Source of the DNA: Tridacna crocea
Lineage: Eukaryota > Mollusca > Bivalvia > Cardiida > Cardiidae
Reading direction: 5' to 3'
Length of the DNA stretch: 64,000 nt
Assembly: GCA_943736015.1 (NCBI GenBank)
Contig: OX031073.1
Coordinates: 29,539,210 to 29,603,209 of the forward strand
Positions 1 through 64,000 of the stretch are shown piece after piece. Numbering within the stretch: position 1 is the first letter of the stretch; every line of letters starts with the position of its first letter. The translations under genes and the position numbers were made by a program. The notes under the pieces were generated by a model, which was not told where the DNA came from, ran no database searches, and worked only from the letters and a program-made list of their open reading frames with translations.

Positions 1-416
1 TGGTCATCTGGGGTCAAAGAAATACCTTTAGGGCACTCTAGAAGCCACATTTCATTTTTAAATGACTTGAAAATTGGTCACAATGTTTGTCTCAATGAAG
101 TATCAGATGAGTTTGAAATGGGATCACCTTGGGGGATAAACTAGGTAACTAGGTCAAATGAAAGAAATACCTTGTGGGCACTCCTGAGGCGGCATTTATT
201 GCTCAATTAAGTTGAAAACTGTTAAGAATGTTTGTGTCCATAAATTTTTTATTAGTTCTAAATTGGGTCACATATGGAAATTCCTTGTGGACACTCCGGA
301 TGCCACATTTTAAGCTCAATTGGTCTGACAGTTGGTCAGAAATTCAATTATTGCATGTGGAGTGAAATTTCGCTTATTGACTCAGGTGCGATCCAGGGCC
401 ATCATGGTCTTCTTGT
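1..416 (+). mobile_element. HINE type 1 (AGCTCACC family), 3' part
   Basis: The left part is outside the window. Seen here are about three degenerate monomers of a ~145-bp internal repeat (gaggccacatttt, ggtcagaatgtttgtct, actaggtcaaat) and the family 3' end: CTCAGGTGCGAT, then the hairpin GGGCCATCATGGTC, then TTCTTGT. No gene. Confidence 0.7.
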
Positions 417-685
417 AAAATGATTCTTCCTGCTCTCAACATGGTAATTTTAGAGGCCTGTAAGTTGTGTTTTGTAGTCAATAAAATATGTCCCTCACAC
501 TTATGTGATAGTTTGTATTCTTACGGCTTTGATTTCAGTGTGATGTTCCATTTGAGCAGCAATGACTTTCGGTCTTATGACTATTTTGTCTCTTCCAGAT
601 TCGGTCTCTTTAAATCATGTAAGAAGCTTTCATTACTCTTCACTGGAAAGTCATCTAATTTTCACATCAACTAATAATCATTCTG
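417..685. other. spacer, no gene seen
   Basis: AT-rich sequence. An 84-codon frame at 420-674 on the plus strand has no recognisable domain, no splice context and no company, so I treat it as chance. Confidence 0.4.
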
Positions 686-1200
686 TTAGCTCACCCTAGC
701 AAAAAGTACTCAAGGTGAGCGTTTTTGATTGTCTGTCATCCATTGTATTGTCAACTTTTACCTTGTGTACACTCTAGAGGCTAAATTTTCTGTCAGATAC
801 TCACGAAACTTGGTCTGAATATTTGTTACACCTTGGATGAGTTTGAGAATGTGTCAAGTCAGGCCAGAAACTAGGTCGCCAAGGCAATTTATTGATAAAG
901 GACTGTCAAATGATTTTGAGAATGGGTCAAATACTTGGTCATAAGGTCAAATTAAAAAAACACAATCTGTTCACTGCAGAGGGCACATTTTTCTATACAC
1001 ATGAAATTGGGTCAGAATATTTGTCTTGATGATATCCTGGTTCAGTAGCATAATGAGTCATGTCAGGGTAGAGACTAGGTCGCCAAGACAATCTGTTGAA
1101 AAAGGATTTTCAAACGATTTTGAGAATGGGTCAAATACTTGGTCATAAAGTCAAATATTTGAAAAACAATCTGTACACTCCAGAGGGCACATGTCTCTAT
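686..1200 (+). mobile_element. HINE type 1, 5' part
   Basis: Starts TTAGCTCACCCTAGC and pairs with AAGGTGAGC about 30 bp on (the 5' hairpin). Then come a short degraded GTC-rich stretch and about three ~145-bp monomers (ctctagaggc, ggtcagaatatttgtct, actaggtcgccaag). No 3' hairpin follows; the element is truncated near 1,200. Confidence 0.65.
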
Positions 1201-1830
1201 TTACCTCCTTGATTGCATTGACTTTCAGCCAGTTCGTTCAAAATATTTCAACGTCGATAGTTTAATTTTTTTTTTATTCTCTTGGCGTTGAATCTATTAT
1301 CGCTTTCTTAAAGGAGATTGGCATTTACAATAAACTGTGATATTTACTCTTGAGTTTCTTACCCATCTTTTTTCAACATTCCTTATTCCTTTAATATTCA
1401 TTTTGCATCTCCTTAATGGGAAGATTAGCCCTCTTTGGGGCATCTTAGTTTCACCATTTTTCATAACATTCAGAATTTCATGAAACTTTGTTTGGTGATA
1501 GTTTATTATATGATCTACAAAAATAGGGATTAAAAAGAGGGGTCACCAGCTTTGGGAAAATTATGAATATTTCTTTTAGTACATCCTGCATTGTGGCATC
1601 TCTGGATGAAATTTCACCTATGAAAACTAAGTCTTTGTATATTTTTTAAATGACAACAATTATAAGCAAACTTTGTCTAATTGTATTAGTGAAACATCAA
1701 ATTTAATGAAAAAAATAATTTAGAGTATACTGTATATCAGTATTTAAAGAAAAAACCCGTAATTTATGGCTAAAACATACTTATTTTGGGAAAAAAACCA
1801 AAAAAAACCAAATAGCATCTTTCAAAGGTT
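1201..1830. other. AT-rich spacer, no gene seen
   Basis: Nothing coding or structured was recognised. The stretch is AT-rich with several homopolymer T and A runs. Confidence 0.35.
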
Positions 1831-2553
1831 TTTTATACCCCCGCAAACGAAGTTTGTAGGGGGTATACTGAAATCAACCTGTCGGTCGGTCGGTCCGCAA
1901 AATCTTGTCCGGACAACTCCTCCTACAGTTTCAATCCAATTCGCTTGATACTTGGCAAAAGTGTTCATTAGGAGCTGTAGATGTGCAAGACACACATTTT
2001 GTAAAAAATTCCATCAAGAATTACTGAGTTGTTGCCCCTGATTTAACTTAAAAATGCTTGTCCAGACAACTTCTCCTACAGTTTCTGTCTGATTCACTCT
2101 AAACTTGGCAGAAGTGTTCATTAGGAGTTGTAGATGTGCAAGACGCAACTTTCGTGAAAATTCTATGAAGAATTAATTAATTATTGCCCCTGATTCACAT
2201 TTAAAATGCTTTTCCGGACAACTCCTCCTACAATTTCAGTCGGATTCGCTTTATACTTGGCAGAAGTGTCCATTTGGAGTTGTAGATGTGCAAGACGCAA
2301 ATTTTTGTGAAAATTCCATCAAGAATTACTGGGTTATTGCCCCTGATTTGACTTCAAAATGCTTGTCCGGACAACTCCTCCTACATTTTCTGTCTGATTG
2401 CTTTTAAACTTGGCAGAAGTGTTCATTAGGAGTTGTAGATATGCAAGACGCAACTTTCGTGAAAATTCTATGAAGAGTTAATGAGTCATTGCCCCTGTGA
2501 CATGAAATATAGGGGCGGGGGTATTTATCACCTTTAGTGATAGTTATTCTAGT
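1831..2553 (+). mobile_element. Helitron/HINE-like element, TACCCCC family
   Basis: 5' hairpin: TACCCCCGCAAACGAAG followed by TTTGTAGGGGGTATA. Then a GTCGGTCGGTCGGTCC microsatellite, then about four monomers of ~153 bp starting near 1,904, 2,057, 2,209 and 2,362 (cttgtccggacaactcctcc). The 3' end has an ATCACCTTTAGTGAT hairpin followed by AGTTATTCTAGT, that is, a hairpin then CTAG as expected of rolling-circle transposons. It has no coding capacity, so it is nonautonomous. Confidence 0.75.
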
Positions 2554-3470
2554 TTTTTTATGTTCTAACATTCATATTTTTATCGTTTATATAAATAATA
2601 TTCAGGTACTAAACTAAAAGAATCAGGCTCAAAACAAATATGTCACCAGCCTTATTTTTTAAGAAAATGCATTTTAAGTTTGTGGGTGGGGCACTAACTA
2701 ATGAGTAAATGTAAGGTTTTTTTCAAAGACAAAAACATTCTATGAAGTAAATTATGTCAATTTTTTCAATAATACAACAATATTTATAAGAATCAAGTTT
2801 GTTGGTCATAATAAACCAATTCATAGCATATAAGCTAATACTGGTGTTAGCATTTAACCCATTTCCAAATAACTAATTTCAGACACTAATATATTTGAAG
2901 CGTTTGCAGATGCTAAACCAAATCCTGATTCATGTATCACAGTTCTTTGATAGGTCAGACATCATTGTGCGAAAAATAGGAATCAATCATTAGGAGGAAT
3001 ATCTCATTTTGATATCAATGTTTTCTAATGTTGTCTGCTGCAGACTCATCAAGGTAAGGGCAACATGGTAAAGGAGAAAGAGTTATGTGCAGACCCTTGT
3101 TTTTTGCAAGGCTTAACCAAGTTACATAATTTTGGACTAGACCAAACTGAAAGCATCTGCATTCAAAAGGATGTTTCAGCTCGACGATACATCTGCCAGA
3201 TAGAGCACTGGAAGTAGTATCTGTGTCCATATTCCGTTGTTAGGTGATTTGATTCACTTTGACTTTCAGTCCGATCTTTTGAAAGCATAATTTTGGATTC
3301 ATGCCTTGCATATAATCATTTGGCTTGTTTAAAATACGTTTTTCTTCATTTTGATGACATGAAACGACCCATTGTAGTTCTTAGTTGATCTATTCTGCAG
3401 ACATTGACAAGTGTGGCAGGATCAGTTGTGCTAGGTGCTCACCGTTTTTTGAGTAAAAGGTGAGCGTAAT
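2554..3470. other. spacer with a probable MITE remnant
   Basis: About 3,015-3,245 resembles one arm of the piggyBac-like MITE found elsewhere in this window (attttggactagaccaaac, gaaagcatctgca) but is decayed. The rest is AT-rich with no gene seen. Confidence 0.35.
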
Positions 3471-4803
3471 GGTTACACGAAGCTTGAAAATGGAAACTGT
3501 GGTGAATTTCATTAATGAGAGTCATTGTCTGCGCATGTCATATTCTTCGAAGATTCGACTGTCTTATATGACGCATCACTACTAGCCCCGAAAGCGGGCT
3601 GACTGTAAATATTATGCTCTATAAAGTAGCAATGTTGAAAATAGCCTTTACGTATCAATACGTTTGAGGAGAAATGAGACCTGCTTTAGCAACAGATTTC
3701 TCTAAACTGGTGAACATAGTTGAGTGAATTGCACGAGGTAGCGTTTTATTGGGTAAACCTTTTTTTTTTGTTTTAAATTCAAAGTAACGGTTGTCGCGTA
3801 GGAAAGTGGTTCGGTTCTGTACCCAGGATGCCCATATCAGATAGATGAGTATTTATAGAATGCCATCTAGCAGGAGATAATGTAATGAGAGTATGCTGAT
3901 CTCATTGGAGGCTCCAATCTTTACCAGTTTTAACACTCATTACCAAGGAAAAGCAATATTGTCAGTCTTAACCTTTTAATCTAAAACTCTTGAGTAGGCA
4001 GGGAATGCCCAGCCACTCAATATCATATTTTATGCACATTATAAATGACACATATTCTTCTTCATTCAGAATATTTGTCTTGATGATATCCTGGTTCAGT
4101 AGCGTAATGAGTCATGACAGGTTAAGAGTGTTTTGTTAGTTTTCTTTGCACAAACTAGTGGGCATGGATTCTAGCTTCTTTGTCCCTAGACTTGTTCATC
4201 CATGTTTGTCAAGACTCGTTTGTGCAAGTGTGTTTGCCCTTTGAAAGATCCCATTTATTTTTTAATCATATCTGGAGCCCAAAGAAGGCTTTGTAGTAGA
4301 AAGTACAATATTTGACTTTTCATGAAGGAAATAATTAAATAGTTGTGCTAGGATATTTTTACATATGCTAGGAAATCATATGTAACCAGACTGCTAATTC
4401 TGAGCCATATTCATGGCAAATGCAAAACTTCTAAAATTCATTTCCGCTACACATAAATAGCATAAAAATATTTCATTTTTAATGGTATTTTACAAAGAAA
4501 TCTAAGACTGTATTTCATGGGCTCAGTCTGTATGGTTTTGCAAGAAATGATACTACAAGGATACCATCAATGCAACTAGAAAGGCAGAAGAAATGAAGGT
4601 AACTGCTAGTTCCACACCCACCTCTTCTAATGCAAAGTGTACAAACCTGTATTCATATTCTGATAAATGAACATGATCGAATGAGCCATCGAGAATTGGT
4701 CGTCAAATTGATAGCCTATGTCAATATATTAGCACTCAGACTTAACTAAACAAGCAGTTGGTATACTTTTTTTACCTGTGCCGCTGTAAGAGGAAAATGG
4801 TGT
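3471..4803. other. unassigned sequence
   Basis: Less repetitive than its surroundings; no convincing frame or RNA gene. About 4,068-4,122 is a ~50-bp copy of the HINE monomer at 1,013-1,066 (gtcttgatgatatcctggtt). Simple T runs occur near 3,760. Confidence 0.3.
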
Positions 4804-5613
4804 TTTTAGCTCCACTGGCAGAAGGCCAGCAGGCTTATGTCATGGACGGGTGTCTGTCGAGCGTCAGTGTGTTAGTGTGTGCTTACGTGCTTTAACTTTT
4901 GTTTTAAACATTTTCTTCTCTGAAACTTCCTATCCAGATTTAATGAAACTTCACAGATCCTGCCATGGTCCTCTTCAGAATTTCTTGACAGAATTTGATT
5001 CCTTTAAAAACTCTGGTTGCCATGGCAACAAAAGTTTTTAAAAAATAACATTTCTGAAAATCTTCTTCTCTGAAACCACAAGGCCCAGAGCTACTGAATT
5101 TGGAATGTAGGTTTATCTAATGGACCTTTAACAAGTTTCTTCATATTATAGGCCTGGGGTCAAAATTGACTCTATTCCAGGGATCACAAGTTTAACATAG
5201 GCTTCTATTATAGTCACTTCAATTTAAACATTAATCAAGGGAAATCAGTCTTTTTATAAAGGATAAAGTTGTTACTATTTACCTCCCTTACTTATCAAAC
5301 TGTAGCGGTACATGGTTGATGTTAGATATTAAGTTTTTGATAGGAAATATTCTGTTTTCAGGAAGAGGGATTCATTTTGATACAAATAGTTATGCTCACA
5401 TGAGTGGAATATTAAATTCAGAGTAAGGTTTCATTCAGGTTTTTTTTCCTCAAGAATTTTACCTTTCATGCCAATGAATTAATCTGCTTGTATTGCCTAA
5501 CAGTGTTCATTGTTTTCAAAGGCTGTCTTTTTCAGGGTCATGAAGACTTCAATTTCTGTAGTAAAGGGTTAAAAAACCAGTGGAGCGATACATGGCCATC
5601 ATGGCCCTCTTGT
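4804..5613 (+). mobile_element. HINE type 2 (AGCTCCACTGGC family)
   Basis: 5' end TTTTTAGCTCCACTGGCAG followed by AAGGCCAGCAGGCTTATGTC. 3' end CCAGTGGAGCGATACATGG, hairpin GGCCATCATGGCC, then CTCTTGT. The 5' AGCTCCACTGG and 3' CCAGTGGAGC are inverted copies. The 3' half (about 5,150-5,613) is homologous to 49,300-49,757. Confidence 0.75.
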
Positions 5614-6600
5614 TTAAACATCATGCCAGCCCAGTTTCTTATTGCAGGGTCCCAAATTGTGACATCCCATGCTGAAAAGGCAGAAATGGATATCGAAATA
5701 GTAGCCGTCAATCTGTCCAGCCTTCCTTCATTCTGACCTTAGGTCCTTCAGCCTGTCTGTCTGTTCATCCGCATTTCTTGTCTGAAGCAAAACTCAATAC
5801 TAGTTGAGGTGTAAACATGATACTGCACAGGCAGATAGATCTCATAAATAGTCCGGCATGGAAACGTGGAATATCACCCAAAGCATGCAATAGCGTCTAT
5901 AGAAGATGTTTTTGCATTTTTTGAAAGAGGATACATAGTACATTACAAAACCAAGTGATGCCAGTCTGGCATCCTTGGGCAACTTGCTAGTAACAAAATG
6001 GTGTCCTAGATGGCGGCTAAAATGATTTTTACATAAAATGGACACATATCACTCATATCGTTTCTAAATTTAAGTTATCAGCAACTGTTTGCACTAATCC
6101 CTTTGAAGCATTAGAAATGCCTTTGAGTGTTGAGGATGAGGTTGCCTCAACAGCCGCTGATTTCTTAAAGAGGCCCTAATACTCTTTTTAAGCCAGTTTT
6201 AACTCATTTTGTTTTTATTTTATCAAAATATAGTCATTCTTATATATTTATGCCAAATATTGCGCCTGACGGTTGCAAGGTTGCTTAGATTACGATCGAT
6301 AGAAAATGCATTTCGCAGACTTGCGGCCTTCAATGTAAACAGACTCATCGTTTCCGGTTTTTGAATCGAAGATTTTCTATATCCGTTATTCACTTGGGTA
6401 GATTCGTATGATGATCATGCATTCTGTCACGTGACTATATTTGACCTTGGCCCTGCGTCTGATGCGATAAATAAAGGAAAATGGATGCTTCTCTGTTGCA
6501 GACTCGATTTTAAGACGGAGATCGAGGCCTATATGCAAATTACACCGTATCCGATTCTAGGCGGAAACCATCGATAAATTTCCTTAAATGATCCTTAAGT
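5614..6600. other. unassigned sequence, no gene seen
   Basis: AT-rich, apparently single-copy within the window. No domain-like frame found. Confidence 0.3.
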
Positions 6601-7592
6601 GATGCACTTTCAGAATACTCCATAGATTTGAATTCCATGAAGAACTCTGGTTGCCATGGCAACAGAAAGAAAAACTGTAAAAAATCCTTTTATCCCAAAT
6701 TGTAAGGGCAAGAGCTTTCACATATGGCATGTAGCATCATCTGGTGGCCCTTTACTAAAGTACTTCAAACTATGTTATGCAGTGTTGAAAAATGGGTTCT
6801 TGGATTTCACATAGAGATAAAGAAGGAAATCTTTTGAAATCTTCTTGTCCCAAACCGTAAGGGCTAGAGCTCTCATATATGGCATGTAGCATCATCTAGT
6901 GGCCCTCTACCATATAACTTCAAATTATGGCCCTAGTTGGAAATTGGTCTTATGTTGTTGGTTCTTGGATTTCACATAGAGATAAAGAAGGAAATCTTTA
7001 AAAATCTTTGTGATACAAACCGTAAGGGTTAGGCATGTAGCATCATCCAGTGGCCCTCTACCAAAATACCTCATATTATGGTCCTGGTGTTAAAAAAAAT
7101 GCCCTATGTTGTGGGGTCTCAGATTTCACATAGAGATAAGGAAGGAAATCTTTAAAAATCTTCTTGTCCCAAATCATAAGGGCTAGAGCTTTCATATATG
7201 GCATGTAGCATCATCTAGTGGTCCTCTACCAAAATACTTCAAATTTTGGCCCTGGTATGAAAATTAGCACAATGTTGTTGGTCTCGGATTTCACATAGAG
7301 ATAAAGAGGGAAATCTTTAAAAATCTTCTTGTCCCAAACCCTAAGGGCTAGAGCTTTCATATTTGGCATGTAGCATTATGGTGTTGTGTCTTCTTGCAAG
7401 TGTTTGTTGGAAAGAGGTTGATCACCATTATATCTTGAAAAGAGTCAACTTAATACTGATCTGCGTAAATGTTATTTAATTCCTTGAGCATCTCTGCAAC
7501 AATTACAGTAAACTTTGCTTATTACTACATGTATATTGCTTAATAGGATATTTCAGGTGAGCAATTTAGGACCATTGTGGACCTCTTGTCTT
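6601..7592 (+). mobile_element. HINE type 1, 5'-truncated, ~165-bp tandem core
   Basis: Begins inside the conserved core (aactctggttgccatggcaa at 6,640), then about five monomers of ~165 bp (caaaccgtaagggctagagc, atggcatgtagcatcatc, cacatagagataaagaagg). The 3' end near 7,553-7,592 is TTCAGGTGAGCAATTTAGG, hairpin, CTCTTGT. Confidence 0.65.
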
Positions 7593-8313
7593 ACTTAAAC
7601 TTTGTCCAGAGTATAACTACATGAGATATAAACATGAAACTTCACAGGTTGAAAGATGACATTGAGGAGAAGAGCAGTGTACAAGAACTATTATTTTCAG
7701 CCCCTTTGTTCAGGAGTTATCTCTCTTTGATATTTTTCTTACCTATATTTTGTCCGGAGAATAATTCAAAATCAAACGTAATACTTCACGGTACAGGTGC
7801 ATAGATCACATTGAGAAGAAGTGCAATGCCATAACTCTTGGTGGCACAGTTTAGGAGTTGTTGTCCTTTGTTATTTTTCCTTTTTAAATTTTGTGCACAG
7901 TTTGACTTGAAAACTTCATCAGATATAATATAGTGTATAGTAGTAGATTTTGGCCAGATACCACATGTTGCCTGTGGCCTGTTGATATGTTTTAAATCAC
8001 CTTTGATAGCAGATGGCAACTTTATGATGTCATCTCTGCCATATGCTTAAGTGCATGTAGTAACTTGATATGATTTCAGCTTCTGAATTTGATTTCCAAA
8101 TGCGTACCATTTGAAGCTGCAATGGATATGCATTCTTCAAGTAGATACTAAATGCAATTACAGGAAATAACTGATGTACACAGTTGTATGTTGTACACTA
8201 AACATCCCCGCTTTGCAGAAAAATGCAACCATGCTTTATTGTTGTAGGAAACACTGGCATATGTTGATAGTGTTTCTGAGAATTTGCTAAAGAATTCAAC
8301 TATTTTATGTCTA
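7593..8313. repeat. diverged tandem repeat and spacer
   Basis: 7,600-7,960 holds two to three diverged ~145-bp units (actttgtccagagtataact, attttgtccggagaataatt, attttgtgcacagtttgac). The remainder is AT-rich with no gene seen. Confidence 0.4.
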
Positions 8314-8315
8314 GT

Positions 8316-9790
8316 TAGCTCATCTGAGCACAAAGTGCTCAGGATGAGCTATTATGATCATTCAACGTCAGTCGGTGTCCATCATCCCTCCGTTGTCCAT
8401 CGTTCAGTTCACATTTTTTTGTTTACACTCTAGCATCTACAATTTTTAGCTCACCTGAGAGCATGAAGTGCTCATGGTGAGCTCTTGTAATCATGCTGTG
8501 TCCGTAGTCTGTCACGCGTCGTCCAGTGGTCAAATTTTACCTTGTGTACACTCTAGAGGTTACATTTCAATTCCATGCTCATGAAACTTAGTCAGAATGT
8601 TTGTCCCAATAAAATCTCGCACGAGTCCAAAAATAGGTCATGTCGGAGCAAAATCTAGGTCACTATGTCAAATCTTAGAAAAAACTTATGTAGGCTCTGA
8701 GTCCACATTTTCTGTCCAATACTCCTGAAAGTTGTTCAGAGTGTTTGGCTTGGTGATACCTTGAATGAGTTTGAAAATAGATTGTTTGGGGTCAAAAACA
8801 AGGTCACTGGGTCAAAAATTAGAAAAATATTGTGCATGTTCTAGAGGCCACACTGTTTGTTTTGGTAATATCTCAAAATAGTTTGATAATGGGTAATGTC
8901 GGTTAAAAAAATAGGTCACTTGTGAAATCTTAGAAAAACCTTGTGTATGCTCTAGAGGCCACGTTTTCTGTCCAGTACTCATCAAACATGGTCAGAATGT
9001 TTGTCTTAGTGATATCTCAGAAGAATTTGAAATTGGGTAATGTCCGATCAAAACTAGGTCACTAGGTCAAATCTTAGAAAAACCTTGTGTATGCTTTAGA
9101 TGCCACACTTTTAGTCCAAAACTCTTTAAAGTTGGTCAGAATGTTTGTCTTGGTAATATATTGAAAGAGTTTGAAAATTAGTATCTAGGTCACTAGTTTA
9201 ACTGTTCAAAAACTTCTTTACTTCCTAGAGGTCTCATTTTGAATGCAATACTCATGAAATTTTGTCAGAATGTTGGTCTTGCAACAGTTTGCAAGTGGGA
9301 AATTTCGGGTCAATGACTCATGAAAATCTTGGTAGAATGTTTGTCATAATATCTCAAAAGAGATTGAAAATTGGTTATGTTTGGTCAAAAGTCTCAGGTG
9401 AGTGATTTCAGGGCCATCATGGCCCTCTTGTTAACAAATCAGCGCCAGACTTGGTCAAAATATATTGACCATAAAATCTCAAATGATTTTCATTATGGGT
9501 CTAGATGGACAAGAATAACTGGAATTATTTGCCCTTGAAGTAGAAAAATTGCTATATTTGACTTCGTGTACACTGTAGCATGTACAAATTTCAACCAATC
9601 AGCACAGAACTTGGTCAAAAATATAAATGACCATAAGATCTCGGATGAGTTCACTTTTGAGTCTAATCGGATTACAGCAACTGGAGTTATTTACTTTTCA
9701 TTAGAAAAACTGTATATTTGACTTTCTTTACACTCTAGCATCTACAATTTTTAACAAATCAGCACTAAAGTTGGTCAAGATATATATGAC
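8316..9790 (+). mobile_element. HINE type 1 'CTCTAGCATCTAC' subtype, split by a nested element
   Basis: Starts TTAGCTCATCTGAGCAC with a GTC-rich stretch, then ~150-bp monomers (ttgtttacactctagcatct, aaatcagcaccagacttgg, gaccataagatctcgg). It is interrupted at 8,447-9,431 by a second HINE, resumes with TAACAAATCAGCGCC, and is cut off at about 9,790 by the foldback. Its likely 3' end lies at 17,230-17,808, because the sister element at 47,321-50,577 joins the same two core types. Confidence 0.65.
8447..9431 (+). mobile_element. HINE type 1 nested in another HINE
   Basis: AGCTCACCTGAGAGCATG start, six or so ~145-bp monomers, and end CTCAGGTGAGTGATTTCAGG with the GGGCCATCATGGCCC hairpin and TCTTGT. 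The host reads ACAATTTTT before it and TTAACAAATC after it. The uninterrupted version ACAATTTTTAACAAATC occurs at about 9,745-9,762 in the next host monomer, so the insertion was into a T run. Confidence 0.85.
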
Positions 9791-10724
9791 CATAAAGCGG
9801 TGGTCACATATTCACGGAAGACCACCACAAAAGAGCTCCGGTCTAATTGCTCACGGATGACTATGCAAATATCAAATTCCGTAGTCCGCTACGGTTCCAA
9901 TACGTGAGGACGGAGTTGGACGAATCTACAGCCAAAATGTAGGTAAAAGCTCCAGAAGAGATATGGATATACGATTTCTATGGTACAAGTAGGGATTAGT
10001 ATGAATAAGAACGATCCGATACAAAGTAGTACGAATCGCCAGGGATTGATATGAACCTACCACGATTTAGCATTCCATACACAACATCAAGCTTGCTCAA
10101 TTTCAAAATGCAACAAGTTCGGCCATGAGAGCCTCATACTGGCCATGAAGGGGTCTTCGTAAAAGTCCACATACTCTCTGTCTTTTACTACCTGATTATT
10201 ATTATCAGTAACCCATTGCCAGTTGACAAATTTTGTCCTCCATGAAATTGAAAGCATCTGCAGACAACAACGGTAAATTTGGTAAAAATGAGCTTCAGTT
10301 TTACAATAAGGTAGAGAACATTGTGCGAAATGGAGAAATTGCTCATTTTGAGCATCTTTTTAGATTTCCTTGAGTGTTTTCTAGACTTGTCTGTTGCAGA
10401 CCCATAAAAAGAATAGATTGAATGGGAAAGAGTTTATTATAAAATACTGATCAATAACGTTTCTCTTATGTTCATAAAATCTGCTGTTTACTTTACACTT
10501 ACCGGTACAATGATTATCATCAATGTTTATGTTTTAAAAGTAAAGTGCTTGTTTATTATAGTTTGTATCACCCATATTGAAAGGGCCAGCCTCCTGGCTT
10601 TAAGAGACACCTCATTTTCTGAGCATCTTAACTCCTGATTCTATCTTTAATGCCTGACACCAGGTAGGCAACCAGTAACCATACATTTAACTAGCTGGCG
10701 GCTCACCAACCAACCATATCAGAC

Positions 10725-10797
10725 CAAGCTCCTGACGGGACTTGAACCTTTGACCTCCCGTTCCGTTGGCGGATGTCTGAACCACCAGAAACGTTGA
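10725..10797 (-). mobile_element. tRNA-derived SINE head, left palindrome arm
   Basis: Read on the minus strand it gives TTTCTGGTGGTTCAGAC (A-box-like) and AAGGTTCAAGTCCCGTC (a good B box), spaced as in tRNA promoters. A diverged mirror copy is on the plus strand at about 11,155-11,225 (GGTGGTTCAAGC; ATGTTCGAGACCCGCC). Confidence 0.45.
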
Positions 10798-11149
10798 CAG
10801 TTTTATGTACTAGTATTATTTTATCTTTTTACTTGCATCTTTTGTATCGTTGTTTGGATAGAATGTCACATTATAAGACTGATGTTTATTCACTTTCATG
10901 CAATGTTTTGTAAAATATGTAACCTTAAAGGTATTACTAATAGTATGATAAGATATAATTATTACATCTATGAATGTCATCAAGCTGCTGGACCAGTGCC
11001 TTGATATTACTAATAATACTTTTAATTTAAGGTTACATATATACATTGTACGAAAATGAATAAATATGAGTATTATAATGTGACATTCTATCCAAACAAT
11101 GATGCTAAACATGCAAGTAAGACGATCAAATAGTACGAGTACATAAAAC

Positions 11150-11230
11150 TGTCACCGTTTCTGGTGGTTCAAGCAACCGCAAACGAAATGGGAGGTCAAA
11201 TGTTCGAGACCCGCCAAGAGCTTGTTCTGA
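11150..11230 (+). mobile_element. tRNA-derived SINE head, right palindrome arm
   Basis: Mirror partner of the copy at 10,725-10,797. The B-box-like ATGTTCGAGACCCGCC is at about 11,197. It is flanked by the same sequence (gctggttggtgaaccgcc) in inverse order. Confidence 0.4.
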
Positions 11231-11961
11231 TATGGCTGGTTGGTGAACCGCCAGCTAGTTAAACGTATGGTTACTGGTTGCCTGCCTGTTGCCAGGCTGG
11301 CCCTTTCGAAATGGGTGATACTTACTATAAAGACAAGCACTTTACTTCTAAAACATAAGTATTCACGATAATCAGTGTAATTGTGAAATAAACAGCAGAT
11401 TTTATGAACATAAGAAAAACGTTATTGATCAATATTTTCATTGAACCCTAAAATTTCATTCAATCTCTTCTTTTTATGGGTCTGCAACAGACAAGTCAAG
11501 AAAACATTCTGATTCTAGGAAATCAAAGAAAATGCTCAAAATGGGCAATTTATCCATTTCCCACAATGCTTTCAACCTTATTGTAGAACTGAAGCTCATT
11601 TGTACCAAATTTACAGTTGTTGTCTGCAGATGCTTTCAATTTCGTGGAGGCCAAATTTTGTCAACTTGTGATGGGTTATTGATTATAATAATCAGGCAAT
11701 AAAACACAGAGAATATGTGGACTACAGATTGGCTTTTACGAAGACCCCTCCATGGCCAGTATGACGCTTTCATGGCCGAACTTGTTGCATTTTAAAAGTG
11801 AGCAGGCTAGAGCATTTGGACGGAATGCTAAATCGTGGTAGGTCCGTATCGATCCGTGACGATTTGTACTACTACGTATTCACACTGGAGAGACCTTACG
11901 AACTTGCTCCTGGTCAACGTTACTGCCCCTGTCAATTTTACGTACCGGTTCGAGTATAAAC

Positions 11962-11988
11962 ATGGCTGCGCCCACAAGATTACACAAG
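11962..11988 (+). other. candidate mini initiator exon in foldback arm
   Basis: ATG in a good Kozak context (AAACATGG) opens nine codons reading MAAPTRLHK, followed at once by a strong donor AAG|GTAAGC. The same string is present inverted at about 16,308-16,334. It ends in phase 0, so it cannot be joined directly to the DED exon at 17,868, which needs two bases from upstream. It may be a captured first exon or chance. Confidence 0.25.
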
Positions 11989-13092
11989 GTAAGCAGAAAA
12001 ACATACTTCTATAACAACCAGATGAGTAGATGTACTGTAGATGGTTGTTGCACGGAATGTCTGGGATGTTAGTGCATATTTCTGTATTGTTCCTTTGGTG
12101 GTTTGTTATTTGTTAAAGACGATTAATCCAACAAACTTCCGTCAGCGACTGCGATTTCTGAATAATCAACACACGGAAGTCAGCAAAAGGTTTTTTTAAA
12201 CATACAAACACAATAATCTGAAGTTTATGTTGTGTCAGGTGAATCACATATGCTTTATTCACCACAGTTGAAAACAAAAAACTATACGACATCCATTAAA
12301 AAGCACTTTTCTCTCAATTTTTGTAGGCAACGCTCCATGCTCCAGAACACAATAAACCGATCCAGTTCCCGAATTGATACAGAGAACGATATCATAATGT
12401 GATTGTGTACTAGTTTAATGATTTTTTCCCTTTTTTTTAATCAATATGTATAACTGTCTCCTTGTCCATCTTTCAGGTTTTCTTTCCGTCAAGTTTATTG
12501 TCCTTTTGATGCTTTTGAAATGAAATGCCATGATATAGACAAGGGAATTTGACATTCTATAACCAAAATAAATGATCAAATATGGAAAAAAATCTCCCCT
12601 ATATAATATAAACAAAAGGAATTCAACGTCTCAATTGCAAGCGACAGCACAAGACAGCCTTTCCCACCCAAAATCACCCACGAAACAAACATTGATCATA
12701 ATTTCCTTTAGCCTAGCGATAGACAACACAAAGATGTACCTGCGACATTCGGCGATTCCTCAGTAGACACCTTTTAACCGGAGACAATTTCTATTCATTG
12801 AGGAGGCCATTCGCTGACGTCACGGGAAGAACCAGGAAACATATTTTTGGATTACGTATTACTATTATTTTTTGTGTTTTTAAGATATATTTATGGACAT
12901 CACATGATACTTAATAGAAGTAACTAACAAAAGTATTTGACAGTATTCTCTTTTAAAGAAAAGAGACTTGACTCTAATACATAATCCGAAAATACACTTC
13001 CTGGCCCTTCATGGGAATCCTGTGACGTCAGCAGGCCTCCTCGATGGATAGAAATTGTCAAAAAAAATGTAAAACATGACGGATATTTCCGG

Positions 13093-13321
13093 TTAACTCA
13101 TTACCACACGAGAAAATTTTGGACTGGTCCAAATTGAAAGCATTTGCAGATGACAAAAAAAAGGTGACTGAAAAATAGAAATTTGTTCTGGAAAGGGTAG
13201 AAAACACTGTGGGAAAAGGAGAAAATGCTGGTTACCAGCATTTTCTCCTTTTCCCGCAGTGTTTTCAAAAGGCTTCTTTCTCAGGGGCGTCAAAAGTAGG
13301 GATTGAGTGGTAATGGGTTAA
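13093..13321 (+). mobile_element. piggyBac-like MITE, TTAA-flanked
   Basis: TTAA at both ends, termini CTCATTACCACACG and GAGTGGTAATGGG, and an internal hairpin (GAGAAAATGCTGGTTACC against its inverse). The empty site is visible in the inverted arm: there CCGGTTAAAAGGTGTC (12,769-12,784 read on minus) is uninterrupted. A TTAA duplication with short GG/CC-ended termini fits piggyBac-type nonautonomous elements. Confidence 0.75.
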
Positions 13322-13635
13322 AAGGTGTCTACTGAGGAATCGCCGAATGTCGCAGGTACATTTTTGTGTTTTCTATCGCTAGGCTAACAGTGATCGGTAA
13401 AGAATTTATTTCAATGAGACAATGTCTCCTGTCTTTGAAAACCAATGGGACATTTTCAAAAGTAATGAGACATTTAAATCTTCAGATGCGACGTTATAAA
13501 GATTTCAAGTAAAGCACTTTATTCTGTTTTATTGTTTTAGCACATGAATAATCAATACTGTTCATTTTTCCATATACAAAAAAACAATCAAACATATTTA
13601 AAGCATTTGCAGACGACGACTTCAACCCTCCCCAA

Positions 13636-14415
13636 CCTGTCTGCTATAGTTCTATATTTTTATTTCATAAAACAACATTTTTTTCACTCATGAACCCGGA
13701 AATTTAGCTTCCAATTATTGTTTTATTCAGAGATTTGTGTAAATTCACTGTGTTTAAATTCATTATTAAAGATGAGAAGATTGTTTGAAGTCCCCCTGAT
13801 CGGACGATGCCATGCTGCTCATTGTAGTGTCATGGGTTTTCACACTTTTTTGGCGATCTACTTTTTCGTGACAATTAATTTTTGGAGAAGTATTGCTACA
13901 TAATTTGACATCATCCAGTCAGTTTAAATAGCAAGTAACTTAAAAATCTGTCACTTTACACTAGATAAGAGGAAAAACACCTTTGTTACTCTGTCATAAA
14001 TGACTCGCCAGCTTCATTATCACCCTTCTGCTATATATAGATCTATATTTTAATTTCATAAAACAACATTTTTTTTCAATCATGAATGGAATTTAGCTTT
14101 CACTTATTGCTTTATTCAGAGATTTGTGTAAATTCACTGTATAAATTCATTATTATTGATGAGAAGATAGTTTGAAGTCCCCCTGATTGGACGAGGCCAA
14201 GCTGCTCATTGTATTGTCATGGGTTTTCACGCTTTTTTGGCGATCTACTTTTTTGTTACAATTAATTTTTGGAGATGTATTGCTACATGATTTGACATCA
14301 TCCAGTCAGTTTAAATAGCAAATAAATTAAAAAAAATCTGTCGCTTTACACTAGATAAGAGGAATAACACCTTTGTTATTCTGTCATAAATGACTCGACA
14401 GCCTCATTATCATCC
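13636..14415. repeat. tandem direct duplication, ~391-bp unit
   Basis: Two copies, e.g. CATAAAACAACATTTTTTTC near 13,667 and again near 14,058, both running through tttggcgatctactttttc and ctagataagaggaa. They differ by scattered substitutions. No coding potential in common. Confidence 0.75.
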
Positions 14416-15139
14416 GCGTGTCCTTCGCATTTTGTACTGATCGTGTTTAGCCCAATTTTCTGCCGGATGCACGCAAGCTAGATTTTATGAAGCTCTGGAC
14501 GATAATTTCATGCGTCAGATATTTTCCACTGTCAAAGACAGATCATTTCAAATTTCCAAGTCTCAAAACCCGGACTCAGGGATCAAATGAGAAGTGTGCG
14601 GAGTTGTCAAGTTTTGTCAAATAATCCATGGACAAAAATGTCTTGCTCATCTTTCCGGCCAATTTTGATGTTTGTTATCTACTGTTCAATCGAAGATTGT
14701 GATTAATGATAGTCACAAAACCAAGAATTCAAGTTTAGGCACCAAGCGAGTTCAAGAATCGACTACAATCGATTACGGGTTTTCTCAATCGATTATCGGA
14801 ATCGGAAGCCAAAACCAAATGACTTTCGACTATTGTCGATCATCTGCCCACCACTAAGTAATAGATACAAGGACTTCCTGCAATGAGCAGTTTAATTCAT
14901 GGCTCTGTCCCGATGATTCAATCACAATATCTCGGATATAAAGTCGCATTTTATCAATGTATTATTGAGTAACATTCCCGAATGCCGATGTTAAAATTAG
15001 ATTCTAACGCATACAATCAATAATAATATTCACAAAATACGAGAATACCTAACTTCACTTTTCTTTTGTTTTAGTTTTAGAAAGATTTGCAAAAAATATA
15101 GGCGCAACTTCCATATTCCTATGAGACAGTTGGGCGCAT
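14416..15139. other. foldback interior, no gene seen
   Basis: AT-rich unique sequence between mirrored segments. The open frame at 14,672-14,857 has no supporting features. Confidence 0.3.
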
Positions 15140-15247
15140 TTCTAGGATTTTGAATGAGACAATCGAGACGTTGCAGTCCTTGTGTTTACATTATATAGGG
15201 GAGATATTTTTTTCATATTTGATCATTTATTTTGGTTATAGAATGTC

Positions 15248-15334
15248 AAATTCCTGTGATATAGATGAAGAGCTTGATGACAGACAGTATCATGCAAAGG
15301 ATATCTACCGTAACTGTCTTGCAGAAGATCCATA
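15248..15334 (+). other. weak candidate coding segment in foldback interior
   Basis: After an acceptor-like TTTTGGTTATAG an ATG opens 29 codons starting MSNSCDIDEELDDRQYHAKD, ending in TAA. Composition is protein-like, but the first few codons are also present in the inverted partner near 12,560, where the frame continues differently. No family recognised. Confidence 0.15.
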
Positions 15335-16189
15335 ACTATTATAAATACCATCTTCGATATCGTCATCAAGAGACTCGTTTTTGTGAATATGATTTAATAA
15401 TAACGATCATTAACGACCAACCATTCGAATGCCTTGTAAGCGGCACACCTAAAAGTAACTAGTAATATCTAATACTGTGCTTTAAATATTGATCAGCGAT
15501 ACTCTGTGGAAAGCGGGCTTAATGCATCTGCAGAAAGAATCTGCCCAGGTCAGCTCGTGCATTCCGTGCAGGCGGAATTGGACCAAGACTTTTTGCTTTA
15601 GGTCAATTTTCTGTATGTTCAAGGACCAGTCTACCTAATGATACTTCTCTCTCTCTCTCTTTTTCACGATGGGTGTCTGATTCTGCCAGCTTAATAAAAT
15701 TGGCGATAGAAAAAGAGAACCCAAGATCGCCTGAATACATGCCCAGTAACATTAGGCCTATTGATAGAAAGAAGAGTTCAATGTGTTGTAGAATTGTACT
15801 TCCATTCAAGTATTTATTTAAATACACTACGACTGTGACTACGATAATTAATATAGAATCTTGACCAACTTAATAACAAAATTGTTCACTGAAACACAAA
15901 CCCATACGCTTACCGTATTTTCAGCTCAGAAGCTGAATCGTTGTATTGACTGTAAGCATCTTACGTTGTAATGTAAAAATGGCAAAATATCCCTGAATAA
16001 CTGCAATTTGAATTTTTATCGGTTTAAAGTGCTGAGGATAATCACTGTATTGGTCATCTGACACGGCACACACTTCAGAATATTGAGTGTATATGTTTTA
16101 CAAAGGTTTTTGGAGACTCAAGTAGTGTTTTTTTCAGAAATCATAGTCCCCGGCGAAACTTTGTTGGATTAAACATCTTCAACAAACGA
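15335..16189. other. foldback interior, no gene seen
   Basis: Contains a CTCTCTCTCTCTC tract at about 15,647-15,660. Otherwise unassigned. Confidence 0.3.
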
Positions 16190-16726
16190 TTAACCACCAA
16201 AAGAACTAGAGATTAACGTGCACTGACATCCCAGACATTCCATGTGACAACCTGCAGTTGCATATCTATTCAATAACATATTAAACAAATTATATTTTTG
16301 TGCTTACCTTGTGTAATCTTGTGGGCGCAGCCATGTTTCTTATTCGAACGGGTACGTAAAATTGACAGGGGCAGTAACGTTGACCAGGAGCAAGTTCATA
16401 AGGTCTCTCCAGTGTGGTATTGGATCGTTCTTATTCGTACTAATCCGTGCCTGTACCGTAGCAAATCGTAGTGTATCCGTACTACAATCGTCGTGATTCA
16501 TGTCGCTCCGTATTAATCCGTGTCCAACCGTAACAGTCCGAATCACTCCTGGAACTCTGACCTAAATTTTGGCTGTAGATCCGTCGAACTCTGTACTCAC
16601 ACCGTTGTGTATCCGTATTGGAACCGTAGCGGACTACAGAATTTGTCATTTCCGTAGTCATCCGTGAGCGATTAGACCGCAGCTCTTCCGTGGCGGTCTA
16701 CCGTGAATATGTGACCGGGGCTTCAA

Positions 16727-17229
16727 CACCAAAGTGCAATTGCAATTTGCATTGCATTCTACAAAGACAAAGTATATATACACTTGTTAAAGTACATGAT
16801 TCTGAATTTATCCTACCAAAAAGTAGTGGTCCCTACAATTCCGTACTGTGTCATGTTCCAATGTAGAAAACTGTAAAAGACCATGTGAATCCCTTCCTCT
16901 TCATAGTACAAGGTATTAAGATCGTGACTTTCTGTGACAAATCTGTATCATAACCATAGCTAATGCATAGTGTAACTGTGCTAATATGTAGTTCTGCGTA
17001 TCAAATCCTCAAAAATTTTGGGATCACGGATGAGTACGGACTTCATACGGTTTTAATATGGACCAGAATGTATCAGTACGGCCTAATACGGACTAGTAAG
17101 GATGCGTTACAGTTGTTTGATCTGTTGCAATTTTTTTGGCATGTTCAAAAATTGTCAAGGACCGTTATGGATATACAAGCACTACTACGAATGACTAAGG
17201 TTACAATATAGACAGCTACTTACCAGAAC
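16727..17229. other. spacer, possibly outer part of the foldback
   Basis: Contains words like those of the foldback arms (atcacggatgagtacgg, aatacggactagtaagg near 17,022-17,102) without a clear inverted partner. No gene seen. Confidence 0.3.
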
Positions 17230-17808
17230 GAGTTGTAGGGACGATGCCGGAACGAATCATTGGATTTACATGTACATGTATTTAGAAGTGTGGAAGTGTA
17301 CTGTACAGGAATTGTAACTCTACCTCATGCTGTCTCTGTGTTATTTCCCTTTGATCATCAATTTTACAGCATTTAGTGATTGTCCAGATTATATTTTTTT
17401 CATCTCTAGTCAGAACTACTTCAAACTTGGTATGCATGTTTATTGCAATATTACAGAGTACAGTGCGCAAGAACAATAACACTAACTAGCATGGATTTTG
17501 AGTAAATCCACTTTTACAGTTGAGTAATTCCATTTTCACAGAATTTCTTGCTTGTCTGGAAGGGAACTTTGTCACCTTAAGTCAAACTGACTTGAGGCTT
17601 GGTAAACATGTTTGTGGCATTACCTGCCCTACGCAATTATTAAACCCCCTCAACAACTGGCAGTGGGACGGGCATATCTTGTGACAATTTGCCGCTCTTG
17701 CTTCATTACCATTTGCTCTTGAACATCGATATTTGTCATTTATCTTTATTATAGACCTTTACTGCTTAGTACTCAGGTGAGCAATATAGGACCATCATGG
17801 TCCTCTTG
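17230..17808 (+). mobile_element. HINE type 1, 3' part
   Basis: ~150-bp monomers (ttttacagcatttagtgatt, gtcagaactacttcaaactt, gagtacagtgcgcaagaac) shared with 49,760-50,577. End is TACTCAGGTGAGCAATATAGG, hairpin GGACCATCATGGTCC, TCTTG. Probably the displaced 3' end of the element starting at 8,316. It stops about 60 bp before the DED exon. Confidence 0.65.
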
Positions 17809-17867
17809 ATTTATTGTAAAATCACTTGTTATTTGAGGATAAATTTCTTTTTTTTTTTGACTTGCAG

Positions 17868-18097
17868 GAAACTTCTTTATGAAATCAGTGAAGAGCTTGA
17901 TGAGAAAGAATGGGAAAGATTTAAGTTCCATTTTCAGGACAAAATAAAAAAGAGTGATGAAGGGAAAAGAAGGATGGCCATTCTGTCCATTCTGATGAAG
18001 CGGGGGCTACCTGAACATTCACCTGTTGAGCGTCTTGAGAAAAGTCTCCAGTTACTACACAGACATGATCTGCTTAAAAAATTGAATCAGTACAAAA
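17868..18097 (+). CDS. exon encoding a death effector domain (DED)
   Basis: The acceptor is a T-rich tract ending CTTGCAG. The exon ends at a good donor AAA|GTAAGA. It supplies the last base of a split codon, 76 full codons and one further base (phase 2 in, phase 1 out). The peptide starts KLLYEISEELDEKEW and has the DED pattern: an amphipathic helix 1 (LLYEISEEL), an acidic residue in helix 2 (E14), the hydrophobic FKF patch (18-20) and the helix-6 RxDLL motif (R65, D67, L68, L69). DEDs are ~80 residues, so this is nearly a whole domain. In animals DEDs assemble caspase-8/FADD-type complexes in death and innate immune signalling in the cytosol. CARD or PYD is less likely given RxDLL. If the donor is not used the frame ends at TAA 18,112-18,114. 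The initiator must be in an unidentified upstream exon. The real partner domains are unknown. Confidence 0.85.
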
Positions 18098-18119
18098 GTA
18101 AGATACAAGCTTAAATCTT

Positions 18120-18382
18120 TACAAGACGACATATTTTCAGACCCCCCAAAAGAATTACCTCATTACGAAACAACAAAATTTTAGTTTGTCCAAATTGAAA
18201 GCATTTGCAGATTACAAAATAATGGTGACTGAAAATCTGAAATTTGTTTTGTGAAAGGTAGAAAACATTGTGGGAGAAGAAGATAATGCTGGTTATCAGC
18301 ATTATCTCCTTTTCCCACAATGTTTTCTACAGGCTTCTTTCTCAGGGTCGTCAAAAGTAGGGATTGTGTGGTAATGGGTTAA
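18120..18382 (+). mobile_element. piggyBac-like MITE copy
   Basis: Left part AATTACCTCATTACGAAAC, then tccaaattgaaagcatttgc, the internal hairpin around gagaagaagataatgctggt, and right end GTGTGGTAATGGGTTAA. It lies immediately after the DED exon donor. Confidence 0.65.
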
Positions 18383-18390
18383 ATGATGAG

Positions 18391-18836
18391 TTCACCCTTT
18401 ACCATACAGCAAAATTTTAAACTTAACTATTTACCAAATGATAAGAGTTTGGACAGGTCAAAGGTTAAAAAATTCAAAACATTCACACACGATGAAATAG
18501 ACATGACTTAAAAGTTGAAATTGGTTTTAGGACGGGTAGAAAACATTGTGGGAGAAAGAGAAAATGCTGGTTACCAGTTTCCTTTTCCAACAGTGTTTTT
18601 TAAAAGCTATTTCTTTTGGGGTCTTTAAAAGTCGTAATTGTGTGGTAAAGGGTTAATCAAATTGAAAGCATAACTTTCGAAGATGAAAAATATATTTGCC
18701 CCCAAAAGGGGTAGAAAACATTGTGGGAAAAGAAGAAAGTGCTGGTTAGCAGCATTTTCTTCTCTTTCCACATTGTTTTCCAAAAGAACTCTTTTTCAGT
18801 GTCATTAAAACTTAGGATTGTGTGGTAAGGGGTTAA
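18391..18836 (+). mobile_element. two further piggyBac-like MITE copies in a row
   Basis: First copy about 18,391-18,655 (CACCCTTTACCATACAGC to GTGGTAAAGGGTTAA). Second copy about 18,653-18,836, shorter and lacking a clean left end (attgaaagcataactttcg to GTGGTAAGGGGTTAA). Both carry the GAGAAAATGCTGGTTACC-type internal hairpin. Confidence 0.6.
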
Positions 18837-18839
18837 ATC

Positions 18840-19088
18840 ACACTGTTTCTTTGCTACACTGGCCAAAGGCTAGCTAACCTAATGTCATGGTGTGGTTTCT
18901 GCTGTCTGTGCATCTGTCCATTCATTTTTTTCTTGTTTACACAATAAAATCTGCATTTCTGGTAAGGTTTTCAACAAACTTGCAGTTTCTCTCTATCATC
19001 AGTGGCTTTAATCCAATTGATTTTCAAAAAGAAATTGACGTTGTAAGGGAAAGGTTGCCATTCAAAGTTGAAATTTTTCATGTCTTAT
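18840..19088 (+). mobile_element. decayed HINE type 2 5' fragment
   Basis: CACTGGCCAAAGGCTAGC, then aatgtcatggtgtgg and a TCTGTCCATTC stretch match the type 2 5' end with many changes. Its following sequence (aaacttgcagtttctctc) has a diverged partner near 21,260. Confidence 0.45.
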
Positions 19089-19089
19089 T

Positions 19090-21054
19090 AGCTCACCTGA
19101 GCACAACGTGCTCAGGGGGAGCTATTGTAACCGGTCATTGTCCGTCGTCCGTCCGTCCATCTGTCCGTCCATCTGTCCGTCCATTAACAATTTCTTTAAA
19201 AATCTTCTCCTCCAAAACCGGATGGCCAATCTTGATAAAACTTGGCAGGAATATTCCTTGGGTGAAGCTCTACAAAAATTGTTAAAAGAATTTAATTCCA
19301 TCAAAAACTCTGGTTGCCATGGCAACAAGATGGCTGAAAATGGAAAAAAATCTTTAAAAATCTTCTTGTGACAAACCATAAGGCTTGGAGCATTCATATT
19401 TTGTATGAAGCATCACTGGGTAACCCTTTACCAAAATTGTTAAAGTTATTCCCCTGGGGGTCATATTTGGGCTTTGCCCGGGCGCACCCCATTTTACATA
19501 GAAACAAAGAAGGAAATCTTTAAAAAATCTTCTTCTGACAAACCATTATGGCTAGAGCATTCATATTTGGTGTGTAGCATTATCTGATGATCTTCTACCA
19601 AAATTGTTAAACTATTCCTCTGCGGTCATATTGGGGCTCTGCCCGGGCGCACCCTATTTAGCAATCTTTAAAAATCTTCTTCTGACAAACCATTAGGCGG
19701 AGGGCATTCATATTTTGTTTGAAGCATCATTGGGTGACCCCTTACCAAAATTGTTAAAATTATTCCCCTGGGGTCATATTTGGGCTTTGCCCGGGTGCAC
19801 CCTATTTTACATAGAAACAAAGAAGGAAATCTTTAAAAAATCTTCTGATGACAAACCATAATGGCTAGAGCATTCCTATTTAGTATGTAACATTATCTGA
19901 TGATCTTCTACCAAAATTGTTAAAATTATTCCTCTGCGGTCATATTTGGGCTCTGCCCGGGTGCACCCTATTTTAAAATCTTTAAAAATCTTTTTGTGAC
20001 AAACCATAAAGCTTGGAGCATTCATATTTTGTTTGAAACATCATTGGGTGACCCCTTACCAAAATTGTTAAAATCATTCCCATGGGGGTCATATTTGGGC
20101 TCTGCCTGGGCGCACCCTACTTAACAATCTTTTTCAAAATCTTCTGATGACAAACCATTAGGCGGAGGGCATTCACATTTTGTTTGAAGCATCATTGGGT
20201 GACCCCTTACCAAAATTGTCAAAATTATTCCCCTTGGGTCATATTTGGGCTTTACCCGGGCACACCCTATTTTACATAGAAACAAAGAAGGAAACCTTTA
20301 ATAAATCTTTTTCTGATACACTGTAATGGCTAGAGCATTCATATTTGCTATGTAGCATAATCTGATAATCTTCTACCAAAATTGCTAGAATCATCCCTCT
20401 GCGGTCATATTTGGGCTCTGCCCGGACGCACACTATTTTACATAGAAACAAAGAAGGAAATCTTTTAAAAATCTACTTGTGGCAAACCATAAGGGCTAGA
20501 GCATTCATATTTTGCATCTAGCATCATCTAGTGGCCCTTTATAAAAATAATTAAAATTATCCCCTTGGGGTCATATTTGGGCTCTGTGCCCTGGTGCACG
20601 CTATTTCTCATAGAATTATAGAAGGAAATCTTTTAAAATCAATTCTATCTAAAAAGGAGAAATTGTTTGTAACAAGCAATTTCTCCTTTCTCACAATCTT
20701 TTCTACAATAATTATAGATCACTTATTTTTCATTTTAAATACATTTTAAAATGTCGTCTGCAATTTGTTTGGAAGGGTCTAAAATCAGTTTGGAACGGTC
20801 TAAAATTTTGTCGTCTGGTAATGGCTTAAACTACAAGTCAAAAAGGGAACAAGACACTGTGAAGAGAAAAATTGATGATAAGCAGCAGTTTTTAGCTCCA
20901 CTGGCCAAAGACAAAGAAGAAAATCTGTAAACATCTTTTTGTGACAAACCCCAGGGTGTGCCTTATTGAAAAGAATTAATAGCCTGCCCTTGATAAACCA
21001 TATAAGTTACAAATATACTCAGGTGAGCGATATAGGACCATCATGGTCCTCTTG
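19090..21054 (+). mobile_element. HINE type 1 with ~175-bp 'CCCGGGCGCACCC' tandem core
   Basis: 5' end AGCTCACCTGAGCACAACG, microsatellite of CCGTC units at 19,141-19,184, conserved core (tctggttgccatggcaacaa), then about eight monomers (gacaaaccattaggcggag, gcatcattgggtgacccctt, gggctctgcccgggcgcacc). A palindromic MITE fragment (about 20,640-20,830, ending GTCTGGTAATGGCTTAA) and a snippet of type 2 5' end (TTTTTAGCTCCACTGGCC at 20,889) interrupt it. 3' end ACTCAGGTGAGCGATATAGG, hairpin, CTCTTGT. Confidence 0.75.
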
Positions 21055-22004
21055 TTTATTTTTGAAGTCAGCTTTTGTTGTCAGATTTTTGTGAAACTTA
21101 CCAAGCTTTTTTTTTTTATATCATTTGTAACTTGAAGTCTGTTCATTTTGAATAAAATTAGGCAATTGCTAAGTGAAGAAAAGCAATTGAAAGTTGAAAA
21201 TTTACATTCCTTGTTTTTCGCAATCGCAATAAATTTGTATTTTTGTGTTGAGATTTTCGTAAAACTTGCAGTTTCTTTCTATCATCAACAGCCTGAAAAA
21301 AAAATCTGCAATTAATAAGGGAAAGATAGGCCGTTTAAAGCTTTTAAAGCTGAAAATTTGCTCTTTTTTAAGATTCCTGAACTCAGCACTTTTTATCTAC
21401 CTTTTTTGAAACTTTCACTGATTATTGGCATTAAAGGGGAGTTGAATCCTATCGAAACTGAAGAAAATCTGTTTATAAGTTCAGTAAAGTAGCCATTTGA
21501 AGAGTTTCCGGTAATCTAGTTTGCACACCTATTAAGTCCAGATTATTGGTCCCATTCTTTGAAACTTGTATGAATTGCTTGATGCTAAAAAGTTGGTTTT
21601 AGAAGTCATACTTTGATTATTTTACTACATGTATTTGTTCAAGTCACCATGCACACTTATATTATGCTGTCTTAGTGGGTTCAGACATAGTTTCTACAAG
21701 CCCTTCCCCATTTTGTGTGCTTTTAATGTTTCCTTTTTGTATCATGAATTTAGATTTATGCTTGAAAATTAGCGAAACCACTGTCAGTAAGCCAATTTAG
21801 GCTCTCAAGAGCTTCTAGTTAAATATGTCTGCTATTGCCTTTTTCAAGAGTTTTCTTGAAAACTCTTGAAAACAGAAATATCTGAAATATTGAGAAAACA
21901 GTGTTTTATATCGTAGTCTTTTTTTCTCTGGGGAATTTAGAGTCAAAATCAAAAGGATTTGCGCTTGACAAACCAAACGAGGCTTTAATGGTGAGAATTG
22001 TCCT
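21055..22004. other. AT-rich spacer with old repeat debris
   Basis: 21,060-21,370 holds two diverged ~180-bp units related to 18,930-19,085. About 21,783-21,822 (GCCAATTTAGGCTCTCAAGAG, then CTTCTAGTT) looks like the 3' hairpin plus CTAG end of another rolling-circle family. No gene seen. Confidence 0.35.
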
Positions 22005-22286
22005 TAATCCTTTACTACACACAAATGAGTTTCAACAGCTTTGACCAAGAAGGCTTTTGAAAACATTGTGAGTTTTTTCTACCCTTTCAGACACAAATCT
22101 CATAATTGAGCCACATTTGATTCCTATATGCAAGATCATAACTTTTGTTCAAATGAAAAGGGTTTACCCTGTACTAAACTATCCTGAGTTTTAACAACCC
22201 TGATGAATAAACCTTGAAAACATTGTGGGAAAAGGAGATTTGTTTTTCTCTTTTTCCCAACAGTTTTCTACCCTTCCAAATTTCTT
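22005..22286 (-). mobile_element. piggyBac-like MITE, rearranged
   Basis: TTAATCCTTTACTACACAC at the left, aaggcttttgaaaacattgtg, then ctaccctttcagac, and a second hairpin arm (gggaaaaggagattt against tctttttcccaac). Degenerate. Confidence 0.5.
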
Positions 22287-22705
22287 AGCTCAGCTTAGCA
22301 CAAAGTGCTAAAGGTGAGCTATTGCGATCACCCTTTGTCCATCGTCCCGTCGTCCGTCGTCCATCATCTGCCAACAGTTTCTTTAAACATCTTCTCCTAA
22401 ACCACTGGGCCAATCTTGATAAAACTTGGCATGGGTGTTCCTTGGGTGAGGCTCTACCAAAATTGTTCAAAGAATTGACTTCAACTCATAACTTTGGTTG
22501 CCATGACAACAAAAAGAAAAAAAAAAAATCTTTAAAAATCATCTTCTCTAAAAGTAGAAGGCATGTGGCATCTCCTGATCGACCTCTACCAAGCCCCTTC
22601 AAATTATTCCCTGGGGTCAAAATTGGGGATCACAAGTTCAAACATGGGACTTAGAAGGAAGAATTTTAAATTTTCACGGCATGTCAGAGCCAATGGCCCT
22701 CTTGT
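22287..22705 (+). mobile_element. short HINE type 1 (first of three in a row)
   Basis: AGCTCAGCTTAGCACAAAG with AAGGTGAGCT hairpin partner, a CCGTCGTCCGTCGTCC stretch at 22,345-22,366, the core (ttggttgccatgacaacaaa), less than one monomer, and a 3' end reduced to GCCAATGGCCCTCTTGT. Confidence 0.65.
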
Positions 22706-24154
22706 TTTTAGCTCACCTGAGCACGAAGTGCTTATGGTGAGCTTTTGTGATCGCCCAATGTCCGTCGTCCGTCGTGCGTTGTGCGTCGTTCGTCGTCCAC
22801 AATTTCTTTAAACTTCTTCTCCTCCTAAACCACTGGGCCAATCTTGATGAAACTTGGCAGGGATGTTCTTTGGGTAAAGCTCTACCAAAGTAATTCAAGA
22901 GATTGAATTCCACCCATAACTCTGGTTGCCATAGCAACCAAACGGAAAAATAGAGCGAAATCTTTGAAAATCTTCTCTGAAACTAGAAGGTGTAGAGCTT
23001 TGAAATTTGGTATGTAGCATCTCCTAGTAGACCTCTACCAAGATTGTTCATATGATGCCCCTGGGGTCAAAACTGCCCCTGCCCCGGGGGTCACAAGTTT
23101 GAAATATGAACAAAGAAGGAAAACTTTAAAGTTCTTCTCAGAAACTAGAAGAAGCAGAGATTTGATATTTGGTATGTTGCATCTCCTAGTGGACTTCTAC
23201 CAAGATTGTTCATATGATGTCCCAGGGATCAAAACTGGCACTGCCCTGGGGGGTCTCAAGTTTGAAACATAAGAACAAAGAAGGAAAACTTTAAAATTCT
23301 TCTTCTCTAAAAGTAGAAGGCATAGAGCTTTGATATTTAGTATGTAGCATCTCCTAGTGAACCTCTACCAAGATTGTTCATTTGATGCCCCTGGGGTCAA
23401 AACTGGCCCCGCCCCGGGGGTCACAAGTTTGAAATATAGGAACAAAGAAGGAAAACTTTAAAATTCTTCTGCTCTGAAACTAGAAGGTGTACAGCTTTGA
23501 TGTTCAGTATGTATCATCTCCTAGTGAACCTCTACCAAGACTGGTCATTTGATGCCCCTGGGGTCAAAACTGGCCCTGTCCCGCGGGTCACAAGTTTGAA
23601 ACACAGGAACAAAGAAGGAAAACTTTAGAATTCTTCTTATCTGAAACTAGAAGGTGGAGAGCTTTGATATCTGGTATATAGCATCTCCTAGTGGACTTCT
23701 ACAATGTTTGTTTATATGATGCCCTTGGGGGTCAAAACTTGCCCTGCCCGTTTGGTACCAAGTTCGAAACATAGGAACAAAATAGGAAAAGTTTAAAATT
23801 TTTCTTCTCTGAAACTAGAAGGGGTAGAGCCTTGATATTTGGTACGTAGCATCTTTTAGTGGACTTCTACAAAGTTTCTTCATACGATGCCCCTGGGGTC
23901 AAAACTTGCCCTGCCCCAGGCGTCACAAGTTTGAAACATAGGAACAAAGAAGGAAAACTTTAAAATTCTACTTCTCTGAAAGTAGAAGGTGTAGAGCTTT
24001 GATATTTTGTAAGTAGCATCTCCTAGTAGACCTCTACCAAGTTTTGTCTTAGGATGCCCCTGGGGTCAAAACTTGCCCTCCCCCAGGGGTCACAAGTTCG
24101 ATTTTACAGCTTAGTACCCAGGTGAGCGATATAGGACCATCATTGTCCTCTTGT
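22706..24154 (+). mobile_element. HINE type 1 with ~178-bp 'GTAGAGCTTTGATATTTGG' core
   Basis: AGCTCACCTGAGCACGAAG and ATGGTGAGCT hairpin, GTCCGTCGTCCGTCGTGC microsatellite, core, and about six and a half monomers (tggtatgtagcatctcctag, gccctgccccgggggtcac). Ends CCAGGTGAGCGATATAGG, hairpin, CTCTTGT. Directly abuts both neighbours. Confidence 0.8.
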
Positions 24155-25764
24155 TAGCTCACCTGAGCACAACGTGCTCAAGGGGAGCTTTTAGGATCAC
24201 CCGGTGTCTGTCGTCCGTCGTGTGTCGTGCGTTGTGCGTCGTCCGTCGTGCGTCATCAACAATTCTTTAAACATCAACTCCTCCTAAACCGCTGGGCCAA
24301 TTTGGACCAAACTTGGCAGGAATGTTCCTTGGGAGGTCCTCTTTAAAAATTGTTCACAGAATCTGATTCCATCAAAAACTCTGGTTGCCATAGCAACCAA
24401 ATTGAATTTTTTAGCAAATTCTTTAAAAATCTTCTCCTCTGAAACCGCTGATTGGATTTTGAAATAATTTCACGGATATGTTCCTTGGGTGACCCTTTTC
24501 AAAAGTTGTTCGTGAAATTTTGATCCTTCAAAAAATGTGGCTCTGGTGAATGGGGGCTACTTGCACTATACAGAAATGAAGGAATTCTTTAAAAATCTTC
24601 TCCTCTGAAACCGCTGGTTGCATTTTGAAATAATTTCACAGATATGTTCCTTGGGTGACCCTTTTCAAAAAGTGTTCGTGAAATTTTGATCCGTCAAAAA
24701 ATGTGGCTCTGGTGAACGGGGGCTACTTGCACTATACAGAAATGAAGGAATTCTTAAAAGATCTTCTTCTCTGAAACCACTGGTCGGATTTTCAAATAAT
24801 TTCTCAGGGATGTTCCTTGGGTGACCCTTTTCAAAAACTGTTCGTGAAATTTTGATCCGTCAAAAAATGTGGCTCTGGTGAATGGGGGCAACTTGCACTA
24901 TACAGAAATGAAGGAATTCTTAAAAAATCTTCTACTCTGAAACCGCTGGTCAGATTTTGAAATAATTTCATAGAGTTGTTCCTTGGGTGACCCTTTTCAA
25001 CAGTTGTTAGCGAAATTTTGATTGGTCAAGAAACATGGCTCTGGTGAATGGGGGCTACTTGCACTATAGGGAAATGAAGAAATTATTGAAAATTCTTCTT
25101 CTCTGAAACGGCTGGACAGATTTTGAAATGATTTCACAGAGATGATCCTTGGGTGACCCTTTTCAAAAATTGTTCACAAAATATCTACCCAACAAGAAAC
25201 ATGGCTCTGGTGAATGGGGGCTACTTGCACTATATGGAAATGAAGAAATTCTTGAAAATTCTTCTTCTCTGAAACCCCTTGTCAGATTTTAAAATAATTT
25301 GACAGAGATGTTCCTTGGGTGAACCTTTTCAAAAACTGTACATATAATTTTGATCTGTCAAGAAACATGGCTCTTGTGAATGGGGGCTACTTGCACTATA
25401 TGGACATTGTGAAATTCTTGAAAATTCTCTTTCTCTGAAACCACTGGTCAGATTTTAAAAGAAATTTTCCGAAATCTTCCTTGGGTGACCCTTTTCAAAA
25501 CTTGTTTGTAAATTTTGATCCATTAAGAAACATGGCTCTCGTGGATGGGGGATACTTGCTCTAATACAGAAATGAAGAATTCTTAAAAATTCTTCTTTTT
25601 GAAACTGATGGTCAAATTTCGAAATGACTTTTACAGGTGACCTTTTGAAAATTGCTTAGCAAAATTTTAAATTTGGTTCCAATGTTTCATACCTCAAAAA
25701 AAAATAGGCTATGGTCATCTCAAAAATTCAGGTGAGCGATCCAGGGCCATTTTGGCCCTCTTGT
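24155..25764 (+). mobile_element. HINE type 1 with ~172-bp 'GGCTCTGGTGAATGGGGGC' core
   Basis: Starts AGCTCACCTGAGCACAACG only two T residues after the previous element's CTCTTG. GTCCGTCGTG-rich microsatellite, core, then about eight monomers (atgttccttgggtgaccctt, gggggctacttgcactatac). Ends TTCAGGTGAGCGATCCAGG, hairpin, CTCTTGT. Confidence 0.8.
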
Positions 25765-26234
25765 TTTTTTATTTCTGATCATATTAATTTTGTTGTCTGC
25801 AAAGGCTTTCAATTTGGCAAGTGTGGTCTGTGTTTTTAGCTCACCTGAGCACAACGTGCTCAAGGGGAGCTTTTAGGGTCACTGGATGTCCGTCGTGCGT
25901 CGTGCGTCGTGTGTCGTCAACAATTCTTTAAACATCAACTCCTCCTAAACCGCTGGACCAATTTGGACCAAACTTGGCTTGAATGTTCCTTGGGAGGTCC
26001 TCTTTAAAAATTGTCCACAAAATTTGATTCTGTCAAAAACTCTGGTTGCCATGGCAACCAAATGGAATTTTCTAGGAAATTCTTTAAAAATCTTCTTCTC
26101 TGAAACCGCTGGTCATATTTTAAAATAATTTAACATAGATGTTCCTTGGGTGACCCTTTTCAAAAACTGTTCGTGAAATTTTGATCCATCAAGAACATGG
26201 CTCTGGCGAATGGGGGCTTCTTGCACTATACAGA

Positions 26235-29200
26235 CATAGCCAACTTTCGCGGACATGTAAAAATCGATATCGGTCAATTTTACCTGCATTTTTTTATATA
26301 GAATTATGAAGGGCCTAGGTAAATAAACGCTTATAACTTCATCAAATTTCAGAGTTGAAAATAATCTCAAGTGAGGTAAGAAAATTCAATTTATTCTCTT
26401 TCAAATGAACTTAGTTTCAAAAATTTCGAAAAAGAAACTTTTGGTCCTTTTTTAACTTAAAAATTGTAGGTATGGTTTATATAGAATAAAGAGGAAAAAC
26501 GCATTTTCCGAGGTCAAAAACTGTAATATTTGTTTAATTTTGTTTCTTTGTGTTGAAAATTCAAAATTATCTCAAGTGGAGTGGGTTACTTTATTCATTT
26601 CTCTTTCAAATGGTATAATTTTGAGACATTTAAAAATATGAACTTTTGGTCCTTTTTACAGTTTTTTAATGCCACTATCCTATTTTTTTCTTTTTCCGTG
26701 AACGTTCGGATTATGCCGGACTTTGCCGATATTGGCCGAGGCTTACTGTTAGATAAGCCAGCCGGGTATCTTTATTGTGTTACGTAATGTTTCATTGACA
26801 AACGGACCCCCTGCTATGTTTATGATATACATGTATCCACATGATTATAAACTGGAATTTATACCCGAGTTGTTTTCAGATCGAATACCATTTGATCCTG
26901 ACAGTATCTCTAAGATGTTTGATTATGTATCCTATTTATCTAAAAGACCGGAATTTAATACTTATGAGATCATTTCCTTTTATAATGATTAAGATTGAGA
27001 TCTGAAATAAGAAAATGTACGTTTCATGATTTTTTTCAACTTTTCAGCTTTTTAGAAATTAATGCCTTATAATTTTTTTTCTGGCGACAGCTCACAAACT
27101 CATGTTTCCTTGCTTTTTTCACATCGGTCTTTGATCTGTCGTATCACATAGAAGGCCTTTGAAAACATTGAAGAAAAAGATTTTTACGCTGGTTGCCAAC
27201 ATGTTCTTCTTTTCATATATTTTTTTTAACTCAATAAAAGATAAGTTCCATTTTTACATGCTTTATTTGTCTTAAGAAAATTACTTCATTTTGAACAAGT
27301 CTGAAATCTTGTCTTTTGGTAAAGATTAAAATAACAAGCTTCACCTGTTACTGTATAAATACGGCATCTAACGACCCTGCTGTTGATTGTTTAGGATAAA
27401 ATATGGAAACAGGCGCATTATCTTTTTATAAGTGACCTTCTACTTTTCAAATAATATTGTCTTCATCACTCAATCGGTTTCTCCTTCAAAGAGTATTTAC
27501 CATTCAAAGAATGACAACACTAGATCAAAATTGACAACTTTTCTTTTACATAAATCAAACAGTTTCTGCCTTCTTTCAAATGTCTCCCTCCCCCCCCCCC
27601 CCCGTAACATCTTTAATATTTTAATTGTTCATTGGAAGAATTAGCCTAAACAGTAAGGTTCTTCCATCTTTACAACGACGCAGCCTGCAAAAAGCATAAC
27701 CGATATGAGTGAATAAAAAAAGAAAAAAAATTACATAGACCATGCATGTACACTGAAATGGGAAACATACAAGCTACTTCTCCTTTACCAGTAACTTAAA
27801 AAGTTACCTACTGCATAATCATTATTTATTATTTCAAGAGATACGGTAATCAACCTTGTATTAAGAATGATCTACATGTATCTTGGTTTGAAGCCGGTTT
27901 TTAACACAGCTTGCTGGTGAATTATACTGATGATTAATTGAAATGACACCATACATAACTTTTTTAGAGGAAGAAATACCTTTTTATCTTTATCATGCCT
28001 GTAAGCGGCGCTAGAGTGTAGCATCGGATCAGTTTATAAGTGCTGATCTGTTATGATACTTTCAACACGAACCTTTTAGTAACTTTCTGTAGAGTCTCGA
28101 GCACATTTTCCCCCATTTCGGATGCAATAAAAAGAATCTTAAGTATATATAATACATCTGCAGCGTTTTTAAACTTGAGTGATAGCTTGGACCTACTTTT
28201 ATGTATAAAGATATAGTTTACTGCATAGATAGACCTAAGTTGTTCCGAAATACTTATACTTAAACAGCCTTTAGACTCGCTCAAAATGGAAACATCTTAA
28301 TACATTTATTGATAGTATATAGTAGTAGTAGACATTGTAAGCAAATGCAACATCCCTCATTATGCCAAAATACAAATCGGCGCCACACAGTACATGGAGT
28401 GTTCGCAACGAACAGTTTTCCTTTATTTGTTCGATAAAAACCAACTTTGAATGAATATATAATATATATTATAATATATATATGCCGAATCTGTAACTTT
28501 TCGTCTGCGTAAAACCATGTAAATTTACTCTAATGGTTCTGAGCAGCCGTTGAAATTATTTTATGTGCTATAAAAGTTTTATTTCTCCGCCTTTCCAACC
28601 TTTTTTCTTTTAAAAATCGTGAAAAGCAGAAATTATAAAAATCAAAACCATCAAACCACACATGCACACAAAAGACAAAGTTTACCCAATCAAGATATAA
28701 CCATTAGCTATTTACTAAGCGACAAAATATATTATGATTTTTTTTTCAAGTTGAAAGAACTTACAGACGAGAATTACGGCACATAATGAGACTTGCTTTC
28801 GAAAGGGTAGAAAACACTGTGGGAGAACGGGAATCGTAGAAAACATGCTACATGTATATAGAAACCGTTATATACGATCCCTAGGGAAAATGAGAAATTG
28901 CCCACCACAAGTATTTTCTCCTTTCCGTGCTTGCTTTTTCAGGGTCGGATTGGTCTTTCTTTCTCAGGGTCGGGTTGGTAATGTAACTGCCACATAAAGC
29001 AAATTTTCTCATAAAAAAATACCGAATGACAAAATTTTGGACACCACCAAGTTAAAAATATTTGCAGACAACAAATTAAATGCAACTCAAATGATAATTT
29101 CTGTCTTTGAAAAGGTAGAACATTTTAGGAGCTGGAGAAAATTTTCTCCATTTCCAGCAAAGTTTACAGAAGCCTTTTCTCTCAGGTCCGTTCGATTGCT

Positions 29201-29922
29201 GTAGTGTGAAACTGGTATTCTCAAAACGCCGAATTTTCTGCTGAATTCAACTTGTTGATTTTGCCATGAATAATTTTTGACCTATAGAATCAATTAGGTC
29301 CAAGATCAGGCAGCTTGTTTTGTGCAGCCTGTTATAAATCTACATTGTCAACAAAAGTGCATTTGGACGGAATAGATTTCAGGATCAGACTACAAAAAGT
29401 GTATTTGTCGAGAGCAGTTTTAGGACCGATCAGTTTATGTTTCAGAGAATCAAAACTTAACCCTTAATTCGAGGATAAATGAATTACAAACCGACAAATA
29501 AAGCTGAAATATAACGATTTCAATGTTCTGTTCTCAAGAAAACTCTCGCTTTATCTTGGGGTGTAATTCCAATATGCTGTTGAGTCTAATAAGGGTGCGC
29601 ATTTTGTGCAGTCTGATACTGATATTCAAGAGCCACACTGTGCTGTACCAGACAAAGGGTTTAGATTAAAGTCGAAAAAAAAAAATCCTGCCAGGACAGA
29701 TATATCGTCTAGGCAAGGATTGAAGCAGGCCACTGTTACGTAATGTTACGTTTCTCTTATCTTTTATCGCTGCAGGCTATTGAATATCGATTACTTGTAT
29801 ACACGATGTAAGTCCGCCAAACTCCGGAAACTCCCGGACCTTTACGTATGATATCGATTTTTTTCATCGATTTGTTGATATGCGAGACTGCTGATAAGGC
29901 ATGTCCGTGAAAGTTGGCTATG
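26235..29922. mobile_element. 3.7-kb TIR element inside a HINE
   Basis: Inverted ends CATAGCCAACTTTCGCGG (26,235) and its inverse CCGTGAAAGTTGGCTATG (ending 29,922), with GATATCGATTTTT-type subterminal sequence at both. Removing it restores CAGACATGAATAAAGG, a normal HINE monomer (compare CAGACATGAAG at 30,745). Interior frames (26,581-26,787; 26,777-26,992, the latter reading EFIPELFSDRIPFDPDSI) are short and unrecognised; no transposase seen. Also contains a C15 tract at about 27,589-27,603 and MITE fragments near 28,750-29,200. Confidence 0.7.
28750..29215. mobile_element. piggyBac-like MITE fragments
   Basis: gaaagggtagaaaacactgt and tttctcctttccgtgc near 28,798-28,930, and a second piece from about 29,020 (aataccgaatgacaaaattt, ttttctccatttccagc). 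Decayed ends. Confidence 0.45.
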
Positions 29923-30872
29923 AATAAAGGAATTTCGTAAAAATTCTTCTTCTCTGAAACGGCTGGTCAGATTTTAAAATAATTTCACAGAGATGTTCCT
30001 TGAGTGACCCTTTTCAAAAATTGTTCGCGAAATTTTGATCCATCAAGAATCATGGCTCTGGTGAATGGGGGCTACTTGCACTATACAGAAATGAAGAAAT
30101 TCTTCAAAATTCTTCTTCTCTGAAACCGCTGCTCAGAATTTGAAATAATTTCACAGAGATGTACTTTGGATGACCCTGTTCAAAAATTGTTTGCGAAATT
30201 TTGATCCTTCAAAAAATGTGGCTCTGGTAAATGGGGGCTTCGTGCACTATAGGGAAATGAAGAAATTCTTAAAAACTCTTCTTCTCTGAAACTGCTGGTC
30301 AGAATTTGAAATAATTTCACAGAGATGTACTTTGGATGACCCTTTTCAAATATTGTTCACGAAATTTTGATCCATCAAAAAATGTGGCTCTTGTGAATGG
30401 GGGCTACTTGCACTATATGGGAATGAAGAAATTCTTAAAAACTCTTCTTCTCTGAAACCGCTGGTCAGATTTTGAAATTATTTCACAGAAATGTTCCTTG
30501 GTTGACCCTTTTCAACAGGTGTTCATGAAAGTTTGATTTGTCAATTAACATAGTTCTGTTGAATGGGGGCTACTTGCACTATATGGCCATGAAGGAATTT
30601 TTTAAAATTCTTCTCTGTAAATGCTGATCAGATTCTGAAATAATTTCACAGAAATGTATCTTAGTTGACCCTTTTCAAAAATTGCTCGAAATATTGTGAT
30701 CCATCAAGAAACATGGCTCTGATGGCTGTGGGCTATTTACACCATACAGACATGAAGAAATTCTTATGAATTCTTTTTCTCTGAAATGGCTGTTTAGATT
30801 TTGAAAAAAAAAATGGCTATAGTCCTCTCAAAAACTCAGGTGAGCAAACCAGGGCCATCTTGGCCCTCTTGT

Positions 30873-31507
30873 CATAGGTTAGTTCCACTTATCAAGAATG
30901 ATACAGTTATGTTATGGTTTCGGTCACAGTTATTGTTATCTGCAAAGGCTTTCAATTTGGCAAGTGTGGTCTGTGTTTTTATAGGGTAGTTCTACTTATC
31001 AAGAATGATACAGTTACGTTACGGTTGTCAAAGCCTCTACCTGTGTGTTGCATGTATCATGTCGCCATTACTACACATAACCTTCCTCTAGTCCCACAGG
31101 GCATGTGAGCTTTTATGTTACCATTGAAGAATAAAGATCTAACTATGTCTATATCAGAAAGCAACTAGGTACTTTGAAATAGGGTTGTGACAAGTACAGC
31201 TTCCAAAAACTCAAGGAAAATTAATGTGCTCTGGCTGCTACTGTAATTATATTGAAAATGGCATTAAACATCAGACAAACAAAAGCCTTTAAAAATGAAA
31301 AAAAATGTAGGGTCAATGGCTACTTCCTCATCTCAGTAAATTCACTCTATTGTTTGGGATAAAATGAAATGAATCCTGGCTAAGGAAATAATCAGACTGA
31401 AGAAATTAAGCAGCTCTAAGTGTTCCCTTTACTGAAAGCAGTGTACATAGCAATCTTCAAGATAAAACTGTATTTTTTGGAATACAAAATGGGCAGTTTA
31501 CAAGCTT
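30873..31507. repeat. ~105-bp direct duplication and spacer
   Basis: GTTCCACTTATCAAGAATG at about 30,882 and GTTCTACTTATCAAGAATG at about 30,990. The first copy continues into the flank used by the HINE at 25,838-30,872. The rest has no gene. Confidence 0.6.
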
Positions 31508-32757
31508 TTTAGCACAAAGTGCTCAAGGTGAGCTTTTGTTATCGTGGCCTGTCTGATGACCGTCGTGTTTTGTGCGTTGTGCATTGTCAACTTTTACCTT
31601 GTGTATGCTCTAGAGGCCACCTTTTTGGTCCGATACTCATGAAACTTGGTCAGAATGTTTTCTCTTGGTAGCATCTCTCACGAGTTCAAAAAAGGGTCAT
31701 GTTGAGTCAAAAACTAGGTTGCTAGGTCAAATCTTAGAAAAAAAAGTTGTGTATGCTCAAGAGGCCACATTCCCAGTCCAAAACTCTTCAAAGTTGGTCA
31801 GAATGTTTGTCTTGACGATATCTCAGACAAGATTGAAAAAAATTAATATTGGGTCAAAAACTAGGTCACTAGGTCAAATCTTACAAAAACCCTGTGAATG
31901 CTCTAGGGGTCATCTTTTATGTCTAAAATTTTTGAAAGCTGGTCAGAATGTTTGCCTTGATACTATCTTCAATGAGATTGAAAATGAGTCATGTCAGCTC
32001 AAAAACTGATCAAACTTAAGGAAAATCTTTTGTACCCTCTAAGAGGCCACTTGTGAAGTGCAAGACTCATGAAACGTGGTCAGACTGCTTGTCTTGATGA
32101 TTTCAAGGACCAGTTTACAAATTTATCGTGTTTGGTAAAAAAAAACTAGGTCACAGAGTCAGAATTTAGAAAAACCTTGTGTATACTTTAGAGCCACATT
32201 TTCAGTCAAATCGTCACAAAAGTTGATCAGAATGTTTGTCATAATCATAATTATCTTGAATTATCTTGAATGAGTTTGAAAATGGGTCATGTCGGGTCAA
32301 AAACTAGATCACCAGGTCAAATCTTTAGATAGCATGGGAAGTTCTAGAGTCATCATTTTATGTCCAGTGCGTATGAAAATTGGAATGTTTGTCCTGATGA
32401 TCAAATGATGAAATTGAGAATGGATCACATTGGGTGAAAAACTAGGTTGCCATGTCAGATCTTGGAAAAACCTTGTGTACAGTCTAGAGGCCATTTTTCT
32501 GTCCAGTACTTATGAAAGGTGGTCAGAATCTTTGTTTTGATAACATCTACAATGGGAAAATGGGCCATATTTTGCTTAAAGGTAGGTCACAGAGAAATTC
32601 TAGAAAAAACTTGTGAATGAGCCAGAGGCCAAATTTTCAATCCAACAATTATAATATCTTGGAAGAATGTTTGTCATAATATCTCAAAAGAGATTGAAGT
32701 TGGGTCATGTTTGGTGGAAAGACTCAGGTGAGCAATTTCAGGGCCATCTTGTTCTCC
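31508..32757 (+). mobile_element. HINE type 1 with ~145-bp core
   Basis: The 5' hairpin is shortened to AGCACAAAGTGCTCAAGG. About eight monomers (ctctagaggccac, ggtcagaatgtttgtcttg, aactaggtcactaggtc). 3' end ACTCAGGTGAGCAATTTCAGG then a damaged hairpin. It ends ~115 bp upstream of the second exon. Confidence 0.7.
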
Positions 32758-32872
32758 TCTTCAAACAATTTTTTCTGCCCTTTTAAATACAAATCTCAAC
32801 ACCGGAACCATAATTATCTATGTTGTTATTTGCAAATGCTTTCTAAATCAATTTTTTTCTTATTTGCTAAAG

Positions 32873-32982
32873 AAGTAGCTGATCACCAGACCAGACAGCA
32901 ACAAGATATAAATGCAAGAGAAGCAATAATTTATCAACGCTCTCACGAGGAACGCAGATCCAGCAATAATGATATCAAATCG
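32873..32982 (+). CDS. second exon of the DED gene, linker region
   Basis: Acceptor TTTGCTAAAG, donor TCG|GTAAAA. Two bases complete a split codon, then 36 codons follow; phase 1 in, phase 0 out. The preceding DED exon leaves exactly one base (A), so the joint codon would be AAA (Lys) followed by VADHQTRQQQDINAREAI. The peptide is hydrophilic, rich in Q, R, N and S, with no domain: a linker after the DED. The phase match with the DED exon 14.8 kb upstream and with the phase-0 X and Y exons downstream is the main evidence; intervening exons cannot be excluded. The exon sits in a ~250-bp gap between two HINEs. Confidence 0.6.
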
Positions 32983-33004
32983 GTAAAAACTATCCCTCAC
33001 GTTT

Positions 33005-34293
33005 TAGCTCCACTGACCGAAGGCCAGCAGGCTTATGTCATGGCCCGGTGTCCGTTGTCCGTCTGTGCGTGCGTGCGTCCGTCCATGTGTGCGTTAACTT
33101 CTATTTCAAACATCTTCTTCTCTGAAACTACCTATCCAATTTTGATGAAACTTCACAGAAATGATCCTGACAAAGTCCTTTTCAGAATTTCTTGAAAGAA
33201 TTTGATTCCTTCAAGAACTCTGGTTGCCATGACAACAAAACTGAAAAATATTGAACATTTTTAAAAATCTTTTTCTCTGAAACCATAAGGCCTAGGGCTA
33301 CCAAATTGTGTAGCTTTATCTAGTGGACCTCTACCAAGTTCTTTCAAATAATAGCCCTTGGGTCAAAATTGGCCCCGCCCCGGGAGTCACAAGTTTTATA
33401 TGGGCTTATATAGGGAAAACTTTAAAATCCTTCTGGTACCTAGCCATAGGGCTTAGGGCTACCAAATTTGGCATGTATCTTTATCAAGTGATTGTCTACC
33501 AAGAGTGCCCAAATGATAGCCCAGGGGTCAAATTTGGCCCGGCCCCGGGGTTCACAAGTTTTGTATGGGCTTATACAGGGAAAACTTTAAAAATCTTCTA
33601 GCACCAAGCCATAAGGCCTAGGGCTACTCAGTTTTGCATCTAGGTTTATCAAGTGGTTGTCTACCAAAGGTGCCCAAATTATAGCCCTGGGATTAAATTT
33701 GGCCCTGTCCTGGGGGTCACAAGTTTTACAGGGGCTCATATTGGGAAATTTTTAAAAATTTACTTGTACCTAGCCATAAGGCCTTGGGCTACCAAATTTT
33801 GCATGTAGCTTTATCTAGTAGGCCTCTGCCAGGAGGGCCCAAATTATAGCTTTGGGATCAAGTTTGTCCCCACACCAGGGGTCACAAGTTTTACACGGGC
33901 TTTTGTGATGAAAACTTTCTAAATCATCTTGTTACTAACCATAGTAAAGACTAGGACCACTAAATTTAGCCCTGTCTCATGGGTTTCATGTTTTACAGGG
34001 CCTTTTATTGAGAAAACTTTGATAATCTTCTTGTTTATAACCACACATTCCAGACCTATATTATTTGGTATGGGGTTTTATCCTGTGGACCTCCACCAGG
34101 GTTCAAGTAATTTTAGCTTTGCGGTCAAAATTGACTTTGCCCGAGGGTCACAATTTTTTTTCGTAGGATTTCATAGAAAAAAAATTGTATGTCCTTAAGT
34201 TTGAAACCAATTGGCCAAATATTGTAATGTTTGGCTTGTAGTGTTTTTACTTATTAGCCAATGGAGCAGTACAGGGCCATTATGGCCCTCTTG
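33005..34293 (+). mobile_element. HINE type 2, full length
   Basis: TTTTAGCTCCACTGACCG start, GTGCGTGCGTGCGTCC microsatellite at 33,065-33,080, core (tctggttgccatgacaac), then about five ~178-bp monomers (ataaggcctagggctacc, gccccgccccgggagtcac). 3' end GCCAATGGAGCAGTACAGG, hairpin GGGCCATTATGGCCC, TCTTGT. Starts 22 bp after the donor of the second exon. Confidence 0.8.
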
Positions 34294-34295
34294 TT

Positions 34296-35322
34296 AAGCT
34301 AACCTGGGCACAACGTGCTCAAGGGGAGCTTTAAGGATCACCCGGTGTATGTCGTCTGTCGTGCGTCAGTGAGTCGTGCGTCGTCAACAATTCTTAAAGC
34401 ATCAACTCCTCCTAAAGCGCTGAGCCAATTTGGATCAAACTTGGCTGGAATGTTCCTTGGGAGGTCCTCTTTAAAAATTGTTCACAGAATTTGATTAAAT
34501 CTAAAACTCTGGTTGCCATGGCAACCAAATGTAATTTTCTAGGAAATTCTTTAGAAATCTTCTCCTCTGAAACCGCTGATTGGGTTTTGAAATAATTTCA
34601 CAGATATCTTCCTTGGATGACCCTTTTCAAAAAGTGTTCGTGGCTCTGGTGAATGGAGGCTACTTGCACTATACGGAAATTAAGAAATTCTTAAAATTAT
34701 TCTTCTCTGAAACCGCTGGTCAGAATTTTAAAGAATTTCACAGATATGTTCCTTGGATGATCCTTTCCAAAAACTGGTCGCGAAATTTTGATTCGTCAAG
34801 AAACACAGCTCTGGTGAATGGAGGCTGCTTGCACTGTAGGGGAAATGAAGAAATTCTTAAAAGTTCTTCTTTTCCGAATCCGCTGGTCAGATTTTGTAAT
34901 ACACAGAAATGTTCCTTGGATGACCTTTTTCAAAAATTGTGTGCGAAATTTTGATCCATTAAGAAACATGGTGAATGGGGGCTTCTTGCACTATATGGCC
35001 ATGAAGAAATGCTTTAAAATTCTTCTCCTCTGAAACGGCTGATCAGATTTTGAAATTATCTCACAGAAATGTTCCTTTGGTAACCCTTTTCAAAAATTGT
35101 TTGCAAAATGCTGATTTGTCTAAAAACATGGCTCTGGTGAATGGGTCTATTTGACCATGAAGAAATTCTTTTTCTCTGAAACGGCTGATCAGATTTTGAA
35201 ATAATTTTACAGAAATATTTCTTGGCTGACCCTTTTCAAAAGTTGTTTGAGAAATTTTTATCCATCAAGAAACTAAGCTCTGATGGCTGTGGGCTCTTTA
35301 CACTATACAGACATGAAGAAAT
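34296..35322 (+). mobile_element. HINE type 1, 3'-truncated
   Basis: Begins AAGCTAACCTGGGCACAACG right against the previous element's TCTTGT. Core type as at 24,155-25,764, about four monomers. No 3' hairpin. Confidence 0.7.
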
Positions 35323-35457
35323 AAGTGTATCCATATTGCCCCTTTTAAGACTTTTGCCGACTGAAAGCCTTTGCAGACAAAAGATCAAATGTTTCTCATT
35401 ATACTGATTTAAAATATGAATCTTCACAGTTGTATGTGTTATAGATCATGACTGTTT

Positions 35458-37640
35458 TAGTCCACCTGATCACAACATGCTCAAGGGGAGCTTTTAAGAT
35501 CACCCAGTGTTCGTCATCCATTGTGCATCGTGTATCGTCAACAATTCTTTAAACATCAACTCCTCCTAAACTAGGGTTTTTCTTCCCTTCCTGTGGGGCT
35601 GAATTTCGGCCCCATTCCCAATTGCAAAAAGTGTATTTTTTTCCCAATTCCATTAGATAAAATTCCCAACGAGACGCTAGATAATGAAAATAGTCTGATG
35701 TATCAGCAAGAGTTTTACCTGACACAAATTTGTGGGCATTGACCACAGTTCAAGCAAGAAATCGACACACATTGTATTGTAGGTATGAAAATATTTGGGG
35801 GTGAATTAACTATAGACTGCATCCATATATTTCAACCGATTCATGCATTGACTGGATTATCTAGCTGTAAACCGTTCTTCGTTTACACATACAAAATACA
35901 GACGACCGTTCACTTCTAGGCAACTGCCACATGTATATTGCAGCAAAGCAGAGTTTCATGAGACAAAAATAAAGAACCCAGCTCCTAAATTGACAGCCCT
36001 GAATCAGGAAAAAGTTACGAAAAATACCCGGGCAAATCTAGTCCACGATGATTTTTCCCCTTTCAAATTTCAATTGGTTGTCTCGAGCGGTTCATATAAA
36101 GCAAATTTCAAGTGTGAAGTTTACTCTCTTCTATTAATTTTTAACAGTTTCTTTTTAATACTGTCCTAGGTCTACCAAGGAAAACATTTGACGATTTTCC
36201 AATCTTTCTTTATATGTGAAAGCACACAAAAAATTATTTCAAAGATTAATCGTCATGGGAGAAAAAAAAAAAAAAAAAAACATGAAAACCCATGACAAAA
36301 CAATTGTCAAACAAGACCTCAACCAATCAGAGGCTCTTCAATCTGTCGTATCAAGCCTTGATAATGACCTCTATCAGCTGACTTGCATACACACAATATA
36401 AAAAATAAAACAGGAAAATAATTCCTTTATTCATTCCCCAGAAAAACAAATATCTTTATTTAAATATCCTACCTAATAGGGTGGGGGGTGGGGAGGTTCT
36501 TACAGCTTAGACACTTGAACTAATTTGAAAAGATAAAAGAGAGCAAATCCATCCACAATGAAAGAGGTTGGGAAAAAAGAAGCAGTATTGATTCAGTAGT
36601 ACATTAAATGCCTTAATAACTTTATTGTAAGGTAAAATGTGTTCCAAACTCTAAAGTTTTTGTCAACTGATATTTTTTTTCCAATTTTGACATTTTGTTG
36701 ATGATTTTTTCCCAGTTTGGCCAGAGCCTTTTCCCAAAATGCATGGATAGAGACCTGTATACCGCCGGGCCATTTTGGACTTAACTTGGCTGGAATGTTC
36801 CTTGGGAGGTCCTCTTTAGAAATTGTTCACAGAATTTGATTCCATAAAAACTCTGGTTACAATGGCAACCGAATGGAATTTTCTAGGATTTTTTTTTTAA
36901 ATTCTTCTCTGAACCGCGGGTTAGATTTTGAAATGATTTCACACAGATGTTCCTTGGGTGACCCATTTTTTAAAGCTTTTCGAGAAATTTTGATCCATCA
37001 AGAAAAGTGGCTCTGGTGATTGGGGGGTTCTTGCACTATACGGAAATGATGATTTTTTTAGAAATTCTTATTCTCTGAAACCACAGGTCAGATTTAAAAT
37101 AATTTCACAGAGATGTTCTTTGGGCCACTCTTAAGTTCGAAAACTGTTCGCAAAATTTTGATCAGTCAATAAAACACGGCTCTGGTGAAAGGGGGCTACT
37201 TGCACTATACAGAAATGAAGAAATTCCTAAAAATTCTTCTTCTCTGGAATGGCTGATCAGATTTTGAAATTATTTAACAGAGATGTTTCTTGGATGACCC
37301 ATTTTAACTGTTCACAAAATTTTGATCCATCGAGAAACAGGGCTATGGTGACTGGGGCCTAGTTGCACTATACGGAAATGAAAAAAAAAATCTTGAAAAT
37401 TCTTATTCTCTGAAATGGAAGGCCAGATTTTAAAATAATTTCACAGAAATATTCCTTTGATAACTATTTTCAAAAGTTGTTCTAGAAATTTTGATCCGTC
37501 AAGAAACATGGCTCTGGTGACTGGGGGCACTTGCACTGTGTGGCTATGAAGAAATTCTTAAAAATTTAAAAATTCTTCTCTGAAATGGCTGGTCAGATTT
37601 TGAAATAATTTCACAGAAATGTGGCTTTGTGACCCTTTTT
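35458..37640 (+). mobile_element. HINE type 1 split by a 1.2-kb insertion, 3'-truncated
   Basis: 5' part 35,458-35,571 (AGTCCACCTGATCACAAC) and continuation from about 36,764 (GCCGGGCCATTTTGG). Core type as at 24,155-25,764. The 3' side runs into the next HINE at 37,641. Confidence 0.65.
35572..36763. mobile_element. 1.2-kb insertion of unknown class
   Basis: Interrupts the HINE phrase CTCCTAAAC...CGCTGGGCC. Ends CTAGGGTTTTTCTTCCC and near GAGACCTGTATACC; both sides carry TTCCCAATTCC-like words. Contains an A20-like tract at about 36,259-36,280. No transposase frame. Confidence 0.5.
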
Positions 37641-38298
37641 AGCTCACCTGAGCACAACATGATCAAGGAGAGCTTTTAGGATCGTGCTGTGACCGTCATG
37701 TGTCTTCGGTTGTCCGTTTTCCATTGTCAACAACTTTTTTAAACATCTCCTTCCCCAAAACCATTTGGCCGATTTTGGGAGGTCCTCTTTAGAAGTTGTT
37801 CACAAAATTTGATTCCATCAAAAACTTTGGTTACCATGGAAACCAAATGGAATTTTCTAAGATTCTTTTTAAAAATCTCTTCTGAAACCACTGGTCAGAT
37901 TTTGAAATAATTTCACAGAAATGTTCCTTTGATGACACTTTTCAAAAAGTGTTTGCAAAATGCTAATTTGTCAATAAACATGGCTCTGGTGAATGGGGGT
38001 TACTTGCACTGTATGGCCATGAAGAAATTCTTTAAATTCTTTTTCTCTGACACGGCTTATCAAATTTTGAAATAATTTCACAGAAATCTGTCTTGGCTGA
38101 CCCTTTTCAAAAATTATTTGCAAAATTTTGATCCATCATGAAACATGGCTCTGATGGCTGTGGGCCATTTACACTATACACACATGAAGAAATTCCTAAA
38201 AATTCTTCTCTGAAAAGGCTGATCAGATTTTGAAGATATTGGCTATGGTCCCCTAAAAAATTCAGGTGAGAGATCCAGGGCCAACTTGGCCCTCTTGT
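37641..38298 (+). mobile_element. HINE type 1 (paralogue of 53,752-54,449)
   Basis: AGCTCACCTGAGCACAACATG start, core, three monomers of the 'GGCTCTGGTGAATGGGGG' type, 3' end TTCAGGTGAGAGATCCAGG, hairpin, CTCTTGT. Confidence 0.75.
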
Positions 38299-38917
38299 TT
38301 CTTTTTGCATTATAAACCCATGGTGTATGTTAGAAAATGAGCGGTTTCACTGCCAGTAGAGTAGTATGGGCCCTCTAGGGCCTCTAGTTAAGTTGGTGAT
38401 ATGAAAATCTGAATAACTTCTTTTAACTGGCATTGTCAAGCATTTCTTTTTTTGTGTATTAGGTATTTAAGGATACATGCCACATTTTTTTTTGTTTGTT
38501 TCCCTACAGACACTTTTTTTTTGCTTGTATGATAATATGTGTGCAGAGTAAAATAATAAAATGATCAGAAAATCATGTTGCAGAGCAAGATATAGGGATA
38601 GAGTTCTTTGAAAGGGACAACTCTTGTCAAAAAAACAAAGATTAGGCTGTAATTTCAAGCCTGAAAAAGGTTCTTAAAGGAGTAGATATTGCTCAATAAA
38701 TCATCATACTTATCAATGTGATTTTTTGCAAAAAGTACAAAGGATCAATCTAAAGAATAGATGCACTCCAGACATACCAGTAACAATTAGAAATGTTCTA
38801 ACATGTTAACAAGGATGTATTTTCTGATCAATTTCCTGCGATCAAAAACAAAAATCTGCTGACAGATTTTTCTTAAATAATGCGCAGAAAAAGTGCTATC
38901 CAATATCTTACATTTTT
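38299..38917. other. spacer; contains an empty HINE site and a CTAG-type hairpin end
   Basis: GGGCCCTCTAGGGCC then TCTAGTT at about 38,370-38,391 looks like the 3' end of another rolling-circle family. CTACAGACACTTTTTTTTTG at about 38,506-38,523 is the unoccupied equivalent of the HINE site at 54,642. No gene. Confidence 0.5.
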
Positions 38918-39934
38918 AGTTCCACTGGCTGAAGGCCAGCGGGCTTATGTCATTGCCTGGTGTCCATCATTCGTCCGTCCGTCCATGCATTTACTTTTAT
39001 TTTAAACATCTTCTCCTCTGAGACTACCCATCCAATTTTGATGAAACTTCACAGAAATGATCTTGTCATGCCATGGTCCTCTTCAGAATTTCTTGAGAGA
39101 ATTTGATTCATTAAAAAACCAAGTTTGAAAATATTGGAAATCTTTGAAAATCTTCTTGTCTGCAACCATAAGGCGCAGGGCTATCAAATTTGGCATTCTA
39201 TGAAGTTTCTTCAAATTATAGCCCTAGGGTGAAATTTAACCCACCCTGGGGGTCACAAGTTTTACATGGGCTTATATGTAGAAAAATTTAAAAATCTTCC
39301 TGTACCTAACCATGAGGCGTACAGTTGCCAAATTTTGCATGTGGCTTTATCTAGTGGGCGTCTACCAAGAGTGCCCAAATTATAGCCTTTAGGTCAAATT
39401 TGAAGCCATCCTGGGGGTTTGAAGTTTTACATGGGCTTGTATAGGGAACACTTTAGAAATCTCCCTGTATTCGGCCATGATGCCTACAGTTACCAAATTT
39501 TGCATATGGCTTATATCCAGTGGTCCTCTGCCAAAAGGTCCCTGAGGCCAAAAGTTCCCTGAAGTCAAAATTAGCACCGCCCCAGGGATCACAAGTTTTA
39601 AATGGGCTTATAGAGAGAAAACTTCAGAAATCGCCCTGTACGTAAACATAAAGCCTTGGGCTACCAATTTCCCATGCAGCTTTGTCTAGTGGGCCTTTAC
39701 CAAGAGTGGGTAAATTATAGCCCTAGGGTCGAAGTTGATTCATCCCCAGGGGTCAGAAGTTTTGCAAAGGCTTATATAGTGAAACCTGTAGAAATCTTAT
39801 TGTTACTAATAATTTCAGTCCTGTCTCAGGGGTCTTGTATTCAAAACCAGTTGACTAAGTATTGTAATGCTTGGCATGTAGGGAATCTACATACTAGCCA
39901 GTGGAGCAATATAGGGCCATCATGGCCCTCTTGT
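38918..39934 (+). mobile_element. HINE type 2 (paralogue of 57,201-58,236)
   Basis: AGTTCCACTGGCTGAAGGCC start, TCCGTCCGTCC, core, four ~178-bp monomers, 3' end AGCCAGTGGAGCAATATAGG, hairpin GGGCCATCATGGCCC, TCTTGT. Confidence 0.8.
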
Positions 39935-41051
39935 TTAAAGATATGATACATTTTTAAGAGTTATTGACGAAATGAATCAACTGCCTTTATTGTAAACACA
40001 GATTTTTGTGTGATTTGGCATCCAGATAATTTGTAATTCTCCTATTTTTCTTCTGCATCTGGAATTTTCAGATATTTAAAAGGCAATGAACACTCTACAT
40101 ATTACAATTGGAATAAAATGCTATGTCACTGTCATCCTAACTTAACGAAATATAATAGAGTTTACAAAGAATGAGCAATATAGTTAGGGGATATGTCCTT
40201 ACTACCATATTTAGTTACATGGCATCTTACCATGCATTCTTAGGTTTTCTGATATTGCAGTATTAACTTTTGACAAATATTTAGAATTCTAAACATGAAA
40301 TTCGTCTATCTGGAAAATAATGGGAAAAGGAGAAAATGCTGGTTGCATCTAGGTTTTTTCTTTTGCCATAAATTTTTGCGAAGCTTTTTCTCAGGGCATT
40401 GTAAAGTTTGGATTATTTGGTAAAGAAAAAACTTTTCATTATCAACAAGAAATTTCAATAAAACAGATTTATCTTGAGTTTTCTAAAATTGTCCTGGTAC
40501 TTATCGTGTATCTGGTAGCAGAAATATGCTACCATAGAAAATATGTCATGCTACCCTCAAAAGTTTACCATCACAATTTATTTGTGTTTCTGTATTTTTT
40601 ATCCTTTGTTTGAAATTGATTATTCATTTGCCATATCATACAAAAGATTATCAGTTGAAAGAATGGGAGAAATGTAATCAAGACTAGGTGCTCGGAGTTA
40701 TGACCTGTCTCTTTGTCAAAAAATGACTAAACAAACTCTGCGCCAGAAGGCTGCATTAAATCTTTCCTAAATAATAAAATTTTTGTATTGTCCAAACTCC
40801 AGTCATTTTCCGACATATTTATGTGGCTTATATGATGAAAGTAGAAGAAAAAATCACTGAGATGTTACTAGCATATCCCCTTTTCTGCAATAAATTCTTT
40901 ACGGTTGTTAAAACTCATGATTGTCATGAAGGATTAGAACAATTTGTGAAGTGTCTAAAGCCAAGAAAAGGTTTTATTTACATTTTTCGTTCTGAAAAAA
41001 ATCTTAGATGATACTGTAATAAAATTTGGTTGTTTTCTCTTTAAATCATAG
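39935..41051. other. intron sequence duplicated at 58,237-59,358
   Basis: Contains a MITE fragment at about 40,320-40,425 (gggaaaaggagaaaatgctg). A 62-codon frame at 40,823-41,011 is broken in the paralogue near 59,130-59,310 (codon and frame differences), so I do not call it. Confidence 0.5.
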
Positions 41052-41153
41052 ATACAAGATGTTGATGCAATTACATTAGTGTGCAGCCAACACCCAACAA
41101 ATAAATCAGGAAATGTTATTGATGACAACAAGGGATTAGGTGAAACTTCAGAG
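41052..41153 (+). CDS. exon X, copy 1 (GC donor)
   Basis: Acceptor TTAAATCATAG; 34 codons beginning IQDVDAITLVCSQHPTNKSG and ending GLGETSE; donor GAG|GCAAGT, a GC donor in a strong context. Phase 0 at both ends, compatible with the end of the exon at 32,873-32,982 and with the Y exons. The peptide is polar and likely disordered; no family recognised. Two more copies (59,359 and 61,906) keep acceptor, length and GC donor, which is why I accept the GC donor. If it were not used, the frame would run on into a MITE. Confidence 0.6.
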
Positions 41154-41215
41154 GCAAGTTATGATTCTGGGGCGAAGTTTCCACTTTATCTATTACAATG
41201 TGCACTTACATCTAT

Positions 41216-41443
41216 TCAACCCTTTACCAAACGACAAAATTCTAGACTTGTCCAAACTGAAAGCACTTGCAGACGACAAAATAAACATAACAAAAAATTG
41301 AAATTTGTTTCCAACAGGGTAAGAAACATTGTGGAAGAAGGAGAAAATGCTTGTTACCAACATTTCCGCCTTTTCCGACAATGTTTTCCAAAGGCTTCTA
41401 TCTCAGGGTGGTAAAAACCCGGGATTGTTTGGTAAAGGGTTAA
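41216..41443 (+). mobile_element. piggyBac-like MITE
   Basis: TCAA (changed TTAA) then CCCTTTACCAAACGAC at the left; TTTGGTAAAGGG then TTAA at the right; internal hairpin around gagaaaatgcttgttacc. The paralogue at 59,523-59,751 keeps TTAA on both sides. The third block lacks it (CATCTATTTTAGACTC near 62,062), an empty site. Confidence 0.8.
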
Positions 41444-41573
41444 GACTCTAAATTTTAGATCAAGGTTTTTGTGGAAAAAACGGACAATCTTGCAGATATC
41501 AAGCTACAAATGCAGAATGACTTAATTTACAACCCATCTTTTATCTCATCTTAGCACGAATTTCTCAATGTGA

Positions 41574-41867
41574 TTGTATGATGATTGATTGTATGGTGTA
41601 TAATGCCTTTTTCTACATTATTTCAATTATATTGCGGCTGCCAGTTCACTTATCCATGCTTTCCTAGAGTTTTTTTTACCAGTACTCCGCAAAATATTCT
41701 TTTTAAGTAACCGGCTGCTTTCCCACATTACCATCATTGAAATATTGGTCAGCAATGGGAGAGGAATGAATCCTGTTGCAATGACTATCATCAGTCCTTG
41801 GAAAGAAATCGGCAGAGCCCTTGTTCTCAAGTCCTACACACTACTGACTGCACTACTGGGGCGGGGC
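41574..41867 (-). mobile_element. tRNA-derived SINE, array unit A
   Basis: Flanked by the direct repeat AATTTCTCAATGTGA (41,559-41,573 and 41,868-41,882). Minus-strand reading gives a tRNA-like head at the right and a tail at the left (GTATACACCATACAATC type). About 19 bp of the head, including the B box, is missing in this copy. Confidence 0.7.
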
Positions 41868-41992
41868 AATTTCTCAATGTGAGCTATTTTGATAACTCAC
41901 CATCTTTTGTTTCTCTGTCCCTTACTGATCTGTTAACTGTTCATCCTTCAGTTTATTTAGATAGAAAATGTTAGTTTTCTTTCATGTTACAG

Positions 41993-42085
41993 TCAGATGC
42001 TACCCAACTAGAACGACAGCCTGCTACACCTATACCGCAATTAAATCAACAACGAGGCCCTTCACAACAGTCACGTAATATCGTG
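41993..42085 (+). CDS. exon Y, copy A
   Basis: Acceptor TTTCTTTCATGTTACAG, donor GTG|GTAAGG. Exactly 31 codons, phase 0 at both ends, starting SDATQLERQPATPIPQ and ending SQQSRNIV. Rich in Q, P, S, T and N; likely a disordered linker. No family recognised. Because the exon is symmetric, any number of copies can be included or skipped without a frameshift. Copies B and D are identical to it over all 93 bp. Confidence 0.65.
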
Positions 42086-42189
42086 GTAAGGGTAGAGTCT
42101 TGATATATTACAGTTACCTTTAGAAGCCTCTGCAGCAGAAGCCTTTTTAAATTGGAATGTTAAGAGAAAGCATAAGTTTGCTGTGGGTT

Positions 42190-42480
42190 TTAAGCTCCAC
42201 TATCCAGTGGCAAGAAAACTCATTTCAAGGCTATTTATCCAAATATCTGTCTTTGTCTAACTTTCATTTCAAATATGTTCTTCTCTTAAATCACCCATCA
42301 CTTTCGACAAAACCCCCACAGAAATTATTCTACCATGACCCTCTTCAGAATCTTGTCAAAAATTTGTTTTCTGGTAAAAACCTTGGTTGCCACTGCAAGG
42401 AAATTGAAGAATATTCAAAATCTTTAAAAAGTTTGTCCAAAATTATTAGACCCAGGGCTGCCAAATTTTGCATCAAGGTA
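42190..42480 (+). mobile_element. decayed HINE type 2 fragment in array unit
   Basis: TTTTAAGCTCCACTATCCAG, then atttatccaaatatctgtc and the core phrase aaccttggttgccactgcaa match the type 2 5' part. Repeats with each unit (near 43,530, 44,873, 45,885, 46,897). Long open frames across it are passive copies of repeat sequence. Confidence 0.65.
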
Positions 42481-42895
42481 TTTGATTCAAAAAAGGATAC
42501 AAATGCAGAATGACTAAATTTACAACCCTTCTTTTATCTCACCTTAGCATGAATTTCTCAGTGTGATTGTATGATGATTGATTGTATTGTGTATAATGCC
42601 TTTTTCAACATTATTTCAATTATATTGCGTTTCCAACAGGGTAAGAAACATTGTGGAAGAAGGAGAAAATGCTTGTTACCAACAGTTTCGCCTGTTCCTA
42701 CAATGTTTTCCAAAGGCTTCTATCTCAGGGTGGTAAAAACCCGGGATTGTTTGGTAAAGGGTTAAGACTCTAAATTTTAGATCAAGGTTTTTGTGGAAAA
42801 AACGGACAATCTTGCAGATATCAAGCTACAAATGCAGAATGACTTAATTTACAACCGTTCTTTTATCTCATCTTAGCACGAATTTCTCAATGTGA

Positions 42896-43209
42896 TTGTA
42901 TGATGATTGATTGTGTGGTGTATAATGCCTTTTTCTACATTATTTCAATTATATTGCGGCTGCCAGTTCACTTATCCATGCTTTCCTGGAGTTTTTTTTA
43001 CCAGTACTTCGCAAAATATTCTTTTTAAGTCACCGGCTGCTTTCCCACATTACCATCATTGAAATATTGGTCAGCAATGGGAGAGGAATGAATCCTGTTG
43101 CAATGACTATCATCAGTCCTTGGAAAGAAATTGGCAGAGCCAGTGATTGAACTCAAGACCCCTTCTTCTCAAGTCCTACACACTACTGACTGCACTACTG
43201 GGGCGCGGC
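42896..43209 (-). mobile_element. tRNA-derived SINE, array unit B (complete)
   Basis: 314 bp between direct repeats AATTTCTCAATGTGA at 42,881-42,895 and 43,210-43,224. On the minus strand it reads GCCCCAGTAGTGCAGTC (A-box region), GTCTTGAGTTCAATCACTGG (B-box region) and a body ending in an AATATAAT/TACACCATACAATC tail. Degenerate tRNA promoter boxes plus a molluscan-type SINE tail. Confidence 0.8.
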
Positions 43210-43334
43210 AATTTCTCAATGTGAGCTATTTTGATAACTCACCATCTTTTGTTTCTCTGTCCCTTACTGATCTGTTAACTGTTCATCCTTCAGTTTATTT
43301 AGATAGAAAATGTTAGTTTTCTTTCATGTTACAG

Positions 43335-43427
43335 TCAGATGCTACCCAACTAGAACGACAGCCTGCTACACCTATACCGCAATTAAATCAACAACGAGGC
43401 CCTTCACAACAGTCACGTAATATCGTG
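43335..43427 (+). CDS. exon Y, copy B
   Basis: Same acceptor (ATGTTACAG), same donor (GTG|GTAAGG) and identical 93-bp sequence to copy A. Lies 1,342 bp downstream of it. Confidence 0.6.
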
Positions 43428-43970
43428 GTAAGGGTAGAGTCTTGATAATTTACAGTTACCTTTAGAAGCCTCTGCAGCAGAAGCCTTTTTAAATTGGAAT
43501 GTTAAGAGAAAGCATAAGTTTGCTGTAATTTTAAGCTCCACTATCCAGTGGCAAGAAAACTCATTTCAAGGCTATTTATCCAAATATCTGTCTATGTCTA
43601 ACTTTCATTTCAAATATGTTCTTCTCTTAAATCACCCATCACTTTCGACAAAACCCCCACAGAAATTATTCTACCATGACCCTCTTCAGAATCTTGTCAA
43701 AAATTTGTTTTCTGGTAAAAACCTTGGTTGCCACTGCAAGGAAATTGAAGAATATTCAAAATCTTTAAAAAGTTTGTCCAAAATTATTAGACCCAGGGCT
43801 GCCAAATTTTGCATCAAGGTATTTGATTCAAAAAAGGATACAAATGCAGAATGACTAAATTTACAACCCTTCTTTTATCTCACCTTAGCATGAATTTCTC
43901 AGTGTGATTGTATGATGATTGATTGTATGGTGTATAATGCCTTTTTCAACATTATTTCAATTATATTCCG

Positions 43971-44103
43971 TTTCCAACAGGGTAAGAAACATTGTGGAAG
44001 AAGGAGAAAATGCTTGTTACCAACAGTTTCGCCTTTTCCGACAAGGTTTTCCAAAGGCTTCTATCTCAGGGTAGTAAAAACCCGGGATTGTTTGGTAAAG
44101 GGT
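43971..44103 (+). mobile_element. truncated MITE, array unit C
   Basis: Begins at the chimeric junction (TTTCCAACAGGGTAAG) and ends TGGTAAAGGGTTAA. Left half missing as in unit B. Confidence 0.7.
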
Positions 44104-44236
44104 TAAGACTCTAAATTTTAGATCAAGGTTTTTGTGGAAAAAACGGACAATCTTGCAGATATCAAGCTACAAATGCAGAATGACTTAATTTACAACCCAT
44201 CTTTTATCTCATCTTAGCACGAATTTCTCAATGTGA

Positions 44237-44550
44237 TTGTATGATGATTGATTGTATGGTGTATAATGCCTTTTTCTACATTATTTCAATTATATTGCGG
44301 CTGCCAGTTCACTTATCCATGCTTTCCTGGAGTTTTTTTTACCAGTACTCCGCAAAATATTCTTTTTAAGTCGACGGCTGCTTTCCCACATTACCATCAT
44401 TGAAATATTGGTCAGCACTGGGAGAGGAATGAATCCTATTGTAATGACTATCATCAGTCCTTGGAAAGAAATTGGCAGAGCCAGAGATTGAACTCAAGAC
44501 CCCTTGTTCTCAAGTCCTACACACTACTGACTGCACTACTGGGGCGGGGC
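44237..44550 (-). mobile_element. tRNA-derived SINE, array unit C
   Basis: Same element and same flanking AATTTCTCAATGTGA repeats (44,222-44,236; 44,551-44,565) as unit B. Confidence 0.75.
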
Positions 44551-44675
44551 AATTTCTCAATGTGAGCTATTTTGATAACTCACCATCTTTTGTTTCTCTG
44601 TCCCTTACTGATCTGTTAACTGTTCATCCTTCAGTTTATTTAGATAGAAAATGTTAGTTTTCTTTCATGTTACAG

Positions 44676-44768
44676 TCAGATGCTACCCAACTAGAACGAC
44701 AGCCTGCTACACCTATACCGCAATTAAATCAACAACGAGGCCCTTCACAACAGTCAAGTAATATCGTG
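44676..44768 (+). CDS. exon Y, copy C
   Basis: 31 codons with intact ACAG acceptor and GTG|GTAAGG donor. Differs from copy A by one change, giving S for R near the end (SQQSSNIV). Confidence 0.6.
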
Positions 44769-45249
44769 GTAAGGGTAGAGTCTTGATAATTTACAGTTAC
44801 CTTTAGAAGCCTCTGCAGCAGAAGCCTTTTTAAATTGGAATGTTAAGAGAAAGCATAAGTTTGCTGTAGGTTTTAAGCTCCACTATCCAGTGGCAAGAAA
44901 ACTCATTTCAAGGCTATTTATCCAAATATCTGTCTTTGTCTAACTTTCATTTCAAATATGTTCTTCTCTTAAATCACCCATCACTTTCGACAAAACCCCC
45001 ACAGAAATTATTCTACCATGACCCTCTTCAGAATCTTGTCAAAAATTTGTTTTCTGGTAAAAACCTTGGTTGCAACTGCAAGGAAACTGAAGAATATTCA
45101 AAATCTTTAAAAAGCTTGTCCAAAATTATTAGACCCAGGGCTACCAAGTTTTGCATCAAGGTTTTTGATTCAAAAAAGGATACAAATGTAGGATGACTTA
45201 ATTTACAACCGTTCTTTTATCTCATCTTAGCATGAATTTCTCAATGTGA

Positions 45250-45563
45250 TTGTATGATGATTGATTGTATGGTGTATAATGCCTTTTTCAACATCATTTC
45301 AATTATATTGCGGCTGCCAGTTCACTTATCCATGCTTTCCTGGAGTTTCTTTTACCAGTACTCCGCAAAATATTCTTTTTAAGTCACTGGCTGCTTCCCC
45401 ACATTACCATCATTGAAATATTGGTTAGCAATGGGAGAGGAATGAATCCTGTTGCAATGACTATCATCAGTCCTTGGAAAGAAATTGGCAGAGCCAGTGA
45501 TTGAACTCAAGACCCCTTCTTCTCAAGTCCTACACACTACTGACTGCATTACTGTGGCGCGGT
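45250..45563 (-). mobile_element. tRNA-derived SINE, array unit D
   Basis: Flanked by AATTTCTCAATGTGA (45,235-45,249) and a one-base variant AATTTCTCAACGTGA (45,564-45,578). Confidence 0.75.
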
Positions 45564-45688
45564 AATTTCTCAACGTGAGCTATTTTGATAACTCACCATC
45601 TTTTGTTTCTCTGTCCCTTACTGATCTGTTAACTGTTCATCCTTCAGTTTATTTAGATAGAAAATGTTAGTTTTCTTTCATGTTACAG

Positions 45689-45781
45689 TCAGATGCTACC
45701 CAACTAGAACGACAGCCTGCTACACCTATACCGCAATTAAATCAACAACGAGGCCCTTCACAACAGTCACGTAATATCGTG
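45689..45781 (+). CDS. exon Y, copy D
   Basis: Identical to copy A over 93 bp, with the same splice signals. Belongs to the shorter 1,013-bp unit that lacks the MITE piece. Confidence 0.6.
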
Positions 45782-46262
45782 GTAAGGGTAGAGTCTTGAT
45801 AATTTACAGTTACTTTTAGAAGCCTCTGCAGCAGAAGCCTTTTTAAATTGGAATGTTAAGAGAAAGCATAAGTTTGCTGTAGGTTTTAAGCTCCACTATC
45901 CAGTGGCAAGAAAACTCATTTCAAGGCTATTTATCCAAATATCTGTCTTTGTCTAACTTTCATTTCAAATATGTTCTTCTCTTAAATCACCCATCACTTT
46001 CGACAAAACTCCCACAAAAATTATTCTACCATGACCCTCTTCAGAATCTTGATAAAAATTTGTTTTCTGGTAAAAACCTTGGTTGCCACTGCAAGGAGAC
46101 AGAAGAATATTCAAAATCTTTAAAAAGCTTGTCCAAAATTATTAGATTCAGGGCTGCCAAATTTTGCATCAAGGTTTTTGATTCAAAAAAGGATACAAAT
46201 GTAGAATGACTTAATTTACAACCGTTCTTTTATGTCATCTTAGCATGAATTTCTTAATGTGA

Positions 46263-46576
46263 TTGTATGATGATTGATTGTGTGGTGTATAATGCCTTTT
46301 TCAACATCATTTCAATTATATTGCGGCTGCCAGTTCATTTATCCATGCTTTCCTGGAGTTTCTTTTACCAGTACTCCGCAAAATATACTTTTTAAGTCAC
46401 TGGCTGCTTCCCCACATTACCATCATTGAAATATTGGTTAGCAATGGGAGAGGAATGAATCCTGTTGCAATGACTATCATCAGTCCTTGGAAAGAAATTG
46501 GCAGAGCCAGTGATTGAACTCAAGACCCCTTCTTCTCAAGTCCTACACACTACTGACTGCACTACTGGGGCGCGGC
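46263..46576 (-). mobile_element. tRNA-derived SINE, array unit E
   Basis: Same element, with slightly changed flanking repeats (46,248-46,262 AATTTCTTAATGTGA; 46,577-46,591 AATTTCTCAATGGGA). Confidence 0.7.
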
Positions 46577-46701
46577 AATTTCTCAATGGGAGCTATTTTG
46601 ATAACTCACCATCTTTTGTTTCTCTGTCCCTTACTGATCTGTTAACTGTTCATCCTTCAGTTTATTTAGATAGAAAATGTTAGTTTTCTTTCATGTTACA
46701 G

Positions 46702-46794
46702 TCAGATGCTACCCAACTAGAACGACAGCCTGCTACACCTATGCCGCAATTAAATCAACAACCAGGCCCTTCACAACAGTCACATAATATCGTG
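46702..46794 (+). CDS. exon Y, copy E
   Basis: 31 codons, intact acceptor and GTG|GTAAGG donor. Compared with copy A: I to M (PMPQ), R to P (QQPGP) and R to H (QSHNIV). No indel. Confidence 0.6.
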
Positions 46795-47320
46795 GTAAGG
46801 GTAGATTTACAATTTACAGTTACCTTTAGAAGCCTCTGCAGCAGAAGCCTTTTTAAATTGGAATGTTAAGAGAAAGCATAAGTTTGCTGTAGGTTTTAAG
46901 CTCCACTATCCAGTGGTAAGAAAACTCATTTCAAGGCTATTTATCCAAATTTCTGTCTGTGTCTAACTTTCATTTCAAATATGTTCTTCTCTTAAATCAC
47001 CCATCACTTTCGAGAAAACTCCCACAGAAATTATTCTACCATGACTCTCTTTAGAACCTTGTCAAAAATTTGTTTTCTGGTAAAAACCTTGGTTGCCACT
47101 GCAAGGAAACTGAAAAATATTCAAAATCGTTAAAAAGCTTGTTCACAATTATAAGGGCCAGGGCTACCAAATTTTGCATCAAGGTTTTTGATTCAGAAAA
47201 GGATACAAATGCAGAATGACTTAATTTACAACCCTTCTTTTATCTCACCTTAGCATGAATTTCTCAGTGTGATTGTATGATGATTGATTGTATGGTGTAT
47301 AATGCCTTTTTCAACATTAT

Positions 47321-50300
47321 TAGCTCACCTGAGCACGAAGTGCTCAGAGTGAGCTATTGTGATCACTCACCGTCCGTCGGCGTCCGTCGTCCGTCCGTCG
47401 TCCGTCCATCTGTCCGTCGTCCGTTCACATTTTCTTGTTTACACTCTAGCATCTACAAATATCAACCAATCAGCACCAAACTTGGTCAAAGTGTGTATGA
47501 CCATAAGATCTATGGGTCAAATCGGACCAGAACATCTGGAGTTATTTGCCCTTGAATTAAGAAAATTGCTATATTTCACTTTGTTTACACTCTAGCATCT
47601 ACAAATATCAACCAATCGGTACCAAACTTGGTCAAAATATATATGATCATAAGATCTCGGATGAGCATGATTATGGGTCTCGTCGGACCAGAACAACTGG
47701 AGTTATTTGCCCTTGAATTAGAAAAATCGCTATATTTGACTTTGTTTTCACTCTAGCATCTACAATTATTAACCAATCGACACCAAACTTGGACAAAATA
47801 TACATGACCATAAGATCACGGATGAGTTTGATTATGGGTGTAATCGGACCAGAACAACTGGAGTTATTTGCCCTTGAATTCGAAAAATTGCTGTATTTCA
47901 CTTTGTTTACACTCTAGCATGTACAAATATCAACCAATTAGTTCCAAACTTGGTCAAAACATATATGACTCTAAGATCTCAGATGAGTCCGATTATGGGT
48001 GACCAGAACAACGTGAGTTATTTGCCCTTGAATTAGAAAGTTTTTAGCTCCACTGGCCGAAGGCCAGCGGGCTATTGTCATGGCCCTTGTCCGTCGTGCG
48101 TCCGTCCGTCCGTACGTCCGTGCGTCCGTGCGTCCGTCCGTGCGTCCGTGCGTCCGTCCGTCCGTCCGTGCGTTAATTTTTTCTTTAAACATCTTCTTCT
48201 CTGAAACTACCCATCCAATTTTGACGAAACTTCACAGAAATGATCCTGCCATGGTCCTCTTCAGAATTTCTTGAAATAATTTAATTCCTTCAAAAACTCT
48301 GGTTGCCATGGCAACAAAACTGAAAATTTTTGAAAATCTTTGAAAATCTTCTTGTCTGAAACCGTAAGGCCTAGGGCTACCAAATTTGGCATGTAGCTTT
48401 ATCTAGTGGACCTCTACAAAGTTTCTTCAAATTATAGCCCTGGGGTCAAAATTGGCCCCGCCCCGGGGTTCAAAAGTTTTACATGGGCTTATTTAGGGAG
48501 AACTTTAAAACTCCTCTTCTACCTAGGCATAGGGCCTAGGGCTACCAAATTTGGGATGTTGTTTTATCTAGTGGACCTCTACCAAGAGTGTCTAAATTAT
48601 AGCCCGGGGGTCAAAATTGGCCCCGCCACGGGGGTACCAAGTTTTACATGGGCTTATATTGGGAGAACTTTAAAATTCTTCTTCCACCTAGCTATAGGGC
48701 ATAGGGCTACCAAATTTGGCATGTAGCTTTATCTAGTGGACCTCTACCAAGGGTGTCCAACTTATAGCCCAGGGGTCAAATTTGGCCCTGCCCCGGGGGG
48801 GGGGGGGGGTAACAAATTTTACATGGGCTTATATAGGGAATACTTTCAAAATCTTCTCACGCCTAACTACAAGGGCTAGGGCTATCAAATTTTGCGTGTA
48901 GCTTTATCTTGGCGGTCTCTACCAATGGTGCCCAAATTATAGCCCTGGGGTCAAATTTAGCCCCGTCACAGGAGGTCACAAGTTTTACATGGGCTTATAT
49001 AGGGAAACTTTGATAATCTACTTGTACATAGCCATAAGGCCTAGGGCTACCAAATTTTGCATGTAGCTTTATCTAATGGGCCTCTACCAAGAGGGCCCAA
49101 ATTTTAACTTTGGGGAACAAGTTTGACCCCACCCCAGGGGTCACAAGTTTTACATTGGCTTTGTAAACCTGTCTCATGGGTCACATATTTTACAGGGCCT
49201 TTTATTGAGCAGATTTGTTTAACAGGGCTTTTTATTGGGCAACATTAAAAAATCTTCGTGTTTATAACCACACATTCTAGTTTCATATTGTAGGTCTGGG
49301 GTCAAAATTGGCTCCATCCAGGGATCACAACTTTAACATAGGCTTCAAAATATAATCACTTCAATTTAAACATTAATCAAGGGAAATAATTTTTTTTTTA
49401 TGAAAGATAAAGTTTGGTACTATTTACCTCACTTGATTATCAAACTACATTGATACATGATTGGTACTAGACATTAAGTTTTTTGATAGAAAATATTCTG
49501 TTTTCAAGGGTGATTCATTTTGATGCTAATAGTTATGCTCACATGAGGTGAATAATAAATTCAGAGTAAGGTTTCTATCATTCAGCTTATTTTTCCAGGG
49601 ATTTTACCTTTCATACTAATGAATTAACCTGCTTGTACTGCCTGACAGTGTTCATTGTTTTTGAAGGCCCTCTTTTTCATGGTCATGAACACTTGAATTT
49701 GTGTGGTAAAGGGTTAAAAAGCCAGTGGAGCGATACAGGGCCATCATGGCCCTCTTGTTTTAGAATAGTTCTTAGTCTGGAGCATAGCTTTGTCATTTCC
49801 AGTCAAATTTACTTGAAACTTGGCATTTGTGTTTATTGCAATAAAACAGAGTGCAGTGTGAAAGAACCATAACTCTACTTCATACTGTCTATAAGTTAAT
49901 TCCCTTTGATTGAAATTTTTACAGCATTTTCTGCTTGTCTGGAATATAACTTTGTCATCTACAGCCTGAACATTGTCAAATTTGATATGCATGATTGTTG
50001 TAAAATTATGGAGTGCATTGCACAAGAACCATAACTTCCTAGCACAAATTTTGAGTTATTCCCCCTTCATTTTTATAGCATTTCTTGCTTTGTCAGGAGC
50101 AAAACTTTGTCATGTTAAGGAGGAATGACTTGAAATTTGGTATGCTTATTTGTTGCAGTATTTGGAAGTGCAGTGCCTAAGAATTGTAACTGTACCTTGT
50201 GCTGTCTTTAAGTTATTTCCCTTTGAATATCATTTTTACAGCATTTAGTGCCTGCCCTGAATATAACTGTCATCTTAAGTCAGAACGACTTCAAACTTGG

Positions 50301-50577
50301 TATTCATGTTTTTTGCAATATTACGGAGTACAGTGCACAAGAACAATAACTCTACGTAGCAGGAATTTTGAGTAATTCCACTTTGATCTTCATTTTTACA
50401 GTATTTCTTGCTTGTATGGAATGGAACTTCAAAATCTCAAGTTAGATTGCAACAATTTGCGGCTCCTGTTTCATTATCATTTGGCCTTGAACCTTGTTAT
50501 TTGGTATATATCCTTATTTTAGACCTGTGCTGCTTGGTACTCAGGTGAGCGATATAGGACCATCATGGTCCTCTTGT
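47321..50577 (+). mobile_element. HINE type 1 inserted into the array, itself split by a type 2 HINE
   Basis: Left arm 47,321-48,043 (AGCTCACCTGAGCACGAAG, GTCCGTCGTCC microsatellite at 47,372-47,424, ~150-bp CTCTAGCATCTAC monomers); right arm 49,760-50,577 (TTGTCATTTCCAGTC monomers), ending ACTCAGGTGAGCGATATAGG, hairpin, CTCTTGT. It interrupts the SINE tail CAACATTATT / TTCAATTA, which is intact in units B and C (near 42,607-42,622). This proves that the two arms are one element. Confidence 0.85.
48044..49758 (+). mobile_element. HINE type 2 nested in the type 1 HINE
   Basis: AGCTCCACTGGCCGAAGGCC start; long microsatellite of GTCC, GTGC and GTAC units at 48,090-48,175; core; five ~178-bp monomers including a G15 tract at 48,795-48,809; 3' end GCCAGTGGAGCGATACAGG, hairpin GGGCCATCATGGCCC, TCTTGT. 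The 5' AGCTCCACTGGC is exactly inverted at the 3' side. One of the best-preserved type 2 copies. Confidence 0.85.
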
Positions 50578-50588
50578 TTCAATTACCG

Positions 50589-51410
50589 TATAAGTACTTT
50601 TTTCTGCGGGGTCCAAATTCTGCGGATTCTAAAAAAAACAGGGGGTTTAAAATTCTGCGTACCTTTTTTCTGCGCTAGTGAGTCTGATTAAAAAATGGAT
50701 TTTACAATTGCGCTTTATTTTGATGATGTACCGGTAACAGCTTCCATTTTGGACAGGTATATTCTATTATTCATTTCCGTTGTTGTCGTCTTCAATTAAA
50801 AGGACACTATTCATGTAGTTAAAAGAATCACACACACACATTTTTTTTTAATGTTAACTAATAACTATTTTATTCATTGCAATGCCATATTCATTTCTGT
50901 ATCAAATCCAGAGGAACATATTCTTCCAATGCTTCCAAGATCCCTGCCGATCTGAATCCGTAAGTTATTTACTAATTTTGATTCGTTCTCTTCAAGTGAA
51001 ATGATATTAGGGGGAGAAGGGTTTAAATGGTTCGACATGTGAAATTAACAATAGTATAAACTTTGTTTTCTACCCTTAGGCGATGTCATAACGGCATGCA
51101 AATATCGTAAAGCGCGAATAATAGGTCGCACCTACCAAACTGTAAATTAATTGTATGGTAACTGTTAACATTAAAACTTAGAATTAAGATCGCTTTGACC
51201 CTTCTACCTCCATTGTCCATTCTGACACAGGTACCAAGTTCAACCCCCACCCCCCCAAAACAACAACAACGAGTAAAAGAACAACAAATACGACGACGAT
51301 AGAAAAATTCTTTTTATTTGGATTAAATTTTCGCGTCTTTTAAATCTGCGCTGCTGCATGTCCCCGCAGATAAAGCAGAAATAAAGTCACCGCAGAAAAA
51401 AGTGCTTATA
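50589..51410. mobile_element. 0.8-kb TIR element (TATAAG...TTTTTTCTGCGG)
   Basis: Inverted ends TATAAGTACTTTTTTCTGCGG-like at 50,589 and CCGCAGAAAAAAGTGCTTATA ending 51,410 (one mismatch). It lies nine or so bases past the HINE end, inside the same SINE tail (CAATTA ... TATTGCG), so it inserted separately. No coding frame; class unknown. Poly-C/A tract at 51,246-51,268. Confidence 0.65.
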
Positions 51411-51779
51411 CTTATAAAAGTGCTTATTATTGCGTTTCCAACAGGGTAAGAAACATTGTGGAAGAAGGAGAAAATGCTTGTTACCAACATTTTCTCCTTT
51501 TCCGACAATGTTTTCCAAAGGCTTCTATCTCAGGGTGGTAAAAACCCGGGATTGTTTGGTAAAGGGTTAAGACTCTAAATTTTGAACAAGGTTTTTGTGG
51601 AAAAAACGGACAATCTTGCAGATATCAAGCTACAAATGCAGAATGACTTAATTTACAACCCTTCTTTTATCTCATCTTAGCATGAATTTCTCAATGTGAT
51701 TGTATGATGATTGATTGTATGGTGTATGGAGTCTTGATTATTTACAGTTACCTCTAGAGGCCTCTACAGCAGAATTCTT
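51411..51779 (+). repeat. array remnant without its Y exon
   Basis: Resumes at the chimeric junction (TATTGCG|TTTCCAACAGGG), runs through the MITE piece (to 51,570) and the SINE tail (to ~51,726), then jumps to GGAGTCTTGATTATTTACAG, which normally follows exon Y. SINE body and Y exon are deleted. Confidence 0.75.
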
Positions 51780-53578
51780 TTTAGATTGTGCTGTGTCCGA
51801 CGTCCATCGTCCGCCGTGTATCATCTGTCGTCAACTTTTTACCTTGTGTACACACTATAGGCCACATTTCCATGGCCAGCATGTTTATCTCAATAAAATC
51901 TCGGACGAGTTCGAAAATGGGTTATTTCGGGTAAAAAACTAGGTCACTTCTTAGAAAAATATCGTGTACACTCTAGAGTCCACATTTTCTGTTCAATACT
52001 CCTGAAAGTTGGTCAGAATGTTTGCCTTGGTGATATCTCAAACTAGTTTGAAAATTGGTCATGTTGGGTCAAAAACTAGGTCACCAGGTCAGATCTTAGA
52101 TAAACCTTGAATACGCTCTAGAGACCACATTTTCAGTCCAATATTCATGAAAATTGGTCAGAATGTTTGTCTTGATGATATCTGGGATATGTGTGTCAAT
52201 GGATTATGTCGGGTCAAAAACTAGGTCATTTGGTCAAATCCTATGAAAATCTTCTGTACGCTGTCGAGGACACATTTTCAGTCCAAAACCCCTGTAAAGT
52301 TGGTCAGAATGTTTGCGGGGATGATATCTCGGGCCAGTTTAAAAATAGCTCATGTAGGGTCAAAAACAAGATCACCAGGTGAAATCATAGAAAAACCTTG
52401 TGTGCACTCTAGAGGCCACATTTACAATCGAAAACTCCTGAAAGTTGGTCAGAGTGTTTGTCTTGATGATATGTTGAATTGTTTGAAAATGGGCCATGTT
52501 GGGTCAAAAACTAGGTCGCTGGGTCAAAATTTAGAAAAACCTTGTGTACACTCTAGAGGCCACATTTTCAGTTTGATACTCTTCAAACGTGGTCAGAAAG
52601 TTTGTTATTGGTGATATCTCAACAGACTTTGATAATGGGAATTTTGGATCAAAAACTAGGTCACTGGGTCAAAAATTAGTAAAACCTTGTGTACGCTTTA
52701 GAGGCCGCATTTTACAGTCTGATACTTTCCAAACTTGATTAGAGTGTTTAGAGTGTTTGTTTTGGTGATATCTCAAAAGAGTTTGATAATGGGTAATGTC
52801 GGGTCAAAAACTAGGTCACTTGGTCATATCTTAGAAAAAACTTTTTTACACTTTAGAGGCCTCATTTTCAGTCCAGTACACACGAAACTTTGTCAGAATG
52901 TTTGTCTTAGTGATATCTCAAAAGTGTTTGATAGTGGGTAATGTCTGATAAAAAACTAGATCACTAGGTCAAATCTTAGAAAAATTGTTTGTATGCTCTA
53001 GAGGCCACATTTTAAAGGTGGCCCTTCGGATTTTGGGACGAAAATTTTACAAAAATACAAAAAAATCATCCTTATACCCCCAAGGCCTTTTAATTTTCAT
53101 TTAAAAAAAATAGTAGTCGAAAACTATCCGAAACAGGAGAAATAAGAGATTTACTTCAGCCCAGGTTGACATCCATGGGAAGCACGGTCTATTTCTACTT
53201 AAGCAACTCACTACATGCCTGTTATTTTATGGAATTTAAGCGTCATTAGTCAGGTGCCAGTCATTTGACGTGCCAGTCATTTGACATTTTTTTTGGATTT
53301 TTGGTGCGAAATTTAGAAATACCTTAAGAGGCTCCGTAGCCATTTAAGGGAATACCATCAAATAATTTTTTTTTTGTAATTTTATGATTCTTAATTATTG
53401 ATAATTTGTATTTTTTTTTTTCATATATCAAATTTCAATGAAAAATACATGTACATCTTTTTTAATTTGGTGAGATTGGAAACATCTAAATAGCAACCTT
53501 TAAGTCCAAAACTCATGAAAGTTGGTCAAATTGTTTGTCTTAATAATATCTTGAGAGAGCTCAAACATTGGTAATGTA
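51780..53578 (+). mobile_element. HINE type 1 ~145-bp core, without 5' hairpin
   Basis: GTCC/GTCG-rich start at 51,787-51,830, then about ten monomers (ctctagaggccacatttt, gggtcaaaaactaggtcac). A MITE interrupts it at 53,012-53,503. Homologous to 62,764-64,000, including its junction with array sequence (TTTTTAGATTGTGCTGTGTCC-like). Confidence 0.7.
53012..53503. mobile_element. AGGTGG MITE, TTAA-flanked
   Basis: TTAA then AGGTGGCCCTTCGGATTTTG at the left; TAGCAACCT then TTAA at the right. The surrounding HINE monomer reads CCACATT...GTCCAAAACTC, as expected if the insertion was into a TTAA. Second copy at 60,998-61,546; a third begins at the window end. Confidence 0.75.
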
Positions 53579-53751
53579 CACTTTGGCTCCAAGTTATGGA
53601 GCCAACAGAGATATTTACATGGCTGTGATGGGGGAGGGGGTAACTTGCTCTATATGGACATGAAGAAATTCTTAAAAATTCTTCTCTGAAATGGCTGGTC
53701 AGATATTGAAAATTAATAATTTCACAGAAATGTGGCTTTGTGACCCTTTTT

Positions 53752-54449
53752 AGCTCACCTGAGCATAACATGATCAAGGGCAGCTTTTAGGATCATGTTG
53801 TGTCCATAATGTGTCGTCGGTTGTCCGTCTTCTGTTGTCATCAACTTCTTTAAACATCTCCTACTTTTAAACCACTGGACGATTCCGGGAGGCCCTCTTT
53901 AAAAATTGTCCACAAAATTTGATTCCATCAAAAACTCTGGTTGCCATGGAAACCAAATGGAATTTTCTGAGAAAAGAGTTTGCCATGGAAATCAAATGGA
54001 ATTTTCTGAGAATTCTTTTTAAAAATCTCCTCTGAAACCACTGGTCAGATTTTGAAATAATTTCAAACAAATGTTCTTTTAATGACCCTTTTCAAAAATG
54101 TTCGCAAAATGCTAATTTGTCAAGAAACATGGCTCTGGTGAAAGGGGGTTACTTGCACTATATGGCCATGAAGAAATTCTTTAAATTCTTTTTCTCTGAC
54201 TCGGCTTATCAGATTTTGAATTAATTTCACAGAAATGTTTCTTGGCTGACCCTGTTCAAAAATTATTTGCGAAATGTTGATCCATCATGAAACATGGCTC
54301 TGATGGCTGTTGGCTATTTACACTATACAGACATGAAGAAATTCCTTAAAATTCTTCTTTATTGAAAAGGCTGATCAGATTTTTAAAATATTGGCTATGG
54401 TCCCCTCAAAAATTCAGATGAGAGGTCCAAGGCCAACTTGGCCCTCTTG
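53752..54449 (+). mobile_element. HINE type 1 (paralogue of 37,641-38,298)
   Basis: AGCTCACCTGAGCATAACATG to GGCCAACTTGGCC, CTCTTG. Contains a small internal duplication of ggaattttctgaga near 53,960-54,010. Confidence 0.75.
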
Positions 54450-54640
54450 CTTCTTTTTGCATTATAAACCCATGGTGAATGTTAGAAAATGAGCAGTATC
54501 ACTGCCAGTAGAGTAGTATGGGCCCTATAGGGCCTCTATTTAAGTTGGTGATATGAAAATCAGAATAATCGCTTTTAAGTGGCATTGTCTAGCAATTTTT
54601 GTTGTGCATTTGGTTTTTGTTTCCCTACAGACACTTTTTT
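54450..54640. other. duplicated spacer
   Basis: Equivalent of 38,299-38,513, including the GGGCCCTATAGGGCC hairpin. No gene. Confidence 0.5.
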
Positions 54641-54641
54641 T

Positions 54642-56805
54642 AGCTCACCTGAGCACGAAGTGCTCATGGTGAGCTATTGTGATCTAGCTGTGTCTGTCGT
54701 CCGTCGTCAACTTTTTACCTAGTGTACGCTCTAGAGGCCACATTTTCAGTCCGATACTCATGATAGTTGGTCAGGATGTTTTCCTCAATGAAATCTCGAA
54801 CGAGTTCGAAAATGGGTCATGTCAGGTCAAAAACTAGGTCACTAGGTCAAATCTTGGAAAAACCTTGTGTATGCTCTAGAGGTCACATTTTCAGTCGGAT
54901 ACTCACGAAAGTTGGTCAGGATGTTTGTCTGGATGATATCTCAGACGAGTCCGAAAATGGGTCATGTCAGGTCAAAAACTAGGTCACTAGGTCAAATCTT
55001 AGAAAAACCTTGTGTATGCTCTAGAGGTCACATTTTCAGTCGGATACTCATGAAAGTTGGTCAGGATATTTGTCTGGATAATATCAAGACGAGTTCGAAA
55101 ATTGGTCATATCAGGTCAAAAACTAGGTCACTAGGTCAAATCTTAGAAAAACCTTGTGTATGCTCTAGAGGCCACATTTTCAGTCCGATACTCATGAAAG
55201 TTGGTAAGGATATTTGCCTGGATGATATCTCGGAGAAGTTGAAAAATGGGTCATTGGGGGTCAAAAACTAGGTCACTAGGTCAAATTTTAGAAAAGCCTT
55301 GTGTACGCTCTAGAGGCAACATTTTCAGTCGGTTACTCATGAAACTTGGTCAGGATGCTTGTCTGGATAATATCTCGGACGAGTTTGAAAATGGGTCATT
55401 GGGGTCAAAACTAGGTCACTAGGTCAAATCTTAGAAAAACCTTGTGTACGCTCTAGAGGCCAAATTTTCGGTCGGATACTCATAGAAGTTGGTCAGGATG
55501 TTTGTCTGGATGATATCTCAGACGAGTTCGAAAATGGGTCCTATGCGTTAAAAAACTAGGTCACTAGGTCAAATTTTAGAAAAACCTTGTGTACGCTCTA
55601 GAGGCCACATTTTCAGTCCAAAACTCTTGGAAGTTCTACAGAATGTTTGTCTTGATAATATCTCAGATGAGTTCGAAAATTGGTCATGTCGGGTCAAAAA
55701 CTAGGTCACTAGGTCAATTCTTAGAAAACCTTGTGTACGCTCTAAAGGCAACATTTTCAGTCCGATACTCATAAAAGTTGGTCAGGATGTTTGCCTTGAT
55801 GAAATATATGACGAGTTTGAAAATGGGTCATGCCACGTCAAAAACTAAGTCACTAGGTCAAATCTTTAAAAAACCTTGTGTAAGCTCTAGAGGCCACATA
55901 TTCAATTGGATACTCATGAAAATTGGTCAGGATGTTTGCCTGGATGATATCTCGGACAAGACCGAAAATGGGTCATATGGGGTCAAAAACTAGGTCACTA
56001 GGTCGAATTTTAGAAAAACCTTGTGTACGCTCTAGAGGCCACATTTTCAGTGCAGTACTCTTGTAAGTAGGTCAGAATGTTTGCCTTGATGATATATTGG
56101 ATGAGTTTGAAAATGGGTCAGTGGGGGTTAAAAACTAGGTCACCAGGTCAAATCTTAGAAAAACCTTATATGCTCTGGATGCCACATTTTCAGTCACACA
56201 CTCTTGAAAATTAGTCAGAATGTTTGCCTTTATAATATCTTGGATGAGTTTGAAAATGGGTCATGTTTGGTCAAAAACTGGGTCAATAGGTCAAATGTTA
56301 TAAACACCTTTTGTATACTCTGGAGGACACATTTTCAGTCTGATACTCCTAAAACTTGTTCATAATATTTGTCCTGGTGATACCTTGAATGAGTTTTAAA
56401 AAATGGGTCATGAGGAGTCAAAAGCTAGGTCAATGGGTCAGATATTAGAAAAACCATGTGTACACTCTAGAGGCTACATTTTATGCCTGATACTCTTCAG
56501 ACTTGGTCAGAATGTTTGTTTTGGTGATGTCTCAAAGAGTTTGATAATGGGTAATTGTCGGGCCCAAAACTAGGTCATTTGGTAAAATCTTAGAAAAACC
56601 TTTTGAACGCTGTAGAGGCCACATTTTCAGTCCAATACTCATGAAACTTGGTCAGAATGTTTGTCTTATTGATATCTCAAAAGTGTTTGATAATGGGTAA
56701 TGTCTAGGTCTAATGATAAAAAACTAGGTCACTGGGAAACTAGATGGTTCATGTTTGGTCAATAGACTCAGGTGAGCGATTTCATTGCCATCATGGCCCT
56801 CTTGT
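54642..56805 (+). mobile_element. HINE type 1 with fourteen ~145-bp monomers
   Basis: AGCTCACCTGAGCACGAAG and CATGGTGAGCT hairpin, short TCTGTCGTCCGTCGTC, then fourteen monomers with the CTCTAGAGG word near 54,729, 54,874, 55,019, 55,164, 55,309 and so on to 56,610. End ACTCAGGTGAGCGATTTC, hairpin, CTCTTGT. Absent from the paralogous position at about 38,513-38,523, so it inserted after the segmental duplication or was never in copy 1. Confidence 0.85.
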
Positions 56806-57200
56806 TTGCTTGGATGATAATATGTGTGCAGAGCAAAATAATAAAATGATCAGAAAGTCATGTTGCAGAGCAAGATACAGGGATAGAGTTCTTTGAAAGG
56901 GACAAATCTTGTCAAAAAAACAAAAATTAGGCTGTAATTCCAAGCCTGCAAAAGGTTCTTAAGTTGTAGATATTGCTGAATAAGTCATTATACTTATCGG
57001 TGTGATTTTTGCAAAAAGGACAAAGGATCAATCTAAAGAATAAATGCACCCCAGACATACCAGTAACAATTAGAAATATTCTAACGTGTCAACAAGGATG
57101 TATTTTATGATCAATTTCCTGCAGTAAACAAAAAAATCTGCTGACAGATTTTTCTTAAATTACGCACAGAAAAAGTGCTATCCAATATCTTGCCATTTTT
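56806..57200. other. duplicated intron spacer
   Basis: Equivalent of about 38,521-38,917 with scattered substitutions. No gene. Confidence 0.5.
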
Positions 57201-58236
57201 AGTTCCACTGGCTGAAGGCCAGCGGGCTTATGTCATTGCCTGGTGTCCATCATTCGTCCGTCCGTCCATGTGTTAACTTTTATCTTAAATATATTCTCCT
57301 CCCAAATAACCCATCCACTTTTGATGAAACTTCACAGAAATGATCCTGCCAAGCCATGGTCCTCTTCAGAATTTCTTGAGAGAATTTGATTCCTTGAAAA
57401 ACTCTGGTTGTCATGGCAACAAAATTTGAAATTTTTGCAAATCTTTGAAAATCTTCTTGTTTGAAACCATAAGGAGTAGGGCTATGAAATTTGGCATTCT
57501 ATGAAGTTTCTTCAAATTATAGCCCTAGGGTCAAATTTGACCCGCCCTGGGGGGGTCACAAGTTTTACATGGTCTTATATGGAGAAAAAATTAAAAATCT
57601 TCCTGTACCTAGCCATGAGGCCTACAGTTGCCAAATTTTATATATGGCTTTATCTAGTGGGCGTCTACCAAGAGTGCCCACATTATAGCCCTGAGGTCAA
57701 ATTTGAAGCCATCCCGGGGGTTTGAAGTTTTACATGGGCTTGTATAGGGAACACTTTAGAAATCTCCCTGTACTTAGCCATGAGGCCTACAGTTACCAAA
57801 TTTTGCATGTGGCTTTATCAAGTGGTCCTCTGCCAAAAGTTCTCTGAGGCCAAAAGTTCCATGAAGTCAAAATTAGCACCACCCCAGGGGTCACAAGTTT
57901 TACATGGGCTAATAGAGAGAAAACTTCAGAAATCGCCCTGTACGTAAAAATAAAGCCTTGGGCTACCATTTTCCCATGCAGCTTTGTCTAGTGGGCCTTT
58001 ACCAAGAGTGTGTAAATTATAGCCCTATGGTCGAAGTAGATTCATCCTCAGGGGTCAGAAGTTTTGCAAAGGCTTATATAGTGAAACCTGTAGAAATCTT
58101 ATTGTTACTAATAATTTCAGTCCTGTCTCAGGGGTCTTATGTTCAAAACCAATTGACTAAGTATTATAATGCTTGGCATGTAGGGAATCTACATATTAGC
58201 CAGTGGAGCAATATAGGGCCATAATGGCCCTCTTGT
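57201..58236 (+). mobile_element. HINE type 2 (paralogue of 38,918-39,934)
   Basis: AGTTCCACTGGCTGAAGGCC start, 3' end AGCCAGTGGAGCAATATAGG, hairpin GGGCCATAATGGCCC, TCTTGT. Inherited with the block rather than independently inserted. Confidence 0.8.
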
Positions 58237-59358
58237 TTAAAGATATGATACATTTTTAAGACTTATTGACGAAATGAATCACCTGCCTTTATTGTAAACA
58301 CAGATTTTTGTGTGATTTGGCATCCAGATCATTTGTAATTCTCCTATTTTTCTCCTTCATCTGGAATTTTCAGATAATTGATAGGCAATGAACACTCTAC
58401 ATATTACAATTGGATTAAAATGCTATGTCACTGTCATCCTAACTTAACGAAATATAATAGAGTTTACAAAGAATGAGCAATATAGTTAGGGGATATGTCC
58501 TAAATACCATATTTAGTTACGTGGCATCTCACCATGCATTCTTAGATTTTCTGATATTGCGGTATTAACTTTTGACAAATATTTAGAATTCTAAACATGA
58601 AATTCGTCTATCTAGAAAATAATGGGAAAAGGAGAAAATGCTGGTTGCATCTGGGTTTTTTTCTTTTCCCATAAATTTTTGCAAAGCTTTTTCTCAGGGT
58701 ATTGTAAAGTTTGGATTATTTGGTAAAGAATAAACTTTTCATTATGAACAAGAAATTTCAATAAAAATGATTTATCTTGAGTTTTCTAAAATTGTCCTGG
58801 TACTTATCGTGTATCTTGTAGCAGATATATGCTACCATAGAAGGTATGTTTATGCTGCTCTCAAAAGTTTACCGTCACAATTTATTTGTGTTTCAGTATT
58901 TTTTATCCGTTGTCTGAAATTGATTATTCATTTGTCATATCATACAAAAGATTATCAGTTGAAAGAATGGGAGAAATGTAATCAAGACTGGGTGCTCGGA
59001 GTTATGACCTGTCTCTTTGTCCAGAAATGACTAAACAAACTCTGCGCCAGAAGGCTGCATTAAATCTTTACTTAATAATGAAATTTTTGTATTGTCCAAA
59101 CTCCAGTCATTCTCCGACATATTAACGTGGCTGATACGATGAAGGAAGAAGAAGAAAAACTCACCGAGACGTTACTAGCATATACCCTTTTCTGAAATGT
59201 TTTCTTTACGGTTGTTAAAACTCATGATTGTCATGAAGGATCAGAACAATTTGTGAAGTGTCTAAAGCCAAGAAATGCTTTTATTTACATTTTTCGTTCT
59301 GCAAAAATTCTTAGATGATACTGTAATAAAATTTGGTTGTTTTCTCTTTAAATCATAG
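58237..59358. other. intron sequence duplicated from 39,935-41,051
   Basis: Includes the MITE fragment (58,620-58,730). The 87-codon frame at 58,767-59,030 is not preserved in the other copy (40,470-40,730), so it is not called. Confidence 0.5.
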
Positions 59359-59460
59359 ATACAAGATGTTGATGCAATTTCGTCAGTGTGCAGCCAACAC
59401 GCAACAAATAAATCAGTAAATGCTATTGATGACAACAAGGGATTAAGTGAAACTTCAGAG
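59359..59460 (+). CDS. exon X, copy 2 (GC donor)
   Basis: Acceptor AAATCATAG, 34 codons starting IQDVDAISSVCSQHATNKSV and ending GLSETSE, donor GAG|GCAAGT. Differs from copy 1 at several codons, mostly replacing residues, without indels. Phase 0 at both ends. Confidence 0.6.
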
Positions 59461-59522
59461 GCAAGTTATGATTCTGGGGCAAAGTTTCCACTTTATCTAT
59501 TGCGATGAGCATTTACATCTAT

Positions 59523-59751
59523 TTAACCCTTTACCAAACGACAAAATTCTAGACCTATCCAAAATGAAAGCACTTACAGACGACAAAATACACATTACAA
59601 AATAATTTAAATTTGTTTCAAACAGGGTAAGAAACATTGTGAAAGAAGGAGAAAAAGCTGGTTACCAACATTTTCTCCTTTTCCCACAATGTTTTCCAAA
59701 GGCTTCTATCTCAGGTTGGTAAAAACCTGGGATTGTTTTGTGAAGGGTTAA
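59523..59751 (+). mobile_element. piggyBac-like MITE, TTAA on both sides
   Basis: TTAACCCTTTACCAAACGAC to TTTTGTGAAGGGTTAA, with internal hairpin gagaaaaagctggttacc against its inverse. Orthologous by duplication to 41,216-41,443. Confidence 0.8.
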
Positions 59752-60003
59752 GACACTAAATTTTAGATCAAGGTTTTTGAGGCAAAAAAGGATAATCTTG
59801 CAGATATCATGCTACAAATGCAGAATTTACAACCCTTCCTTTTAGCTCATCTTGGAATGACTTTTCTCAATGTATTGTATGATTGAATGATTGTATGGTG
59901 TTTAACGACATTTTCTACATTATTTCAATTATATTGCGGCTGCCATTTCAAATATATTCTTCTCTTAATAGATATAAAATGTTAGTTTTCTTTCATGTTA
60001 CAG

Positions 60004-60096
60004 TCAGATGCTACCCAACTAAAACGACAGCTTGCTACACCTATACCGTTATTAAATCAACAACCAGGCCCTTCACAACAGTCAAGTAAAATAATG
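60004..60096 (+). CDS. exon Y, copy F
   Basis: Acceptor ATGTTACAG, donor ATG|GTAAAG (slightly weaker). 31 codons starting SDATQLKRQLATPIPL and ending SQQSSKIM. Nearly all differences from copy A change residues (E to K, P to L, Q to L, R to P, R to S, N to K, V to M), yet length and frame are kept. The SINE upstream is truncated (59,880-59,944). Confidence 0.55.
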
Positions 60097-60394
60097 GTAA
60101 AGGTCTTGATTATTTACAGATACCTTTAGAATCCTCTGCAGCAGAAGCCTTTTTAAATTGGAATGTTAAGAGAAAGCACAAGTTTACTGTAGGTTTTAAG
60201 CTCCACTAGCCAATGGCCAGTAAACTAATTTCAAGGCTGTTTATCCAAATATCTGTCTGGGACTAACTTTCATTTCAAATTTTGCATCAAGGTTTTTGAG
60301 GCAAAAAAAGGATAATCTTGCAGATATCAAGCTGCAATTGCAGAATTTACAACCCTTCCTTTAGCTCATCTTGGAATGAATTTCTGAGTATGAT

Positions 60395-60692
60395 TGAATG
60401 ATTGTATGGTGTTTAACGACGTTTTCAATATTATTTCAAATATATTGCGGCTGCGGCTGCCAGTGCACCTGTCCATGTTTTCCTGGAGTTTCTTTTACCA
60501 GTGCTCTGCAAAATATTCTTTTCAAGCTACTGGCTGCTTTCCCACATAACCATCACTGAAATATTGGTTAGCAGTGGGCGAGGAATGAATCTTGTGGCAA
60601 TGACTCATCAATCCTTGGAAAGATATTGGCAGAACCCAAGACCCCTTGTTCTCAAGTCCTTCACGCTACCAACTGAGCTACTGGGGCCTGTC
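60395..60692 (-). mobile_element. tRNA-derived SINE, array unit G
   Basis: Flanks AATTTCTGAGTATGA (60,380-60,394) and GTTTCTCAATGTGA-like (60,693-60,707). Minus-strand head reads GGCCCCAGTAGCTCAGTTGG, a better A box than in units A-E; tail GTCGTTAAACACCATAC. Confidence 0.75.
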
Positions 60693-60800
60693 AGTTTCTC
60701 AATGTGAGCATCTTTTCTCTCTCTGTCCCTCACAGATATGTTAACTGTTCATCCTTCATGTTATTTTGATATAAAATGTTAGTTTTCTTTCATGTTACGG

Positions 60801-60893
60801 TCAAATGCTACCCAACTAAATCAACAGCCTGCTACACATATACAACAATCAAATCAACAACCAGGTCCTTCACAACAGTCAACTAATACAATG
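60801..60893 (+). pseudogene. exon Y, copy G, acceptor lost
   Basis: 31 open codons starting SNATQLNQQPATHIQQ, good donor ATG|GTAAGG, but the acceptor reads GTTACGG instead of GTTACAG. It cannot be used as it stands unless another AG is chosen. The coding frame is undamaged, so loss may be recent. Confidence 0.6.
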
Positions 60894-60997
60894 GTAAGGG
60901 TAGAGTCTTGATTATTTACAGTTATCTCTAAAAACCTCTACAGCAGAAGCATTTTTAGATTGTAATGATAAGAGAAAGCACAAGTTTGCTGTAGGTT

Positions 60998-61546
60998 TTA
61001 AAGGTGGCCCTTCAGAATTTGGGACGAAAATTTTAAAAAAGTGCGAAAAAATCATCCTCATATTCCCAAAGCCTTTTAATTTGCGTTCATAAAACGCAAA
61101 TAGTCGAAAATCATCTGACAACACGAGAAATTAGAGATTTACCACGGCCCAGGTTGACACCAAAGGGAGACACGTTCTATTTTTAGACGATCAATTCGCT
61201 CATTTTAATATAGGAATACACAGATAAAGTTTAAAACACAGCGTCCAAAGAAGACATTATGGAAAATATTTATTACATGTTTGTTATGTAATGGAATTTA
61301 AGCGTTATTAGTCACGTGCCAGTCACTTGACATTCCAACAATGCTTTATTGATTTTTGGCGCGAAATCTAAAAATACCTTAAGAGGCTAAGTAGCCTGTT
61401 AAGGGAACACCATCAAAAAACATTTTTTTTTGTAGTTTTATGAGTCTCAATTATTGATGATTTGTATTATTTTTTCTTATAAATTTCAGTGATATATATA
61501 TTTTTTGATTAAGTGAGATGTTAAAACTCTAAATACCCACCTTTAA
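60998..61546. mobile_element. AGGTGG MITE, TTAA-flanked
   Basis: TTAA-AGGTGGCCCTTCAG at the left and CCCACCT-TTAA at the right. The empty site GTAGGTTTTAAGCTCCAC is intact in array unit C (about 44,867-44,884), proving a TTAA duplication. Confidence 0.85.
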
Positions 61547-61905
61547 GCTCCACTAATCAATGGCCAGTAAGCACATTTCAAGGCTTTTTATCCAAATATC
61601 TGTCTGTGTCTTTCATTTCAAATATATTCTTCTCTGAAACCTCCCATCACTTTCGACAAAACTCCCACTGAAATCATTCTACCATGACCCTCTTCAGAAT
61701 CTTGTCAAAAATTTGCTTTCTGGTAAAAACTTTGGTTGCCGCTGCAACGAAACTTGAAATATTCAAAATCTTTTAATACCTTTTTCAAAATTAAAAGGCC
61801 TAGGGCTGCCAAATTTTGCATCTGGCTTTATCTACCAGACTCTTTATCAAGATTCTTCAAACTGAAGCGCTACAATTAAAAATTGCCTCGCCAAGTTTTT
61901 CATAG
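61547..61905 (+). mobile_element. decayed HINE type 2 fragment
   Basis: AAGCTCCACTAATCAATGGCC, then core phrase aactttggttgccgctgcaa and ggcctagggctgccaaattt. Continues into exon X copy 3. Confidence 0.55.
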
Positions 61906-62007
61906 ATACAAGATATTGATGACAATCCGTCAGTGTGTAGCCAACACTCAACAAATAAATCAGGAAATGCTATTGATGACAACAAGGGATTAGATGAAAC
62001 TTGAGAG
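61906..62007 (+). pseudogene. exon X, copy 3, in-frame stop
   Basis: Acceptor TTTCATAG, same 102-bp length, same GC donor (GAG|GCAAGT), starting IQDIDDNPSVCSQHSTNKSG. The third-last to second-last codons read ACT TGA (stop at 62,002-62,004). If included, translation would end here; otherwise it must be skipped. Confidence 0.6.
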
Positions 62008-62194
62008 GCAAGTTAGATTCTTTGGCAAAGTTTCCACTTCATCTATTGCACAGTGCACTTGCATCTATTTTAGACTCTAAATTTTAGATCAAGGTTTTTG
62101 AGGCAAAAAAGGATAATCTTGCAGATATCAAGCTACAAATGCAAAATTTAAAACCCTTCCTTTAGCTCATCTTAGAATGAATTTCTCAGTGTGA

Positions 62195-62499
62195 TTGTAT
62201 GACTGAATGATTGTATGGTGTTTAACGACGTTTTCAACATTATTTCAGTTATATTGCGGCTGCACCTGTCCATGCTTTCCTGGAGTTTTTTTTTTTCTTT
62301 TTTACCAGTGCTCTGCAAAATATTCCTTTAAAGCTACTGGCTGCTTTCCCACTTAACCATCACTGAAATATTGGTTAGCAGTGGGCGAGGAATGAATCTT
62401 GTGGCAATGACTCATCAATCCTTGGAAAGATATTGGCAGAACCCAAGACCCCTTGTTCTCAAGTCCTTCACGCTACCAACTGAGCTACTGGGGCCTGTC
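62195..62499 (-). mobile_element. tRNA-derived SINE, array unit H
   Basis: Flanks AATTTCTCAGTGTGA (62,180-62,194) and AGTTTCTCAATGTGA-like (62,500-62,514). Minus-strand head GGCCCCAGTAGCTCAGTTGG, then GGGTCTTGGGTTCTGCC; tail GTCGTTAAACACCATAC. Confidence 0.75.
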
Positions 62500-62607
62500 A
62501 GTTTCTCAATGTGATCATCTTTTCTCTCTCTGTCCCTCACAGATCTGTTAACTGTTCATCCATCAGTTTATTTTGGTAAAAAATGTTATTTTTCTTTCAT
62601 GTTACAG

Positions 62608-62700
62608 TCAAATGCTACCCGGCTTAATCAACAGCCTGCTACACCTATACCAAAATCAAATCAACAACCAGGTTCTTCACAACAGTCAAGTAATATAATG
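62608..62700 (+). CDS. exon Y, copy H
   Basis: Acceptor ATGTTACAG, donor ATG|GTAAGG. 31 codons starting SNATRLNQQPATPIPK and ending SQQSSNIM, phase 0 at both ends. Last recognisable exon in the window; the gene presumably continues to the right. Confidence 0.6.
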
Positions 62701-62763
62701 GTAAGGATAGAGTCTTTATTATTTACAGTTATCTCTAGAAGCCTCTACAGCAGAAGCCTTTTT

Positions 62764-63994
62764 AGATTGTGCTGTGTCCCTCGTCCGTTGTGTGTAGTCT
62801 GTCGTCAACTTTTTACCTTGTATACACATTAGTGGCCACATTTTCATGGCCAGAATGTTTGTCTCAATAAAATCTCAGACAAAATCGAAAATGGGTCATG
62901 TCGGGTCAAAAACTAGGTCACTAGGTCAAATCTTAGAAAAATATCATGTACACTCTAGAGTCCACACTTTCAGTTCAATACTCCTGAAAGTTGGTCGGAA
63001 TGTTTGCCTTGATGATAGCTCAAAGTACTTTGAAAATTGGTCAAGTTGGGTCAAAAACTAGGTCACCAAGTCAGATCTTAGATAAACCTTTAATATGCTC
63101 TAGAGGCCACATTTTCAGTCCAACAATCATGAAAATTGGTCAGAATGTTTGTTATGATGATATCTGGGATGAGTGTGTTAATGGGTCATGTCGGGTCAAA
63201 AGTTAGGTCATTAGATCAAATCCTGGGAAAATCTTGTATATGCTCTCAAGGCCACATTTTCAGTCCAAAACTCTTGAAAATTGGTCAGAATGTTTGCCGC
63301 GATGATATCTTGGACGATTTGAAAAATAGCTCATGTAAGGTCAAAAATAAGGTCACCAGGAGAAATCATAGAAAAACCATGTGTGCAGTATAGAGGCAAC
63401 ATTTACTATCGAAAACTCCTGAAAGTTTGTCAGAATGTTTGCCTGGATGATACCTTGAATTATTTTGAAAATGGGTCATGTTGGGTGAAAGACTAGGTCA
63501 CTGGGTCAAAATTTAGAAAAACCTTGTGTATGCTCTAGAGGCCACATTTTCAGTCTGATACTCTTCAAACGTGGTCAGAAAGTTTGTTATTGGTGATATC
63601 TCAACAGAGTTTGATAATGGGTAATGTCGGGTCAAAAACTAGGTCACTGGGTCAAAAATTAGAAAAACGTTGTGTATGCACTACAGGCTACATTTTACAG
63701 TCTGATACTTTGCAAACTTGGTCAGGATGTTTGCCTGGATGATATCTTGGACAAGTTTGATAATGGGTAATGTCGGGTCAAAACCTACCTCACTTGCTTA
63801 AATCTTAGAAAAACACTTTTATACGCTTTAGAGGCCACATTTTCAGTCCAGTACTCATGAAACTTGGTCAGAATGTTTGTCTTAGTGATACATGTATCTC
63901 AGAAGTGTTTGATAGTGGGTAATGTCTAATAAAAAACTAGATCACCAGGTCAGATCTTAAAAAAATTTTGTACATGCTCTAGAGGCCACATTTT
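62764..63994 (+). mobile_element. HINE type 1 ~145-bp core, running to the window edge
   Basis: CGTCCGTTGTGTGTAGTC-like start without 5' hairpin, then about eight monomers. Paralogue of 51,780-53,012. The last bases (CCACATTTTAAAGGT) match the HINE/AGGTGG MITE junction at 53,006-53,018, so the same MITE insertion probably follows outside the window. Confidence 0.7.
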
Positions 63995-64000
63995 AAAGGT

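What the first reader, a model, noticed from the sequence alone, without database searches (positions are those of the whole stretch)
41993..62700. Expandable array of symmetric 93-bp mini-exons downstream of a DED exon
Eight copies of a 31-codon, phase 0-0 exon (Y) lie in series: five in near-identical 1.34/1.01-kb tandem units, three in an older diverged block. Seven have both splice sites. Being symmetric, they let the protein gain or lose 31-residue Q/P/S/T-rich segments with no frameshift, by unequal crossing-over or by exon skipping. This could give a death-domain protein a linker of variable length between alleles and transcripts. Exon inclusion is inferred, not shown.
Basis: partly seen in the sequence, partly recalled or inferred. 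Interest (0 to 1): 0.8.

Follow-up and report, generated by a model that had tools for sequence, protein, structure and literature searches.

The report
Repeated linker exons, possible DED-RNase gene
A clam-like animal seems to have a gene that joins a cell-death docking domain to an RNA-cutting enzyme through a floppy linker, and the linker is encoded by short repeated exons that could be added or removed without breaking the protein; no RNA evidence was available.

Summary
Eight 93-nt phase 0-0 Y exons lie at the stated coordinates; seven keep both splice dinucleotides. The genome search found these 8 and no other Y in the 1.05-Gb assembly. Spacings are 1342, 1341, 1013 and 1013 bp; the two unit sizes differ by one 329-bp block bounded by 132-bp direct repeats, as unequal exchange predicts.

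Two things were missed. The DED exon leaves in phase 1 and cannot join Y directly; a weak 1-to-0 exon, Z, could link them. And 14.4 kb past the last Y, outside the window, a phase-0 exon without its own early ATG encodes an IRE1/RNase L-type pseudokinase and KEN ribonuclease. Among 7 DED and 7 KEN matches found in the assembly, only these two lie near each other.

The parts
17868..18097 (+). DED exon, enters phase 2, leaves phase 1 (AAA|gtaaga); reading through instead gives TAA at 18112-18114
   Evidence: Pfam DED 5.2e-15; PDB cFLIP/caspase-8 DEDs, best 1.5e-4; boundaries; stop
32873..32982 (+). Candidate linking exon Z, phase 1 in, phase 0 out; weak donor (TCG|gtaaaa)
   Evidence: One of 3 candidates of this phase type at its own score thresholds (minus-strand control 2); not among the 3 found at a stricter donor threshold, so not above chance by score
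41052..41153 (+). Exon X1, 102 nt, phase 0-0, GC-AG donor GAG|gcaagt
   Evidence: 3 genome matches, all in window
41993..42085 (+). Y1, 93 nt, phase 0-0
   Evidence: splice scores
43335..43427 (+). Y2
44676..44768 (+). Y3
45689..45781 (+). Y4
46702..46794 (+). Y5
51434..51725 (+). Remnant of a further unit with no Y exon, followed from 51726 by sequence homologous to that just after Y8
   Evidence: Half-MITE match 51434-51583 98.7%; 51726-53019 vs 62707-64000 87%; 51584-51725 by eye
59359..59460 (+). Exon X2, GC-AG donor
60004..60096 (+). Y6, weaker donor (ATG|gtaaag)
60801..60893 (+). Y7, acceptor AG lost (GG)
61906..62007 (+). X3, splice signals kept but in-frame TGA at codon 33 of 34
62608..62700 (+). 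Y8, last Y. The proposed 3' exon of the gene (pseudokinase + KEN RNase) lies beyond the window at C18:29616271-29617527 (L010:3062-4318), 14.4 kb downstream
   Evidence: Y8. KEN exon: Pkinase 8.7e-26 and Ribonuc_2-5A 4.8e-16; PDB IRE1 1.2e-30; acceptor in 99.8th percentile; sequence

Best explanation
The Y array is the variable middle of one large gene. In order: a DED exon, a bridging exon (candidate Z), the symmetric X and Y exons, then a single exon with an IRE1/RNase L-type pseudokinase and KEN endoribonuclease. The DED would gather the protein on a death-effector platform, and clustering would dimerise the KEN domain and switch on RNA cleavage, as dimerisation does in IRE1 and RNase L (recalled knowledge). 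The Y exons encode a Q/P/S/T/N-rich, probably disordered tether whose length, not sequence, matters; each copy adds 31 residues in frame. Copies are gained and lost by unequal exchange between near-identical units, and splicing may skip some. Shown: exons, phases, splice dinucleotides, domains, single-locus occurrence, recombination footprint. Inferred: the transcript, exon inclusion, disorder, activation, function.
For: Phase chain DED(1) - Z(1,0) - X(0,0) - Y(0,0) stays open when joined (DED, Z, X1, Y1-Y5), and the KEN exon enters in phase 0. The KEN exon has no in-frame ATG before its glycine-loop region, so it needs a 5' partner leaving in phase 0. The assembly search gave 7 DED matches (6 over the cut-off; 25 candidates scored) and 7 KEN matches (10 candidates scored), both lower bounds; only here do they lie near each other, 59 kb apart on one strand. 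By my arithmetic about 0.0014 such pairs are expected at random; this was a post hoc look. None of 26 Death-domain matches lies near a KEN match (nearest about 2.6 Mb). The 7 intact Y acceptors score in the 98.9th percentile of window AG sites and 7 of 8 Y donors in the 99th of GT sites (Y6: 92.9). Over at least 27 substitutions the Y copies show no stop (chance 0.13-0.17) and no indel (about 2.4 expected from flanks, my arithmetic). Footprint of unequal exchange: 329-bp block between 132-bp repeats. The KEN Y, R, N and H positions are identical to IRE1 (4pl3_A) in the alignment; that these are the catalytic residues is recalled.
Confidence: 0.5

Rival explanations
1. The X/Y exons are decaying, mostly skipped cassettes in a long intron of the same gene; the array expands neutrally as intronic tandem DNA and adds little or nothing to the protein.
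For: Exon and intron rates are equal; dN/dS near 1; one acceptor lost, one stop; a unit without Y persists.
Against: Seven of 8 Y copies keep both splice sites and all 8 keep frame 0 open with no indel, while both other frames hold stops in every copy; joint chance about 0.01 by my arithmetic, on a tree set by eye.
Confidence: 0.27
2. Two genes: a small DED-only gene that ends at the TAA 14 nt past the putative donor, and a separate X/Y-KEN gene with its own first exon.
Against: AAA|gtaaga is a usable donor; co-location of DED and KEN on one strand is unlikely by chance.
Confidence: 0.17
3. The array is a mobile element or satellite that happens to contain splice-like sites.
For: The window is full of tandem arrays, and the 1.34-kb units carry part of a foldback MITE.
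Against: The genome search found Y 8 times and X 3 times, all at this locus.
Confidence: 0.02
4. The five near-identical Y units are an assembly artefact.
For: Tandem near-identity is a known cause of misassembly (general knowledge).
Against: The four units compared differ pairwise by 23-38 substitutions, and the two size classes by a clean 329-bp block; the array is only about 6 kb.
Confidence: 0.04

Closest known systems
Titin PEVK exons
   Same: Short, highly repetitive exons with many alternatively spliced isoforms, where length variation is proposed as raw material for adaptation (PMC6469411, abstract read)
   Different: A muscle spring with many more exons (recalled); here 8 Y and 3 X exons next to a DED and an RNase, and inclusion is unproven
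RNase L
   Same: N-terminal interaction module, pseudokinase, KEN RNase (architecture recalled)
   Different: DED instead of ankyrin repeats (recalled); no 2-5A binding shown. RNase L was reported not found in Pacific oyster, limpet, lamp shell and other non-vertebrates that have OAS (PMC6307210, passages read)
IRE1 and IRE1-like kinase-RNases
   Same: Kinase plus KEN, best PDB hit IRE1 at 1.2e-30; five other loci in this assembly with kinase and KEN in one open frame
   Different: HRD is HRG and the DFG position reads GNLG only in this copy of the six aligned; no DED or Death match found near the others
Oyster and lancelet DED/TRADD-N immune proteins
   Same: DED joined to variable effector domains, in lancelets through a low-complexity linker; one Crassostrea gigas architecture also holds a HEPN RNase (PMC8195603, passages read)
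   Different: Whole-word search of that paper's main text found no KEN, IRE1 or RNase L

Membership tests
Death effector domain (PF01335) | Significant match over the domain | tested here: met
   E 5.2e-15, 55.9 bits vs cut-off 35.9, profile 2-81 of 82
IRE1/RNase L kinase-KEN family | Kinase domain followed directly by KEN (PF06479) | tested here: met
IRE1/RNase L kinase-KEN family | RNase residues Y, R, N, H retained | tested here: met
   Identical to IRE1 4pl3_A in the alignment; R373, N374, H378 invariant in 6 of 6 aligned copies. Their catalytic role is recalled
IRE1 proper | Active kinase motifs HRD and DFG | tested here: not met
   HRG and GNLG
IRE1 proper | ER lumenal domain and transmembrane segment | tested here: inconclusive
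   No ATG before the kinase in the KEN exon; upstream exons not proven and not searched for a lumenal domain
RNase L | N-terminal ankyrin repeats binding 2-5A | not tested
   No ankyrin search was run on the locus
PEVK-like exon array | Tandem in-phase exons for a flexible segment (definition recalled) | tested here: met
   8 phase 0-0 copies; Q/P/S/T/N 58% in Y1, 71% in Y8; flexibility itself inferred
PEVK-like exon array | Exons alternatively spliced in mRNA | not testable with these tools
   No transcripts held
DED and KEN encoded by one gene | Single transcript | not testable with these tools
   Supported only by phase and position

The most novel reading that the evidence does not exclude
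A DED-driven, RNase L-like effector in an invertebrate: oligomerisation through the DED activates a pseudokinase-KEN RNase, linking death-effector signalling to RNA decay, with tether length tuned by a copy-number-variable mini-exon array. It would give bivalves such as the Pacific oyster, reported to have OAS but no RNase L, a different route to regulated RNA cleavage.
Probability: 0.22. Interest if true: 0.8.

Novelty: new variant of a known kind. Interest (0 to 1): 0.55.

Why it matters
If one transcript joins these parts, a death-effector domain sits on an IRE1/RNase L-type RNase. My searches of open-licence full texts did not show this described: 'KEN domain' + 'death effector domain' 0 papers; 'IRE1' + 'RNase L' + 'death effector domain' 1 unrelated poxvirus review, the same one with 'death domain' and 'mollusc'; an IRE1-like/pseudokinase search 3 papers unrelated by title and abstract; a bivalve IRE1 expansion search 142 papers, of which I saw a listing of 20 and read none. 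It would bear on the question of what, if anything, does the job of RNase L in animals that have OAS but no RNase L. The array would also be a natural test of how tether length affects clustering-activated enzymes.

Tried and rejected
Mobile-element origin of Y: rejected, all 8 genome matches lie here. Direct DED-to-Y splicing: rejected on phase. Purifying selection on Y residues: tested, not found. A tRNA-like stretch in the Y introns, seen by eye: ARAGORN and Rfam do not support it. OAS in this assembly: OAS1_C gave no match, but the control genomes gave none either, so inconclusive. AlphaFold model of the pseudokinase-KEN part: mean pLDDT 53 from six sequences, too poor to use; no fold search was run. 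Whether Z matches elsewhere in the assembly: not completed (all busy). Pfam was run on 8 of the 99 open frames listed, so weak exons may be missed. The tree used to count changes was set by eye from pairwise distances. Alignment columns with gaps were dropped, and its 7-copy counts leave out Y6, whose upstream intron is not alignable; with Y6 the exon count is 27/93, acceptor 2/20, donor 1/6.

Full report
Observation. A fuzzy search (up to 32 mismatches) for the 93-nt Y exon returns eight copies on the + strand, at 41993, 43335, 44676, 45689, 46702, 60004, 60801 and 62608, and none on the minus strand. In ten shuffled windows (+ strand) the closest match had 50 mismatches. All eight are free of indels and open in frame 0, while both other frames hold at least one stop in every copy. 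Seven keep AG and GT; Y7's acceptor is GG. Y1-Y5 spacing is 1342, 1341, 1013 and 1013 bp. The four units between Y1 and Y5 are 96.3-98.3% identical and differ in size by one 329-bp block that lies between 132-bp direct repeats 94.7% identical, just what recombination between those repeats would delete or add. The block carries part of a foldback MITE whose fuller copies lie within 41205-41460 and 59513-59768.

Locus history. Two segments are duplicated: 38517-41648 with 56802-59950 (92%) and 51726-53019 with 62707-64000 (87%). Each module starts with an X exon (102 nt, phase 0-0, GC-AG donor) and continues with Y exons. Module 1 has X1 and Y1-Y5 and ends in a Y-less remnant near 51434-51725. 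Module 2 has X2, Y6, Y7, X3, Y8. X3 has an in-frame TGA. In the 1.05-Gb assembly Y matched 8 times and X 3 times, all here. The source is not named; I take it for a bivalve because the window holds many tandem arrays with units of about 145-170 bp, which recall the satellite-like arrays of oyster Helentron elements (PMC7492417, abstract read); that is an inference.

Fetching the downstream flank brought the main new fact. At window coordinates 77062-78318, outside the window, a single exon with a strong phase-0 acceptor (99.8th percentile) encodes a kinase fold plus KEN RNase (Pkinase 8.7e-26, Ribonuc_2-5A 4.8e-16; IRE1 1.2e-30) and ends in TAA. It has no in-frame ATG before the glycine-loop region, so it needs an upstream exon leaving in phase 0, which X and Y provide. 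The genome search for KEN gave seven matches. Five of the other six have kinase and KEN in one open frame. Aligned with these five, our copy alone has HRG for HRD and GNLG at the DFG position (four of the five read DFG there, one DLG); R373, N374 and H378 of KEN are invariant in all six. The seventh match (C1:20.52 Mb) covers only part of the domain and was not aligned. The assembly gave seven DED matches, six over the cut-off, and 26 Death matches; none lies near another KEN match. About 0.0014 same-strand DED-KEN pairs within 60 kb would be expected by chance (my arithmetic; the match counts are lower bounds, and I looked downstream without a prior hypothesis).

Selection. On a tree set by eye the Y exons took at least 27 changes, spread 8, 11, 8 over codon positions. 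In seven copies without Y6 the exon took 23 changes in 93 sites, deep intron 65 in 267 (p = 1.0); the acceptor took 2 in 20 (p = 0.18), the donor 0 in 6. dN/dS for pairs with dS above zero is 0.59-1.29 for Y and 0.95-1.63 for X. So the residues are not conserved. The frame is: no stop (chance 0.13-0.17) and no indel (flanks show 36 gap events per 405 mismatches summed over the seven flank alignments, some overlapping, so about 2.4 expected on 27 changes, chance about 0.09). Together about 0.01, a modest case for a tether kept open but free in sequence. A young, mostly neutral cassette array is the strongest rival.

Mechanism. The most likely reading is a DED-tether-pseudokinase-RNase protein, activated by clustering. 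Steps shown: exons, phases, domains, single-locus occurrence, recombination footprint. Steps inferred: transcript, exon inclusion, disorder, activation, any role in immunity or cell death.

Known context. Repetitive exons with alternative splicing and length variation are known from titin PEVK (PMC6469411, abstract). DED fused to varied effector domains, in lancelets through a low-complexity linker, is known from oysters and lancelets (PMC8195603, passages). OAS without RNase L was reported for Pacific oyster, limpet and other non-vertebrates (PMC6307210, passages). Searches for 'KEN domain' with 'death effector domain' gave 0 papers; 'IRE1', 'RNase L' and 'death effector domain' gave one unrelated review (listing only). 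Only open-licence papers were searched, so prior description elsewhere is possible.

Verdict. Observation confirmed; interpretation partly supported. The array is a new case of a known kind of exon organisation; its apparent host gene is the more novel part.

Noticed in passing
C1:40.56 Mb, C2:71.79 Mb, C14:13.50 and 20.02 Mb, C16:8.94 Mb (L033, L034, L037, L038, L039): Five further loci with kinase and KEN in one open frame and HRD kept; in two (L037, L038) about 190-210 mostly polar residues precede the kinase in the same open frame. Looks like an expansion of IRE1-like genes (Pfam on four of the five).
   Followed up: partly
Upstream of the window, about window coordinates -34000 to -19000: Open frames that look like a Polinton/Maverick-type element, and a Gypsy-like element near -45000 to -41000 (by eye). 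Described only.
   Followed up: no
26240-29900: An insert with inverted ends (near CATAGCCAACTTTC / GAAAGTTGGCTATG) inside a 166-bp tandem array, perhaps a DNA transposon (by eye).
   Followed up: no
13095-13321, 18163-18382, 41205-41460, 59513-59768: A foldback MITE of about 227 bp, TTAA-flanked by eye; a partial copy lies in each 1.34-kb Y unit and at 51434-51583.
   Followed up: partly
61906-62007: X3 keeps splice signals but has TGA at codon 33 of 34; if included it would give a protein lacking the RNase, so it may be a poison exon.
   Followed up: no
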